NCBI RefSeq assembly: GCF_030936135.1
Contig: NC_082595.1
Location: forward strand, 113,290,334 to 113,354,333
Source of the DNA: Gavia stellata
Lineage: Eukaryota > Chordata > Aves > Gaviiformes > Gaviidae
Reading direction: 5' to 3'
DNA length: 64,000 bases
Both the position numbers and the translations under genes were made by a program. The stretch's first letter is position 1, and each line of letters starts with the position of its first letter. The notes under the pieces are model-generated. The model had not been told where the DNA came from. It saw only the letters and a list, made by a program, of their open reading frames with translations, and did no database searches. Below, in pieces: positions 1 to 64,000 of this stretch.

Positions 1-3000
1 CCTGGGCCACGGTGACCCCGTTGTAGGGCAGCAGCCAGGCCACCTCAGTGCTGAGGAACCGCTTGATGCTGTTGATGGGCTCATAGAGCCGCCGCAGGTC
101 CCAGAACTTGATCTTACGGTCGCTCCCTGCCGTGACCAGGAAGTTGCTGAGAACCAGGAGAAAGGCAGCACTGAGACCCCAGCGCAGAGCCGTGCCCAAT
201 CCCTGCTGCAGGGACGAGGCGGCCCTGGTCCCACGGCACAGTGCTGCTCCCACAGACAGTGGCTCAACCCCCCCTCACCCCAGAAAGCCCAATCCAACCT
301 CTTCAGTCCCTCAGAGGGCCAAGTGCCATCAGCACCGAGTCCTCTTAAGCCCATCTTGTCAAAGAAGCCTCATCTGCAGGAGCGAGCCTGCTTTCCCAGG
401 CAGCACCCACGCCAGCGCCACCTCCCCTGCCCTCACCTGTCGGCCTTGCACCACTCGATGCTCCGGACTGCGTGGTCGTGGGCCAGAAAGCACTGGAAGG
501 GGTAGAGCTTCAGGGAGCCATCGGGCTGGCGCACACACTGCAGGAGGGACTTGGTGAGCAGGTTCCAGACGGCCACAGTGCCTGTGGGATGAGACCCATG
601 CCCGTGAGGAGCTGCTCCGGGCACTGTGCCAGGGCTGCAGAGGACACCCAGCACTGCAGTGTGGGACCCGAGGCAGTGTGGGGCTGGGGGACAGACAGCG
701 GCACAGGCAGGGGCTGCAGGAGCTGCGAGGCACAGTGGCCGAGACAGGCCTGGAGACAGGGCTGGGGCTTAGAGCAGGACAGGATGGCTCAGGTACAGCA
801 GGTCCCGGCAGAGCAGCACATTGCTGTGGATCGCCTGATGCCAGACACAAAATTGCATCCAGGCCAAGTCAGACAGATGTGGATTAAGCCAGAGCCACAT
901 CCTGGAGCTGACAGGTATGTGAGGGTGCCTACAGCCAGTGCACGATAAGCCTTCCCCCTGTCCCAGGGACTGGCAGAGATGTTCCTGCACGGTGCCTGCC
1001 ACTTGCTGCTGCTCACCCCGACGCTGCCCCTGTACCTCATCCTCAGGTTCCCCCAATTCCCTGCCCCAGGCAGAGGCTGAAGGAGCACAAAGCTCCGCAT
1101 GTGTCTCTGCCTGATGCAGGGCGAGGGTTGCTCCCCGAAGGCTCTGCCGCGGGATGCAGGCCGCTCTTGTACAGGAGGAGGGACTCACCATCATAAAAAC
1201 CAGCTGCAAGGTGATGATGGGGCTTGGATGGCATCCAGGAGAGGCTAAAGCACTGGCCGCACTCGGACACATTCCCTGCCTGGATAGAGCCCACCTGGAG
1301 TGTGGCAATACACTGCACCTGGAGGCCAAAGGACAGACGTCAGTCGCAGCCCCATGCTGGTGCCATCCGCGTTCCAAGAGCCGGGGCCACCCAGGTTTGG
1401 GAGCATGGCTCTGCTCTGCCACCCCAAACACCCGGGGCCAGCGAGCTCTGCAGGTGTCCTGACTCCCTCCCCAGCTCTCCCACCTGCACCAGCCGGGAGG
1501 CTTGCTGGGTGCCAGCCCCGATGGGGGACCGCAGTGGTAGAGGACACTGACCTTGCAGATAATGTGCTTGTGGAAGGAGCCATCTAGAAGAGAGCAGAGG
1601 AGAGTCAGGACATGCATCAGCTCTCCTAGAAGCTCCCTGTGGCAGGAGCTGCTCAGCAGCCTGGAGCCTGGCTCACTGCTCCCTGCGGCCCTGGCCAGGA
1701 TTCCCAGTCCCTGTCCTGCCACCCATCTGGACCAGCGTCCCCACTGCAGCCAACAAACGGCAGGCAAGCACACCCAGCAGCAGAAAACAGAGCACATGGA
1801 GCAGCAAAGCCAACAGCAGGCAGTGCCAGGACCTCCAGGAACCAGACCTGCCTGCGCTGAAGGAAGCAGCATCCTGAAAGGTGCTGCAGGCAGAGATGGG
1901 GCAGAGATGACATTCCCCCCACCCCAGCGATCTTCACCCCACCAAGACCGGCTGCCTGCCTTGATGGGAGACGTCTTTACCAAACTCAAGGGGACCCAGG
2001 GACACACAGGGGCCAGACCAGACCACGACTGCCCTGGGGAGGAAAGGAGCAGCCACGCAGGGCAGACTGCTCCGCCCGGCAAAGGCGGCCAAGCTGGCCA
2101 GGGCAGCCGGTGACGGGGGCTGGAGCAGCCCGGGCAACCACTCCTGGGGACAGCAGACTGTGCAGAGACACCTGTGCCCAAACGGTTCAGGATGAGGTGC
2201 CCGCAGGACCCCCCATGCAGCAGCTTCGTCTGCTGAAGAACGTCCCCTGCCAGCGACACACAACACAAGTGCTGTGGGGCCCCTGTCCCCCACCTCTCGG
2301 GCCAGAAAGGCCCCCCAGTCCCTCTCCGCGTGGGGCTGTCCTCAGGCATGGTGAGCACCAGACAAGCACATCTGCACCCCAGAGCACAGCAGCTGCAGGC
2401 AGAGGTGGTGTCGTGCAGAGATACGGAGAAAGCATACATCTCTGTCACCTCCACGACAGCCAGGGCATGGCACGGAGAGCAACCCCGGGCTCTCTGTCAG
2501 GCGCAAACACCCAGCGTGGGTATTTGGAGCCCCAGGGGAAGCCAGCACAGCCAGATTGACCTGGGAGCTCCCGGCAGGGCCCCAGCATGCTGCTGTCTGG
2601 CACTAATCCTGCAGCTGCAAATCAGCACCCCCAGCCTGGCTGCGAGGCACAAGGACAGTACGTGCAGCCGCAACCAGGCTGACACTACGTGAGAGGACCC
2701 GGCCTGTCCGCAGTAGCTTTGCAGGCTGGGGAAGGATTTGCGTCTGCCGCAAGCTCCCCACGTGGGGGCTGCGGCAGCCAGAGCAAACCACCTGGAGCCA
2801 GCACTCCGAGAGGGGGGCGGGAAAGGCAGCGCCAGCAGCCAGCACCGGACCGGCGCAGGCGGCAGCGCGATGTACTGATGGGGGTCAGCAACCATGCTCG
2901 AGTGCAGGGAACCAATTTCCCATCGTCAGCCACGGATGTGCAGGCTGTCGGCCACGGCTGAGCGGCCAGGAGCAGCACGCACAGGTCATCAATCTCGCTC

Positions 3001-6000
3001 GGCACCCAGCAGACGAGACTATTACAAGCACCATTAGCCCAAGCCAGCCGAGCGCTCAGAGCCCCAGATCCCTGCTATGACAAACAGCTCGAGCCGGGCT
3101 GGAATAAGCAGCTCTGCCACAACAGGACACGCTCCCAGCAGCAAGCAGGGAGGTGGGGAAAGGCTCAGCAACACACTACCGCAGCTACACCTCACCCTGC
3201 AACCCTGCTCCAGTCACAGCAACGCTGCCGAGAGCACCCTCTCAGTGCGCCCAGCTCCAGGCAGGGCTGCCCTGGGAGCCATGCCTTGGCCGGACTGCTG
3301 CAGTGTCCCCCAGAAACTGAGCTCACCTCAGGGTCAGCAGTGCTTTGACATTCTCCGACATCAAAAAGCAGCCTCGCTCCCCTCCCCTGCTGTGCCGCTC
3401 TCTGCCACAAGCCAGCCCGGGGGCAGCAGCAGCAGGGGTGGCAGCTTGTCCCAAGCCTGGTGGTGCGCCGGGGCTCACTGCCCCACTGGACACAGCTCCC
3501 GGGCAGGACAGCGCTTGCCCGAGCACGGTCCTGCTGCACCTGGCGAGTGGGGCCTGCCCCACAGCCATGCCCCTACCCAGCCCCCTCGGCACAGCAGGCT
3601 CCCTCCCACACGGGCAGCGAGACCCCAGCCCCGGGGCTCGCCCACCGCCCACCCCGGCACAGCGGGATGAGGGCCAGGACACCCCTGCCCAGCGGCGCGG
3701 CTCTTCCTACCTTTTACCTGGGTTCTCTTGGACCGCTGCAGGGCCCCGGGGTGCGGGAGGGAGTACAGCACCACCTTGCCGTCCGAGAAGGCCACGGCCA
3801 GCAGGCCCAGCCGGCTCATCTGCGGGTGCTGCGGAACAACACGCAGGCTCAGCCCCAGGGTCACCGTCCCCCACCCGGGAAGGCAAGGCTTCAGCGAGGG
3901 CATGGACTAGCGAGCCCCGGGGGAAACCCAAGGTGGACCCCAGGGCCTGGGCGGCCCTTCCGGCTGCACACCCACCTTCCTGGCAGCAGTGGGCAGCTCC
4001 CAGGCACCGCTAGGGCAGAACTTCATGTCCCAGACGCAGCCGTGATCAGCAGCGATGGCGTAGGCCAGCCCGGCTTTGTCAACAGAGCTGCAGGCACAGG
4101 TTGAGCCATGAAGAACATGGCAGCTCGTGCCCAGAAGCTCCAGTGTACACCAGCAGCTTCCAGTGTACACCAGCAGCGAAGCTGGCTACCAGCACAGTCC
4201 CCGTGGGGTTCAGGCTGTGGCCGGCGGCTCTGGGAGGACGAAGCCGTGGAGGGACAAGAGGTACGGGCCCTGCCCCATCCCTGGGAGCCAGGCAGCCCCC
4301 AGCCCCTTCCCCAGGGGGGCTGTTCCCCAGGCCAGGCCACTCACCCCTGCTCCTGCTGCAGCGTGCCCAGGCCCCAGAGCTGCAGGAGCGCAGGGCCCCC
4401 ATGGAGCCCAGCCACGCTGTGCGTCTCCTCCATGCTCCCATGGCAGTAGAGAGCCACATACTGAGAGGCCACTGAGCCCTCCGGGGACGGGCACCACTCC
4501 ATCGCCCACACAGGGCCGCCAACGAAGAAGGACATGTCCAGGCGCTCCTCATGGGGCTGCAGGGAGCTGAACCTGCCAGCGGGGAGGTGGGTAAGGGCAC
4601 GGGGCAAGAGCAGTGCTGCCACGGGGTGGGAGCCGGCAGGCCGGACAGGGCAGCGCCCAGCTGGTGCAGAGCCCTGGCACAGGGCCGGGGGGCAGTGGAA
4701 CCCCAAGACACACTGCACGGGCTGCTGCTCAGCCCATGGCCGCTCCTGCTGCCCTGGGGCAGCTGCCAGGCCCTCAGACCTGCTGGGGCCGCAGCCCTGG
4801 AAGTTACTGCCTGTCCCAGGCACAACAGCCACCATCCCAGCAGTGCCTCGGAGCAGCCCATCACAGACCTGTTTACTCTGTATAAGACACCGTCGTCTTC
4901 AATGCCCTCCCGCTGGATGGAAAAGAGGGGAGATTTCTCCTCTGCTGGCAGGTACGGGGCAGCTTCGCTGGGGAGACAGAAGAAGGTGAGAAGATGTCTC
5001 CCCACCCCTGCCCCTCATCCAGTCACCCCCTGGCACAGCACCATGCCCCAGCACCCATCCCAGTCTGCCCTGCTGCCGGCCACCCTGAGGGCTGCTAAGA
5101 TTCCACAGCCAAATCCATGAGACCCCCAAAGCCCACAATAAGACAGACCCATACTTTCTGCTGGGGCCTGATCCCCCCAGAGGGATGGGGGACTACAGCA
5201 CCCACCGTGCCCTCGTTCTCCCCCAGCCCCAATGGCCAGGGCCACCCACTCTCCCTGCCCCAGCTCACCCCGAACATTGCTGAGACCTGCCCCATCATGC
5301 AGCCTGAGAGCAGGCAGCGCCTGTGCCACATGTCGGCCCCAGCCCCTCCCTTCCTATGCTGCTCCGATGGTACCTTTCAGAGAGACACGTCCACTTGTGC
5401 GCCAAAGGGATCCAGTCGGGAAACTCCCACTGTGAGTACTTCTGATCCCGCCTGCAGCGGATGCACCAGATGTCAGCAACAGCCCTGCTTCCCGGCCCTG
5501 CCTGCAGCACAGGCAGCTGTCCCCCCCGCACCCTGCCTGCAGCACAGGCAGCCCCCATCTCCCTGCGGCACAGGCAGCCCCCCTCTCCCTGCGGCACAGG
5601 CAGTCCCATGCAGAGGGCTCTCAGCCCCTGCCCTTCCCCACACTCCCCCCTTGGCCCAGCCACTCCACCAGCCACGGTGCTTCCCGCAGGTGATGGGGCC
5701 CCGTCCCCAGCAGCCAGCAGCAGAATGCCGATGTTCCCGATGGCACATGCTCCTTTCTCCTCGTGCCTGTGATAGCAATGGTACCCAGGGCACCAACAGC
5801 CACCGCTCCCTGTACCCTACCCTGAACCCCCCAGCACCCCTCAAGCCCCCACTCACAGGCTGCAGGTGAGGCTGGAGCACTTCTCCACTGGGGCCATGAT
5901 GGAGTTGTGGAAGCCGTTGGGAGCGAGGCCTCGGCACTGGGGCTTGGATCTCTGGGCACAAGAGCAGACTCAGAGCAAGACCTGGCCAAAGGGCCTGGCC

Positions 6001-8837
6001 TGAGCTGCCTCTGCGTGCCCAAACGTTCCCACGAGCCCCTGGGGGACGCGCCTGTCCTAAACGGCACCGATGCAGCCTATAAGCACAGAGCTCTCCCCCA
6101 GCCACAGCAGCAGCAGTCACAAAGACCGCGTCACACTGGCCTTAACACACAAAGTCCCATTCTGGGGACTTCCACAAACTACCGGCCAGCCTCCAGGACC
6201 CTGCCTTTACCTCCCATCAGCTTCAGCAGGAGCCCAAGACCCCCACACCCTCTCCCAGAAGTGCCCGTCGCCCTGTCCCCATCCACCCTCACTGGGAGCT
6301 GCCTCTGCCCGCAGTTAAGCCCAAAGAGCTCATGCCCGGATTCACGGCTGACAGGCACCGTGCCATCCCAGACTGAGTCCCGCTTCAGGGCTGTCCTGCT
6401 GCAAACAGCCAGGGGTGAGGACACTGCGAGACAGCTCAGACACTTTGTGCTGTTCATGCTGGGCCAAAGGTAAGAAGCAGCCAAGGCAGAGACCCTGCCC
6501 TTACCCCTGCAGATGACGTCTTCCCACCGTGTCCTCGAAGCGCCTCCATCTCTGGCTCTGACACCTCACTGAGTGGTGCGTCACTCCCCTCCTCCTCCTC
6601 CGCCTGCAGCAACACCTCCTTCGAGGGCACGAAGTCAGCATCTCGTGCAGGATCATCACTATCAGTTTCCTCCTCCTTCCTCCTCCGGCTCCGACGCTTC
6701 TTCTGGATATGCTCAAGCTCTGGTTCCGGCTCCTGGGCACCCTCGGTGGGAGCCGGAGGCTGGTACACCGATGTCAGCTCCTCTGCCAGCTCCTGCAGGT
6801 ACAGCAAAGCCCTGGGACACCAAAGGCATTGCCCGGAGGTGAGCAGAGGAACTGCACAGGGACCAGCCAGCCCTCCCTCCAGGACCAGGCGGACGCACCC
6901 CTGCAACTCATGGTCTGGGCAAGCAATTTGCTCCAGCCCTGCCCAGCCAAGCTGCGGCAGAGCCCATCTGGATGCACTGCCAGCCTCCAGGCTGGCCACT
7001 CGGCCAGCCAGCATCCCCTGCTCCTCCCCAGGGAACGCCAGCCTCCCCTGGTCTCCGGCAGCAGGCAGGGGAATGCATCCAGCAGGCAGAGCAGCACGTG
7101 GCCCTTTGCCAGCCAGAAAGTGGGAAAGCCAGAGATCTTTCCACGAGCGCCCTCAGCGAAGGGAGTTCCCGCACCGAGCACACCACTGCAGGGGCTGCGC
7201 CCTCCTTCTGCACAGGGCACTGCAACCCCAGCAGCTCTGCCCCTGCAAACCCAGGGCTCGCGCAGGCACTCAGAGAGCACAGGCACTGCCTGAACTGCCT
7301 TCAGAGGCCCCAGAGCACATGGGCTCCCCCCAGGATTCCCCTTTAAGCAGCCCATGGCTCGCACAGCTTGTTCTGCCCCACCAGACAAGCCTCCTCCTGG
7401 CTTTGTGAGGAACCAAGGAAACCTCCCCCCCACCACAGACAGCCCACTGCTGTCAAACAGCCGCTGCATGAGAGCTCATCTACAGCCCCTGCTGTTCCCC
7501 ACATCCCTGCGTTCCTGGATCCAAACACATTCTCCTAAAGCGGGAAAAGATCATTCCGTGGGGAACCAGTCTGTCCCACTGAGGCAGGACAAAGTCCTTC
7601 AGGAAAGACAACAAGACCCCCAGGCAAGGCAGAGGTCTCGACGAACTTCTCCGAGAGCAGCGTCTGCCTGTCCTTCCAATCTCCCCGGGGCACCCACCCC
7701 TGGACTCCCCCATCCGTTGCCCCTGCTTACACTTTGGCTGCCCGCCTTTTGGGGCGCCCGCCGGGGGGTGTCTCCAGCCCTTCCGCTGCCTTGCTGCTCC
7801 CCAGCATCTTCTGCACACAGATGGGCTCCGGGGCCGGGCACTCCAGGTCCTGAGACAGTTTCAGCAGCAGCATCTCCGTCTTGGACTTCCGCCCGCGCTT
7901 CCCGGGTGCCTTTGGGGGTGGCACGGACCTGTTCTCCAAGGTCCTCGAGGGCTCGCCGTGAGCCTCAGTCTCCGCAGGGGCTTGGCCACTGGGGTCACTA
8001 GGATTACTTTTTGTTTTTTGGTTTCGGAGAGATTTATTCTGGGACTTGGCAGCTTCTATTCCCTCCTCAGAGTGGCCCAAAGCATCCAGATCTCGGAGCG
8101 GTGACAGTTCCCCTTCCCAAAAACAACAGCCAGAATTAGCACGAAAACGCAGCGGGGCTCTCCTACCGCCCCTCGGCGCAGCGACCTGCCGGGCTGCCGC
8201 TGCAGCCGGGCACCGGCCCCAGCCCATGCAGCGGAGCAGCAGGTCACGGCAGGGCTCGGGCACCGGGCACCGGCAAAGCGGCAGCTCCCTGCCCGACGGC
8301 ATGGAGCCGGGGCCAGGCCCCCGGCCAGGAGGGACATAGGGTCGGACAGACGGACACAGGGTCGGACACCTGTGCCCGGGCAGCGACTCAAGCACGCTGA
8401 CGGGCGCAGTAAGCCTGGCTCAGCTCCAGGCCGGGGCAGGCACCGCCAGAGGCTCGGAGCAGCGACGGGAGCGCACGCAGCGTCTCCGGCCGCGCACGGG
8501 CACGCACCGGCCCCGGCCCCGGCCCCGGCCCCGGCCCCCTTCTCCGCCCGCCCCGTGCAGCCCGCAGCCCTGCGCCCCGCAGCGCCGGGTGCTCCCCCGG
8601 GGGCACCGCCCCGAGCCCCCGGGAGCGGCCCCCGCCCAGCGCCGCCCCGGTCCCTCCCGCAGCGGCGGGCGCGGCCGCGGGCACCGCCCGCCCCCGGTAC
8701 GTACGGAGCGCTCGGGGCTCGCCCTCCCGCGCCCGACTGCGGCTCCGGCTGCGCCCGGCGGGCGCCGATCCCCGTCCCGAACGGCCCCGGCGGCTCCGCT
8801 CCCGGCAGCGCGGCCCGCGGGCGGCGCTGGACGCCAT
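1..8837 (-). CDS. GTF3C2: GTF3C2, TFIIIC 110-kDa subunit (3' part lies outside the window)
   Basis: Subunit of TFIIIC, the RNA polymerase III factor that binds B-box promoters of tRNA and related genes; it carries a WD40 propeller. Exons on the minus strand, in gene order: 8837-8705, 8112-7731, 6811-6505, 5951-5857, 5451-5374, 4967-4869, 4572-4345, 4087-3976, 3828-3711, 1583-1552, 1318-1189, 581-437, 146-1. All junction phases agree, giving about 668 residues; human has about 911. Recognisable stretches are an AT-hook-like GKRGRKSK, the helix [11 protein letters not shown], an acidic stretch, then propeller segments such as [49 protein letters not shown] and [19 protein letters not shown]. 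The exon ending at 3711 must use the second of two adjacent GT donors to keep frame. The first exon (ATG at 8837) is inferred from phase and a GTACGT donor; its Arg/Ser-rich leader does not match the human start, so the N-terminus is least certain. Confidence 0.93.
1584..3710. other. GTF3C2 intron, no other gene seen
   Basis: A 2.1-kb intron between the exons ending at 3711 and starting at 1583. It is GC-rich with scattered stops and no CR1, RNA gene or conserved protein stretch that I can recognise. Confidence 0.6.
5497..5606. repeat. Minisatellite, about four units of 27-35 bp
   Basis: Four imperfect units built on a core of CCTGC-GGCACAGGCAG follow one another inside a GTF3C2 intron, just upstream (in gene sense) of the exon 5451-5374. 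They do not touch either splice site. Confidence 0.75.
8507..8538. repeat. (CCCCGG)n simple repeat in GTF3C2 intron 1
   Basis: About five hexamer units of CCCCGG lie within the CpG island that covers GTF3C2 exon 1 and intron 1. Confidence 0.85.
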
Positions 8838-9398
8838 CCGGGCGGGTCCCCGCGGGCTCCCGGAGCCGCCACCGCCCCGCTGCGGGCCGCGCCGCCAGCA
8901 CGGAACCGGATCCGGAAGCCGCAGCGCGGCGGCGGCGGCGCAGGGGGATGACGTCACGGGGCAAGGTCATTACCGAAGCGCTCCGCCTGCCACGTGACTG
9001 CTCCGTGGGGACGTGCGGCTCCGCGTCCCGCCGGGGCCCGCGGAAGCGATACGGCTGCGGGGCCCCACGGAGTGGCGAGCGCCCCTGTCCCTGCACAGCC
9101 GCACACGTCCACGCGGGAACAAGAGGTGTCTGGACAGGACGGTGCGGGGTCGGGCGGCCTCGCGGGACCCCCAAACCGCGGGGGTGCCTCGGACGGGGGA
9201 GGTGTGACGGAAGCGGGACGAGTGAGATGATAAAGCACAATCACAGAGCGGTGACGCCCGCACCCGCGTACTGACGGCAGCACACGCGATACCTCCGTAG
9301 CGTACGTCGGGGGATCGGGAAAAGGAGCAGGCACGGCACCCGCAGAGCCGTCTACGCTCCCAACTCAGGGAAAACCAACGCGGATATTTCTAACCAGC
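8838..9398 (-). promoter_or_regulatory. GTF3C2 CpG-island promoter with CRE and E-box
   Basis: The stretch just upstream of the proposed GTF3C2 ATG holds ETS-type GGAAG cores near 8,910, a perfect palindromic CRE (TGACGTCA, 8949-8956) and an E-box CACGTG (8991-8996). No TATA box is evident. These are motif matches only. The rest of the interval up to the first U1 3' box has no gene that I can see. Confidence 0.6.
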
Positions 9399-9407
9399 TC
9401 TGTCTTT
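9399..9407 (-). terminator. snRNA 3' box of U1 copy 1
   Basis: On the minus strand this reads AAAGACAGA, matching the AAARNNAGA core of the vertebrate snRNA 3' box. It starts 14 nt after the U1 3' end, the place expected for Integrator-dependent 3'-end formation. Confidence 0.85.
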
Positions 9408-9420
9408 GGCACCGCCGAGC

Positions 9421-9584
9421 CAGGGGAGAGCGCGAACGCAGTCCCCCACTACCACAAATTATGCAGTCGAGTTTCCCGCATTTGGGGAAATCGCAGGGGT
9501 CAGCACACCCGGAGTGCAGGGGATGAGCCTCGCCCTGGGAAAACCACCTGCATGATCATGGTGTCTCCCCTGCCAGGTAAGTAT
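9421..9584 (-). ncRNA. RNU1: U1 spliceosomal snRNA, copy 1
   Basis: Full-length 164-nt U1 with the 5' end ATACTTACCTG that pairs with 5' splice sites, the Sm site AATTTGTGG, and the 3' terminal stem ending in CCCCTG. It is identical to the copies at 12332 and 18297. Compared with human U1 as I remember it there are nine substitutions and no indels; those at positions 33, 35, 65 and 66 fall in the protein-binding loops of stem-loops I and II. Its own octamer, PSE and 3' box are present with normal spacing, so it looks expressible. Confidence 0.97.
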
Positions 9585-9631
9585 GACGCACAACCGCGAC
9601 CGCACCACACCACGCACCCGCACACACACAC

Positions 9632-9796
9632 ACAACACGGACACCGAACAACAACGCATCCGCCAAACACCACCACTCCGCCTCACGCGTCCCACCATCT
9701 GCCGCCGCGCAGTCCCCACGCAGCCCCGCACACCCGTGGCCGGCGCCTTCGTGGCGCCTTGGGCTCCCGTCATCCCACGCGGCGTCTGATCTGCAT
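9632..9796 (-). promoter_or_regulatory. Promoter of U1 copy 1 (PSE and octamer DSE)
   Basis: The PSE candidate TTCGGTGTCCGTGTTGT (minus strand, 9632-9648) lies at -64 to -48 from the start site, exactly as in the other three copies. The distal element is an octamer variant ATGCAGAT (9789-9796, about -212 to -205) beside a GC/CACC-type box. There is no TATA box, fitting a Pol II snRNA promoter. The sequence between the two elements matches copy 4, not copies 2 and 3. Confidence 0.85.
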
Positions 9797-12114
9797 GGAC
9801 ACGCCCTCACACGCACCGCCCCGCCCCTGCCGGCTCGCAGCGCCTCCGCCGGCCCCGGCGCCATCTCCGTGGCCACGCCCCCTCCCGCAGCGGCCCCGCC
9901 CCTGGCGGCCCCGCCCCGCCCACCCGAGACGCCCCGGCGGGTCCCCCGCCTGCCCGCACCGCCACCGCCACCGGGACCGGCACCGGGACCGCCACCGCCA
10001 CCGGGACCGGCACCGGGGCTTCATCTCTCAGAGCCGAGCGGGACCGCGCTGGAGCCGCAGCGCCGGCAGAGCGCGGCCACGGCGGGGCCAGCGGCGGGAG
10101 GGGACCCGTGGGGCGGTGCCGGGGCCGGGGCGGCCTCTGTGACCGCCCGGGGCCCGGTCCTCTGGCGGGGAGCCGGGGGGGCCCGGCCGTGCCCGGGGCT
10201 GGGTGGCCGGGGGTGGCCGGGGGGCCCGGGTGCGGCTCCGGGACACGGGCTCAGCTCCGCTGACGGCCAGAGCCGCAAAGGGGAAAGCCGGAGCCGCGGC
10301 CCTCAGCCGGGGCAGAGGCCCCGGGCCCGGACGTTGGGCTGGGCCCCGTTAGCCGGGCAGGACCCCACTGGGTGGCACCGGTTTGTACTGGGCGCCCGTA
10401 CGGGTCAACACGATGGCACCTACGAGGCCCGTGGACAAAAGCCTTGGCAGCCCGCTGACGCCCGGTGCCGGGAGCGGGGGGCTCTGGGCGCCGACAGCAG
10501 CACGGCGAGAGCGGACGCCCGCGGGGGAGCCAGCCCACGAGCACGCGGTGCCGTGAAAGCGCCCGTGCGCCCTCCGTGGGGATGGCGAGGGGCTGGTAAA
10601 CGCCGGCACCGGCGGCACCCCAGACCCAGCAGCTCCAGCGATCCGTGCCTGGAACCGCACGGGCCCTGGCGCTCCCTCGGCCAAGGCAAACCCGCCCTCC
10701 AATCCCTCTCCCGCTGTCCGGGCATTGCCGGTCGGGCTCCTAAACCTCGCCCCGCCACAGGCAGGTGCTGGGGCTCTCGGGGTTTTCTCCCCGGTGCCTC
10801 TGGAGCCAACAACGTCCCTGCTCAGGTTGCACACGCCCACCGCCCGATTAAACCGTAACCGAAGAAACAAGTGGCGAACGCCCCACGCACGCTGCTTCCC
10901 CCGCCTGCGTGAGCCACCCTCCTGCCGTGGGAGGGGGCTGGGTGCTGCGGGTGACGCCGTTCCGGCCTCCCGACCGCGGGGACACGAGCCCCGGTGCCCG
11001 CAGACCGGAGCCGCTCTCAGGGCCGTGCCGGCTGCTCGTGGGCTGGAGGCGTGCGGGACAACAGCGCTTGCTGTACGCGTGCAGAGCGAGGTCAGAGAAT
11101 AGAAAGGGCCGTACATAAAATTCGAGGTGAACTTCAGCTACTGCATGAAGTATCCGGAGAAAAGACTTTTGACCAGCGGGGCTGGGTCCCAGGCGTGGGA
11201 GGACGGGTAAGAAAAGTCTTGGGACAGCACCGAGGTCTAGTCGGGCTTCGTAACGCTGGTGGTCGTGTCTGTGAGGGTTCAGGTGACATGACATTGAAGC
11301 GAACCGGGATGTGAGAGGCTGGAACGAGGCCGGGATGGCGCAAGTGGAGGCTGGAGGGCTGACGCCGAGCGCGTCAGGGGATGGGGAGGAAGAGGAGAAG
11401 AGAAGGGGCGGAAGGGCTGGGGCTGACGACCGTAAGTGATTAGGAAGCCCAGCAGCAGGAACGGGCGGCGGGACAGCGGGGCCCCGCAGCGCCGGATCCT
11501 GAGCTCCCAGGGCGTCGGCGGCCCTTCTGCCGTAGCTCTCGACTTTGAGAGAAAGACGGCGCGAGTCTCCGCGCCTCCGCGGGCTGCTGGGGAAGGAAAC
11601 CGGGGAACCCTTCCCAGGCCTCTTCGGGCCTCCGCAGCTAGAAAGGATGAGCCAGCGGGACGCCGGGGCCTCAGCGAGTCGGCAAGGTCGACCGAGCGAG
11701 GGCGCGAGCTATCTGGAAAGCGGGAGCGCAGCACGAGGGAGCCGCCGAGGCTGGGAAAGACCGTTAAGGTCCTCGAGCGCAAGCGTAGAGCCGCCGCCGC
11801 CGCGCGCACCGCTGAGCCGCGTCCCGAAGCGCCACATGGAGGCGCGACGGCAGCGGCCGGAGCCTCCCCGTCCGCCCCCGCGGGAGGCCGACGGCTGCCG
11901 GGCGCCGGGTCCCGGCCCCAGCCCGGCCCCGGGTGCCGCTCCCGGCCGGGCCCAGGAGCCGCGCGGGCGCGGGCGGGGCCGTCCCGGGCGGGGCCGGAGG
12001 GGAGCGGCGGGGCGGGGCCGCGGGGGCGGGGCCCTGCAGACGGCGCCGCTCTGCAGACGGCGCCGCTGCGGGCCGGGCGGCCAGGGGCGGGGCGGTGGGG
12101 AGCGGGGCGTGGCC
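9797..12114. other. GC-rich spacer between divergent U1 copies 1 and 2
   Basis: About 2.3 kb of CpG-rich sequence separates the octamers of the two divergent U1 genes. Long open frames exist, as expected from base composition, but none shows a recognisable domain or a consistent splice pattern. A tandem duplication with core GCAGACGGCGCCGCTCT lies at about 12,035-12,068, just upstream of the copy 2 octamer. Confidence 0.55.
9955..10020. repeat. Minisatellite of two 30-bp-class units
   Basis: Two near-identical units made of CCACCGCCACCGGGACCGG and CACCGGGACCG follow each other in the spacer behind U1 copy 1. Confidence 0.75.
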
Positions 12115-12284
12115 ATGCAGATCGCGCACCGCGCGGGGTGACGGGACAACCACGCGCCGCGCCGCGCCGCGCGGCCACGGGCGTGCGCGAGTGCTACTGG
12201 GCGCTGCGTGGTGGAAGAGTGGGGATCGGGATGTGGGTTCGGCGCGGGCGGGGACGCGGCGTTTGTGTTCGGTGTCCGTGTTGT
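12115..12284 (+). promoter_or_regulatory. Promoter of U1 copy 2 (DSE and PSE)
   Basis: Octamer variant ATGCAGAT at 12115-12122 (-217 to -210), preceded by the GC/CACC box GGGGCGTGGCC. PSE candidate TTCGGTGTCCGTGTTGT at 12268-12284 (-64 to -48). The intervening sequence is almost the same as that of copy 3 and differs from copies 1 and 4. Confidence 0.85.
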
Positions 12285-12331
12285 GTGTGTGTGTGCGGGT
12301 GCGTGGTGTGGTGCGGGCGCGGGTGTGAGTC

Positions 12332-12495
12332 ATACTTACCTGGCAGGGGAGACACCATGATCATGCAGGTGGTTTTCCCAGGGCGAGGCTCATCCCCTGC
12401 ACTCCGGGTGTGCTGACCCCTGCGATTTCCCCAAATGCGGGAAACTCGACTGCATAATTTGTGGTAGTGGGGGACTGCGTTCGCGCTCTCCCCTG
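12332..12495 (+). ncRNA. RNU1: U1 spliceosomal snRNA, copy 2
   Basis: Full-length 164-nt U1, identical to copies 1 and 4. It starts ATACTTACCTGGCAGGGG, has the Sm site AATTTGTGG, and ends in CTCTCCCCTG. Stem-loop II carries loop CCTGCACTCC where human U1 has ATTGCACTCC; stem-loop I carries ATCATGCAG where human has ATCACGAAG. It faces copy 3, so the two genes converge. Confidence 0.97.
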
Positions 12496-12766
12496 GCTCG
12501 GCGGTGACAAAGAGAGAGCAGAAGGAGTTTGTGGGGACTTCTGTGGGGTCCGGTGGGCGGAACGGGGCCGGGGGGTGGTGGTGGGGGTGTCCGGGCGCCT
12601 CTTCCCGACCCGTTCAAGGGCCGCGGGGCGGCGCAGGCAGCCACGCCGGAGCCGTCGCGTCGGCAGCCGGACACGGTGTTCCCCGCGGGGAAGTTCATTG
12701 TTTTGCCCGGCGCTGCCGAGTTCCCATCGCGGTTCGGAACACCACGGACACCCCCGGCTCCTCCGC
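12496..12766 (+). repeat. Duplicated 3' flank of U1 copy 2 (paralogue at 18461-18732)
   Basis: After the U1 end this stretch and 18461-18732 share almost the same sequence, including GGGGTGGTGGTGGGGGTGTC and GGAAGTTCATTG. The match resumes at 13353-13460 against 18728-18840, showing that the LTR at 12767-13352 interrupts one copy. Confidence 0.9.
12509..12517 (+). terminator. snRNA 3' box of U1 copy 2
   Basis: AAAGAGAGA matches AAARNNAGA and starts 14 nt after the U1 3' end. Confidence 0.85.
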
Positions 12767-13352
12767 TGTCGTGGTTTAGTCCCCGCCGGCAACTAAGCCC
12801 CACACAGCCGCTCGCTCACTGCCCCGGTGGGATGGGGGAGAGAACCGGAAGAGTAGAAGTGAGAAAGCTCATGGGCTGAGATAGAGACAGTTCAATAGGT
12901 GAAGCAAAAGCCGCGCTCGCAAGCAAAGCAAAACGAGGAATTCCTTCACCACTTCCCGTCGGCAGGCAGGTGCTCAGCCATCCCCAGGAAAGCAGGGCTC
13001 CGTCACGCGTAACGGTTACTTGGGAAGACAAACGCCATCACTCCGAATGTCCCCCCCTTCCTTCTTCCTCCCCCGGCTTTGTATGCTGAGCATGACGTCA
13101 TATGGTCTGGAATGTCCCTTTGGTCAGTCGGGGTCAGCTGTCCCGGCTGTGTCCCCTCCCAACGCCTTGTGCACCCCCAGCCCGCTCACTGGTGGGGCGG
13201 TGTGAGGAGCAGAAAAGGCTCTGTGTGAGCCCTGCTCGGCAGTAACCAAAACATCCCCGTGCATCAGCACTGTTTCCAGCACAAACCCAAAACGCAGCCC
13301 CACACGAGCTGCTCTGAAGAAAGTCAACTCTCTCCCAGGCAAAACCAGGACG
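12767..13352 (-). mobile_element. Solo LTR of a bird endogenous retrovirus
   Basis: A 586-bp solo LTR in minus orientation, of a widespread bird family whose ends read roughly TGTCCTGGTTTTG and TTAAACCACGACA. It is flanked by a 5-bp direct repeat (TCCGC, 12762-12766 and 13353-13357). The paralogous flank at 18728-18732 has a single TCCGC and no LTR, so the empty site is visible. No internal retroviral region is present. It is a fossil and not a working element. Class (ERVK or ERVL) is not settled from memory. Confidence 0.78.
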
Positions 13353-13520
13353 TCCGCGCATCGCCCGGCCCGACCTCCGCTGCCCGCCCCCTTCCCGCTC
13401 CGCCCGCCCGCGGGGCCGCGGCCGACCGGACCCGCGAACCCGGGACCGGCCCTTCCCCGCCCCACACACTTGAGGAGTGCCGCAGCTATGGGTCCCGCCC
13501 CAAAAAAACCACCAACCAGC

Positions 13521-13529
13521 TCTGTCTTT
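13521..13529 (-). terminator. snRNA 3' box of U1 copy 3
   Basis: On the minus strand this reads AAAGACAGA, starting 14 nt beyond the U1 3' end, as for copy 1. Confidence 0.85.
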
Positions 13530-13542
13530 GGCACCACCGAGC

Positions 13543-13706
13543 CAGGGGAGAGCGCGAACGCAGTCCCCCCCTACCACAAATTATGCAGTCGAGTTTCCCG
13601 CATTTGGGGAAATCGCAGGGGTCAGCACACCCGGAGTGCAGGGGATGAGCCTCGCCCTGGGAAAACCACCTGCATGATCATGGTGTCTCCCCTGCCAGGT
13701 AAGTAT
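13543..13706 (-). ncRNA. RNU1: U1 spliceosomal snRNA, copy 3
   Basis: Full-length 164-nt U1. It differs from the other three copies by one substitution, T to G, in the strand entering stem-loop IV just after the Sm site (GTAGGGGGGG instead of GTAGTGGGGG). The 5' end, Sm site and loop changes are as in the other copies. PSE, octamer and 3' box are all in place. It converges on copy 2, with the solo LTR between them. Confidence 0.96.
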
Positions 13707-13753
13707 GACGCACAACCGCCCCCGCACCACACCACGCACCCGCGCACACACAC

Positions 13754-13923
13754 ACAACACGGACACCGAACACAAACGCCGCGTCCCCGCCCGCGCCGAA
13801 CCCACATCCCGATCCCCACTCTTCCACCACGCAGCGCCCACGTAGCACTCGCGCACGCCCGTGGCCGCGCGTCGCGGCGCGGCGCTGGTTGTCCCGTCAC
13901 CCCGCGCGGTGCTCGATCTGCAT
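13754..13923 (-). promoter_or_regulatory. Promoter of U1 copy 3 (PSE and DSE)
   Basis: PSE candidate TTCGGTGTCCGTGTTGT on the minus strand at 13754-13770 (-64 to -48). Octamer ATGCAGAT at 13916-13923 (about -217 to -210) with the adjacent GC/CACC box. The promoter is nearly the same as that of copy 2. Confidence 0.85.
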
Positions 13924-15603
13924 GGCCACGCCCCGCTCCCCGCGGCCCCGCCCCGCCGCGGGCCCCGCCGACAGCCCGGCCCGGCGGCTCCGGGCGCGGT
14001 TCGGCTGCTCCGGTCCGGCGGCACCGGCAGAGAGACGGGACGTGCGCCGCTGCCGCGGCGCGGCCGCCGTGCCCGGAGCTTCACGGCCGGCGGAGCCGAG
14101 CGGCAGCGCCCGCGGGGCCGAGGAGAGGGCGGCGCGGGGAAGGAGCGTCGCTCCCCGCGCCGCGGGGCCGGGGGGGACGTCCGTCCTGCGGCTCCTGCCC
14201 CGGCTCCGCCGGCACCTCCGGGGCTGGCCGGGACAGCGCGGGGTCAGCCGCTCCGGCCGGCCGTGCCGCCGCCGGGCCCGGGCCCGGGGCCGCTCGGACA
14301 CGTCCCTCGCCCGCCGAGGGAGAGGACTGCTTCCCGCTTCCTCCCCGGGGGCTGCGCCCCTTCCAGGCTCCTCGAAAGCCTCTGCCCTTGACCAGGACGG
14401 CGATCCGGGCACGGGGACGGGACGGGGACGGGTTCGGTGCCCTCCTGCAGGACCCCCCCGCCCTGGACCGAAGCGCTCGAGGCGGCCGTGATGGGGTGCT
14501 CCGGTGGGGTGGGGTCGGGGCAGGGGAAGGGGCTGAGACGACACCCGGACCCCCCCGGCCATGTGCAGCTCTCCCCACCGCCGGCACACAGCTCTGGGGG
14601 CGGCCGGCACAGCCGTCCCGCTCCCGCACCCCGCGGGGCCCACCCCAGCAGGGAGGGTGGCGGCTGCTCTGCGGGGTTGCTTTGCTCCAGAGGTCTCTTC
14701 TGCGCCCATCGCCGCTTATTTCCCTATTCCCAACGTCAATCCGGAGCGGAGGAGAGCAAGGGAGAGCTCTAGCGAAGCCACCAAGCCAACGCCCACGCCA
14801 GTGAAGTGTCGGTGCATCTCAAGACGCAGCTGATCGCGTGCCCGGCTCAGCCGGGATGGAGTCACCTTTCGGCACAGCAGCCCCGGCGGTGCTGCGCTCT
14901 GCCCTGCACGTAGCTGGCACAGGGCTGGTGACGCCCCGCGCTTCGGCGGCTGCTGAGCGGTGCCGGCACCGCACCAGGGCATCCTCTGCATCCCCGGGCA
15001 GCGGCTGGGGTGGGCAAGGGGCTGGAGGGGACCCGGCCGGGACAGCCGACCCCAGGGGTGTGGCACACCGTGTGCTGTCCCGCTCAGGAATAACCGGGTA
15101 GGGTAGGGTAGGGTTAGGGAGTTTTTATAGCACCCCTCGAGGCGAATTAAACACACATTTGTGCTTAAACATAAAAGGAAAATTTAATGAACAACGCATT
15201 GGGCAGAGCCCTACTGCAACACGTGGTTCTACATGGAGTCTGCAAAGATGTGTCACAAGCAGATTCCTTATATCCACGTGCACCAGCACCCATCCCGAGA
15301 GTGACTGCACGGGGCACCTCAGCCCGGCCGTGGGTCCATCCCCCAGCCCAGCTCTGCTGCCCAAGGGTGGCCCCTGAGTGCTCCCTTTCCAGGATGGCTA
15401 CAAGACAGTGCTGAGGCTGTTTCTTATCTCATCACCGAGGGAAACTTCACTCCCTTGCAAGGAGTCCTTCTGTCTCTGGCACTCCTGCTTCCAACCACTC
15501 CAAACCCTTCTTGTACCTGGGTCGTCTTGCCCTCCATGCCAGATCATTCCTCGGTCACAAATGACAACTGCTGAGCAGTTACAATTAGAATTTCACCTTT
15601 AGT
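13924..15603. other. GC-rich spacer, no gene recognised
   Basis: About 1.7 kb between the copy 3 promoter and the CR1. The left half is CpG-rich with long open frames that show no domain and are rejected as compositional. The right half (15,120-15,600) is less GC-rich and contains nothing I can name. Confidence 0.5.
15091..15117 (+). repeat. Short TAGGG-type simple repeat
   Basis: GGGTAGGGTAGGGTAGGGTTAGGG: three TAGGG-like units and a single TTAGGG. It is too short and irregular to be called an interstitial telomere array. Confidence 0.6.
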
Positions 15604-17640
15604 AGGATAGGATAGGATGGGGCAGGGCAGGGCAGGGCAGGGCAGGGTAGGGTAGGGTAGTTCAGCTGGAAGGGACCTACAATGATCACCTGGTCCACCT
15701 GCCTGACCACTTCAGGGCTGACCACAAGTTAAAGCACGGTATTATGGGCATTGTCCAAATGCCTCTTAAACCCTGGCAGGCTTGGGGCATCGACCGTCTC
15801 TCCAGGAGGCCTGTTCCAGGGTTTGACCGCCCTCTCGGTAAAGAGATGCTTCCTCATGTCCGGTCTGAACCTCCCCTGGCACAGCTTCGAACCATTCCCA
15901 CACGCGCTGTCCCTGGATCCCCGGGAGAAGAGCTCAGCACCTCCCTCTCCACGTCCCCTCCTCAGGAAGCTGCAGAGAGCAATGAGGTTGCCCCTCGGCC
16001 TCCTTCTCTCCAAGCCCAGAGTCCTCAGCTGCTCCGCAGAGGACATGCCTTCCAGCCCTGTCACCAGCTCTGTTGCCCTCCTCTGGAGGCATTCGAGGAC
16101 CTTCACATCCTTCCTAAATTGTGGGGCCCAGAACCGCGCACAGGACTCGAGGTGAGGCCGCACCAAGGGCAAATACAGCGGGAGAATCCCCTCTCTTGAC
16201 CGGCTGGTCGTGCTGTGTTTGACGCACCCCAGGATGGGCTTTGCCCCCTCGGCTGCCAGGGCTCCCTGCTGACTCCTACGGAGCCTGCTGCCGACCAGCA
16301 CCCCCAGGTCCCTTTCTGCAGGGCTGCTCTCCAGCCACTCCTTCCCAGTTTGGACTTGTGGCCGGTGTTACTCCCTGCCAGGTGCCGAATCCGGCATTTG
16401 GTCTTGTGCAACGTCATGCCGTTGATGATTGCCCAGTGCTCCAACCTATCTAGATCCCTCTGCAAAGCCTCTTGTCCCTCAAGAGAGTCAACAGCACCTC
16501 CCAGTTTGGTACCGTCGGCAAGCTTGCCAATGGGGCATTCCAGTCCCGCATCCAGATCGTTGATAATATACTGAACAGCACTGGCCCTAGGATGGAGCCC
16601 TGAGGCACGCTGCTGCTGCCCGGTCGCCAGCCAGATGTAGCCCCGTTCACTGCAGCCCTTTGAGCCCTGCCCTCCAGCCGGTTCTTCACCCAGCGCCCCG
16701 TCAACCTGCTCGTCCCACAACTGGCCGACTTGTCCGGAAGGATGCTGTGAGGGACAGCACCAAAAGCCTTACTGAAATCCAGAAACCCCACATCCACCGC
16801 CTTCCCTTCATCCACTGAGCGGGTGACCTTATCGTGGAAGGATATCACATTAGTTAAACGGGACTTTCCCTTCATGACCCCATGTTGACTGTGCATCTTT
16901 AGATGCCTTTCAACAGCAGCCAGGATGACCTTCTCCATCGTTTTTCCAGGCGCTGAGGTCAGACTCACAGGTCTGTAGTTTCCTGGGTCTTCCCTCAGGC
17001 CCTTCTTGTCACCTGGAATAACCCTGGCTTCCAGTCAGCAGGGACCTGCCCAGAGTCCCAAGACCTTTGGTAGGCGATCGAGAGGGGTCCTGCCCTAACA
17101 TCCGCCAGCTCCTTCGGCACCCGGGGGGTGAATCCCCTCGGGCCCCGCGGACTTACGGACACGCAGCCGATACAGGCGGTCCCGGACAATTTCAGTCCCC
17201 GCAAACGGAAAGTCACCGCTCCCGCAGCCCCGGTCCTCCGACTCCGAGGACCGGGCAGGCCAAGGTCTGCCGGGATTCTTAAAGACTGAGGCGCAAAAAG
17301 CATCGAAAGCCTCCGCCCTTTCTGCGTCCCTATTTGTCAGAGGTCCACCCTCAACGAGCGTCGGTCCAGTGTTTCCCTTAGACCTCCTCTTGCTGTGACC
17401 GTGCTTGAAGAAGCCTTTCTTGCCCGACGCGGCACCGGGCAGCGTCACCTCCGGCTGAGCTGTGGCCTTCTCCGTTGTCTCCCTACACGTGCGGAGCACG
17501 GCTCCGTGACCCCGACCTCGCCTCCGGAGAGGGCGCCGCGTCCTCCTCCTCCTCCTCCTCCTCCTCCCGAGCTCCGCGCGGAGGTCCCGGGTGGCCCAGC
17601 TGGTCTCCCGCTTGCCTGGGGACAGCCCGGGGTGCGGCCC
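15604..17640 (-). mobile_element. CR1 LINE, 5'-truncated, about 2 kb
   Basis: Minus-strand CR1. From its 3' end (left): an altered pentamer tail (CCCTA/CCCTGCCC, 15604-15660), the typical CR1 3' UTR, then reverse-transcriptase coding remnants such as FLDFSKAFGAVPHSIL and SVPQGSILGPVLF (16450-16968), and the pre-RT stretch RKSAGPEGIHPP with ASVFKNPG and TSWATRDL out to about 17,600. The endonuclease region is absent. Several frame breaks make it inactive. The right edge is approximate because a GGA-type simple repeat (17541-17568) has expanded inside it. Confidence 0.9.
17541..17568. repeat. (TCC)n microsatellite within the CR1
   Basis: About nine TCC triplets on the plus strand. On the CR1 strand they give an Arg-rich run in what was coding sequence. 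Confidence 0.85.
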
Positions 17641-18080
17641 CGAGCCCTTCTCCGCGCACGGCGGGGGCCGGGGGGGCACCGTCCCGCCGGCTGCGGGGGC
17701 CCTTGGCACCGGGACCCGTCGGCGGCGGCCCCGCCGCCGGGACTGCGCAGAGCTGCTCGTCACGGCTTCGGCGGGAGGGGGGTGGGCTCTGCGGCGGCGC
17801 CGTTCCGGCCTCCGGCCGCGGTGGCACGAGCCCCGGTGCCCGCGGAGCCCCGGTGCCCGCGGAGCGGAGCGGAGCGGAGCGGCTCTGGGTCCGTGCCGGC
17901 TGCTGGCGGGAGGGCGCGGGGCAGCAGCGCCCGGCAGCAGCGCGGCGGGAGCGAAGGCGCTGCCCGTTAGTGACCGTCGCCGGTGCCGGAGACGGAGCGG
18001 AGCCCCCGCCCCGCCGCGCCGGGGCCGGCGGAGGCGCTGCGAGCCGGCAGGGGCGGTGCGGGGCGTTTGGGGGCGTGTCC

Positions 18081-18249
18081 ATGCAGATCAGACGCCGCGC
18101 GGGATGACGGGAGCCCAAGGCGCCACGACGACGCCGGCCACGGGTGTGCGCGGGGGAGTGCGTGGGGCTTCGTGGCCGCAGATGGTGGGGCGCGTGAGGC
18201 GGAGTGGTGGTGTTTGGCGCGTGGCGTTGTTGTTCGGTGTCCGTGTTGT
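18081..18249 (+). promoter_or_regulatory. Promoter of U1 copy 4 (DSE and PSE)
   Basis: Octamer ATGCAGAT at 18081-18088 (-216 to -209) and PSE candidate TTCGGTGTCCGTGTTGT at 18233-18249 (-64 to -48). The intervening sequence is of the copy 1 type (for example GGCGCCACGA, CAGATGGTGGG and GGCGGAGTGGTGGTGTTTGG), not the copy 2/3 type. Confidence 0.85.
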
Positions 18250-18296
18250 ATGTGGGTGTGTGGGTGCGTGGTGTGGTGCGGGGGCGGGTGTGCGTC

Positions 18297-18460
18297 ATAC
18301 TTACCTGGCAGGGGAGACACCATGATCATGCAGGTGGTTTTCCCAGGGCGAGGCTCATCCCCTGCACTCCGGGTGTGCTGACCCCTGCGATTTCCCCAAA
18401 TGCGGGAAACTCGACTGCATAATTTGTGGTAGTGGGGGACTGCGTTCGCGCTCTCCCCTG
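18297..18460 (+). ncRNA. RNU1: U1 spliceosomal snRNA, copy 4
   Basis: Full-length 164-nt U1, identical to copies 1 and 2 over its whole length. It combines a copy 1-type promoter with a copy 2-type 3' flank. It converges on the U1 remnant at 18969-18991, the same arrangement as copies 2 and 3. Confidence 0.97.
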
Positions 18461-18732
18461 GCTCGGTGGTGCCAAAGACAGAGCTTAAGTGGTGTGTGGG
18501 GATCTCTTTAGGGTCCGGTGGGCGGAACTGGGCCGGGGGGTGGTGGTGGGGGTGTCCAAACGCCTCTTCCCGACCCGTTCAAGGGCGGCAGGGCGGGCGC
18601 AGGCAGCCACGCCAGAGCCGTCGCGTCGGCAGCCGGACACGGTGTTCCCCGCGGGGAAGTTCATTGCTTTGCCCGGCGCTGCCGAGTTCCCATCGCGGTT
18701 CGGAACACCACGGACACCCCCGGCTCCTCCGC
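18461..18732 (+). repeat. Duplicated 3' flank of U1 copy 4 (paralogue at 12496-12766)
   Basis: Near-identical to the flank of copy 2. It carries the uninterrupted TCCGC (18728-18732), the empty-site state of the LTR insertion. Confidence 0.9.
18474..18482 (+). terminator. snRNA 3' box of U1 copy 4
   Basis: AAAGACAGA, starting 14 nt after the U1 end. Confidence 0.85.
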
Positions 18733-18968
18733 GCATCGCCCGGCCCGGACTCCGCTGCCCGCCCCCTTCCCGCTCCGCCCGCCGGCGAGGCCGCGGCGGA
18801 TCATGCCCGGGGTCCCGGGACCGGCCCTTCCCCACTTACCGCCTCTCATCGTGCCCACCGGGGGGAACCGGGCCTCGCGCCGCCGGCCCGAGCCACCCCG
18901 CGGCCGGCTCGGCCCCGGGCCCCGCCCCGGCACCAACAGCCCCCACCACACACCAGCTCTGTCTTTGG

Positions 18969-18991
18969 TGTCTCCCCTGCCAGGTAATTAT
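18969..18991 (-). pseudogene. U1 remnant: first 23 nt joined to the 3' box
   Basis: On the minus strand this reads ATAATTACCTGGCAGGGGAG and three more bases, the 5' end of U1 with one change in the splice-site-pairing segment. It then runs directly into CCAAAGACAGAG, the 3' flank and 3' box (18958-18966) shared with copies 1 and 3. About 141 nt of U1 body plus the short spacer is missing. TGG occurs at both deletion ends, suggesting a microhomology-mediated deletion. An octamer-like GCTGCAT beside a GC/CACC box survives near 19,183, but no copy of the PSE is recognisable. Confidence 0.88.
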
Positions 18992-19199
18992 GCCCCGCAC
19001 ACCCCCCGGCCCCTACCGCCACACCGAGACCCACTCGCGCCCCACATTCCGCCGCCGCGCACACCCGCACCCGGCGTCGTCCTGACACGGGTGTGTTTCC
19101 CGCAGGCAGCGTGCGGTGCCTGGCCCGCGTGGCCCCGCCCCTTCCCCCAAGGCCCCGCCCCTGGCAGCTCGGAGCGGCGCGAGCTGCATGGCCACGCCC

Positions 19200-20180
19200 C
19201 TGGCGCCCCCTGGCGGTTTGAGGGAGCCACGCCGGGGCGAGCCTAGACCCCGGCCCCGCTGTCCCGGGGGGTCCCCGGTGCCCTCGCTGGGAAGCAGCAG
19301 GGCCCTCGGGTCCCCATGGGCCGTACCACCCCGGCCGGGGCCGAGAGCCCCACACGGCGGGGCACCGCCTGCCCCCGGTCCTGTCCCCCTCCGCGGGAAG
19401 GCCTCGACTGGGAGCTCCCCCTGCCCCGGCTGACACGGGGCTGGCACCGAGAGCGCACGGCGGGGAGCGACCCCGCTCCCCCGGCCCCGTCCGTGTCTGC
19501 TAACGCACCCGGGTGGGCAGCAACCGGCAGCACTGCTAGTCCCCAGGCCAGGGCCAGAGGGCTCCCCCCTGCCAACCTCGCTCTGCACATGGCAGCGTTG
19601 GCAGGTGAGACCGGTGTGTAAGAACACCCCTTTCCGGGCAGAGGCCAGAATAACAGGCACTTGGCCATCTCTTCCCTGCTCTCCCCTGGAGCTGGGAACA
19701 TGGAGAGGGCAATAGGCTCCAGGGGGGAGCACAGACAGCCCCCAGCATCCCTGCCTGGAGTTGGGATGAGCACCGATCTTACTGCATCAGAAAGGGATGG
19801 GATCGTGGCAGAACAAATGAGGACACAGCCATCCCAGAGCTCCCCCCCCCCCCACTCAGGCTGTGCCGGGCCCTTCTTGCGGGAGCAGCTCATGCTGGGA
19901 GCCACGCTGGCACCCCCAGGGTGCTGCAGGTTCAGAGGAGCCCAGCTCTCCCCCACAAGCCCAGCTTGACCGGCTGCCAGCGCCTGTTAACCGTAGTGTC
20001 ACCATTTCCCCTGGGTCCCAGAGACAGGGAAGATCCTGCCCCGCTGCAGCCTGGAGCGGGAGGAGCGGGGCTGGGCAGGGCTGGGCAGGAGTGCCAGCAC
20101 GCCCAAGGGAAGTGCAGAGTAGAGCCTGTGGTGACACGGGGCGCCAGAGCTCCTGCTGCACCACAGAAGGCAGACAATGT
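19200..20180. other. Intergenic stretch between the U1 cluster and EIF2B4
   Basis: Moderately GC-rich sequence with no recognisable gene, repeat or RNA. A run of about ten C at 19,844-19,853 is the only simple repeat noted. Confidence 0.55.
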
Positions 20181-20196
20181 CTATTGTGGGGCCTGG

Positions 20197-20202
20197 TTTA
20201 TT
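20197..20202 (-). terminator. EIF2B4 polyadenylation signal
   Basis: AATAAA on the minus strand, only 22 nt past the EIF2B4 stop codon. It implies a 3' UTR of roughly 40-50 nt, unless a later signal is used. Confidence 0.65.
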
Positions 20203-20224
20203 ACGGTCCGTGCAGCTGCCCCTA

Positions 20225-23200
20225 CTACTGATCGACGTTCTTGACACGCAGGACGACAGGCACTGAGGTGCAGGGGATCATGCCCAAGTCCGTGATGACC
20301 AGATCCACCAGGTCAGGCGGCGTCACATCATAGACCAGGTTGAGGAGGCGCAAGGACTTGTTCTCTGCCCAGCCACCCAGCTGGGCCTGGCCCTTCCGGA
20401 ACACGATCAGATCATCGGGGTCATCTGTGGAGAGAGGAGCAGCTGGCAGGATCAGGGGGAGGGACAGCACCTCTCCATCCTGCCCTGCTGCCTGCCAGGC
20501 CCAACAGCCACCCTTCCTGCGAGTGGTGGCCCCTTGGCCAGGAAGGGGAACGGCAGGCAGATCAGTCTGTCCTGGCTAGCAGCAGGAAGAGGGAGCAGGT
20601 TCCAGGTGGGAGGAAAGGGACAGAAGCCTTACCCAGCTCGTTGGAGACAAAAGAGTCCGTCTGCACTCGCTCGCAGAACTTGTAGGTCTCACAGCACACC
20701 AGGACAGGCACATTGTAGGCCTTGGAGACCAGCGCTATCTGGGATGTCCCCACACGGGACATGACAGAGCCGTTGGCCAGGAGCGCATGGGCTCCCAGCA
20801 GCACTTTGGATACCTGTCAGGGAAGCGCAGGGATCTGTTAGCACCTTTTATCATGCTGCAGCCTCCCCTGTGCCCGCCCCTGCCCTCAGCATAGCCCCGC
20901 TCTGCTCCTCACCTCAGGCAGCACGTAAGAAATGGCATTGATCATCACATAGGTGCAGTGAATGCCCTTACGCACCAGCCGGCGCAGTGTCTCCCGGCCT
21001 TCCAGCCGCGGCCGGCTGTCCACCACGATCACACGGAAGGCGCGGCCCTTCTTCACGTGAGCGTCACACAGCGTGCGGTTCACGAGGGAAGAGCTGATGG
21101 ACACCAGTTAGGAGGCTGTCCTGTCCTGCCAGACCAGGCTCTCACCTGGCACACGTGGCTGCCCCAGCCGCCCCGTGCTGACACTGTGCGCTGCCAGCAC
21201 CGCCCAGAAATGCAGCCCAGTGCCAGGAGACTTTCCTTGGGCTGGCTCCAGTGTGGGACTCATCAGGTGCTGGCCAGGCGGGAGGTCTCCTAAGCATTAG
21301 CATGGGGTCTCGCCCAGCGGACAGCCCTGACAAGCGCCCGATGGCAGGGGCTGGCTGCCAGCAGCTGCAGCAGAGCAGGTACCAGCTGCCATGGCAGGTC
21401 CCTGGGCACATCCAGCTCAAACAGAGCAATGTCTCTCTTACTCAGGGTAGGAGTTGGGCTCCCACTGAAACCCTGATGGGCTAGTGCTGCCTAGAGACAA
21501 GTCCAGGCAGAGCTGACGTCCACCCTCGCTGTTACAAGTGCTGCCCCTTCCAGACACCCTCCTGCTATGCTCGCTTCCAGGGGCCCCTCGCCCTGTCTTT
21601 GCACAGAGAATCACTCCCTGGGAAAAGTGATGTCTCAGCCCTCTCTGGAAGCAGCACTGACCTCCACCCGTCCATGACCACAGTGAGGGACTACCCCTCC
21701 AAACCCTTGCCAAGCTTCCCTCTCGTAATGCTCCAGGCCTGCACTGGCCTCCTGCCCCTGCTCCTTCCTCTGCCCGTTACCCAGAGGCACATCACATCTG
21801 GACTCTGTTTTGCCACAGCAGTCTCTTGCTCCTTTTCCCACCTCTACTTTCTGGGACACAGTCCCTCGAAGGAAGAACAAGCTTCCATATTTTTGCTTCC
21901 CGACATTTGAGTTTGCTGCAGTTTGTTTAAAATGCCAGTAAACAGCCACGGCTGCTCTGTAAGTGCCTTGTACTGAAGAAGTGGCAAATCTGTGTTTCTT
22001 GAAACACCTAACTCCGAGCACATGCAAACAGAGGACAGTGCTGAGCCCTGAACAGGAACAGCAGTCTCACAGAGAAGCCTTTGGTACTGGCTTCGCTGAC
22101 GGCAATAGCTTTAGGCTTCTGTCAGGCACTTCTCGGCCAGCCAAGGCGTTGCCCACTGCTGTAACACTATGGGCCGGCAGGTCTGGGAGTCTGGGTTAGT
22201 CGAAATCACAGGCAAGGGCAAACTCGGGCATTCACAAGCTGAGCTTGAGGCGCTAACACAACTACGTTAATCAGTATAGGCTGGTATAAGGCTACTTGAT
22301 CAGACCCTCCTGTTTGTTCCTCTAGTAAGTCCAAGGGCTCCCGTGCTCCAGGATCTAGCCTGCCCCAGTGTGCGGAGAAATTGGAAACAGCATCAGCAGG
22401 ACACAGCCCTCCCCAGCGGGGCCCTCCAGGGATGCCTGCTCACAGCCAGGCCTGCCAACACTGTCTGCTACACTCCGCAGACGTGGTTTACCATTCCCCT
22501 TGGCAGCTGCCAGGCAGAAAGTGCTCTGTCACCACCTTGTGATGCAAGCTCATCAGCCTACCCATCCCCCAGGACAGGACAAGAGTCCTAATGAACTCTC
22601 TTTTTCCAAAGTTCTAACAATACTCCCACATCCAGTTAGCAAATGCTGATCCCAGGGCCATGCTCTGGTCTGTCCTGCCACTCTCATACATCCACTGTTC
22701 TGTCCTGCCCCATTGGTCATAAACTTCTCCCCACCACAGCCAAGTTCTGGCTGGCACGCCCTGACTACCCCCTCCCTGCTTTTTATATTTCTAGTTGCTG
22801 GACCCAGAGCCACAACCCCTTCCTCCCCCTTGGGCAATGCTGACTTTCCCACCCTTGAAAAACTGCTTTTGAACAGTTTCCTGTGCTCACTCAGCTGCTC
22901 CATTTCCTTTTTCCACCCGCTGGCCTGGCTGCCCTGGCTCTCCTCTTACCATCCATACACCAGGATCACATCGTTGTCATTTATCTTCTCAAAGGCAGAC
23001 CTTGAAATGGCTTCAGCTGCCAAAAGAATCTTCTCCCGCAGATATTTGTCGATAGTGTCCTGCAGCTTCTCTTTCGCCTGGGGAGACAGTGCCATCACGT
23101 ACAGCACGGCCTTGCCACACAGCACTCTATTGTCCCTTACAGCCTGGCAGGACTGCGGGCTCAGCTCTGCCTGCAAGCAGAGAGCCCTCCCCTGCTCCCA

Positions 23201-26200
23201 ACCACCCTGTTTGCTGAATGACACCTTCCCCTGGGACAGGAGCTCTGCAGGATGCACAGGGCCACTCCTGTCCCAGCAGAAGCCTCCCAGCAGACCACGG
23301 TGCCTCACCACGCGTTCAAACTGCCATCAGGCCCTCCCAGCTCTTCCCATTATCTCCCCCGCACCTCCTGGGTCAGTCACTCTGGTGATCCCATGGAGAT
23401 TTTACTGCTCAGAATCTCCAACCTGACTCCTCTCAGCCCACTAGCCATGCTGCCTCAGGGGCCCTCCTGATGTATACCACCACTCTGCCCCTTGCTCCAC
23501 AGCCAACAGGCTCCTGTGGAGCTTTTTGCATGGGAGGTAGCTGAGGACTGAAAAAACCACATTCTTCTTCCTCTGTGACTTTACTGATGTTGTCAAACAA
23601 TGCTGACAGGCAGTCCTGGGGGGCAAGGCCAGCTCATGGTGCTCAGATGCTGTGGCCTTTGTGGCCTTCCTGCGGTGCACAGCACCAGCTGGACCAGCCT
23701 GCAAGTCCTCCAGCCGCTCCGGAGTCACTTCTTGATGCAGGTGCAATGCTGGTTGCTGGCCAGGCCTGTGGTGCAGTGCTGCGTTCACTGAGACCACGTG
23801 CAGCTGCTGCAGCTTCTCCCATTTTACGTCCCTGCTCCTGACAGGCTCCAGTCCTACCAGCCCAGTGACACTAACAGTCCAGCATTTGCTGCAGCGCACC
23901 CCAGCCCCTTCGGGTCCTGCTGGGCTGCGCGTGCTGGCAGAGGGGGAGCAGATCTGGCCACAGTCCCCACTCAGGTCGTGGCTGGCAACACTGATGGCCA
24001 ACAGTCTTCTAGCTTCTCTGCAGCGCTACTCCCATTCTGCATCCTACCACCTCTCCCTGCTTAGCCTGCGCCAGGGCTGTCCCTCCACTCTGGTGCCTGC
24101 AGCCAGAGGGCTGGAGCCTGCTGCTCGCGTGAGGCCACCCACCTCCTCCTCTCTCAGGGTGTCGGGTAGGCAGGAAATTTCCTTCTTGAGGAACTTAATG
24201 GCATTGCCCATGCTGGCTGAGAGGGGCCGGCACTGGTTCAGGAAGCTGCAGAGAGGAAACGGTCTTAGTTCCAGAGCAGCCTGAAGGGCAGGGACAGGAA
24301 GAGGGAGGGTGCAGTTGGGCTGGGGATAGTGGGCAGGGAGGCAGAACCCAGAGCCCCAGGAAAGTCAGCCCAAGTTTGGGTGGACACCAACTCGGAGAGG
24401 CAACCGATGGACCACACTCAGCAGAGCTTCAGTCCCTCTGCTCCGGCATCAGGAGCCCTCACCTGATGTGTGGCTTCAGCTTGGCCACCAGGTCCCGCGA
24501 CAGCTCCTCATTGGGGGGAGTTGAGTAATCCCGGATCAGCTGAGACAAGAAGGAAGAGAGCGTGAGCTCAGGGCACCTGCCCCTTCTGGCCAGGCACACG
24601 GCACACGACCACCTTCACTCAGGAGGCTGCAGACCAGGCACAGGCGTGTACGGCACAGCCTGACACGCTTTCACAGGGGGAGCAAAGGGGTGCTCCAGGA
24701 ACTCAGATCTGCAGTGTCAGCGCCAGAACAGGATACTAGCAGGGCCCAGCCCTGAACACAGTCAGAAGGAAGAGGCTGAAGATGACTGAGCACAGATACA
24801 GCGCCAGTAGTCAGGGAACAGGAAGGGATGCCTGCATCTAGCGCAACACCCTTGCTGCCTGGCGGGCATGGGTAGCTGCTCGCATACCTGTTTGAAGACT
24901 TCCAGCAGGGCGATGCAGCGGGCATTGGAGCCGTTGATGATGCCCTGGGAGTACTGGAGGCCAAGGCGCACCACGGCCGGGTGAATTACCGTGGAGGGGA
25001 TGCTACAGGGACAAACGTGAGAGAGCTGTCAGCACTGGCCCTCTACAGCCCAGGAACAACCAACCCATTGCCGGGCCCCCAGCCAAACAACCTGAGGGGC
25101 AGCCCAAGAAGGGAGCTGTCAGTCTGGGCCTGCTTGCTCTGTGTCCTGAGGAGTCAGGCTAGCACCACAGCCCCTTCTCCTGTGGCCCTGCATTGCCCGA
25201 GGGCAGCTCTCCGCACCCCACAGGCAGGACATCTGGCTGTCCCTGCCACTGCTCCTCAAAGCAAGCGAAGGAGTCCCCCTCCACCCCATCAAACCTATCC
25301 CACACGCAAGACCAGGACACGCCTTCACTAGGGCCATTTTGCAGCCAGGCCAGCCGAAGCAGAGCCAAATGATTGCCAGGGGCCTGGGCTGGGGAGGCCA
25401 TGTACCTCATCTGCTGTGTCAGTGGCTTCTTCCGGCTGTACTGGTGCAAGTGGGAGAACAGGTTGACCTTGGTACCGTAGTCCTGCCTCAGAGGTACCTG
25501 CAGCCGAACAGTGTTGATGATGGCTTACCCAAGGCCGCCATACAGCCCTGCTCACTCCAGCACCACCAGTCACACCCAGCACTCACTTGTGGCACATCAG
25601 AGAACAGGCCCCTAGTCCCACCGTGCACACAGCCTGACCCCACCACACACACTGCAGCGTGGCTGCTCTATAGCATGCAGCCCATTACCCAGCCCTCCTC
25701 CTACCTGCTGCCGCTCCAGCTTCTTGGCCAGTTTCCTCTGGGCAGCAGGGTCATCCACCTGCACGTGCTCCGGCAGCCGCTTTACCACTGTGAGGATAGC
25801 GGGGAGGGCAGTGTGAGGCGGTACTGCCCTGGTGCAGCCCCCAGCCCAGCCACACTGCCCCAAGACTCAGGAAACGCACGGCAGGGCAGCGCGCAGGGCA
25901 CCCCGGAAGGATCAGACAGGCAGCCCCTGCAGGCGTCCGCCCCAGCCCCCTCCCTCCCCGCTCACCCACCCACCCTCTGGTGACGACAGCTTTACCGGAC
26001 TGAGGCTCAGTGGGGGTCAGCCTGGGCTTGACTGCTGTGGCTGCCTGACTCAGCTCTGCTTTCTTGGCCTGCTTCTGGGCCCGCTCAGCCTCCTGCTTGG
26101 CCCGGCGCTCTGCTCGCAGCTCAGCTTTGCTCTTGCCCCCTGCGGGCTTCTCACCATCATTGGGGGCATCGGCCAAGGCTGGGAGGGACGTGGGGTGAGC

Positions 26201-27187
26201 AGCCACTGCAAGAGACAGAAGGGGGAAACCTGTGCCCAGGCTCCGTCACCAGGAGATGTAGCCCAGTATGTGCGGCAGCCCGCGGCAGGGAGACCCTCCT
26301 CTGTGCAAGGCTCTGCCTTTGGAGGGGCAGGTGGGACTAAGCCCCACATTCTCCAGCACCCTGCCACCCCTGCGCAGACAACCTCCAGGCCAGCCCCATA
26401 TTCAGGTGGGGAGGGGACTGGCCTCTCTAGATCTCAGTCCCCACAAGATGCGGGCACTCGAGGTGCCAGGACTCGGGTGCAGAGAGGTGGGACACCCCGG
26501 AGGTGCCACCGCAGCCTCCCCTAACTGGAGGATGCTCCTGGCTCAGGTTCCAGCCTGAGGGGTGTTCCCAGCCGGGCAGAGCACCGGGGCCTCGCCACGG
26601 GGCTGCCCCTGTTCGGGGTGCTGGGGATGTCTGCCGCGGGGCTCTCCAGGCTCGGGGGGGGCTGCCTCGGGGGAAAGGAGGTCCTCACCCCGGGGCTGCC
26701 CTGGGTCGGAGGGCGCCCACAGCTCCGGGGGCTCGGCCGCCGGCCCCTTCTCGCTCCTCTTCTTCTTCTTCTGCTGCTTCTTCTCCTTCCGCAGCTGCAG
26801 CTTCTCCTCCCGGGAGAGCTCCGGGGCCTGTGGGCACAGACCATCAGGCAGCCCCCGGCCCCCACGCCGGCCCCCGGCCCAGCCCGCAGCCCCACGCCGG
26901 CCCCCGGCCCTGCTCACCTGCGGTCCCGCCGGCACCGGCGCGGCTGCTTCGGGGCCCGCACCTGGAACGAGGAGAGGCGTGAGAGGGGCCGGGAGCAGGG
27001 CCGGGCCCGGCCGGCTCTGGGGACGGGGAGAGGCCGGTGCGGGGAGGCCGGGTGGGTGCCGAGCAGCGGGGCGGGAGCAGGACTCCAGCCGGTGCCGCAG
27101 GGCGGGTCCCGTCGCCCACCGGGGGCCCGTCCCGTCCCGTCCCGGCGCGGCCCCGTACTCACCGCCCGGCGCGGCCCGCTCCGCCAT
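20225..27187 (-). CDS. EIF2B4: EIF2B4, translation initiation factor eIF2B delta subunit
   Basis: Regulatory subunit of eIF2B, the GDP-GTP exchange factor for eIF2. Together with alpha and beta it forms the core that senses phosphorylated eIF2 in the integrated stress response. Exons: 27187-27163, 26961-26918, 26827-26599, 26205-25996, 25787-25705, 25497-25406, 25002-24888, 24539-24463, 24245-24143, 23077-22950, 21093-20913, 20813-20633, 20424-20225; about 555 aa against 523 in human. Landmarks are the Lys-rich [109 protein letters not shown] and [20 protein letters not shown]. The C-terminal Rossmann-like domain looks intact. The donor at 26598 is weak and was chosen for phase, so the end of exon 3 is uncertain. 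After NEL the segment [18 protein letters not shown] differs strongly from human. Confidence 0.95.
21094..22949. other. Largest EIF2B4 intron, no other gene seen
   Basis: A 1.9-kb intron less GC-rich than its surroundings. I see no CR1, RNA gene or conserved protein stretch in it. Confidence 0.55.
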
Positions 27188-27870
27188 GGCGCCTGCCCGG
27201 CCGCGCACAGCGCCCCCTGCCGGCCGGAGGGCGGTGCCGCCCGCCGGCTCTGCGTGACCTGTCGCGACGTCAGCGGCCCTCCGCGTGACGCGCGGTGACG
27301 CCGCTCCGTGGTGGGGGAGAGTGGGGGGGGCCCGTTCCCGTTCCCGTTCCCGGGTGTCCCTCCCCGCGCCGCCCGCTCCCAGCGCGGCCGGGAGCCCCGC
27401 GCCCCCCCCCGCCCGCCGCCGGGCGGCCCAGCACCCCGGGCCCTGCTCGCCCCGGGCCCGTCCCGCTGCGGGCCCGCGCTCAGCACCGGGCGCACCGGGG
27501 CAGGGCTGCGGCACGGCCGGGTGTCGCTGGGACGCTGCCGGGCGCCCTGGCGGGGACCCGCGCAGGGCGCGGGGCTGCCCCGGGGCCCCGCAGAGAGCTG
27601 GCCGGGACGGCCAGGCCCCGGCGCCGGGGGCCGTGTGGCTCCCCGCCGGTTCGCCCCGGCGCCGGGCCCGCGGGCGGTGGGGCGGAGCGGGGCGACGCGG
27701 GGCGGGGCGGGGCGGGCGGCTGGGCCGGCCCCGGCGGGCGGTTCCGCAGGCCGCGCCATCGCGGGGGCCCCGCGGGGCGGCGCCGGGGAGCGTCCGGCAC
27801 GACATGGCGGCGCGCGGCAGGTAGCGGGGGCGCGCGACCCGGCCCGGCCCGGCGCAGCACCGGCCCCGCC
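27188..27870. promoter_or_regulatory. Bidirectional CpG-island promoter of EIF2B4 and SNX17
   Basis: 683 bp separate the two ATG codons. The stretch is dense in CpG, has no TATA box, and includes a short (CCCGTT)n run near 27,333-27,350. Start sites cannot be fixed from sequence alone. Confidence 0.8.
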
Positions 27871-30800
27871 ATGCACTTCTCCATCCCCGAGACCGAGACC
27901 CGCGCTGGCGACGGCGGCGCCGCCTACGTGGTGAGCGGGGCCGGAGCGGAGCTGTCCCGCGGAGCGGAGCGGGGCGGGGCGGCCCCGCGGCCCGGTTCTG
28001 GCGGGCCCCGCAGCGGGCCCGCTCCGGGTCCGGGTCCGGGTCCGGGTCCGAGTCCGCCGGCCCGGGGCCGGTGCCGGCCCCGCCCCGCCCGCCCGGTGGG
28101 GCCGGGCGGGCCCGCAGCCCCGGCGGCCGTCGCGGGCGGGCCTGGGCGGGCCGGGGCCGGGGCCGCCCGCCCGCCATCCCCCGCCGGCGCCCCGCTCCCG
28201 GGCCGGGTGGCCGTCGGGCTGCGCCGCGGGGCCGTGCCCTGCGGCCCAGGCTGGCCCCGGTGGGCTGAGGGAGCTCCCGGGGTGCGGCCCTGCGGGCGCC
28301 GCTCGGTGCGTGCCCGGCCCCTGCCCGGCCCCGGGGGGCGGCCGAGCCGGTGGGCCGCGGGGGGCGGGCAGGCAGCGGGCGGGGGCCCGGTCCTGGGGGC
28401 CTGGCTCGTTCTGGCCCCCAGCCTCTCCGTCCCTCCCGGCTTCCTGTTTTGCTCGGCGCGCCGTGAACGCCCTCCCGCTTGGCAGCCCCGCCAGGAGGGG
28501 GTCCCCAGGGCGGGCGGGGGGATGCTGCTGCAGGGTGGTGGCCCGAGGGCTCCCCGGGTGCCGAGAGCCCCTTCCCCGGCGGGGCCGGCGGCAGCGCTGC
28601 CCGCAGAGCAGGGCCTCACTGCGTGGAGGTGGCGGTGCGGCTGCAGGCGCTGGGTGCAGGCCTGTGCCCCCCTCTGCTCCCGGCTTGGGGCGAGGGCAGG
28701 CAGGTCTGGGCTGCGTGGCCCCTTCGGCTTCGGCCCTGCGGGTAGCTCTGCGCTCCAGGCAGCCCGCTCCTCCACGCCTGCTGCCCTGGGGACCCCTCGC
28801 CTGCGCCCTTTGCCGAGACCCCTCTCTGGGGGGTCTCCCTGGTCCTCTCAGCAGCACAAGGCGGTGTGTCAGGGACACAGATGGCAGTCGTGAGCTGCGG
28901 GAAGGACTGTGAAGGGACGTGGTGATCCACAGGCAGCTGTGGTTGCGCAAGGGCAGGAGTCGCAACTGCCCAAGGTGTCTTCGGCCCTCTGCCTTCCCCT
29001 GCACTTTGCCCTCAGTCGCTGTGATGGCTCTTTGGGTGGGGAAGACCTTGTTCCCAGTGTCAGAGGAGAGCTCGTTTGCAGCACTGGGTCTGGGCAGGAG
29101 CGGGTGACCCTGCAGAGAGCCCTGCAAGCACAGGCCCCCGTGCTGATGCTGGGCGGGGCGTGAGTGCTGCCTGGGCCACCCAGCATCCGTTGTGGTCTCC
29201 TGGGCCCACTGCTGGGACCCTGAGCAACGGGGCTGTCACCTTTCGGTTGGAAGACGGTGTGAGAAGCCAGTGTGAGATCCAGTGCGTGCAGGGCCAGCGT
29301 GGCCTGGACAGGTGCCTCCACTGACCCTAGGCAGCCCCAGCTTTCCGGGGCACGAGGACACCTGGAGCTTCCAGTGAGCAAAACAGCCACAGGAGGTATC
29401 TGCCTGGGCTGCGATCGCTGGCGGGAGGCGTCTCTCCAGCCCCCGTGGTGCGGTCCTCCCGCCCTCCCAAACACCATTGTGGGGATGGCAGGACCTGCTC
29501 TGGCACAGAGGGGACAGCGCTGTCCCCTGGTAGGGCGCTACCTGCGGCGAGGTGCCCGGGAGCTGGGGCGTGGAGTTGCTGGGCCCCATGCGCTGTGCAG
29601 CCGTAGCTGTGCTCTGCCTGTGGTGTCAGCGGGGTGCTGAACCAGGGTGGGGATGCAGGGCAGAGGGGGCACCGGGGGCAGCAGCCAGGGGCCAGCTCTG
29701 TGGTGGTATAGAAAAAGTTAGTCGAAACTTTGCACTATCATGTGTAATTTCTGTAACAGTGGGATCCCTTGCACCAGGACCAGTTGCCTACCCGTCTCTG
29801 TAGGGTTCCTCCCAAGCTGTGGAGCAGGCGAGCCCCAGCTGGGCTGGTGTCTGCTGGGGTAGAGCTGTCTCAGAGGGGTTCCAGCCTCTCCCCTGGCCTC
29901 GGGTGCGTGGGGTGGGGGCATGTCCTACTGGGCTCTCTGCAGCAACCCTTACGCTTTCAAGCAACCAGTGCCCCAGTAGTGTTGGGGTTTGTTGTGGCAC
30001 CCCCAGGGCGGGCAGGCAGCACACGAGGAAGGGATCCCCTGCCCTGTGGCGAGAGCTGGCTGTGGCCATGCACTCCAGGAGGCAGTGGAGCGAGCCCAGG
30101 CCCGCAGCCTTTGGTGGTGAGGATGTCCCCGCCACGCAGCTCTCCGCGGCTGGACACCAGGCTCCTGCTCCGCTGGCCTGAGCGCAGCCCGTGTCGCTGT
30201 GCTCGCTCATCTGAATGTGTCATGGGGCTTGCAGAATGGAGAGCAGCCGCTGGCAGTGTCCTCTCTGTGCTGCAGGGAGTGGGGAGGCGTGTCCTTGCCC
30301 GCTTCCTTGGGGACATCTGTGTCCACGGGGCTGCAGCTTGGCTCTGTGCTCTCCCCGTGGCTGGGCGACTGCAGGGTTATGCCTTCCTGGTGTCCATCAG
30401 ACACATCCCTTGGATGCACTTATACTTCCTGAGCAGTTTTGATGATATCCACTGGGCTGCAGGTCTGCACCGACACTGATGCATCTTCAGAGGAGCAGCA
30501 CACGGAAACCTTTGAGTGCTGTTATTGTACTTATTTTTGCAAGTCCTGGGTGTTTGATCTGTCCTCACTTGCTAATGCATAGCGCTTGACTGCTGACAGC
30601 AGCCCCTCCTGGTCCTGGCTGTGCTGGGGGCTGTGGCTGTGTCTGCCTGGAGCTGCTTGTTGCATGTGTTGGCCTCCATGGGCAGCCTTGGGGCGTGTGG
30701 GCCCTGCCCCTCTCCAGGCTGCTGGGGATGCTGCCCCCGAGAGCTGGAGAGGGCCCCGGCCCTGCAAGGGAAGCCCTGCAGAGCTGTGTGCTCCGGGGCA

Positions 30801-33800
30801 GCACCTGGAGGGGGTCCAGGAGGCAGGTGGCATGCTGCCGGGATCGGTGCCTCCGGGCTGGGGCTGGTGCCGGCAAGGCAAACCCATCTCCCACAGCGGT
30901 GCCCAGCCCGGCACAGAGCACGTGAGGGTGCCTGGTGGGTCCTGGTGCTTCCCGGGCAGGGCTGAGCCCTGCTGACAGGAGGGGAGGGCGGGGGGTGCCC
31001 CCTCTGCCCCCTCTGCCCCTTGGTGGGGTCCTCAGGAGCATCGCCTCTTCCTGGGCTGCAACGGGGCTGGGCCCTGCAGGGGCTTCTCCCTGGAGTGGCC
31101 CATGTGCCCTGAGCTGGGCAGGCCCCAGGGCCCTTCCATCTGGCAGGTGCTGGGATCTGACTGGCATCTCTCCCCGCAGGCCTACAACATCCACGTGAAC
31201 GGGGTGTTGCACTGCCGAGTGCGTTACAGCCAGCTCCTGGGGCTGCACGAGCAGGTAGGGAGCCATCCCCAGCGGCGGTGGGAGCTGCTGTTGACCGGCC
31301 CCCCTCTCTGCGCTCCTGCGGGCAGGGTGCTGGGCCCTGCGCGCTGCTGTTGGGTGCTGCAGGAAGGCACCGCGCACTGCTGGAGAGCCAAAGCGTTGGG
31401 TGCTGCTCTGGCTGTGGGCAGGCATGTGCTGCCCAGTGCTGCCCACGGGGCCGGCCAGGTGTCGTTTTCTGTTCCTTGGCATCGGGTGCAGTCCTCCTCT
31501 TCTGCTCTGTGACATCCCGGCTGGGTTCTTGCAAACTGTTGGCTGCCCATTTGGATGAGGAACAGTGGCAAGCTCTCTGCTGCCCTTGCCAGGGCCCTGG
31601 AAATCAGCTGGGGTGGGGGGTCAGAGCAGCCGCCGTCGCCCTGCAGGCTCTCACAGCACTCTGCTCTCTTCCCAGTTAAGGAAAGAGTATGGCGCTAATG
31701 TGGTCCCAGCCTTTCCCCCAAAGAAGATCTTCACGCTCACCCCAGCAGAGGTAGAGCAACGACGGGAACAGCTGGAGAAATACATGCAGGCTGGTAAGCT
31801 GGGTCTGCCCCGTGCTGTGGTTCAGGGCCAGCTGCCCCCCACTTGGTTGCTCAGGGCACCGGGGCACTGCCCATGTCTTCCTCCCCACACTGCTCTGTTT
31901 GCTGTGGCCCATCTTGATACTCCCAGTCTTGCTCTGTTACTAGCTGGCCTTGTCCACTGGATGTCAGCTCCTCCATCCCATCCCCTTCCCCTCCCCTGCA
32001 CTGGCAGAGACGGAGACCTGCTGGTGCCTCCACCTGTGAGGAGTCCATGGCTGCCATGTGCACGCCCTACATGCAGCGCATGCTTAGTCTGGGTGCAAAC
32101 TCTGAGAGGCTGTAGAGTGGATGGGCGTTGGCGTGGGTCCCTGCCCCTTCCCGTGTAACGCCTGACTCCTTGCTCGTCTTCCACCCCCAGTGCGGCAGGA
32201 CCCGACACTGGGAGGCAGCGAGACCTTCAACAGCTTCCTCCGCAAGGCCCAGCAGGTGAGGGGGCAGGAGCTGCTGGATGTGGTGGGCTGCTGGGGCAGC
32301 CTGTGTGGGGGTGAGTGCTGACCGCCGGGGCTAGGCAGTGCATGCCGGGGCCCTTGGACTGCGGGGCAGTCTGCGTGGCGTGAGGGTGGTTGGCGGTGGA
32401 GGGGCCGGGGTGCCAATCCTGATTCTCTCTCCAGGAGACTCAGCAGATACCCACAGAGGAGGTGGTGCTGGAAGTGCTGCTCTCCAACGGCCAGAAGGTC
32501 AAGGTCACCATCCTTACCTCGGACCAGACAGAGGATGTCCTTGAGGTGCCAAAGCTCTTGTGCTGGGCAGGACCAGCTCCTCCTGCTGAGTTCTGTGGTT
32601 TCCCACACATGCAGGACTTCCCTCAGCCTGGCAGCCCCCTGGCCCTCCCTGCCCCGTCCCTACCCCAGAGCAGGGTTGTCTTGGGGGGTTGAAGAGCAGT
32701 GGAGCTGGAAAGGGTGTGCCGATGTGCTCGTGCCCCTCTCTGGGCCCAGGTTGATGTCGGGAGGTCCCAGCTGTTTCATGGTGGCAGTGATCCCCCAGGC
32801 CCCACTTGTCCCCCCTGTCCTGGCCCCCAGCGCGGCAGAGGTGTTGCCTTCCTGCTGTGGGGAGGTCCCAGAAAGCACACAGGCTGGGTCCTGCCGCAGC
32901 CTGAGGACGTAGAAGTGCTGCCCCTCTGCGGGAAGTGGTGACCTCCTGCTCTCGCTCCCAGGCTGTGGCCTCCAAGCTGGATCTGCCAGATGACCTGGTC
33001 GGCTACTTCAGCCTCTTCCTAGTCCGAGAGACGAAGGATGGAGCTTTCTCCTGTGAGTAGAGCATGCTGGAGCCCCATGAGGGCTGTGGTGGGACATCTG
33101 CCCTGTGCCCTGCCCCGGAGCAAGAGCTGTGTGCTTGGACCGGATGGCCCTGCCCTGGGTGGGGGGGATCCGGTGGGCTCTCCCAGGGTGCTCTGGCTGG
33201 TGGGGGTCTGGTGGGCTCCCACTGCCCCGATCCGCTGCTGAGCTGCCATTTCCCCGCAGTCGTGCGGAAGCTGCAGGAGTTTGAGCTGCCGTATGTGTCC
33301 GTCACCAGCCTGCACAACCCCGAGTTCAGGATCATCCTGCGCAAGAGGTGAGCAGCAGGGCCAGAGGGGCAGCGACTGCTGGGGCAGGGGGGTGGTGTCT
33401 GGGGCTCCCTGCTCTGCAGAGGGACCCCTCCCCTCCTGCCATCACTGCCCGCGGGGTGCTTTGGTCCCCAGGAACACACCTGTGCATCCCTGGCCGTGAC
33501 ATCGGGGGCCGGGCTGCCCTGCTGGGCTTGGCCTCTGTTTCCGCTTTCCCAGACATGACCCTTCCCGTCTCTGGCAACTGCTTGAGAGGGGGAGGAGGGC
33601 ATGGCAACTGACGGCTACTGGGGGAGCTGGCCAGAGAGCCAGCCTGGTACCTTGTCCCAGTGTGGGGGGTGTTTTTCTCCACATCGCTGTTAGGAGCTGG
33701 GGAATAGGTTGGTCAAACATTGGAACAGGCTGCCCAGGGAGGTGGTGGAGTCACCGTCACTGGAGGTGTTCAAAAAACTTGTAGATGTGGCACTTTGGGG

Positions 33801-36124
33801 CATGGTTTAGTGGGCATGGTGGTGCTGGGTTGGTGGTTGGACTTGATGATCTTAAAGGTCTTTTCCAGCCTTAATGATTCTGTGATTCTGTGACCCATGT
33901 GCTTCCCTTCTAGCTACTGGGACTCCTCCTATGACGATGATGTAATGGAGCATCGTGTGGGGTTGAACTTGCTGTATGCGCAGGTGAGGGTTGGTGCAGC
34001 CCAGCTGGGTGAGGAGGGGCACCGCACCCCTCAGCTATGGCTGTGCGGGGTCTCAGGTGGCTCTGGGCCCAGCTGCTCACCAGCTTCTGCTTCTTGATAG
34101 ACGGTGTCGGACATCGAGCATGGGTGGATCCTTGTCAACAAGGAACAGCACCGGCAGCTGAAGTCCCTGCAGGAAAAAGTCTCCAAGAAGGAGGTAGGAG
34201 AGGGCGCGATGCTGTGACTGGAGCAGTCCCAGCACTGGACTGGCACTGGTCCTGTGTGAACGCACGGTGCTGAGTTCATTGCCCGTTCCTGGCCTGGGAG
34301 GTGCGGTGGGAGGGTGGTTGTCTGTGCTGAGTTTCCCTGGCTCTGCCTGCAGTTCATCCGCCTGGCGCAGACCCTGAAGTACTACGGCTATCTCAAGTTT
34401 GACCCCTGCGTCACTGACTTCCCTGAGAAGGGATGCCACGTCGTCGTCAGTGCTGGCAACAACGAGCTCAACTTCCAGGTGCGGCTGCCGAGCGAGCAGA
34501 TCAAGGAAGGCAGCTTCAAGGTCACGCGCATGAGGTGCTGGCGGGTCACATCCTCGGTGAGTGCCACTTGCCTGTGGGGCCCTGGGGAGCAGGGAGGGCT
34601 CTGTGGGATCTTGTGGGACCCGGCTGTGCTGGGCTCTTCTGGCAGCTGTCCCTGGGAAAAGCGCTGTCTGTGTTGCCTGCTTCCAGCCCAGCTGGCCTGG
34701 GGAGGGTCTGAGTCGTGCTTTGGGGCTGAGGGGGTCATCGGTGTGAGGACATTTGAGGGGGCCACTGCTGTGAGGGGACCTGATGGTGGTGGAAGGCCAG
34801 TGGGAGCTGGGCAGGGTGTCCAGCACCCGTCTGGGGGCTGCCCTCCGTCAGCACAGGGGCCTGGGAAGCTGGCCGCTTTCCCTCCAGAGGCTCCCAGCCT
34901 CAGCGTGTGCCCTTGCAGGTGCCGATGAGCAATGGTCCCTCGGGGAGCAGCCCAGGGAAGTCTGAGGTGAAGCTGGAGTTGGCTTTCGAATATCTAATGA
35001 GCAAGGACCGGCTGCAGTGGGTCACCATCACCAGTCCACAGGTAGGGCTGCCTGCGTACCAGGCCAGTGGTGGACAAGGACGGGAGCGAGGCAGCGCTCC
35101 TGTTGGCGTGGTGTGTCAGGAAGGCCGTGGGGAGGCGAAGAGCCTTGTGACACCTCTCTCTTGCAGGCCATCATGCTGAGTATCTGCCTGCAGTCCATGG
35201 TGGACGAGCTGATGGTGAAAAAGTCTGGAGGCAGCATTCGCAAGGTGAGGGTTGGGGCTGGATGTTGTCTCTGGGGTGGGATCCCATCCTGCCCCTGTGA
35301 CTCCCCGGGATCCAGGCTGGGCCCTGCTTGCTCTCCTCAGGATGGGGCCAGCTGAAGGATCCCCAGGGGGCATCTTACCCTCTGGAGCTGCCCGTGGGGA
35401 CCTTGCCACTGAGCTGAGCTCCTCCCCTGCAGATGTTTCGCCGGCGGGTGAATGGGGCCCTGCGGCGCTCAGACAGCCAGCAAGCTGTGAAATCGCCCCC
35501 ACTGCTGGTGAGTGGGACCCTGCGGCCCTGGTAGGGGAGACAAGCGCGACCATGGGCTTCACTGTGTCGGGTACCAGAGCCCACCGCCCCCAGAGGTGCC
35601 ACTGTCCCCTTGGCAGGGCTGGCAGCGGGGAGGGCTGGGGCAAGCCCCGAGGACAGCAGGGCTATGGTAGCCCACTCCCATAGCCCTGGGAAGAGAAAGG
35701 GGTCCTGGACCCATACCCATGAGCTGGACTCCGTCCAGGTGGGAAGGGATGGTGGCCTGGCCTCATCCCGGGAGGGCGAGTGGTTGCCAAGGGCAGGGAG
35801 ATGGCAGGCGGTGGGAAGGGTGGGTGGCGTGTCCCACTGCCTCAGTGCTGTCTGAGCGTGCTGTCCCTGCAGGACTCGCCCGATGCCTCCCGGGAGCCGG
35901 TGGCCAAACTCTCGGTGAGTTGTGCATGGGCGCACTGGCACTGCCGCCCTCGGGCTGAGGCGGGGAGAGTGAGGGTCCTCCCTAACTGTCTCCCCTCTCC
36001 ACAGAGCAAGCTCACCTCTGTCAGCCTGCGAGGGATCAGCCACTCCAGCTCCGCTAATGATGTGGGCGCTAACGACTTCCACGGCAATTACGCCTTTGAG
36101 GGCATTGGCGATGAAGATCTGTAG
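27871..36124 (+). CDS. SNX17: SNX17, sorting nexin 17
   Basis: Endosomal cargo adaptor with an N-terminal PX domain (about residues 1-108) binding PI3P and a FERM-like domain binding NPxY/NxxY tails of LDL-receptor family members, integrins and APP. Exons: 27871-27930, 31180-31254, 31676-31793, 32191-32255, 32435-32545, 32962-33052, 33260-33347, 33914-33983, 34101-34193, 34353-34556, 34919-35041, 35167-35244, 35433-35507, 35873-35914, 36005-36124. All phases agree; the product is 470 aa, the human length. Typical stretches are HVNGVLHCRVRYSQLLGLHE, TLTPAEVEQRREQLEKYMQA, YWDSSYDDDVMEHRVGLNLL and LAFEYLMSKDRLQWVTITSP. The C-terminal IGDEDL, known to bind Retriever (VPS26C/VPS35L), is kept. No break is seen. 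Confidence 0.98.
27931..31179. other. SNX17 intron 1
   Basis: A 3.2-kb intron that starts inside the CpG island. It contains a GGGTCC-type simple repeat (28023-28056) and no other gene or mobile element that I recognise. Confidence 0.6.
28023..28056. repeat. (TCCGGG)n simple repeat
   Basis: About five TCCGGG units just inside SNX17 intron 1. Confidence 0.85.
33708..33893 (+). mobile_element. CR1 3' end fragment in SNX17 intron 7
   Basis: About 185 bp of CR1 3' UTR in sense orientation (GGAACAGGCTGCCCAGGGAG, GGTTGGACTTGATGATCTTA) ending in the diagnostic ATTCTGTG tail repeated twice. It lies just upstream of the exon starting at 33914. Confidence 0.95.
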
Positions 36125-36755
36125 TGCCCCCCCCTTCCTAGGACAGCACCGGCCTGAGAGCCTTCGCTGAGGAATGTACGACCTGCAGACAGGTTGCAAT
36201 CAACGTGCCTCTCACCTGCTACATCCACCTTCCCCTGCTCCCCCCGGGCTGGGGAGCTCACCCCCAGCCCACCGTTGCCTTCGGCGTGGGGGCAGCTGAA
36301 CTCCTGCTGCTGGCTCCAGCTGGGAGAGGGCTAGTTCCTAGGGTGGCACCAGCCCAACCTGAACAGCGTGCCCAGGCTGAGCCCCGGAGCAGTGTTGTGG
36401 AGCCTGGCCCAGCGTGGGGGGCAGAGCTGCCCCTTCCCCAGCCGGGAGGGCCTGGCCCAAGTGCCCCGCTGCACAGGAGGGCAGCTGCCCTAGGTGGCTG
36501 GGGCAGCGGCTTGGCAGCAGCAGCCTGGTGGCACCAAGTGGCCCTCATGAGGCTCCATAATGCCAAATTAGCATTTAGGTTTCTGCTCAGAGACAGACTG
36601 CAGTAAGCTGTCTCCAGGGGCCTCTGCACAGAGCCCCGTCTCTAACCCGCTCATAGACTCCAGCGTAATCTAGGCTTGTAACCACGTATCTCCTGCTGCT
36701 CAGACCGACCAGAGCATTAATGGACAGTAACCGATGTTTACACACTGCAATGATG

Positions 36756-36761
36756 ATTAAA
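36756..36761 (+). terminator. Candidate SNX17 polyadenylation signal
   Basis: ATTAAA, 632 nt after the stop codon. It is the last signal before the ZNF513 3' end on the other strand, so the two transcripts would end within roughly 100-150 bp of each other. Confidence 0.5.
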
Positions 36762-36898
36762 ATGGATTCTGATTGGTACTGGGCTGTCTGTTGGGGGGTG
36801 GCCGCTGTCCCTCCCCGCACACCTTGCCAGCCCTGCGCTGTCCTCTCCTGAAGCAGAACAAGGCCCGCAGGGAGAATAGCAGATAACAAAACTGACTG

Positions 36899-36904
36899 TT
36901 TAAT
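36899..36904 (-). terminator. Candidate ZNF513 polyadenylation signal
   Basis: On the minus strand this reads ATTAAA, about 400 nt past the ZNF513 stop. No AATAAA is seen nearby. Confidence 0.45.
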
Positions 36905-37301
36905 GCTTTTATACACAATATAAATTACACCGACTGGCATGGCAACAGCCAGGAAACCAGTCCTGCCCCCCCCCTCCCCCCTTTTCCCCAAACTCCGGCA
37001 GAGGAAGGCTCTGACAGGCAGGAACAGGCAGGAACCACCCCTCAGGGCATGGCACCTGAGCCTGGCACCTGAGCCACTGGTCATGGCTTCACCCTGCCCA
37101 GGGGGGATAGGGCTGCTGGAGACCCCAGCACACCCACGGGCCCCACGTAAGGCAGCCCTGAGCCCCTGTGGAGTCTGCTGCCTGTCCCTCCCCCAGGGAG
37201 GGCAGGGGCTGTGGCCAGCACGCGGCTGGGGTGCCCCAGGGCTGAGGCACCCCGGGCCCCACGCAGGGCTGGGAGCCCCTGCAGCCTGGCTAAGTGCTGT
37301 T

Positions 37302-40300
37302 TCAGGGCAAGGCCGTGCCCACGGCTGGAGGGGCCAGGAGGGCTTTGGCATTACGCGGGTTTACCCAGCTCTCAGCTGTGTGGCCGTGGATCTTCTGGTG
37401 GCGCTTGTAGTTGTCCCAGTGGCCAGTGGTGTAGGGGCAGTCCCGGCACTGGAAGGGCTTCTCGCCCGTGTGCCGCAGCATGTGCCGCTTCAGGTTCATG
37501 CTCTGGTTGCAGCTGTAGCTGCAGAGGCTGCACTGGAAGGGCTTGTCGCCCGAGTGGATGCGCCCATGACGCTTGAGGTTGGCCAGGTTGCCGCAAGCGT
37601 AGTCGCAGAGCTGGCACTTGTAGGGCTTCTCGCCTGTGTGCACTCGCTGGTGCCGCTTCAGGTTGTCAAGATGGGCGGAGGCGTAGGGGCAGAGTGGGCA
37701 GGCGAACGGCTTCTCCCCACTGTGTGTCTTCATGTGCCGCGCCAAGTGGTTGGGGTAGTGGGTGACAAAGGGGCAGAGGCTGCAGGCAAAGCCTTTGTCC
37801 CCAGTGCCCTTGCGGGGGCTGGCGCCCGGCTCGGTGCCCAGCACTGCCAGGCTGCAGCGCCCACAGACCTGCTCAGCCAGGCCCTCATCCTGCGCGAACC
37901 CGTCGTCCAGCACCAGCCCACACATGCGGCATGTGAAGGGGAAGAGCAGCTCAGGCAGCGCGGCTGCCTCCTCGCCCCGCAGCCGAGCACAGCCGGGCAG
38001 GAAGGGGCCGCTGCCACTGCCCACATGCAGGCTCAGCTCCGGCAGCAGTGGCTCTGTGGGACAAAAACAAGCAGGGCTGTGAGTGGGACAGCGCAGTGCT
38101 GGCAGGGCTCAGCTCCGTGAGGAGCCCCGGGCTTGGGTGGTGCCCCGGCTGAGGCTGGTGGCACATGGTGCCAGGCCTGGCACATGTTGATGGCAGGACG
38201 TGCGCCTTGCCCCTTTCCCAGCCCCGGGGCTGTGCTGTGGGGCTCCCCCACAGCAGCTTTCCCCTGTGCCCCACCCCCCCGCCCTTTTACCTGGGTCCTT
38301 GTCCCGCCGGTGTGGCCCCTCGCCTTCGGGCAGGCGGTGGCTGAGCATGTGCCGCTTCAGGTTGCGGCTCTGGTTGCAGCGATAGTCGCAGGTGGCACAC
38401 TGGAAGGGCTTGTCCTGGCTGTGGACCCGTTCGTGGCGCTTGAGGTTGCCCAGGCTGCTGCAGGCAAAGCTGCAGCACGTACAGCGGTAGGGCTTCTCCC
38501 CCGTGTGCGTGCGCAGGTGTCGGGTCAGGTTCACCAGCTGGGCAGAAGCATAGGCACACTGCGGACACGCAAACGGCTTCTCCCCGTTGTGTGTCTTCAT
38601 GTGGCGCTTGAGGTGGCTGGAGTAGTGGGAAGCGAAGGGACAGAGCTGGCAGGAGTACACGATGCGCTGGCTGCGTCCCCCCTCGGTGCCGGCACACTGC
38701 AGGCAGCTCTGCCCCAGGCTGGCAGCCAGCTGCAGCCCGCACTGGCGGCAGGGCAGCGCTGCGGGGCCAGGCTCCCCGCCTTCCTCGGGGTCACTCTCCA
38801 CACTGAGCTGCTGGTACCCAGAGGAGCAGTCGTCGTCGCTCAGGGCGTATGCCGGGATGGCGATCTTCCCCACCAGGGTGTCTGCTGAGAAGACCGTGGG
38901 GATGGGACGGTGTCAGCCCAGCTGGCCCAGGCACAGCCCCTCCGCTTCTGCCACCAGTCCCAGCAGGGCCTGTCCCAAAGAGGAGACCGCAGCCAGAAGG
39001 GGCCAGGCAGCTGCACCCACCCTAGCAGCACCCAGGAGCCTGCAGGAGCCCACCATGCTGCGCACAGCAGGGTGAGGAGCCTCACGGCCACGACCTGCCC
39101 CGACACCCTGCCGCAGGGCCTGTCCTGGGCACCTCATGACACCCTGTCACCTGCACCCTGCGGCTGGCCAAGCCAGGTGGTCAGCCCGCAGCCAGACCCC
39201 CAGCACTAGGAAGGGTGGGCGGGTACCCACTGGCACTGCTGGGCCCAGCTGGTAGGAAGCAGCGATGGTGGGAAGGTGTTGAGTGCAGCCTGACGCAGGC
39301 AGGAGGGCTGGGTGCCTATAAAGCTTGCTCCAGGTCCCCCCTCGCTGTGCTCCTGTCCCAGCCCCGGGGATGGCAGCTGGCCCTGCTCCCACGGCTGACA
39401 CCACAGGGCTCCAACAGCAGCCCCCCTCCATCACGCAGGAAAACAGACCTTCCCCAGCCCCACGCGGTGCCACTGTCCCATGGCAGTGGGGGGAAGTCTG
39501 TACCAGGCTCTCAGAGGGCACTTCTGCTTCCTGGCTGGGCACAGACCCATCTTCCTGCAGCCCCTGTGCCGCAGGAAGGGATGACAGGAGCGGAGCCCAC
39601 TGGCCTGCTGGCCCTATGCCCCAGATGTGCCCCCAGGCTGGTGCTCGGAGCCAGAAGGGCAGTGACATGCAGCCGAAGCCTTGCCACTACCAGCCTCAAG
39701 CTGTGCCCAGCTGTCGCTGTGCTGTGCCTGACCTGGAGCCCTGGGGCCTGCAAGACCCAACGGCTGCCCACCGCCCCAGGAAGCAGTCTCGGCCATCCCC
39801 TTTGCTGCTGCCCACCCGGCTGGGTCCAGCTCCCAGAGCCCCGGCAGGCGCAAGGGTGAGGCTGCTCCCACGGTGTGGGACGTGGTGGCCCCTCCAGTTC
39901 CTTTTACAAGCACTGCCTGAAGTGCAGATGCCAGAATGGGGCATCCTGTGAGGGCCTGGCTATCGCTGGGGGAACCCTTGGCTCCACCTCAAGCCCCACA
40001 CAGATGGACTCCCCTGCCTCCTCAGCTCAGGCCCACAGTCCGGCAGTGCCACAGCATCCCTAGAGCACTGTCCCCTGAGTGCAGCTGTGTCAGTGCTGCT
40101 CAGGTGGGACAGTGTGGCCCACGGGGTGCCTGGTCCTGCTCCCCAGCTGGGGCTGGTGGCTGAGAGCAGGAAGGAAGATATTTCTGATGGCAGAAGGTCT
40201 GCTACAAAGTGGCTTTCAGCCCTTGCAGTGTCCAGCTCCCAGAGCCGCTGAGCAGGCTTTGTCCTGGCGCTGGGCTCTGCGTACAGGCTGTGGGGGAGCG

Positions 40301-41501
40301 CAGCACTCGGAACAGAACCCCATCTGCCAGGCAGCTGGGACTGCACCTTGGCATAAGAGCGGGAGCTGCCGGCATGGCCAGGCACAGCTGCCGAGCATGT
40401 GGACAGCGAGGGGACAGAGACACAGGGGTCAGGCGGTCCGTGTCCCCCTACGCTCACCATTGAGTATGTCCCCACATTATTCACCGCTCACTGTCGAGGG
40501 CAGCGAGTGATGCTCCCACCGGTCCTTGCGAGGCACCTTAATGGAGCTGGAGCAGCACTCGCTCCTCCGGCTGCCTTGTGCTGCAGGCTGACCTGGAGCC
40601 CGGCATGCCACCAACTGGGCAGCCGCTGGTCGGCCGCACAAAGGGGCCGGCGGCCCATGGGGCAGACGAGCAGCATGGAGCAGAGGCTGCTGGAGAGACA
40701 GCCCTGGCCCAGCTCCCCACACCCCACGCAATGCTGAGGGGTGGCTGTGGGGCAGGACCCTGCAGGGCCGAGGCCCCGGCTCCCAGGTGGGCAGCAAAGC
40801 CCTGTCCCGGCAGCTCGGGGAACTGGTGGCTCCTGGGCAGAGCGGTGTGGACAGCTCTGGGGATGAGCCCGGTGGTGGCAGGGTGGCCTGCCGGCCCCGG
40901 TGTCTCCGCCGCCCCAGACCAACCGTGGGGTCGCGATGTGCCTGGGGGACCTTAACGGGAGGCAGAGCCCGGGGGAGTCAGTGCCAGGAATCGGTGCCGG
41001 CTAGGCAGAGACCACCAGAGCGGGCCCCTGCCGGGGGACGGGGTCTCACCCCGCGGGAGGTGATCCGGGAGGAGGAACGCTCCCGGGGAGGGAGCAGCCA
41101 CCGGGCGGGACCGCTGCCGGGGAGGGCGGCTGCCGGATGGGGCCAAGCACGGGGAGCCGCCAGCGTGGGGCCAGTACCGGCAGGGACGGGCCGCGTCCCC
41201 GCCCGGCGGCGCTCCCGGAGTGGGGGCGCCCAGGACGGCCGTCCCCGCGGAGCGCCGCTGCCGGGCCCGGACGGCGGCACGCACCTGGCGGTCCCTTCTC
41301 GAAGGCCAGGCCGCGGCCCAGCAGCAGGTCGCCGGGCAGCACCAGCGCCGCTCCCGCCGTCTCTTCGGGGCCGTCCTCGGCGTCTGCTGCAACACACCGA
41401 GGGCCGCGGGTCACCGCCGGGCCGCCGCCGCCGCCGCGCCCCGACCCCGCCGCGCACTCACCCTTCACCGGCTGCGGGTGGCTCTGCTTCCGCCGGGGCA
41501 T
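37302..41501 (-). CDS. ZNF513: ZNF513, C2H2 zinc-finger transcription regulator
   Basis: Nuclear DNA-binding protein, linked in mammals to photoreceptor gene expression. Exons: 41501-41462, 41386-41285, 38884-38291, 38053-37302; phases agree and give 495 aa (human 541). The start MPRRKQSHPQPVK matches human. Each of the two large exons encodes a Cys-x2-Cys pair followed by fingers: exon 3 has CRQCG, CLQCA and four C2H2 fingers (about residues 124-235); exon 4 has CRMCG, CGRC and five fingers (about 334-474), joined by TGEKP-type linkers. The fourth N-terminal finger (CATC to HMLSH) is complete. A Glu-rich run present near the human N-terminus is missing. The gene is head-to-head with the RNF19-like gene and tail-to-tail with SNX17. 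Confidence 0.96.
38885..41284. other. ZNF513 intron 2, no other gene seen
   Basis: A 2.4-kb intron with no recognisable repeat or RNA gene. Confidence 0.55.
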
Positions 41502-41640
41502 CGTGGCCGGCCCCGCCGCCGCCCCCCCGCCCGCGGCCCGCCAGCCGCCCGCCAGCCGCCCCCTCCAGCCCGGGGCGGCCGCCGCCGCCCCGCCTCGACC
41601 GGGCACTTCCGCTTCCGGCGCTGGCCCCGCCCTGCGGCGG

Positions 41641-41706
41641 CCGGAAGCGGACGCGGCGCCCCGGAAGCAGACGGAGCGCCCGGAAGCGGACGGAGCGCCC
41701 GGAAGC
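41641..41706 (+). repeat. Tandem ETS-site repeat, four units of 19-20 bp
   Basis: Four units containing CCGGAAGC spaced 20, 19 and 19 bp apart; the last units share CGGACGGAGCGCC. Confidence 0.85.
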
Positions 41707-42025
41707 GCGCGCGGGTTCCGCCGTCGCCCGCTTCCCTCCCGGCACCGCGCCGGCGTCTCCGGCATGCGGCGGAGGGGCCCGGGCCGGGCCGCGGGAGAGG
41801 CGGGCGGAGGCGGGGCGGGAGGGCGGGGCCGGGCCCCCTCGGGCGGGAGCGGGGTCCCGGGAGGGGCGGGCGTCTGTGGGACGGAGGTCTCGGGGGCGGG
41901 GCGGGGGTAGCGGGGGCCCGGCCCCTTCCTGGGCAGCGGGGAGCGGGGGGGGCGTGTGGGGCCTGTGGCAATATCGGCGCTGCGAGCGCGGGGAGCGGCC
42001 GCGGGGGACCATGGCCGGAGAGCGC

Positions 42026-42042
42026 GGGGGGGGGGGGGGGGG
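42026..42042. repeat. Run of 17 G
   Basis: A homopolymer in the CpG island near the right end of the ZNF513/RNF19-like promoter. Its exact length may be an assembly artefact. Confidence 0.8.
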
Positions 42043-42241
42043 CACCGGGGCGGGCGGCGCCACGGGCCGTTGCCGCGGGCCCGGTTGCCGCCTGCCCTGC
42101 GCCCCGGGGCTGACGGTCTCTGTGCCCCACCAGGGGCGGCTGCGGCGACCTCCCGCCCTGCCCCGCCAGGCACGGCACCTCTCCGGGCGGCCGGAGGGCC
42201 GCCGGAAGCCTCGCCAGGCCCCTGAGCCGAGGGGAGAGCTC

Positions 42242-45200
42242 GGTGAGTCGCGTGCCCGTACCGGCGCCGGTATCCGCAGCCCCGCTGGCGGTTATGGCCG
42301 TCCCTGCGCCCCGGCCCCTGCCCTGCTCGACAGTGGACGGGCAGCACCGGCCGTGGGACTGTCCCGTCCACGGAGGAGACGAGCCGGGGCCTTTGCCGGC
42401 GGGGAAGGGGCAGCTGTCCCTGCCCAGGGAGAGTGGTCTGCGGGGAGCGCTGGCGGGGTGGGGGTCCCTGCCAGGCAGGTGCTGGGGTGGGGGGTCTTCT
42501 CAGTGTTGGAGCTGGACGCTCATAGGACCCTGCCCTGGCAGAGCCCTGGGGGACAGCAGCGCCTTGTGCAGAGGAAAGGGCTGAAGGAGCAAGGTGTTCG
42601 GCTAAGGCAGCTGCAGGAGGGAGGTGGAGATGAGATGCTGGAGGCGGAGGGTTGAAACAGCTTTTCTGTGTGTGGCACAGATGGGCTTGTAGAGCTCCGG
42701 AGGTTCTGGGGATCCCGGCAGAGTGGGGCTGGGTGGTCCAGAGCCTGCGTTGCCCTGGGACAAGAGGACAGGGTGGACAGGCAGGCTGGAGAACGGGCAT
42801 GCAGGAGAACACTTGGGTAGCCATGAGTGGCAGTGCTCCGGTCTTTCACCATCCTGTGCTTCCAGCGCTGAGATCCTTTCAGCCTGGATGAGGGATCTGG
42901 GGTTTTTGGGAGTGCAGAGAGGGACTCAGAGTCCTGCCCGTGGTCTGATCTCCAGAGGCGGCTGAAACCATCCTTTGGAGATGTCTACCGGGGTTCTGCT
43001 CCCTTGTACTGTCCTGGGGAGCAGAACAAGTCCAGTCATGGATCAGGTTGCTGACAGAGGTTGCGTTGTCTCTGTCCTTGTGTCCTTGGAGGCAACTGGC
43101 ATAAAGCCCTTAACCACAGTGCTGACCCTGATTTGGGCAGGAAGGTGGACTGGAGACCTCTTGAGGTCCCTTTCCACCTGAATTATTCTGTGATCATGGT
43201 GACCCCCGTGGGAACTGGCTGCAGAGCAAGGGGAGCCCAGCTCCCCACAGCCAGGCACAGGAGGAGAGGCAGCTGCGGAACAAGCCCGGGACTGGCCCCA
43301 GTGTTGGGGCACCGTGGCAGTGCCATGGCTCCTCTGCGGCCATTGCCTCTGCCAGTCCTATCTCCATGGTCACGGCTCTCTCAAGGGCTGCAGAGCTGAG
43401 CCCTATTGCCTGGTTCTCCCAGGAGTGCCTGTGGGCGATGGGCCCCCATGCGACGGAGGTCCCAATTTCACCTGGCATGTCCCTGTGCTTCATAACCCCC
43501 TGTCCCAGAAAATCTCCCCCTGTTTGTGTGGCTCCACTCCCGGACACTCAGACATGCTCTGACCCTGCCAGGCAAGGAGCCTGCTGGGCCCCAGGGACGC
43601 TGCAGTGGCTCCTTGTGCAGCCCAGTCACACCTCTGCTGCCAGGGGACCTCAGCTGTCTCATGCTGTCATGTTTCCCTCTACTTTGGTTGTTTTCCTGCA
43701 GCTTCTGTCTCCGGTGTCCCAACATTGTGCAGACCAGGGACATCCAGGGCTTCGTGTCCTGCTTCTTGGGGAGGAGGGCCCCTGGTTACCCTGCTTGGGG
43801 ACTTGCTGGGCCTGTCTCCAGAGATCGCTGGTGTGCAGCTCTGTGTGTTGAGGGCAGCAGCCCTGCTCTAGCTCAGCTGTACCTTGTACTCGTCCTCTCT
43901 GATGCCTAGGTCCCTGCCTTGGATGTGGTCCCCATCTACAGGACTCGTTCTGCCCTCTCCGAGGCTCCGTTAATAGAGCTGTTTGACAGGTCCAGGCAAC
44001 CCTGGGTGTGTGAGCTGCTGCTGTTGAGCCTTGTCAACAATAGTTTTTGTTTATTTGCAGGTCCCTGAGGGAGTCAAATGTGTTGGACTTTGTGGCAGTC
44101 CCAGGGGAGCAATGACCATGCCGTGTTGTCAGCAATGATTCCCCACTGACAGGTATCTCAGGGCCAGAGGATGGGGCTGCTTAGATCCCTGCCGGTGCGT
44201 CTTCGCTTGTGATGTGCAGCCCTGACCATTTAGTCAAGGTTGTCGCAGTCCCGGTGCAGGAGCGGAGCAGGCACGGGGTGTCTCCCCACGGGCTGGCCCT
44301 GCTGACTGGACAGCTGATATCCGCGGAGTTGGCACAGCCGTTGCTGCTGCTCCAGCGCTGGCTCCTGCTGTTGTGCCAGGCAGAGTCCGTGGTGACGGCA
44401 GCAGTCACCCCAGACAGTGGTCCCGCTGCCCTCCCCCGTGTTTGAGCGCGTTCCTTCCCACTCTCCTTTTGCAGTACCTCCCACTAACAACCATTTAAAT
44501 CCAATCTCAGCCCAGTTTCCATGAGCTCTTCAGTTACCACCTCACTGGAAGGTGCTTTGTCACCTAAGGTGACATGGTGCAGCACCTTGCTCATTCCCAG
44601 CAGAGCAGATGTAATCAGACTCCTCCGTCTCATCTGAGCTGTCGCCAATATCTGCCTCTTCCCATGTCAGTGTTCTGCTGTTCTAGCTATGCTCAAACAG
44701 AAAAACCAGCAGAGGCTGTTAGAGATGGAGGAATATAGCGATGCTGTGGAGGTGTGAAGTGTAAAGTGCAACTTTTTGGGGTATAGATAAGGAAGGAGCA
44801 AGGAGAACAGTGGAGGGACTGACCCTGCTGTTGGGAGGCATTATGGTGTGGCCCTGGACTCGTATGAGCTCTAAGTAAGGGAAAACTGACAGATTTACCT
44901 CTCCTCTCCTGTAAATCACCTGGCTTCTGGTCACTTAATTAACTGGCTCTTGGGTCCCTTGGCTTGGTTGTCTCTTTTACAAACTCAGCAGCAGCTTCGG
45001 TGATGCAGGTTTTAGTTTGGCACCTGACACGTGGGGAAGCACTGGTCAGAAGTGACCAGTCCCCACGAGGCTTCAGGTCCTGCTGCCCTGGCTTGCAGGG
45101 CATGTGGAGGAGCTCTGTCCTCCTGGGACAGTTCAGGATCCAACCTTTGTGGAGGAAGCACTTTCTCTGTGGCAATAAGATGTTCCCTGCTCTCCTGTGA

Positions 45201-46465
45201 GCTAACCTTGAGGGGGAGTAGTAAGTGATGGCAGTTTTGATTTGCCCTGTTTTCCTCTGGGCTCCCTCCAGCTAGCCATTGCTAGGACCTTCATGATGCA
45301 GGCTGGGCTAAGGAGCTTGTGTCTACAGCGTCAAGCACTGGCATCCAGCCGGACCAAGTCTGTGGCTCTTGGTCACTTGAACTCCAGTGGAAAGTCAGAG
45401 CTTCAGCCATGTCTCTCCTTGGAGAGGAGAGCCATAGAGACTCGGGGTGGTGAGGGGCGTGATTATTGTATTGCCTCGTGTACAGACTGGTTGTCACAGT
45501 GTTCGCCACTGCCTTCCTTGCAAAGACCACTGTCTTTCCTGCCTCGGGGAATTTGGGAGGTCCTGTTGCATTGAGGAGACAGGATGGGGCAGAAGAGAGC
45601 TGTCTCGGGGGCATGTGGGAGGTGGGCTGTGGTTGTATTGCCCAAGCTCAGCGTGGGACTGGTCAGCCTTGGCACTGTCACCCGGGGCCTTTGGGCCAAC
45701 GTGGGGACAGGGCCGGACATAATGGCTGGGGACGACCATGGTGCACTGACCAGGCAAGATATGGTTGTGGGAGCTCAAGGTCGCGTGTTTTTGTTCTTGC
45801 CTGTGGCCCGGTAGGAGGGAGCACATCAGCTGGAGATGTTGAGCAAGGACAGGGTCTAGCCACGTGTACTCAGTTCGGGGGTGGCTACGCTGCCATGCAG
45901 TCCAGGCACGGCGCTGGGTGTGTAGGACGTGGGCAGTGTCCTGGGCTTTGCCGGCCATCTGTGCCTGCGGCTGGCCCAGAGGGAGCTTGCTTGCTGGTTC
46001 AGGGCAGACTGCTGCCCGTGCCGGGCCAGTGTGCAGTGTGCGGGAGCTGTTCCGTGAAGGAGGAGGCAGGCGCAGGAGCAGAGAGAGCCAAGTGCCCCAG
46101 TCTGGGCTGTGGGCTGTGACCTGCCAGGGGAGGGAGGATCTGGATCAGCCCCAGCTGGGGCAGGGGACCAAGGTCTCCGTGCTGCAGGGCTTTTGCCAGG
46201 GCACTGCTGGAAGGGTCGGCCCTGCTGCCCCAGACCCACAAAGATGGCTGGCTGGGACTAGGCCAGCCTAGGGGCTGCAGGGAGTGCTGTGGGCTTGTCC
46301 CGGAGCTGCTGGGGTGTCTTCTGTGGTGCGGCCGCATGGATGGCCCTGGGGTCTGGCTGGGCAGCAGGGCCTGTCGGCAGGGCGGTAGTGGGGTCTCGTG
46401 GATGCCAAGGGCCTGTTCCCACATCTGGGGCCCAGAGTTCACTCTCGGGTGTGGTTCCTTCACAG
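42242..46465. other. Probable first intron of the RNF19-like gene
   Basis: About 4.2 kb between a possible first non-coding exon and the first 3'-side exon of the RNF19-like gene. It contains one small CR1 tail fragment and no other recognisable gene. That this is an intron and not intergenic DNA is an inference from the two splice-like boundaries. Confidence 0.45.
43136..43195 (+). mobile_element. CR1 3' tail fragment
   Basis: About 60 bp ending in CTTGAGGTCCCTTTCCACCT and AATTATTCTGTGATC, the end of a CR1 3' UTR with one altered ATTCTGTG unit. Confidence 0.8.
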
Positions 46466-46539
46466 GCTGAGCAGTGCTGACTGCAGCTGGAGATGGTTCA
46501 GCTGTTGCCTGCGGGGAGGATGCTGGCTCTGAGGCCCAG
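46466..46539 (+). other. Possible 5' UTR exon of the RNF19-like gene
   Basis: A 74-bp stretch between an acceptor (TTCCTTCACAG, ending 46465) and a donor (CCCAG|GTAGGAG at 46540). It lies 59 bp upstream of the acceptor of the coding exon (CTCCGTAG, ending 46598). An ATG inside it is not in a long frame. Confidence 0.4.
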
Positions 46540-46634
46540 GTAGGAGCCTGGACATGGGGGCCGTGCTGGGGCTGGCACCTCCCTGCTGCCCTCCGTAGCC
46601 TGACAGCAGCTGGCTGCTGCCCTGACGGGCCACC

Positions 46635-49600
46635 ATGGAGCAACCCACACGGATGCCCGGGCCCCTCCATCTCCTGGGCTTCTTTGGGCAGAAGCCACAG
46701 GCTGTCGGAGGGGAAACATCGCCAGAACCAGAGCCAGAGCCAGAGGAACCTGAGGAGATGTGCATTGCGCTGTCCCTGGGCGAGGGTGGGGAGCTCGTGG
46801 AGTGTCCCCTGTGCCTGCTGCCCCAGCCTCCCGAGGCCTTTCCCACCCTGGCCTCCTGCACCCACCGCTCGTGCCAGACCTGTCTGGAGCAGTACCTGCG
46901 CATTGCCGTCAGCGAGAGCCGCGTGCAGGTGGCCTGCCCGCACTGCCCTGCCATGCTCCAGCCCGCTGATGTCCACCGCCTCCTGGCTGAGCCCGCCCTC
47001 CGTGACAAGTACGAGGAGTTCCTCCTGCGACGGCTGCTGGTGGCTGACCCTGGCACCCGCTGGTGCCCCGCGCCTGACTGCAGGTGTCCAGCTGGCCCCT
47101 CGTGCGGAGCCAGGAGCAGTGGGATGGTGTGGGTTCCCCCTTCCCGCGCCCGTGGAGGCGATGGGCTTCTCCAGCTGGGAGCTGGTGTGCACCAGACTGT
47201 GCCTGTGTCCTGTGAGCCTTTTCCAGGCTCGATCCCCTCGTGACTTGGTCCTGTGTGAGGTTGGGCCTGCTCAGAGAGATATCCTGATCCCTGTCCTGGC
47301 TGCAGAGCTTGGGCAGCTGTGTGTTTCTGCCAGCGTTGGTGCTCTTGGCCATGCCGGCCCAGTCCATGAGGCCCCAGGGGAACTGTGTGGGTGCCGGATG
47401 GGGAAGGCTGTGTTGCAGTCTGAGCTGGTGATAGTGTCCCCTGGCTCTCCTGAGCAGGAGCTGCAACTCTGGCTCGGCACGGAGCTGGGACTTGCCACTG
47501 CGTGGCCTGGCTGTGCCGGGGAGGGGAACAGCTGCGTGCTGTGCAGGGATGCAGGGAGGGCCGTGGGTACCACTGGCTTCTCCAACACTGCCTTCTCCCC
47601 ACAGCTACGCTGTCATCGCCTACGGCTGTGCCGAATGTCCCCGCCTCACCTGCGGGCGCGAGGGCTGTGGCACCGAGTTCTGCTACCACTGCCGGCAGCC
47701 CTGGCACCCTGATGGCCCTTGTGTGCCAGCGCCACCGGCCCCCCGTCTGGCCAACCCTGCAGCACAGCTAGTCCACCTGGAGGACTCGGCCCATGGTGAG
47801 GCCCTGGCCCAGGGTGGGAGCAAGCAGGGCAGGGATTTGGCACGGCTGAGCGGCACAGTCGGATGCCTTTGTACCTTCCTGCCTGTGGGGATGCTGGAGC
47901 CGTGACCCAGTGATCCGCACTGGCTGCCTCTGCATGGAGCCAGTTGAGCTGGGGATGCGGAGTGGGACCTTGCTGTGTTTGGCTCACCCTGACACCCATG
48001 GGACAGGCTGCAATCCTGGGACAGGGTGTGAGGGTGGACCTGCCCTGTCCTGTCCTGCTCCTCACCATCCCACCTCATCTCCTTCCCCCTGCCAGCTGAG
48101 GCCGAGGACATCAAGGTCTGTCCCCGCTGCAGTGCCTTCATCATGAAGATCAATGACGGGAGCTGCAACCGCATGAACTGCACGGTTTGTGGCTGCCTCT
48201 TCTGCTGGCTCTGCCTGCAGGAGATCTCTGATGTGCACTTCCTGAGGTCAGTTGCAGGGCTATGGGGCCACTGGGAGCCATGGGGTGCGCTGGGGGGCTG
48301 TGGTAGAGGGGCTGCCACGAGCTGAGGGGTGGTTGGAGGAGCTGCCCCTGGGCTGAGCTGGGGGTGCTGTGATGCTGGGCCAGAGCTGGGTCCCTGCCAG
48401 GAGCTGTGGGGCTAGGATGGGGGGCAGCGAGGCCCTGCTGAGAGCCATGGCCATGCACAGCGAGGTTTTGGGGCTGGCTGGGCTGTGGGGCTGATTGGGG
48501 CGGGAGCAGAGTGGTCTGTGCTGCTGGGTCTGGCAGGGCTGGGGGCCCGGGGCCAGCTGCCAGCACCCCACAGGACGGGGTCCCAGGTGGCAGCTGGAGC
48601 TCAGGATTGAGAGGGGGGAATCTGGCTTTCTGCTTCCCTGGTGGGCCCATGGGTCCCTCTGCAGCGCAAGGGCTGGCTGTGCTGGTGTCTGCCTGCCCTT
48701 GCGCAGGAACCCGTGGCCCAGCCCCACTCTGTCCCTGCAGCCCCTCTGGCTGCACCTTCTGGGGGAAGAGGTTGGTCACGGACCCGGAAGATCCTGTGGC
48801 AGCTGGGCGTGGTGCTGGGGGCGCCTATGGTGATCTCCCTCGTCGCGGGCATGGCTGTCCCTGTCATTACCATTGGGATCCCCATCTACATGGGTAGGAA
48901 GGTATGGGCAGGGGGCCCTGGAGTCCCCATGGTCCTGCTCCCCGCTGAGCCTGGCAGCCCATGACCTCAGGCCTGGACAGACACACAGTGCTCACCACTG
49001 CCCACAACATGTCCCTGTGCCACCCCTGACTCCCCACAGCCCCTCCTTGCGGGGACCCTCTCTGCTGCCCATCCCAACAACCCTCCACCAGTGAGGGTAC
49101 TGTCAGCCTGGAGAGGTGGGGGTTGGGGTGGGTGAAAGCAGGAAGGGGTCTGGGGGTCCAGGGGTGTTTTCCAGCGACACCTGAGCTGTGGCGGTGGCAC
49201 TGTGGTGGCTGCCTGTCCCTGACGGGATGGAGGGGGTGTCCCTGCAGCTGCGGCTAGAGCTCTGCCAGGGCTCGGAAGAGGCCCCATCCCTGGGGGCTGT
49301 GCAGTGAGATCCGTGCAGAGCCCTTCACCTGTCTTGCTTCTCCTCGAGGTGCTGGGCCAGAGCCGGAGGAGCAGCCTGTCGGGGTGCCAGCAGTGCCTCT
49401 CTGTCACCAGCAGTGTCCTCCTCTCTCTCTTTGTGTCCCCCATCATAACAGCTGTCACGGTGGGTAAGTGCGCCAGGCCGGGGCTGAGGTCACTGCCCAC
49501 GCGCTGGAGAGAGCGGGGCTGGGGCCTGGGGGCCACTGCAGCGCAGTGTCTCCAGGGGGGATGTCTGAGACCTGGGGCACTGGGGCGTCACCCCGGGGGA

Positions 49601-50628
49601 CAGGTCAGCTGGGGCTGCCGGTGGGGGCTGGGCAATAGCTGCCTGTCTGCCCGCAGGAGTTGGCGTGCCCCTGATGCTCACCTATGTCTACGGGGTGGTG
49701 GTGCTGTCACTGTGTCAGAGCCGCTGGGGATGCGGGGACAGCCGCAGCCCACATGGGGATCTCGGTGTGGTGGAGCTGGAGAACCTGACCAAGCGTGAGT
49801 CCTGCGCTGTTGTCTGTCTGCTGGCCTGTGCCTCCACTGGGCCCCAGGGGCCCTGGTCCTGCCTCGTGGCTCTGTGGCTGTGACATCTCCAGAGCCAGGC
49901 ATTCCCTGTGGATCCATGTCGGTTTTGCCCCAGGTGGTACCACGCACACCTCTGTCCCTGCGGGGAGGCTGCAGGCTGGTGTCCTGGGGGAAGCGGGTGC
50001 TGCCCAAAGGAGTCTGGGACCGGCTTGTTTGCAGCCCCTGCTGAGAGCCTGGAGGACTGTTCTGTGTCCCGCTCTGATGGGTAGTGGTCCTTGCGGGCAA
50101 GGTGCTCAGCGCCATCTCTCCCTCCACCAGTGAATGAGCTGTGGTCGGTGCTGCCCAGCCCCAGGGGGGGCGAGGACCAGGTCCCGGACACAACCACCTC
50201 CTTCCCCAGCAGCAGCCATAGCCCGCGCCATGGGGCGGTGTGGAAGGAGCAGGACAGCCAGTCAGCCAGCACGGTGGCCCTCGCAGGGAGCATGCTGAGT
50301 GAGGGCCAGGACACGTTCTACAGGTGAGCTGGGACTGCTGTGCTGGGGAGGCAGCGGGGACTGGCACGTCTCTTTCTTAACAGCCTTCCCCATGCCCGCT
50401 GTACCCGGCAGGGATGTGGTGACATCCCCCTTTGGGTTGTTGCCCTCAGGCTCTGTGTTTGTCTTCAGGGAAGGCATCAACATCGAGGTGGAGGTGTCGA
50501 TCGAAGCAGTGCCGCATCCTGCCCGGGAGCAGAGCCTGTGCAGCGTGCTGTCAGGGCAGAGTCTCTCTGGGGACTCCCTGGGAGGCACCAGTGACAGGTG
50601 CAGTGCTGGGGACGTCCCCGCAGAGTGA
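46635..50628 (+). CDS. RNF19-family RING-IBR-RING E3 ubiquitin ligase with C-terminal membrane segments
   Basis: RBR-type E3 ligase most like RNF19A/RNF19B. Exons: 46635-47083 (acceptor at 46599), 47605-47795, 48096-48246, 48741-48901, 49349-49463, 49657-49794, 50131-50323, 50469-50628. The start has the ideal context CCACCATGG. RING1 is C57-x2-C60 to C101-x2-C104; IBR runs about 144-189; RING2 begins [20 protein letters not shown] with C237 in the position of the catalytic thioester cysteine. Two hydrophobic blocks ([40 protein letters not shown]) fit the RNF19 transmembrane region. The C-tail keeps [10 protein letters not shown]. The product would be about 519 aa, much shorter than RNF19A (838) or RNF19B (about 730). 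In exon 48741-48901 the frame before [10 protein letters not shown] does not match the frame of [10 protein letters not shown]: about 2 nt seem to be missing near 48771. This could be a true lesion or a sequencing error. Confidence 0.88.
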
Positions 50629-50878
50629 GGGGGACTGTGGAGCACTGAGGCGGGGAGACCCTTGATCCACAGAGCTCCCACCTGGGCTCCCATCTGCCGC
50701 TGACGCAAAGATCCCATGCCTTCCTGCGGCAGGGCTGGTCACCCTCTGCGGGGCACCACCAGCCCCATGAACTGGGTCCTGGCCAGCCCCAGGCTGGGTG
50801 AGCACTGACTGCGCTCACTGCTGCCTGCGCCCAGCCCCATCCACCCCTTCCCTGAAGGCAGTCTTGGCACTGCTGGAA

Positions 50879-50884
50879 AATAAA
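50879..50884 (+). terminator. Polyadenylation signal of the RNF19-like gene
   Basis: AATAAA, 251 nt after the stop codon and the first clear signal downstream. Confidence 0.7.
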
Positions 50885-52740
50885 ACTACTCTGAGGGCCT
50901 GTCTCTCTCTTGTGGCACAGCTATCCCCTCCCTCAGCACAGCCTCCATCACAGCAGGCTCTGATCTGCGCTGTGTTCCCCCGATGGGCGCTGCAGGAGGC
51001 CAGGCAGGTGGGGTAGGGTGGGCCCAGCCCCACACAGGTGCAGACAGGGCAGCAGGTGAGGGGGGGCAGGTAGGGCCAGGGAGCTGGGGAAGAGTGGGGA
51101 TATTCCCTTGTGTGAACACCCCAGCAAACAGCACTGCAGGTGCAGGATGAGCACAGCATGCAGCTGGGAGCGTGGGATGTTGCTGCAGAGCCTCAGTCAG
51201 CACCAGCAAACCAAGCAACTCGGGTAGGGGCTGAGTCCTGCCCCAGCTGGGCCAGCCCCTGGTGTGCAGTCTGTGGCACCCATGGGTCCTGGGTGCCCCC
51301 AGCTATCTTCCTGGGGGCAGCACGTGGCTTCTGGCAGGCAGACCTTGAGTGTGGCGCAGGACAGCTGCAGCTGGGGCTCAGAGCAGCCCCTGAGGGTGGG
51401 AGGCCATGCACTGCGCCAGGGCAGAGCTGGGGAGCACACAGGTCTCACTACGATGACCTGTGTTGGTGTATTTGTGCCCCTGGCTGCTCTGGCAGTGTGT
51501 GAAGGGGTCCCAGGGCTGTTGGCAAGGAGGGCTGTGCCCAGGCCAGCTGTGGGTGATGCTTTAGCATGTGGGGTGCCACAGGATGGGGACCTACCTGGAT
51601 CCTTGTTGTGTTAGGCACCTCCAAAGCAAGAGTGAAAAACTGCTGAAGGTCCCAGGCTTCTCCCAGCTGGAGGAGGCACCAGTGGTGAGGCTGCCTGCAG
51701 CACCCGGGTGCCCACAGCTGCTCCCCTCCCTGGTGGCACTGGGATTGCGGGGCCTCACACAGCCCTGCACTCCTGTGCAGGGTAGCTGGGGGCTAACCTG
51801 GCCGCCAGCCACCACCATAGCTGTGGTGCTCCATGCCCTGCATCAGCTTCCCTCCACACCCCATGGGACGCGGGCACGGGCTGCAGGGTGCCCATTATCT
51901 ACATGTGGATGAGGACAAGGCAGTGGCAGCCAACCTGGTGCCTCCAAGCACATGGATTGTTGTGGCCTCTCACGCTGCCCGCAGGCAACCAGGCTGCCCC
52001 TGAGGACTGCCCTGCACAGGCTGCAGGGTTGGGGTGGGGGCAGCTGCCCTGGACCCCAAGCTTCTGGGGCCAAGCAGCTTGAAGTTGTGGGTCCTGATCC
52101 CCATCAGAGCTCCATCCTGCAGCTGGGCCAGCATGGAGGGACCATGTGGTAATACCACAGGCTGTGGGTGGGGACCCTGAGCCAGATGGGGTGCGCAGTC
52201 TCAGGCAAGTGGGCTCCTGCCTATGACCGGTCTGACTCCACTGCAGCAGCCTTGGGAGAAGAAGCTGCTTCTGAACATTTAGCTGCTTAATGTTTAGCAG
52301 AGACTAGCAGCATCTTACAGCACAGTTGCAGGGACCGGTACTGATTGGAGTGGGTGGGTGCTGCCTACACCATCGCCCTTCTCCAGCCGTGCATGGTTGC
52401 ACCATGCTCCACACTGTTGTGATTCACTGACACACCCCTCCAGTACATTATGGGTGCAGCTGCTGTGGTGCCGCTCTCTCATCCAGATGTCACCGGGCCC
52501 CCTCCCTGGGCCCATAGCTGACCCTGCTCCCCCATGTGCTTTTGCCCCAGCGATGCACAGGCATACTCACACCCAGAGCTGACCAGGACTCCGGTGGTCC
52601 CATAGCCACCTCCCCCCGGCCCATGCTTCCATGCTCTCACACCCAGAGCTGCCCTTAGAGACCCACTCACTCGCTTGCTCCCAGGCCCCATCACCTCCTG
52701 CCCAGCTGGTAGGGCTGCTTTTTGCTAGTGCTCACACGCA
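50885..52740. other. Intergenic stretch, no gene recognised
   Basis: About 1.9 kb past the RNF19-like 3' end. It has only scattered short open frames and a 16-bp sequence (CTCACACCCAGAGCTG) repeated near 52,566 and 52,636. Confidence 0.5.
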
Positions 52741-52749
52741 CACATTGCT

Positions 52750-53200
52750 GGTGTCACAGATCGCACTCGCATGAAGGAAAGTAAGTAGTTGAAGGTGGAG
52801 TTTAATAAGGTGACAGGACAGACTATGATAATCAGGCACAGGACATGGCCAGACTCATGTACTGCCTAGTCCCTGCTTACATGCAAATAGACCCTTTTAT
52901 TCCCTTATCCCTCTATTTCCCACACTTGTTCCTCCCCCAATCTCCTAAATCCCTCCCTTTTCCCACCTTTGGTTCCTGCCCTAAACATCCCATAATAAAT
53001 CCTGTGCTATCCCCAAATGCTCTTTCCCTGCATCCCATAATGTGTCGCACACCCCTAGGCAGCCACCCTTCTGTGCTCGCAAGGTGATCTAGAGAGCTCC
53101 CGGTGAGGCATGGTGATGGGTTTCATGCCTGGACCATGGGGCTGATGGTTCTCCTGGGACAGCCCTGGAAGGGGCCTGGCAGGGGTCTGTGATTTCGGTC
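52750..53200. repeat. Unclassified diverged repeat, copy A
   Basis: A pyrimidine-rich segment that aligns loosely, in the same order and orientation, with 53640-53970: shared blocks include CCCTTTTAT, ATCCCTCCC/GTCCCTCCC, GCATCCCA, GTGTC, GGGCTGA/GGGTCTGA and CTCCTGG. It may be an old LTR-type or non-autonomous element, but I cannot name the family. Confidence 0.35.
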
Positions 53201-53639
53201 TCCCCCCCAGCTCTTGTACTTCTTTGTCCTTCTGATTTTTGGACATTGGCTTTGAGGGGCTAGTGCTTCTCTTCTGATGGGCCTAGGAGTAGCTGGGTCA
53301 GGTTATTAATCATATTACTCCTCCTGCTGTTGTTTCTTTGTGCCTCCTTTGTGTCTGCAGCTGAGCTTACCACAAAACCTAACAGCCTGGGCTTCTGGTG
53401 CCTTCAGTAACGAACTCTCAGACCTCTGGTCTCTCCAGGATCTGTCCCAGACCACACCAAAACCTGGCTCCCAAGCCTCCCTCCTCTCACCAGCAAGTCC
53501 AGCTTGATGCTCACTGGCGAGTACACATTGAGGTATGCGTCCCTCCCCAGCACGCTGGTCGCTCTCTTTGCCGGCACTCAGACCCACACCCCCGTGTGCC
53601 GTAGGAACAGCCCACACCTGGGAAAACAGCTAGAAAAGA

Positions 53640-53970
53640 AGATCACTTTGTGGTGATTCATCATTATTTTTTTTTCTAAACACACAACTGGTCCCTTTTA
53701 TGCCTGTTCCCCATGCTCCTTCCTCTCCCCCAGTCCCTCCCTTCCCCCAAACAGCCCGTAGTGGTCCTGCCTGCCCCATGTGTCCCCTGCCCCAGCATCC
53801 CACAGTGTCACAAGCCCTGTGGGCAGCAGCCCCCTTTGCTGCTGGGGGGTGTCTCCCACTGACCCCCGTAGACCTCAGGGAGCCATGGGTCTGACCATCC
53901 TCCTGGAGGGCCCTGGGGCAGCTGGGCCGGGGGCCATCATTCCTGGCACGGCTCCCTGGCTCCTCTGCAT
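53640..53970. repeat. Unclassified diverged repeat, copy B
   Basis: Second copy of the segment at 52750-53200, with a poly-T stretch at its left end (53,668-53,677). Divergence is high, so it is old. Confidence 0.35.
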
Positions 53971-54039
53971 TCGTGGAGATGAGCTGTCATCACATAACCT
54001 GCCAGGCAGTCTTAGCAAAACTGCTGATTCTATCCTTCG

Positions 54040-54360
54040 AACGGCTTCAGTAGGTTAATGAAAGTAACTGTAGATACAAGGGCCTTTGATATGACACATG
54101 ACATACCACAAAGCATTTTGATTAAAACTAGCATAATAAAACATCAATAGAGCACGTGGTAAATGGTCTAAATCCAGTTACATCTCAATACAAATTTACT
54201 AATGTGAGATCACCGCTAACCAGAGTAATTTTAGGGGACTCCACAGAGACTGGTGCTAACTCCTATATAAAAAACTTTAATGACCAGGAAGAAAGTTTAA
54301 AACCAAATATTCTCGAGACTGATGCCTCGCAACAGGAATGAAACGGCAGGCACATGACAA
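54040..54360. other. AT-rich island of unknown origin
   Basis: About 320 bp clearly richer in A and T than the rest of the intergenic region. Pieces such as ACTCCACAGAGACTGGTGCT and AAAAACTTTAATGACCAGG look like a dispersed repeat that I half recognise but cannot assign. No intact frame of note. Confidence 0.3.
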
Positions 54361-56328
54361 TTCAGACAAAGTGTTTTTAACTGCACCAAGCAAAACTGCC
54401 TCTCAGCTCAGCCTCCCAGGGCACTGCAACTCCAGGCACTCCGTCCAAGACTGGCATTACCCTTCTGCACGAGGCTCTATAGCATCGCTACAGTCCCCAT
54501 TCTAAAGAAGACATGGTAGAGGGACTTCAGAAATAACAAATGCTTTTAGGACTGGAGAAAATAATTCTGCTCATTCCTGTGACAATTCAGTCTGTTTATT
54601 CAAAATTTGGGGGCAACTTGGCCAGCACATTCATAGCAGGGAGAAAGCATCAGGTACTGAGCTGCCGCTTAGTCAGAGCGTTCCTGAGACAAACCCATCT
54701 GGCAGCAAACGAAAGATGCCCTGAGAAGAAACCCACTTTTGCAAAGGAAAAAATCCTGTCCTTGGGTGCTTTACTCAGGCAGCACCATTCTAGGGGAACA
54801 CATCAGCTCATCCAGAAAGTTTCTGAGTGCAGAAACAGTCAGCCTGAGCAGCAAGTCCAACTGCAGCGCCTATGGGTGTTGTGGCTCTGAACTCCCAACC
54901 TTGAGCAGGGCTGCAGGAGCCCAGCCTGGATGATCCAGGGACCAAAACAGTTCAGGTCTGGACACATCATCACTGGAGAGCCACTAGCCAGAGGGGCTTA
55001 AGCTCAGGGCCACCAGGGAAGGGGCTCAAAGATGACAGAGGTGCAACCATCCAGGCTGGTGAGGCAGAGGCTGACTGAACTGCAGAAGCTGAGACAACAG
55101 GCCAGGACCAGGAGGGTAGACTTCATCTTCGAAGAGGGAAGACTTGCAGTGCAAGGCATTGCCAAGGGCACTCCCCTGTGACACAGGAACCCCAGAGCAG
55201 CTGGAGGAAGTTGTGCCAGGTGACCTGGCCTGCAAACCTCATCTGCGCTTCCCCGTGCTCCCACACCATGCCAGGTGGAAGGTGAAGGGGCACAGCAGCA
55301 GGGAGTAGCAGCTGGCTTTTCCATCACCGGTTTATAGCCCAGGGACGTCAGTCCTGCAGGAGCTGCTGCAGTATCGACACACATTGTGCAAGCTTTACAC
55401 CATCTAGCGCACCAGTTAGGAGCTGTTTCTTGTCACACCTTGAAGAGAGCACACAGCTAGATGGGGTGCAGCACGCTGCAGGCAAATCAGCTCAGGAGCG
55501 TCACTGATACCCCTGTCCCTTCAGCAGACACAAACTGTCTCCAGAGACTTGTCTCTGCTCTGTGTACAACATACTGTCGTCAGTTCAGCCATCTCAGGGT
55601 AATGGAGAGGCAGCAGCAGGCCCAAGCACTGCAGCAGGGGCTGGCGCTCTGCAACCCTATGGCAGAAGCCAGCTGCTTCTTGTGAGCTGCAGACGCACCC
55701 CCCACAGTGACCTGAGACACCAGGGACAGACATTCTACTCCCCATCCCACCTGCCTCACCCCCCACCTCCAGGGAAGAACCAAGGACCAAAAGCACAGCT
55801 ACGTTTTCCGGGCTTTTAGTTTGAAAAAAGTATTGATTGAAAGTGTACAACAGAACGAGGTGTGGCGGCAGCACCACAGCCAGATTGTTTCACAAATAAA
55901 AACAGAAAGGGCCTTAAATAATTGGGTGCAGATTAAAAAAACCTCAACAGTGAAAAAGTTCTTCCCTCTGAACAGAAATTCACAGGCACAGAAATGGCAA
56001 CAACCACATGGAGACAATGGGGGGACATCCTTCTTCTAACCACAGGGCTCTGCGCTCACAGGCTGCCAGTTCCGGCCAGCTCCTGCGTTGTGGCTGGTGG
56101 CTGCTCCCGCACGCAGCTCTGCCCTCAGCTCCCTCTTTGGAATGGTTACAGATGAACAGTGCGACATGCCCTTGCTAACCAGACCCGCCCCCCACCCCCA
56201 ACCAGGACACGGACAAACAAGGCCTCTGCTAAGGCTAAAAAAAGAACAAGACTTTGGAGTCTTGAGTTCAGCATGTTTAAGAAATGAGAGTCTGGTGAGC
56301 ACACAGCAAAGTCCCTGTGTGAGGCCTG
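54361..56328. other. PPM1G 3' UTR and intergenic sequence
   Basis: Downstream of the PPM1G stop (minus strand) there is no AATAAA close by. The nearest good minus-strand signal is at 54595-54600, so the UTR either ends at a non-canonical site or is about 1.7 kb long. A 40-codon open frame with a signal-peptide-like start lies at 55004-55126 on the minus strand. Confidence 0.4.
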
Positions 56329-59300
56329 CTATTCCAGCTTGGCCTTCTTGTTGTTATCGCTGCCATTCTCTTCTGCTGGTGCTGCCATGTCCTCCAGTTT
56401 CCGCTTCCCACTTTCAGCAGGTGGGTGTGTATTACGGGGTTTGAAACTGATAATGATGCAGGTCATGTTATCACAGCCGGTGCCATCCCCTGAAGTGTCT
56501 GGAGCCAAACACTGATCCAGCAGCTGAGGAGGGACAGGACAGGACAACTTAGCAGAGAGCACAGACACAGCACTGTCATGTGAATAACCTGAGACACTGC
56601 GCCCATTCTAGCAACTGACAGCGGCTTAGGGGCTGCCAGGCCAGAACGGTGCAGGCTGGGCTCAAATGCAGTTCGCAACCAGACAAGGGACAGAAACAGC
56701 CTCAGCAGGCCTGGTTTTCTGAAAGTGGAGAGAAACTCCTTCAGCTTGACAGCAACCTACAGGTCAGAAACATTGGTCAGGGTGCCAAAGGAACCGGGTC
56801 CCAGTTCAGAGCCATCTCTGCTCCTGTTCCAGCCAGCGTTGCAGCCCATGTGCTGCCAGATACCCCAAGTGCTGAACAAACCGTTCTGATGAAGAGGGAG
56901 GGCAGAGTCAGGCACCAAGCTGGGATGCAGAAACACTGCATGCTGAAGGGATGGTGAAGCTCTGGACCTTACCTCTTCTACAATGGAGGAGAGCGGCCTC
57001 AGGACTCCATTCTCATCCTTTTGGGTGATCTTGGACTGGATGAAATCCACCACTTCCTGGCTGCTCATCACATTCCTGCAGAGAGTAGAGAGGTCAGAAG
57101 GGCAAGTGAAGGGAGCAGTCATGCCATAGTGCCCTGAGAGAACCTCATTGTGACAGGGAGCTGATGGGAACAAGGCTGCGTGCAGTGAGAAACAGGAGGG
57201 TTCAGAGCTCAGCATGCTGTGATGTCCCTCCTGCTGAGAACAACTCCTCAGGGGCTCAACTTAACTCTGAGGCCATGGGGGAAAAAGGGCTGATTAGCAC
57301 CCAGGGCCCTTGGGCCTTCCTGAAGCCCAGCTCCAGAAAAGGACCAGAGTAGTGATGGCCAAGAGGCACAACTGCTCCCTCACTACTCACCAGATTCCAT
57401 CACAGGCAATGACCATGAAGTCATGGTCATCATTTATTGTCAGCACTTTGATGTCAGGCAAGGCAGAGATCATCTGTTCTTCTGGAGGCAGATTCTTGTT
57501 CCGCTTGTAGAAGTGATCACCTGTAGTGGAGAGGAGGATCACTTTTTGCTGTGGTTGGACCCTGACAATGCTGCCTACCCCCAAACAGTGAGAAACACTG
57601 CCCTGCCGAAGGGCAACCCCAGCAGAATTGGAGCCAGTGCTCCCACAACCAGAGCAGATCAGGCTGCGGGCACAGCAGACGGAGAAATCTGCCACGTGTC
57701 CAAGGCATCAGCTTTGGCGAGCCCAACACGCTGTTACCATGCAATGGGAAAGAGGTGCCTTTGCCAGTTCAGCGTCTCTTCACCCCAAACCAAGTGCCAC
57801 TTCCCCAATTCCTGGGGCAACACCAGGCCAACAGCACATGGCATCTGACAACGCTGGCTGAGATCCTGCAGCAGTGCTCATGAGATGAGCTATCCCATGT
57901 CTTGGAGCAAGATTTGCAGCTTACCCCAGCACTAGCTTGGCTTTGCTTTGGTAACACCGATGCTCATTTTCCAGAAGCTCAGGCTGTCCAGGGCCAGATA
58001 TTTCAGTGCAATGCCCACATCACACTGCTGGCTTCAGGTCTTCCCAAACTGTCAGTAGCCAAAGCTCTTGAGAAAACTGATCCTTAGCCCTGACTAGCAG
58101 GCTTATCTGGAATTACATCCTAGGAAGGGACTTCTAGGGCCACCTGAAAATAGTAGGTGGAAATGCCAGTGTCTCCCTAGATAAACAGACTCCTAGTTTC
58201 CATCCTAAACATGGTTTTACTCCTTTACCCTAGGATAGTAATTTTGATGGTTTTGATCTTTCTGCACATGTACTCTCCACTCACACACTTAGCTGCTGAC
58301 ACTTCCTTCCCTTCTCTGTGTATTTCCCAGTATGTTCTGTGTTATTCACTACTCTTTCCTTAATGCCTCCCAGCGTCTCACCTGCTCAGACCGGAGCCAT
58401 TGACTGGGCCAAGACCTTGTTTGGCTGCTAACAGACATACCCAGTCTCCTGAGCCATTAATTACTCCAACACTGCTCGTAAGAGACCAAAAGAGGAGTAC
58501 AAACAGCAGTCAGATGCTGCCTAAAGCACTGCAGCAAGGGGGATGGAGTTTGTGCAATTAAAAGGCAAGGCTGGCTCAGGAACAAACGAGCTCAAACTGG
58601 TATAAAGTTAGATCCCCAGGAAGCAACACACCAAGGTCCTTCAACAGCCTCCTAACAGGAAAAAAACCCTGTTCAAAGTAAACTGTCTCAAAAACAGACT
58701 GTTGATGTGGGGTGGTTTCTGACAACCCAGCTGTCGGCACAACAGCCTTGGAGGCTTTACACACTCTGTCCTGTGCTGGAGACTGGTAGGTGCTAGATGT
58801 TGCTTTCCACTGATGTCTGCCAGTTTCATGGCCATTTTCTCTAATTAGACTGAAATCTCACCACATCAAAAATTGAATAGGTTCTACTCATCATCCAGTT
58901 AAACACTGTTCCTTCAACTTAGCAGCTGGCAAGTGCTGGAAGCATGGATGTACTGAGCACAGCACTCTGAGGCCAGGCATGCCAGCATTCCCCCCCATCT
59001 TGCTCACCTATTGCCCTGGAGAGGTTGAGACCACCATTCACTCTCCCATCCATGGTGACCTTGCCACCAGCATTCTTTATCCTGGCCAGCTCCACCTCAT
59101 CCTCTGGCTTGTGGTCATATGACATGTCGACAGCTTTGCCACCTTCTGACACCACGCAGCGAGAGTCTCCAGCATTAGCCACAATCAGCTGCTTGCCCCG
59201 GATAAGCGCCACGACAGCAGTTGTCCCACTGTCAGAGCCAGGCTGCAAGAAACAAATGTTTTTGCTGAGACTCCTTTCTCTTGCTCCCTATCAGGTCAAT

Positions 59301-62300
59301 AAGGGAACCAGCACTAGCCACCACAGGCTCAGCAGTGTCCCAAACCCTGAGGTGCTGCGTCTCACCCCTTCTTCCCATGAGCACACACAGAACAATGGAG
59401 AAAAGCCTGAGGGAAGTGTGAAACACAGCAGGAGTGTGTTCTCTGAAAGGCAGGGTCAAGCAATACCTCTGTTCCAGCCTCACAAAGCATCAGTGGTTCA
59501 GGATTCTCCAGTGTTCAACACGTCCTGCTATATCCTCAGCTCTAATCCGCTGATTCCAGCCCCAGCCCAACCCAAGCAGAAGCCTTGCTGCGAGCCAGGA
59601 CATCTCTCCAAAGAGAGAAGGTTGTTACCGTGGAAGCTGTAGTGCCCTTTTCCTGACATCCTGGGTCCCTGGCCCCTCTGCCAGCACTGCCACAGGCTGA
59701 GGAGCCACAGCCTTCGCCTGGCAAAGAACAGTGTTCTTTCCCAGAAGCAGCAGTGTCAGCAGAGCAGTCCTGCTACTGTTCTGTACTCTTCTTCCACGCC
59801 AACCCCCACAGTGGTTTCTAAGCACAGCAAACCCAGCAGTGAGGTCAGTCTGTTCTGATCTCAACCTGCTGTCCAGATCCATGCCCTACCCCTCAGCCTT
59901 TTGCATAAAGTTAGGCTGTCAGCAGCTGTGTTCAGCCGCAGCAGAACAAAACAGATGTTTTATCCTCATCTGAATGGAAATAACTCCTTGCTGAATCCCC
60001 CCACAAGTGCCCTTGGCTCCACTATGCTGCAGAACACAAAAACAGGGTGTGCACCTCCTCTTTCCCCTCCATGCCTGGTAACAACATTTCCTCCTCTTCA
60101 TCCTCATCCTCCTCTGCTTCTTCAGTATCATCTTCTTCATCTTCATTCTCTGCCTCTTCACTACTGTAACCATCCTCATCTTCGCTGCATTCCTATAAGA
60201 AATGAGAGATACCACCAGGAGTCACACAGGACACTCTCAGTGCCCTTCCCAGACAGCTGGTCCCTCCATCCTGGGGACAGATAAGTTTGCCCCAGAAGAC
60301 TGAGATGACCTGATACGTTTCCCCCACACCTGATGTCTACAATCAGAGCAGCTAGTTTCAACTACCACAGTGAATGGAGAGATAGTGCATGCAGCAAGAC
60401 CACGGGCTATCCATTATGGCTGCTGCCCAGATGAGGGTATGTTTCCTTCAGGGTTATCTAAACAATCCCCAACACTCCCATGAGATGGTCTCAAAGAATC
60501 AGCCTGAAAAACCTACTCCTAGGACACACCTAGGATGAGCCAGAGGCTCGTAGCTCAAGTACCACAGTAAGCAATGCATTCTGCCCAGCCAGAAGGCCAC
60601 TCTGTCCCAGTGCTGTTTCCTACCTCACTGTCTTCCTCCTCTTCCTCAACCTCATCTGACTCATCCTCACTGTCCTCAAAAAATTTGGATTTGGTTGTGC
60701 GCTGGGGCTTTCCCGTAGAGGAGCAGGAGGGCCCGGCCTCCCCAGTAGAAGAGGTGACGGCCTCGTCACCTTTGCCTAGTTCAGGCTTCTGCAGAGCAGG
60801 GCTGTTGCCTCCAGCGCTGGCTTTGTCTGAGGTGGAGGAAATACCCGTGATTTCTTCATCTGGCTTCCCATTCTTCCTCTCCTTGTGGTCGGTAAGCTCC
60901 CCTGGGTCAGCCTCTCCATTCATATTTGACTCCCCATCATGCTGCTTGCCTGTCCCCTCTGCAGCGTTCTCCCCAGCTGGAGCTAAAGACTTGTTTTTGA
61001 GGTTCTTGGTGCAGTTTTGTCCATAACGTGTGAGAAGCTCCTCAATGGTCATTGTGGCTTCTTCATGCAGAAGAGCAGCTTCCTCATTATCCACTAAAAA
61101 TGGAAAGGGGGGGGGGGGAATGACAAAGAGGGTCAGAAAGCAGGATACATCACCGCAGCAGCAGCTGTGCAGCACACACTGCGTTCAGCAGTGAGCTGCC
61201 CTGGATGGAGGTTTATTGCAGACAGGTTTCAGCAATGCTCAACAGGCTGATTACTAGCAGGCACAGACAAACGCAGCCAGGCCTGCACCGTCCCACAGCT
61301 TCTAGGTGCTGCAGGTGAACAATATGCAAATGGCAGGGGAATGGCTTCTAGCCACAGCCGATGCATGCAGTCTGCAAGTCACGCTAGTGCCTCCGGCCTC
61401 TGATTCTATCTGGCTGACTTCTAAGCAGCACAGAGCGTTTAAATTAGATGTAAGGGTGGAGGATTAAGAGCCTCATGTTTCTCAGTGCAGGCTCATCTGA
61501 AGCTGCAGGGGAAGCAGACAGACCACTTTCATGTGCAGATTTGTTCATTAATACTGCAACCAGGAACAATAGGTTTTTATTATAGCAGTTGCTCCATGGG
61601 CCTTAAGCACCACAGGGATCCCAAACAGCTGTAATCTAGACACTCACAAACAAGTGACAGAATAGCTTTAAGCAGTGAATACAGTATCTCCCAACCGGGG
61701 CACTGGTCAGAAAATAGCATGACTTTCCCTAAACTATGAGCCAATGACCACCGTTTCCCTATTGACATCCCCTTGGTTATCATTTTCTTTGCTAATTAAT
61801 CCCAAAAGGAAAAGAAACACCCATATCCCAAATACTCCTAAAAGTACAGGACAAGAAGAAAAAACCCAACGAACCAAAAAACCACTTTGTCCCTGTCAGC
61901 TGTAGAATGAGGGCCAACAAATTCAGCATTTTCAGACCAATACACAGAATTCAAGGTGACGGCATCACTTTACATCTGCTTCAAGGCTAGTCACAAGATA
62001 TTCAGCCAAGGGCAGCACAGGATTCTACCCTGGGATTCATCTCCTAGCTGGCTTCATGGTCTGGCAACTACTTGCTGGTAGAAAAATCACACTGCTTCTT
62101 TGTGAGACAAAGAATTGCTGAAGAGACCAGAATCTACTTCAGTCCTACCTGCAAGCTGGTGTCTGCCACCAGCCTGGGAGAGCTAAGCACTGGACATCAT
62201 ACTGTCTCACTTTCACAACTTAGCCCACTTCCCAGCTGAGGGGTTTCTGACACATCCTAGAACTCTGCACCCATGGAGGAAGCCCTGTGGAAAACTGTAA

Positions 62301-62650
62301 CAGACCAGTTCATTATTCGTAGCTACCAAATGAATTAGAATTCCCCTAGCACCAGCCCAAAGCAATTAACAGGGCTGAGGGGTAGCAGTTCAACTCCAGC
62401 TGAAATTTGACTGAGAAATTTGGACAGAAAACCTTCTGCTGAAGGAGACTTGGCCCAGCTGCTCTCAGTCCCCATCCTGGAGCTGCAGTCTTGTCTATTC
62501 AGCAGCATCTGACTTACCATCATCTTCATCAGCAACTTTCTCCTTCTCATCTTCATCATCTTGGGGTCTCCCAGCCATCTGAGAGAGCTCTTTAATCACC
62601 TCCTCAGTGGTGAGCTTGGCATCTATGGCTAAGAAAGCGTCTTCCAGAGC
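56329..62650 (-). CDS. PPM1G: PPM1G, nuclear PP2C-type Ser/Thr phosphatase (first exons outside the window)
   Basis: Metal-dependent (Mg/Mn) protein phosphatase with an acidic insert, acting on spliceosomal proteins, histones and 7SK-snRNP factors. Exons: 62650-62518, 61093-60624, 60192-60055, 59242-59008, 57520-57391, 57075-56973, 56523-56329. Phases agree and give 467 residues; the N-terminal part, with the first metal-binding DGHGG, lies to the right of the window. Visible parts: [20 protein letters not shown]; the long Asp/Glu-rich insert ([17 protein letters not shown]); PP2C motifs [69 protein letters not shown] and [14 protein letters not shown] with its metal-binding Asp; and a basic C-terminus (KKAKLE). 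No break is seen. Tail-to-tail with the RNF19-like gene. Confidence 0.97.
61107..61118. repeat. Run of 12 G beside a PPM1G acceptor
   Basis: On the PPM1G strand this is a C run inside the pyrimidine tract, about 13-25 nt before the acceptor of the exon 61093-60624. Confidence 0.8.
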
Positions 62651-62753
62651 CTACGTATGAACACAGACATGAGAGTGTGCACAGTTTCATCTTCCTTACA
62701 GGATGCCTGCATGTTATGCTGTGCAATCAAGACTCTTCCAGAACACACACCAT

Positions 62754-63905
62754 GCAGAATCACAGAACAGCTGTGGCTGGCAGGGACCTCTGGAGTCCAC
62801 CTGATCCAATCCCTTGCTCCAGCAGGGACACCCAGAGCCAGTTGCCCAGGACCACATCCAGGCGGCTTCTGAATAGCTCCAAGGATAGAGACTCCATCAC
62901 CTCCCTGGGCAACCTGTGCCAGTGCTTGGTTACCCGCACACTGAAAGGTGCTTCCTGATGTTTAAAGGGAACCTCCTGGGGTCCAGTTTGTGACTGTTGC
63001 CTCTGGTCCTGGCACCGGGCACCGCTGGGAAGAGCCGGGCTCTGTCCTCTTGGCACCCTCCCTGCAGGTATTTACAGACATGGCTCAATCCCCCCGAGCC
63101 CTCTCTGCTCCCGGCGGAGCAGTGCCAGCTCCCTCAGCCTCTCCTCGCAGCAGAGATGCTCCAGTCCCTTCCCCATCTTGGTGGCCCCAAGACTGGACTC
63201 TCTCCAGTCTGCCCATGTCTCTCTTGTACTGGGGAGCCCAGCACTGCACCCAGCACTCCAGGGGTGGCTTCGGCAGTGCTGGGCAGAGGGGAAGGATCCC
63301 CTCCCTCCACCTCCTGGCAACACTCCTAATGCAGCCCAGGACACCATTCGCTGCCTTTGCAGCAAGGGCGCATTGCTGATTCACGGTCGACCTGGTGTCC
63401 ACCAGCACCCCCGGGGCCTTTTCTGCTGAGCTGCTTTCCGACTGGGTGGCCCCCAGCATGTGCTGGTGCTAGGGGGTTGTTTCTCCCCAGGGGCAGCACT
63501 TGCACTTCCCCTTGCTGAACTCCACGAGGTTCCTGCCAGCATCCTTCTCCAGCCTGTCCAGATCCCCCTGCACTAGAAGCAGCACGACCCTCTGGTGTAC
63601 AGCCGCTCCCCCCAGCTTGGTGTCATCTGCAAAGCTGTGAGGGTACACTCTGCCCCACCCTCCAGATCATTAATAAAGGCGTTAAATGGGACTGGACCCA
63701 CTACTGACCCCTGGGGTACACTGGTCGCTACTGGCCTCCAACTAGACTTTGTGCCACTGATCACCACCCTCCGGCCCTGGCCATGCAGCCAGTTTTCAAC
63801 GCACCTCATTGTCTGCTCATCCAGCCCACACTGCCACAGCTTCTCTAGGAAGATTTTATGGGACAGAGTTGCAAGCCTTGCTAAAGCCCACAGCGGGCCT
63901 GGGGA
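62754..63905 (-). mobile_element. CR1 LINE, 5'-truncated, in a PPM1G intron
   Basis: About 1.15 kb of CR1 on the minus strand, same sense as PPM1G. The 3' end at the left has the ATTCTG-type tail, followed by the CR1 3' UTR (CTGCCCAGGGAGGTGATGGA type) and RT C-terminal coding remnants such as [14 protein letters not shown] and [20 protein letters not shown] (63573-63926). Frame breaks are present. It belongs to a different subfamily or age from the copy at 15604. Confidence 0.93.
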
Positions 63906-64000
63906 CAGGATGGCATTCAAAGCCACTGTGGCGAATGGCTCAGCATGCAGGCTCCTCTACTCAGCAGACAGGCTTATTGCAGTCAGTGAGCACAGCCAGC
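63906..64000. other. Window edge, PPM1G intron
   Basis: No PPM1G exon is recognised between 62651 and the right edge, so the earlier exons lie beyond 64,000. Confidence 0.6.

Follow-up and report, generated by a model that had tools for sequence, protein, structure and literature searches.

The U1A protein and its AUUGCAC site are a textbook example of an RRM bound to RNA, and descriptions of vertebrate U1 count U1A among its standing components. The window analyzed here, a 64,000-nucleotide stretch of Gavia stellata DNA, contains U1 snRNA genes in which this site reads CCUGCAC. A preliminary description had treated them as a possible variant class, provided that the main U1 of the species keeps ATTGCAC. 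The locus therefore raises the question of which U1 this bird mainly uses, and of what the altered loops would mean for the proteins that bind them.

U1 genes in the window

A search of the window with the Rfam RF00003 covariance model returned four full-length U1 genes (163.6–164.1 bits, model positions 1–166), all above the gathering score of 69.5 (Table 1). AUUGCAC is typical of U1 and is not required by the RF00003 model; the window genes score far above its cut-off. In comparison with human U1 (164 nt), all four copies share T22C, C33T, A35C, T60C, A65C, T66C, A77G, T107C and T157C, in agreement with the nine substitutions listed in the preliminary description: two in the stem-loop I loop (C33T, A35C), two converting ATTGCAC to CCTGCAC in stem-loop II (A65C, T66C) and one in the stem at position 77. 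The 5′ end and Sm site, also described there as unchanged, match human U1 at nucleotides 1–21 and 125–133. Copies A, B and D are identical, and a tenth change, T137G, is found only in copy C among the window copies.

No canonical pair is broken by the nine shared changes; seven are unpaired, and the two in stems convert U60-G79 to C-G and A77-U62 to G-U. Nine random changes (seven transitions, two transversions) broke zero pairs in 3.0% of 100,000 trials. The U1 body is 99–100% identical between copies; flank identity exceeds 90% in some copy pairs and falls to 35–70% in the most divergent pairs or stretches. It had also been suggested that the change at position 77 allows an alternative C-G closing with a shorter loop. 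Shifted registers do occur in the predicted stem-loop II ensemble (14% and 8%), but the canonical hairpin dominates it (76%), and the shortened loop was rejected as the dominant fold because it is a minority form. Free folding of full-length U1 was likewise rejected as evidence because human U1 also misfolds in silico; an excerpt of PMC10584915 calls unconstrained U1 structure predictions inconsistent.

Each window copy has the full set of pol II snRNA elements (octamer-like element, −60 block and 3′ box), the octamer-like distal element and 3′ box being what we take these flank sequences to be. Retropseudogenes are dispersed, lack promoter elements and are diverged or truncated, and the four window copies show none of these features. 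The truncated fifth copy holds the first ~26 nt of U1 and runs into 3′-box sequence. A Pfam scan of 10 long open frames gave no family, nor did a scan of all six frames of about 1–9002; the six-frame scan also covered 19001–33993.

Table 1. Positions of U1 genes, their loops and flanking elements, and neighboring genes in the window.
Feature	Position	Strand	Basis and remarks
U1 snRNA gene, copy A	9421..9584	-	RF00003, 164.1 bits; C35 and CCTGCAC; nine changes from human
U1 snRNA gene, copy B	12332..12495	+	RF00003, 164.1 bits; identical to A
U1 snRNA gene, copy C	13543..13706	-	RF00003, 163.6 bits; nine changes and T137G
U1 snRNA gene, copy D	18297..18460	+	RF00003, 164.1 bits; identical to A
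Truncated fifth U1 copy, pseudogene	18966..18991	-	blastn match of 26 nt (96%); one mismatch at the 5′ end
Stem-loop I loop, copy A (nt 28–37, GATCATGCAG)	9548..9557	-	RF00003 match and human comparison
Stem-loop I loop, copy B	12359..12368	+	RF00003 match and human comparison
Stem-loop I loop, copy C	13670..13679	-	RF00003 match and human comparison
Stem-loop I loop, copy D	18324..18333	+	RF00003 match and human comparison
Stem-loop II loop, copy A (nt 65–74, CCTGCACTCC)	9511..9520	-	RF00003 match and human comparison
Stem-loop II loop, copy B	12396..12405	+	RF00003 match and human comparison
Stem-loop II loop, copy C	13633..13642	-	RF00003 match and human comparison
Stem-loop II loop, copy D	18361..18370	+	RF00003 match and human comparison
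Octamer-like distal element ATGCAGAT, copy A (−212)	9789..9796	-	Flank comparison
Octamer-like distal element, copy B (−217)	12115..12122	+	Flank comparison
Octamer-like distal element, copy C (−217)	13916..13923	-	Flank comparison
Octamer-like distal element, copy D (−216)	18081..18088	+	Flank comparison
Conserved −60 block (GTGTCCGTGTTGT), copy A	9632..9644	-	Presumed PSE, from position
Conserved −60 block, copy B	12272..12284	+	Flank comparison
Conserved −60 block, copy C	13754..13766	-	Flank comparison
Conserved −60 block, copy D	18237..18249	+	Flank comparison
3′-box-like AAAGACAGA, copy A	9399..9407	-	Flank comparison
3′-box-like AAAGAGAGA, copy B	12509..12517	+	Flank comparison
3′-box-like AAAGACAGA, copy C	13521..13529	-	Flank comparison
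3′-box-like AAAGACAGA, copy D	18474..18482	+	Flank comparison
EIF2B4 exons, neighbor	20228..26851	-	Human protein by tblastn, Pfam IF-2B, bird homologues
SNX17 exons, neighbor	27871..36121	+	Human protein by tblastn, Pfam PX and FERM lobes

U1 copies across the genome

A U1 search of the same genome returned 36 matches: 12 cluster copies, 9 young and 14 old dispersed copies, and L020, a fragment beside an N gap in the cluster that was kept out of the counts (its row in the flank-element reading repeats that of L012). The 12 matches at 99–100% identity all lie in one 195-kb cluster (C2:113.114–113.309 Mb), and eight of them are 100% identical over 164 nt. Every cluster copy carries C35 and CCTGCAC, so that stem-loop II reads CCUGCAC in place of the AUUGCAC site for U1A. 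ATTGCAC was found in none of the 36 matches, one of which (L034, old) has a deletion over the loop, and there is no second intact U1 class among them, with assembly gaps remaining. All three outside elements are present in 9/12 cluster copies. The −60 block matches at 18–22 of 22 positions in the 11 readable cluster copies versus 7–13 of 22 in the 23 dispersed copies. None of the 23 has a 3′ box, and 22 have no octamer-like element, L036 (old) having such a string within 135 nt upstream; for L031–L036 the upstream flank read was 68–135 nt only. Lacking −60 block and 3′ box, the dispersed copies look like retropseudogenes.

Since all 12 cluster copies have CCTGCAC and no match has ATTGCAC, the four window genes look like this bird's ordinary U1 copies, judging by sequence, rather than a special variant. 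The cluster is the only one of intact U1 genes found in the genome, which would make CCUGCAC and AUCAUGCAG the loops of the main U1. The variant class of the preliminary description is not supported, and the other ATTGCAC loci that it had named as support were not among the matches. An intact AUUGCAC gene may lie in an assembly gap (Ns adjoin cluster copy L012 upstream, and the assembly has 1185 contigs), and excerpts of PMC5159530 and PMC4291461 report developmentally regulated U1 variants in mouse, frog, fly and others. That the window genes are such a class, with a majority AUUGCAC U1 missing from the assembly, is nevertheless improbable given the 36 matches and the nine young pseudogenes, all of which have C35 and C66: retropseudogenes would be expected to sample abundant RNAs, and an AUUGCAC U1 present in quantity ought to have been copied as well. 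We consider it more improbable still that the cluster is decaying under relaxed selection. The truncated copy, T137G in copy C and the degraded outside elements of two cluster copies (L007, with a weaker −60 block of 18/22 and an altered 3′ box, and L010, without a 3′ box) point that way, but eight of 12 copies are identical despite diverged flanks, no canonical pair is broken, and none of the 36 matches looks better suited to be the essential U1. As ordinary U1 genes, the cluster copies would be expressed, and their RNA would pair with 5′ splice sites and carry Sm proteins, U1-70K and U1C.

Consequences for U1A and U1-70K

In human U1A binding, changing A1 of AUUGCAC to G costs 5.0 kcal/mol and to C a similar amount, about 5, while pyrimidine changes cost 1.6–4 (PMC2203988). 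The bird proteins compared were every row with a bird name within the best 120 listed, which is fewer than all birds in the database, and unnamed rows were left out; the 30 U1A rows are mostly passerines, two being isoforms of one Dromaius gene and four coming from two Ammospiza species. Loss of U1A in birds was rejected, as bird U1A rows exist. Arg52, which contacts A1, is kept in 30/30 of these rows from other birds among the best 120 listed. The cost of A1-to-C in human U1A, together with the retained Arg52, adds weight to the predicted weakening of U1A binding. Because stem-loop II no longer matches the sequence that U1A reads, U1A would be weakly bound to most U1 particles or absent from them. 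That CCUGCAC U1 is the main U1 and that bird particles have weak or no U1A is our best reading, and it is probably correct. U1A would then be retained for other functions, regulation of its own mRNA being one candidate. Conservation of the protein despite a degraded site on U1 has no ready explanation and counts against weak or absent U1A.

Bird U1A, or another protein of the U1A/U2B″ family, could instead have co-adapted to bind the changed loop adequately and leave the snRNP normal. Loop positions 3–7 (UGCAC) are intact, U1A is present in the birds sampled, and among the best 120 listed, K50R occurs in loop 3 of 25/30 bird U1A rows (with K50H in one from Ammospiza), the two parrot rows also having S46A and M51L; K50R might be a specificity adjustment. 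P0119, the Eudyptes row, is labelled contamination in its own name and departs at S48 and L49. Co-adaptation nonetheless seems unlikely, in view of the constant Arg52, the rows from Grus and Dromaius, within the best 120 listed, that equal human U1A at all 21 contact positions, and the cost of about 5 kcal/mol noted above.

A particle with little or no U1A would have a precedent: in human cells, U1 that cannot associate with U1A is nonetheless assembled and restores splicing (excerpt of PMC4822034). According to the same excerpt, mutants without U1A needed larger co-transfected amounts for equal levels, so loss of U1A may lower the RNA level.

Altered U1-70K binding is less certain than weakened U1A binding. 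In the human complex, the one role given to A35 is stacking (excerpt of PMC4383343), and the 11 contact residues named in that excerpt are unchanged in 20/20 named bird U1-70K rows among the best 120 listed, on which ground changed bird contacts were rejected. The same 20 rows have H133Y and S137N, the latter adjoining contact K138. Binding of U1-70K to the changed stem-loop I would be near normal.

Order of the loop changes

Dispersed copies were split into young and old by divergence, a division of our choosing (mean non-CpG K2P 0.038, n = 9, and 0.232, n = 14). Young copies have C35 in 9/9, C66 in 9/9, C65 in 8/9 (one T) and G33 in 6/9. A35 is present in 9/13 old copies. The nine old copies that are gap-free at 65–66 (L028, L031, L033, L034 and L036 being excluded for gaps or truncation) have C65 in seven, T65 in two and A65 in none, with T66 in all nine. 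With gapped copies included, alignment to window U1 gives C65 in 10/12 and T65 in two, and T66 in 9/11 with one A66 and one C66; alignment to human U1 gives C65 in 10/13, T65 in two and A65 in one, with T66 in 13/13. The single A65 belongs to L033, whose letters read CTTTGCAC, and is produced by the gap. These loop states suggest that A65 of the U1A site was lost early and that this loss, at least, is old. The expressed U1 would have changed stepwise, with A65 lost first, T66C and A35C later, and G33T last.

Comparison with known U1 systems

The bird genes share with vertebrate U1 (RF00003) a length of 164, the 5′ splice-site pairing sequence, the Sm site, four stem-loops and the flank elements. 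They differ in stem-loop I, where the U1-70K RRM would meet AUCAUGCAG (A35C) versus AUCAUGAAG, and in CCUGCAC instead of AUUGCAC in stem-loop II. Zebrafish U1 genes hold AUUGCAC (excerpt of PMC3706591). Mouse U1b and other developmental variants are likewise multicopy and changed at body positions (excerpts of PMC5159530 and PMC4291461), but the U1b type coexists with another U1 class, whereas in the bird no intact class besides the changed form was found. Human vU1 genes are also U1 copies unlike canonical human U1; their steady-state levels and those of U1 lie 100- to 1000-fold apart (excerpt of PMC5159530), whereas no other class was found in the bird. In the engineered ExSpeU1 U1Am, a loop II change removes U1A and the particle still assembles (excerpt of PMC4822034); that change was made in human cells, whereas the bird case is natural and its loss of U1A a prediction.

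Wider significance

U1 patterns gave no match in viral contig and genome contig collections, nor did the U1 loop sequences in paper full text. A chicken U1 sequence has been published; none of the papers listed in the literature searches gave a bird U1 sequence, and a paper on missing bird genes (PMC4290089) contained none of the terms looked for. Tentatively, and with somewhat less than even confidence, we propose that the bulk U1 snRNP across birds, or much of the group, has gone without a high-affinity U1A site for about a hundred million years, with U1A strongly conserved for work outside U1. If this is true, birds would be a natural experiment separating U1A from U1. The pseudogene series also shows which changes in the protein-binding loops of an essential RNA came earlier and which later. 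A main U1 without the site in a vertebrate would demonstrate that a whole animal can dispense with U1A on U1, and would open the other roles of U1A to testing.

U1 genes in the window

Covariance-model scanning (cmscan against Rfam) identified four complete U1 genes, A to D, all sharing nine identical substitutions relative to human U1: T22C, C33T, A35C, T60C, A65C, T66C, A77G, T107C and T157C. Copy C alone carries a tenth, T137G. These results confirm the shared substitutions and altered loops reported in the preliminary description. None of the nine breaks a canonical pair: seven are unpaired, one converts U-G to C-G and one A-U to G-U, and random nine-change sets were equally harmless to pairing in 3.0% of trials. 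Because positions 34-37 and AUUGCAC are upper case (strongly conserved) in the Rfam alignment consensus and position 33 is lower case, the unusual changes are those at A35, A65 and U66.

Features of the U1 region and its neighbors (window positions unless a contig is named)
Feature	Position	Strand	Remarks
U1 copy A	9421-9584	-	complete
U1 copy B	12332-12495	+	complete
U1 copy C	13543-13706	-	complete
U1 copy D	18297-18460	+	complete
Truncated fifth U1 copy	18966-18991	-	blastn of U1 on window; first 26 nt run directly into 3'-box sequence; upstream remnant to about 19200, with ATGCAGCT upstream; altered 5' end ATAATTACC
Repeat	about 15.6-17.2 kb		presumably CR1-like
Direct repeat	37386-38636		300 nt, three copies, 62% and 73% to reference copy; two starts only 84 nt apart
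EIF2B4		-	neighbor gene
SNX17		+	neighbor gene
U1 matches L012, L020	C2:113116652-113117065		U1 copy split by, or beside, an N run; cluster incompletely assembled there

Each of the four window copies is preceded by an octamer-like ATGCAGAT at -212 to -217 and by an identical block at -60, and is followed by AAAGANAGA at +178; positions are measured, and we take the elements to be the DSE, PSE and 3' box, respectively. The 164-nt body is 99-100% identical between copies; where pairs and stretches diverge most, flank identity is down to 35-70%. Gene orientation alternates across 9421-18460, and flanks are similar upstream between A and D and between B and C, and downstream between B and D. This mosaic suggests inverted duplication and gene conversion.

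The closest matches to an EIF2B4 protein assembled from the window exons are bird proteins. The Aramus guarauna and Morphnus guianensis rows each depart from it at two of 386 core residues; passerine rows among the 50 matches listed show 6-10 differences. The protein thus points to a bird, most probably a non-passerine member of Neoaves. Residue 416 is Phe, and Leu in the 50 best bird rows listed; human EIF2B4 presumably also has Phe there, and Phe416 is possibly a species marker.

Genome-wide U1 copies

A search of the bird's own genome (1.32 Gb, 1185 contigs) with U1 DNA returned 36 matches. Twelve, at 99-100% identity, form three groups at C2 (NC_082595.1) 113.114-113.309 Mb, near the end of this 113.7-Mb contig, on which the window spans 113290334-113354333, and all twelve carry GATCATGCAGG and CCTGCAC. 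All three outside elements are present in nine; they are weaker in L007, L010 is without the 3' box, and L012, which lacks its first 15 nt and adjoins an N run, has Ns upstream. The 23 dispersed copies (L013-L019, L021-L036) have neither the 3' box (0/23) nor the -60 block (0/23), matching the latter at 7-13 of 22 letters; the 11 cluster copies that can be read there match at 18-22. Only L036 among them has an octamer-like string, and several of the 13 with flanks inspected have A- or T-rich ends. They look like retropseudogenes.

The preliminary description proposed a variant U1 class should the main U1 of the species keep ATTGCAC, but that motif is absent from all 36 matches. No intact U1 class other than the window sequence, with its single cluster, was thus found in this genome; a variant class is not supported, and the window U1 looks like the bird's main U1. 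Variant U1 genes are reported in mouse, frog, fly, moth and sea urchin (PMC5159530, PMC4291461). The available text of a 48-bird-genome survey describes major spliceosomal RNAs as well represented, with no mention of loop variants (PMC4378963). No bird U1 without AUUGCAC was found in the literature searched, which covers few of the older subscription papers; as chicken U1 was sequenced decades ago, the altered loop may not be new.

Order of the loop changes

Loop states of the 23 dispersed copies are graded by age, with G33 common before the present T33. All nine young copies (mean non-CpG K2P 0.038) have C35 and C66; C65 is found in eight, the ninth having T, and G33 in six. Among the 14 old copies (mean 0.232), nine are readable at 65-66, the other five having gaps or truncation there; these nine show C65 in seven, T65 in two, A65 in none and T66 in all. 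The single A65 in the old set, in L033, is produced by an alignment gap. Position 35 is A in 9/13 old copies, G in two and C in two, and position 33 is G in 8/13. The order was thus loss of A65 first, T66C and A35C next, and G33T last, so T33 is not just a holdover from an early vertebrate. Assuming about 2e-9 substitutions per site per year for birds, which is the least secure element of this estimate, the old set would date very roughly to 100 million years and the young set to near 20.

Loop II of the bird is derived, since zebrafish U1 genes have ATTGCAC (PMC3706591). CCCCTGC at 63-69, which includes C65 and C66, is the same as 86-92 of the same gene, and local template copying could, as an idea, be the source of T66C beside the older C65. 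The stepwise pseudogene record disfavors a single double event at 65-66.

Stem-loops and their proteins

Positions 65 and 66 are A1 and U2 of the U1A site. For human U1A, A1-to-G costs 5.0 kcal/mol, A1-to-C is similar, and pyrimidine changes cost 1.6-4 kcal/mol (PMC2203988). Arg52 is present in U1A RRM1 of all 30 named bird rows, so the reader of A1 is kept while A1 itself is lost. At the 21 contact positions the Grus row and the two Dromaius rows are identical to human U1A. K50R, in loop 3, occurs in 25/30 rows, excluding Grus, Dromaius and Eudyptes; two parrots also have S46A and M51L, Eudyptes has S48I and L49M, and one Ammospiza has K50H. Bird U1A may still hold the changed loop, and K50R or the parrot changes could bear on how the two meet. 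The alternative C-G closing of loop II suggested earlier appears in hairpin predictions as shifted registers (0.14 and 0.08), but the canonical form prevails (0.76). Full-length free folding was rejected as evidence, since human U1, too, departs from its canonical structure when folded in silico.

In the human U1-70K complex, C33 and G34 are sandwiched, A35-G37 stacked, G28 flipped out and A29 paired with A36 (PMC4383343). The 11 contact residues named in that source are unchanged in 20/20 bird rows, all of which carry H133Y and S137N, the latter adjoining K138. The predicted free hairpin with C35 forms G28-C35 (0.57) and U27-A36 (0.55), versus none and 0.04 with A35; such pairing might compete with U1-70K.

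Implications for bird U1

Human-cell U1 unable to bind U1A assembles and rescues splicing, although larger amounts of such mutants were co-transfected to equalize levels, and rescue of severe exon defects requires U1-70K (PMC4822034). On this basis the bird genes are expected to yield a functional U1 with weakly bound or absent U1A. Other duties are probably what keeps U1A in birds, one described duty being control of its own pre-mRNA (PMC2203988). Because the apparent main U1 is affected, the missing U1A site is a more striking feature than the preliminary description supposed.
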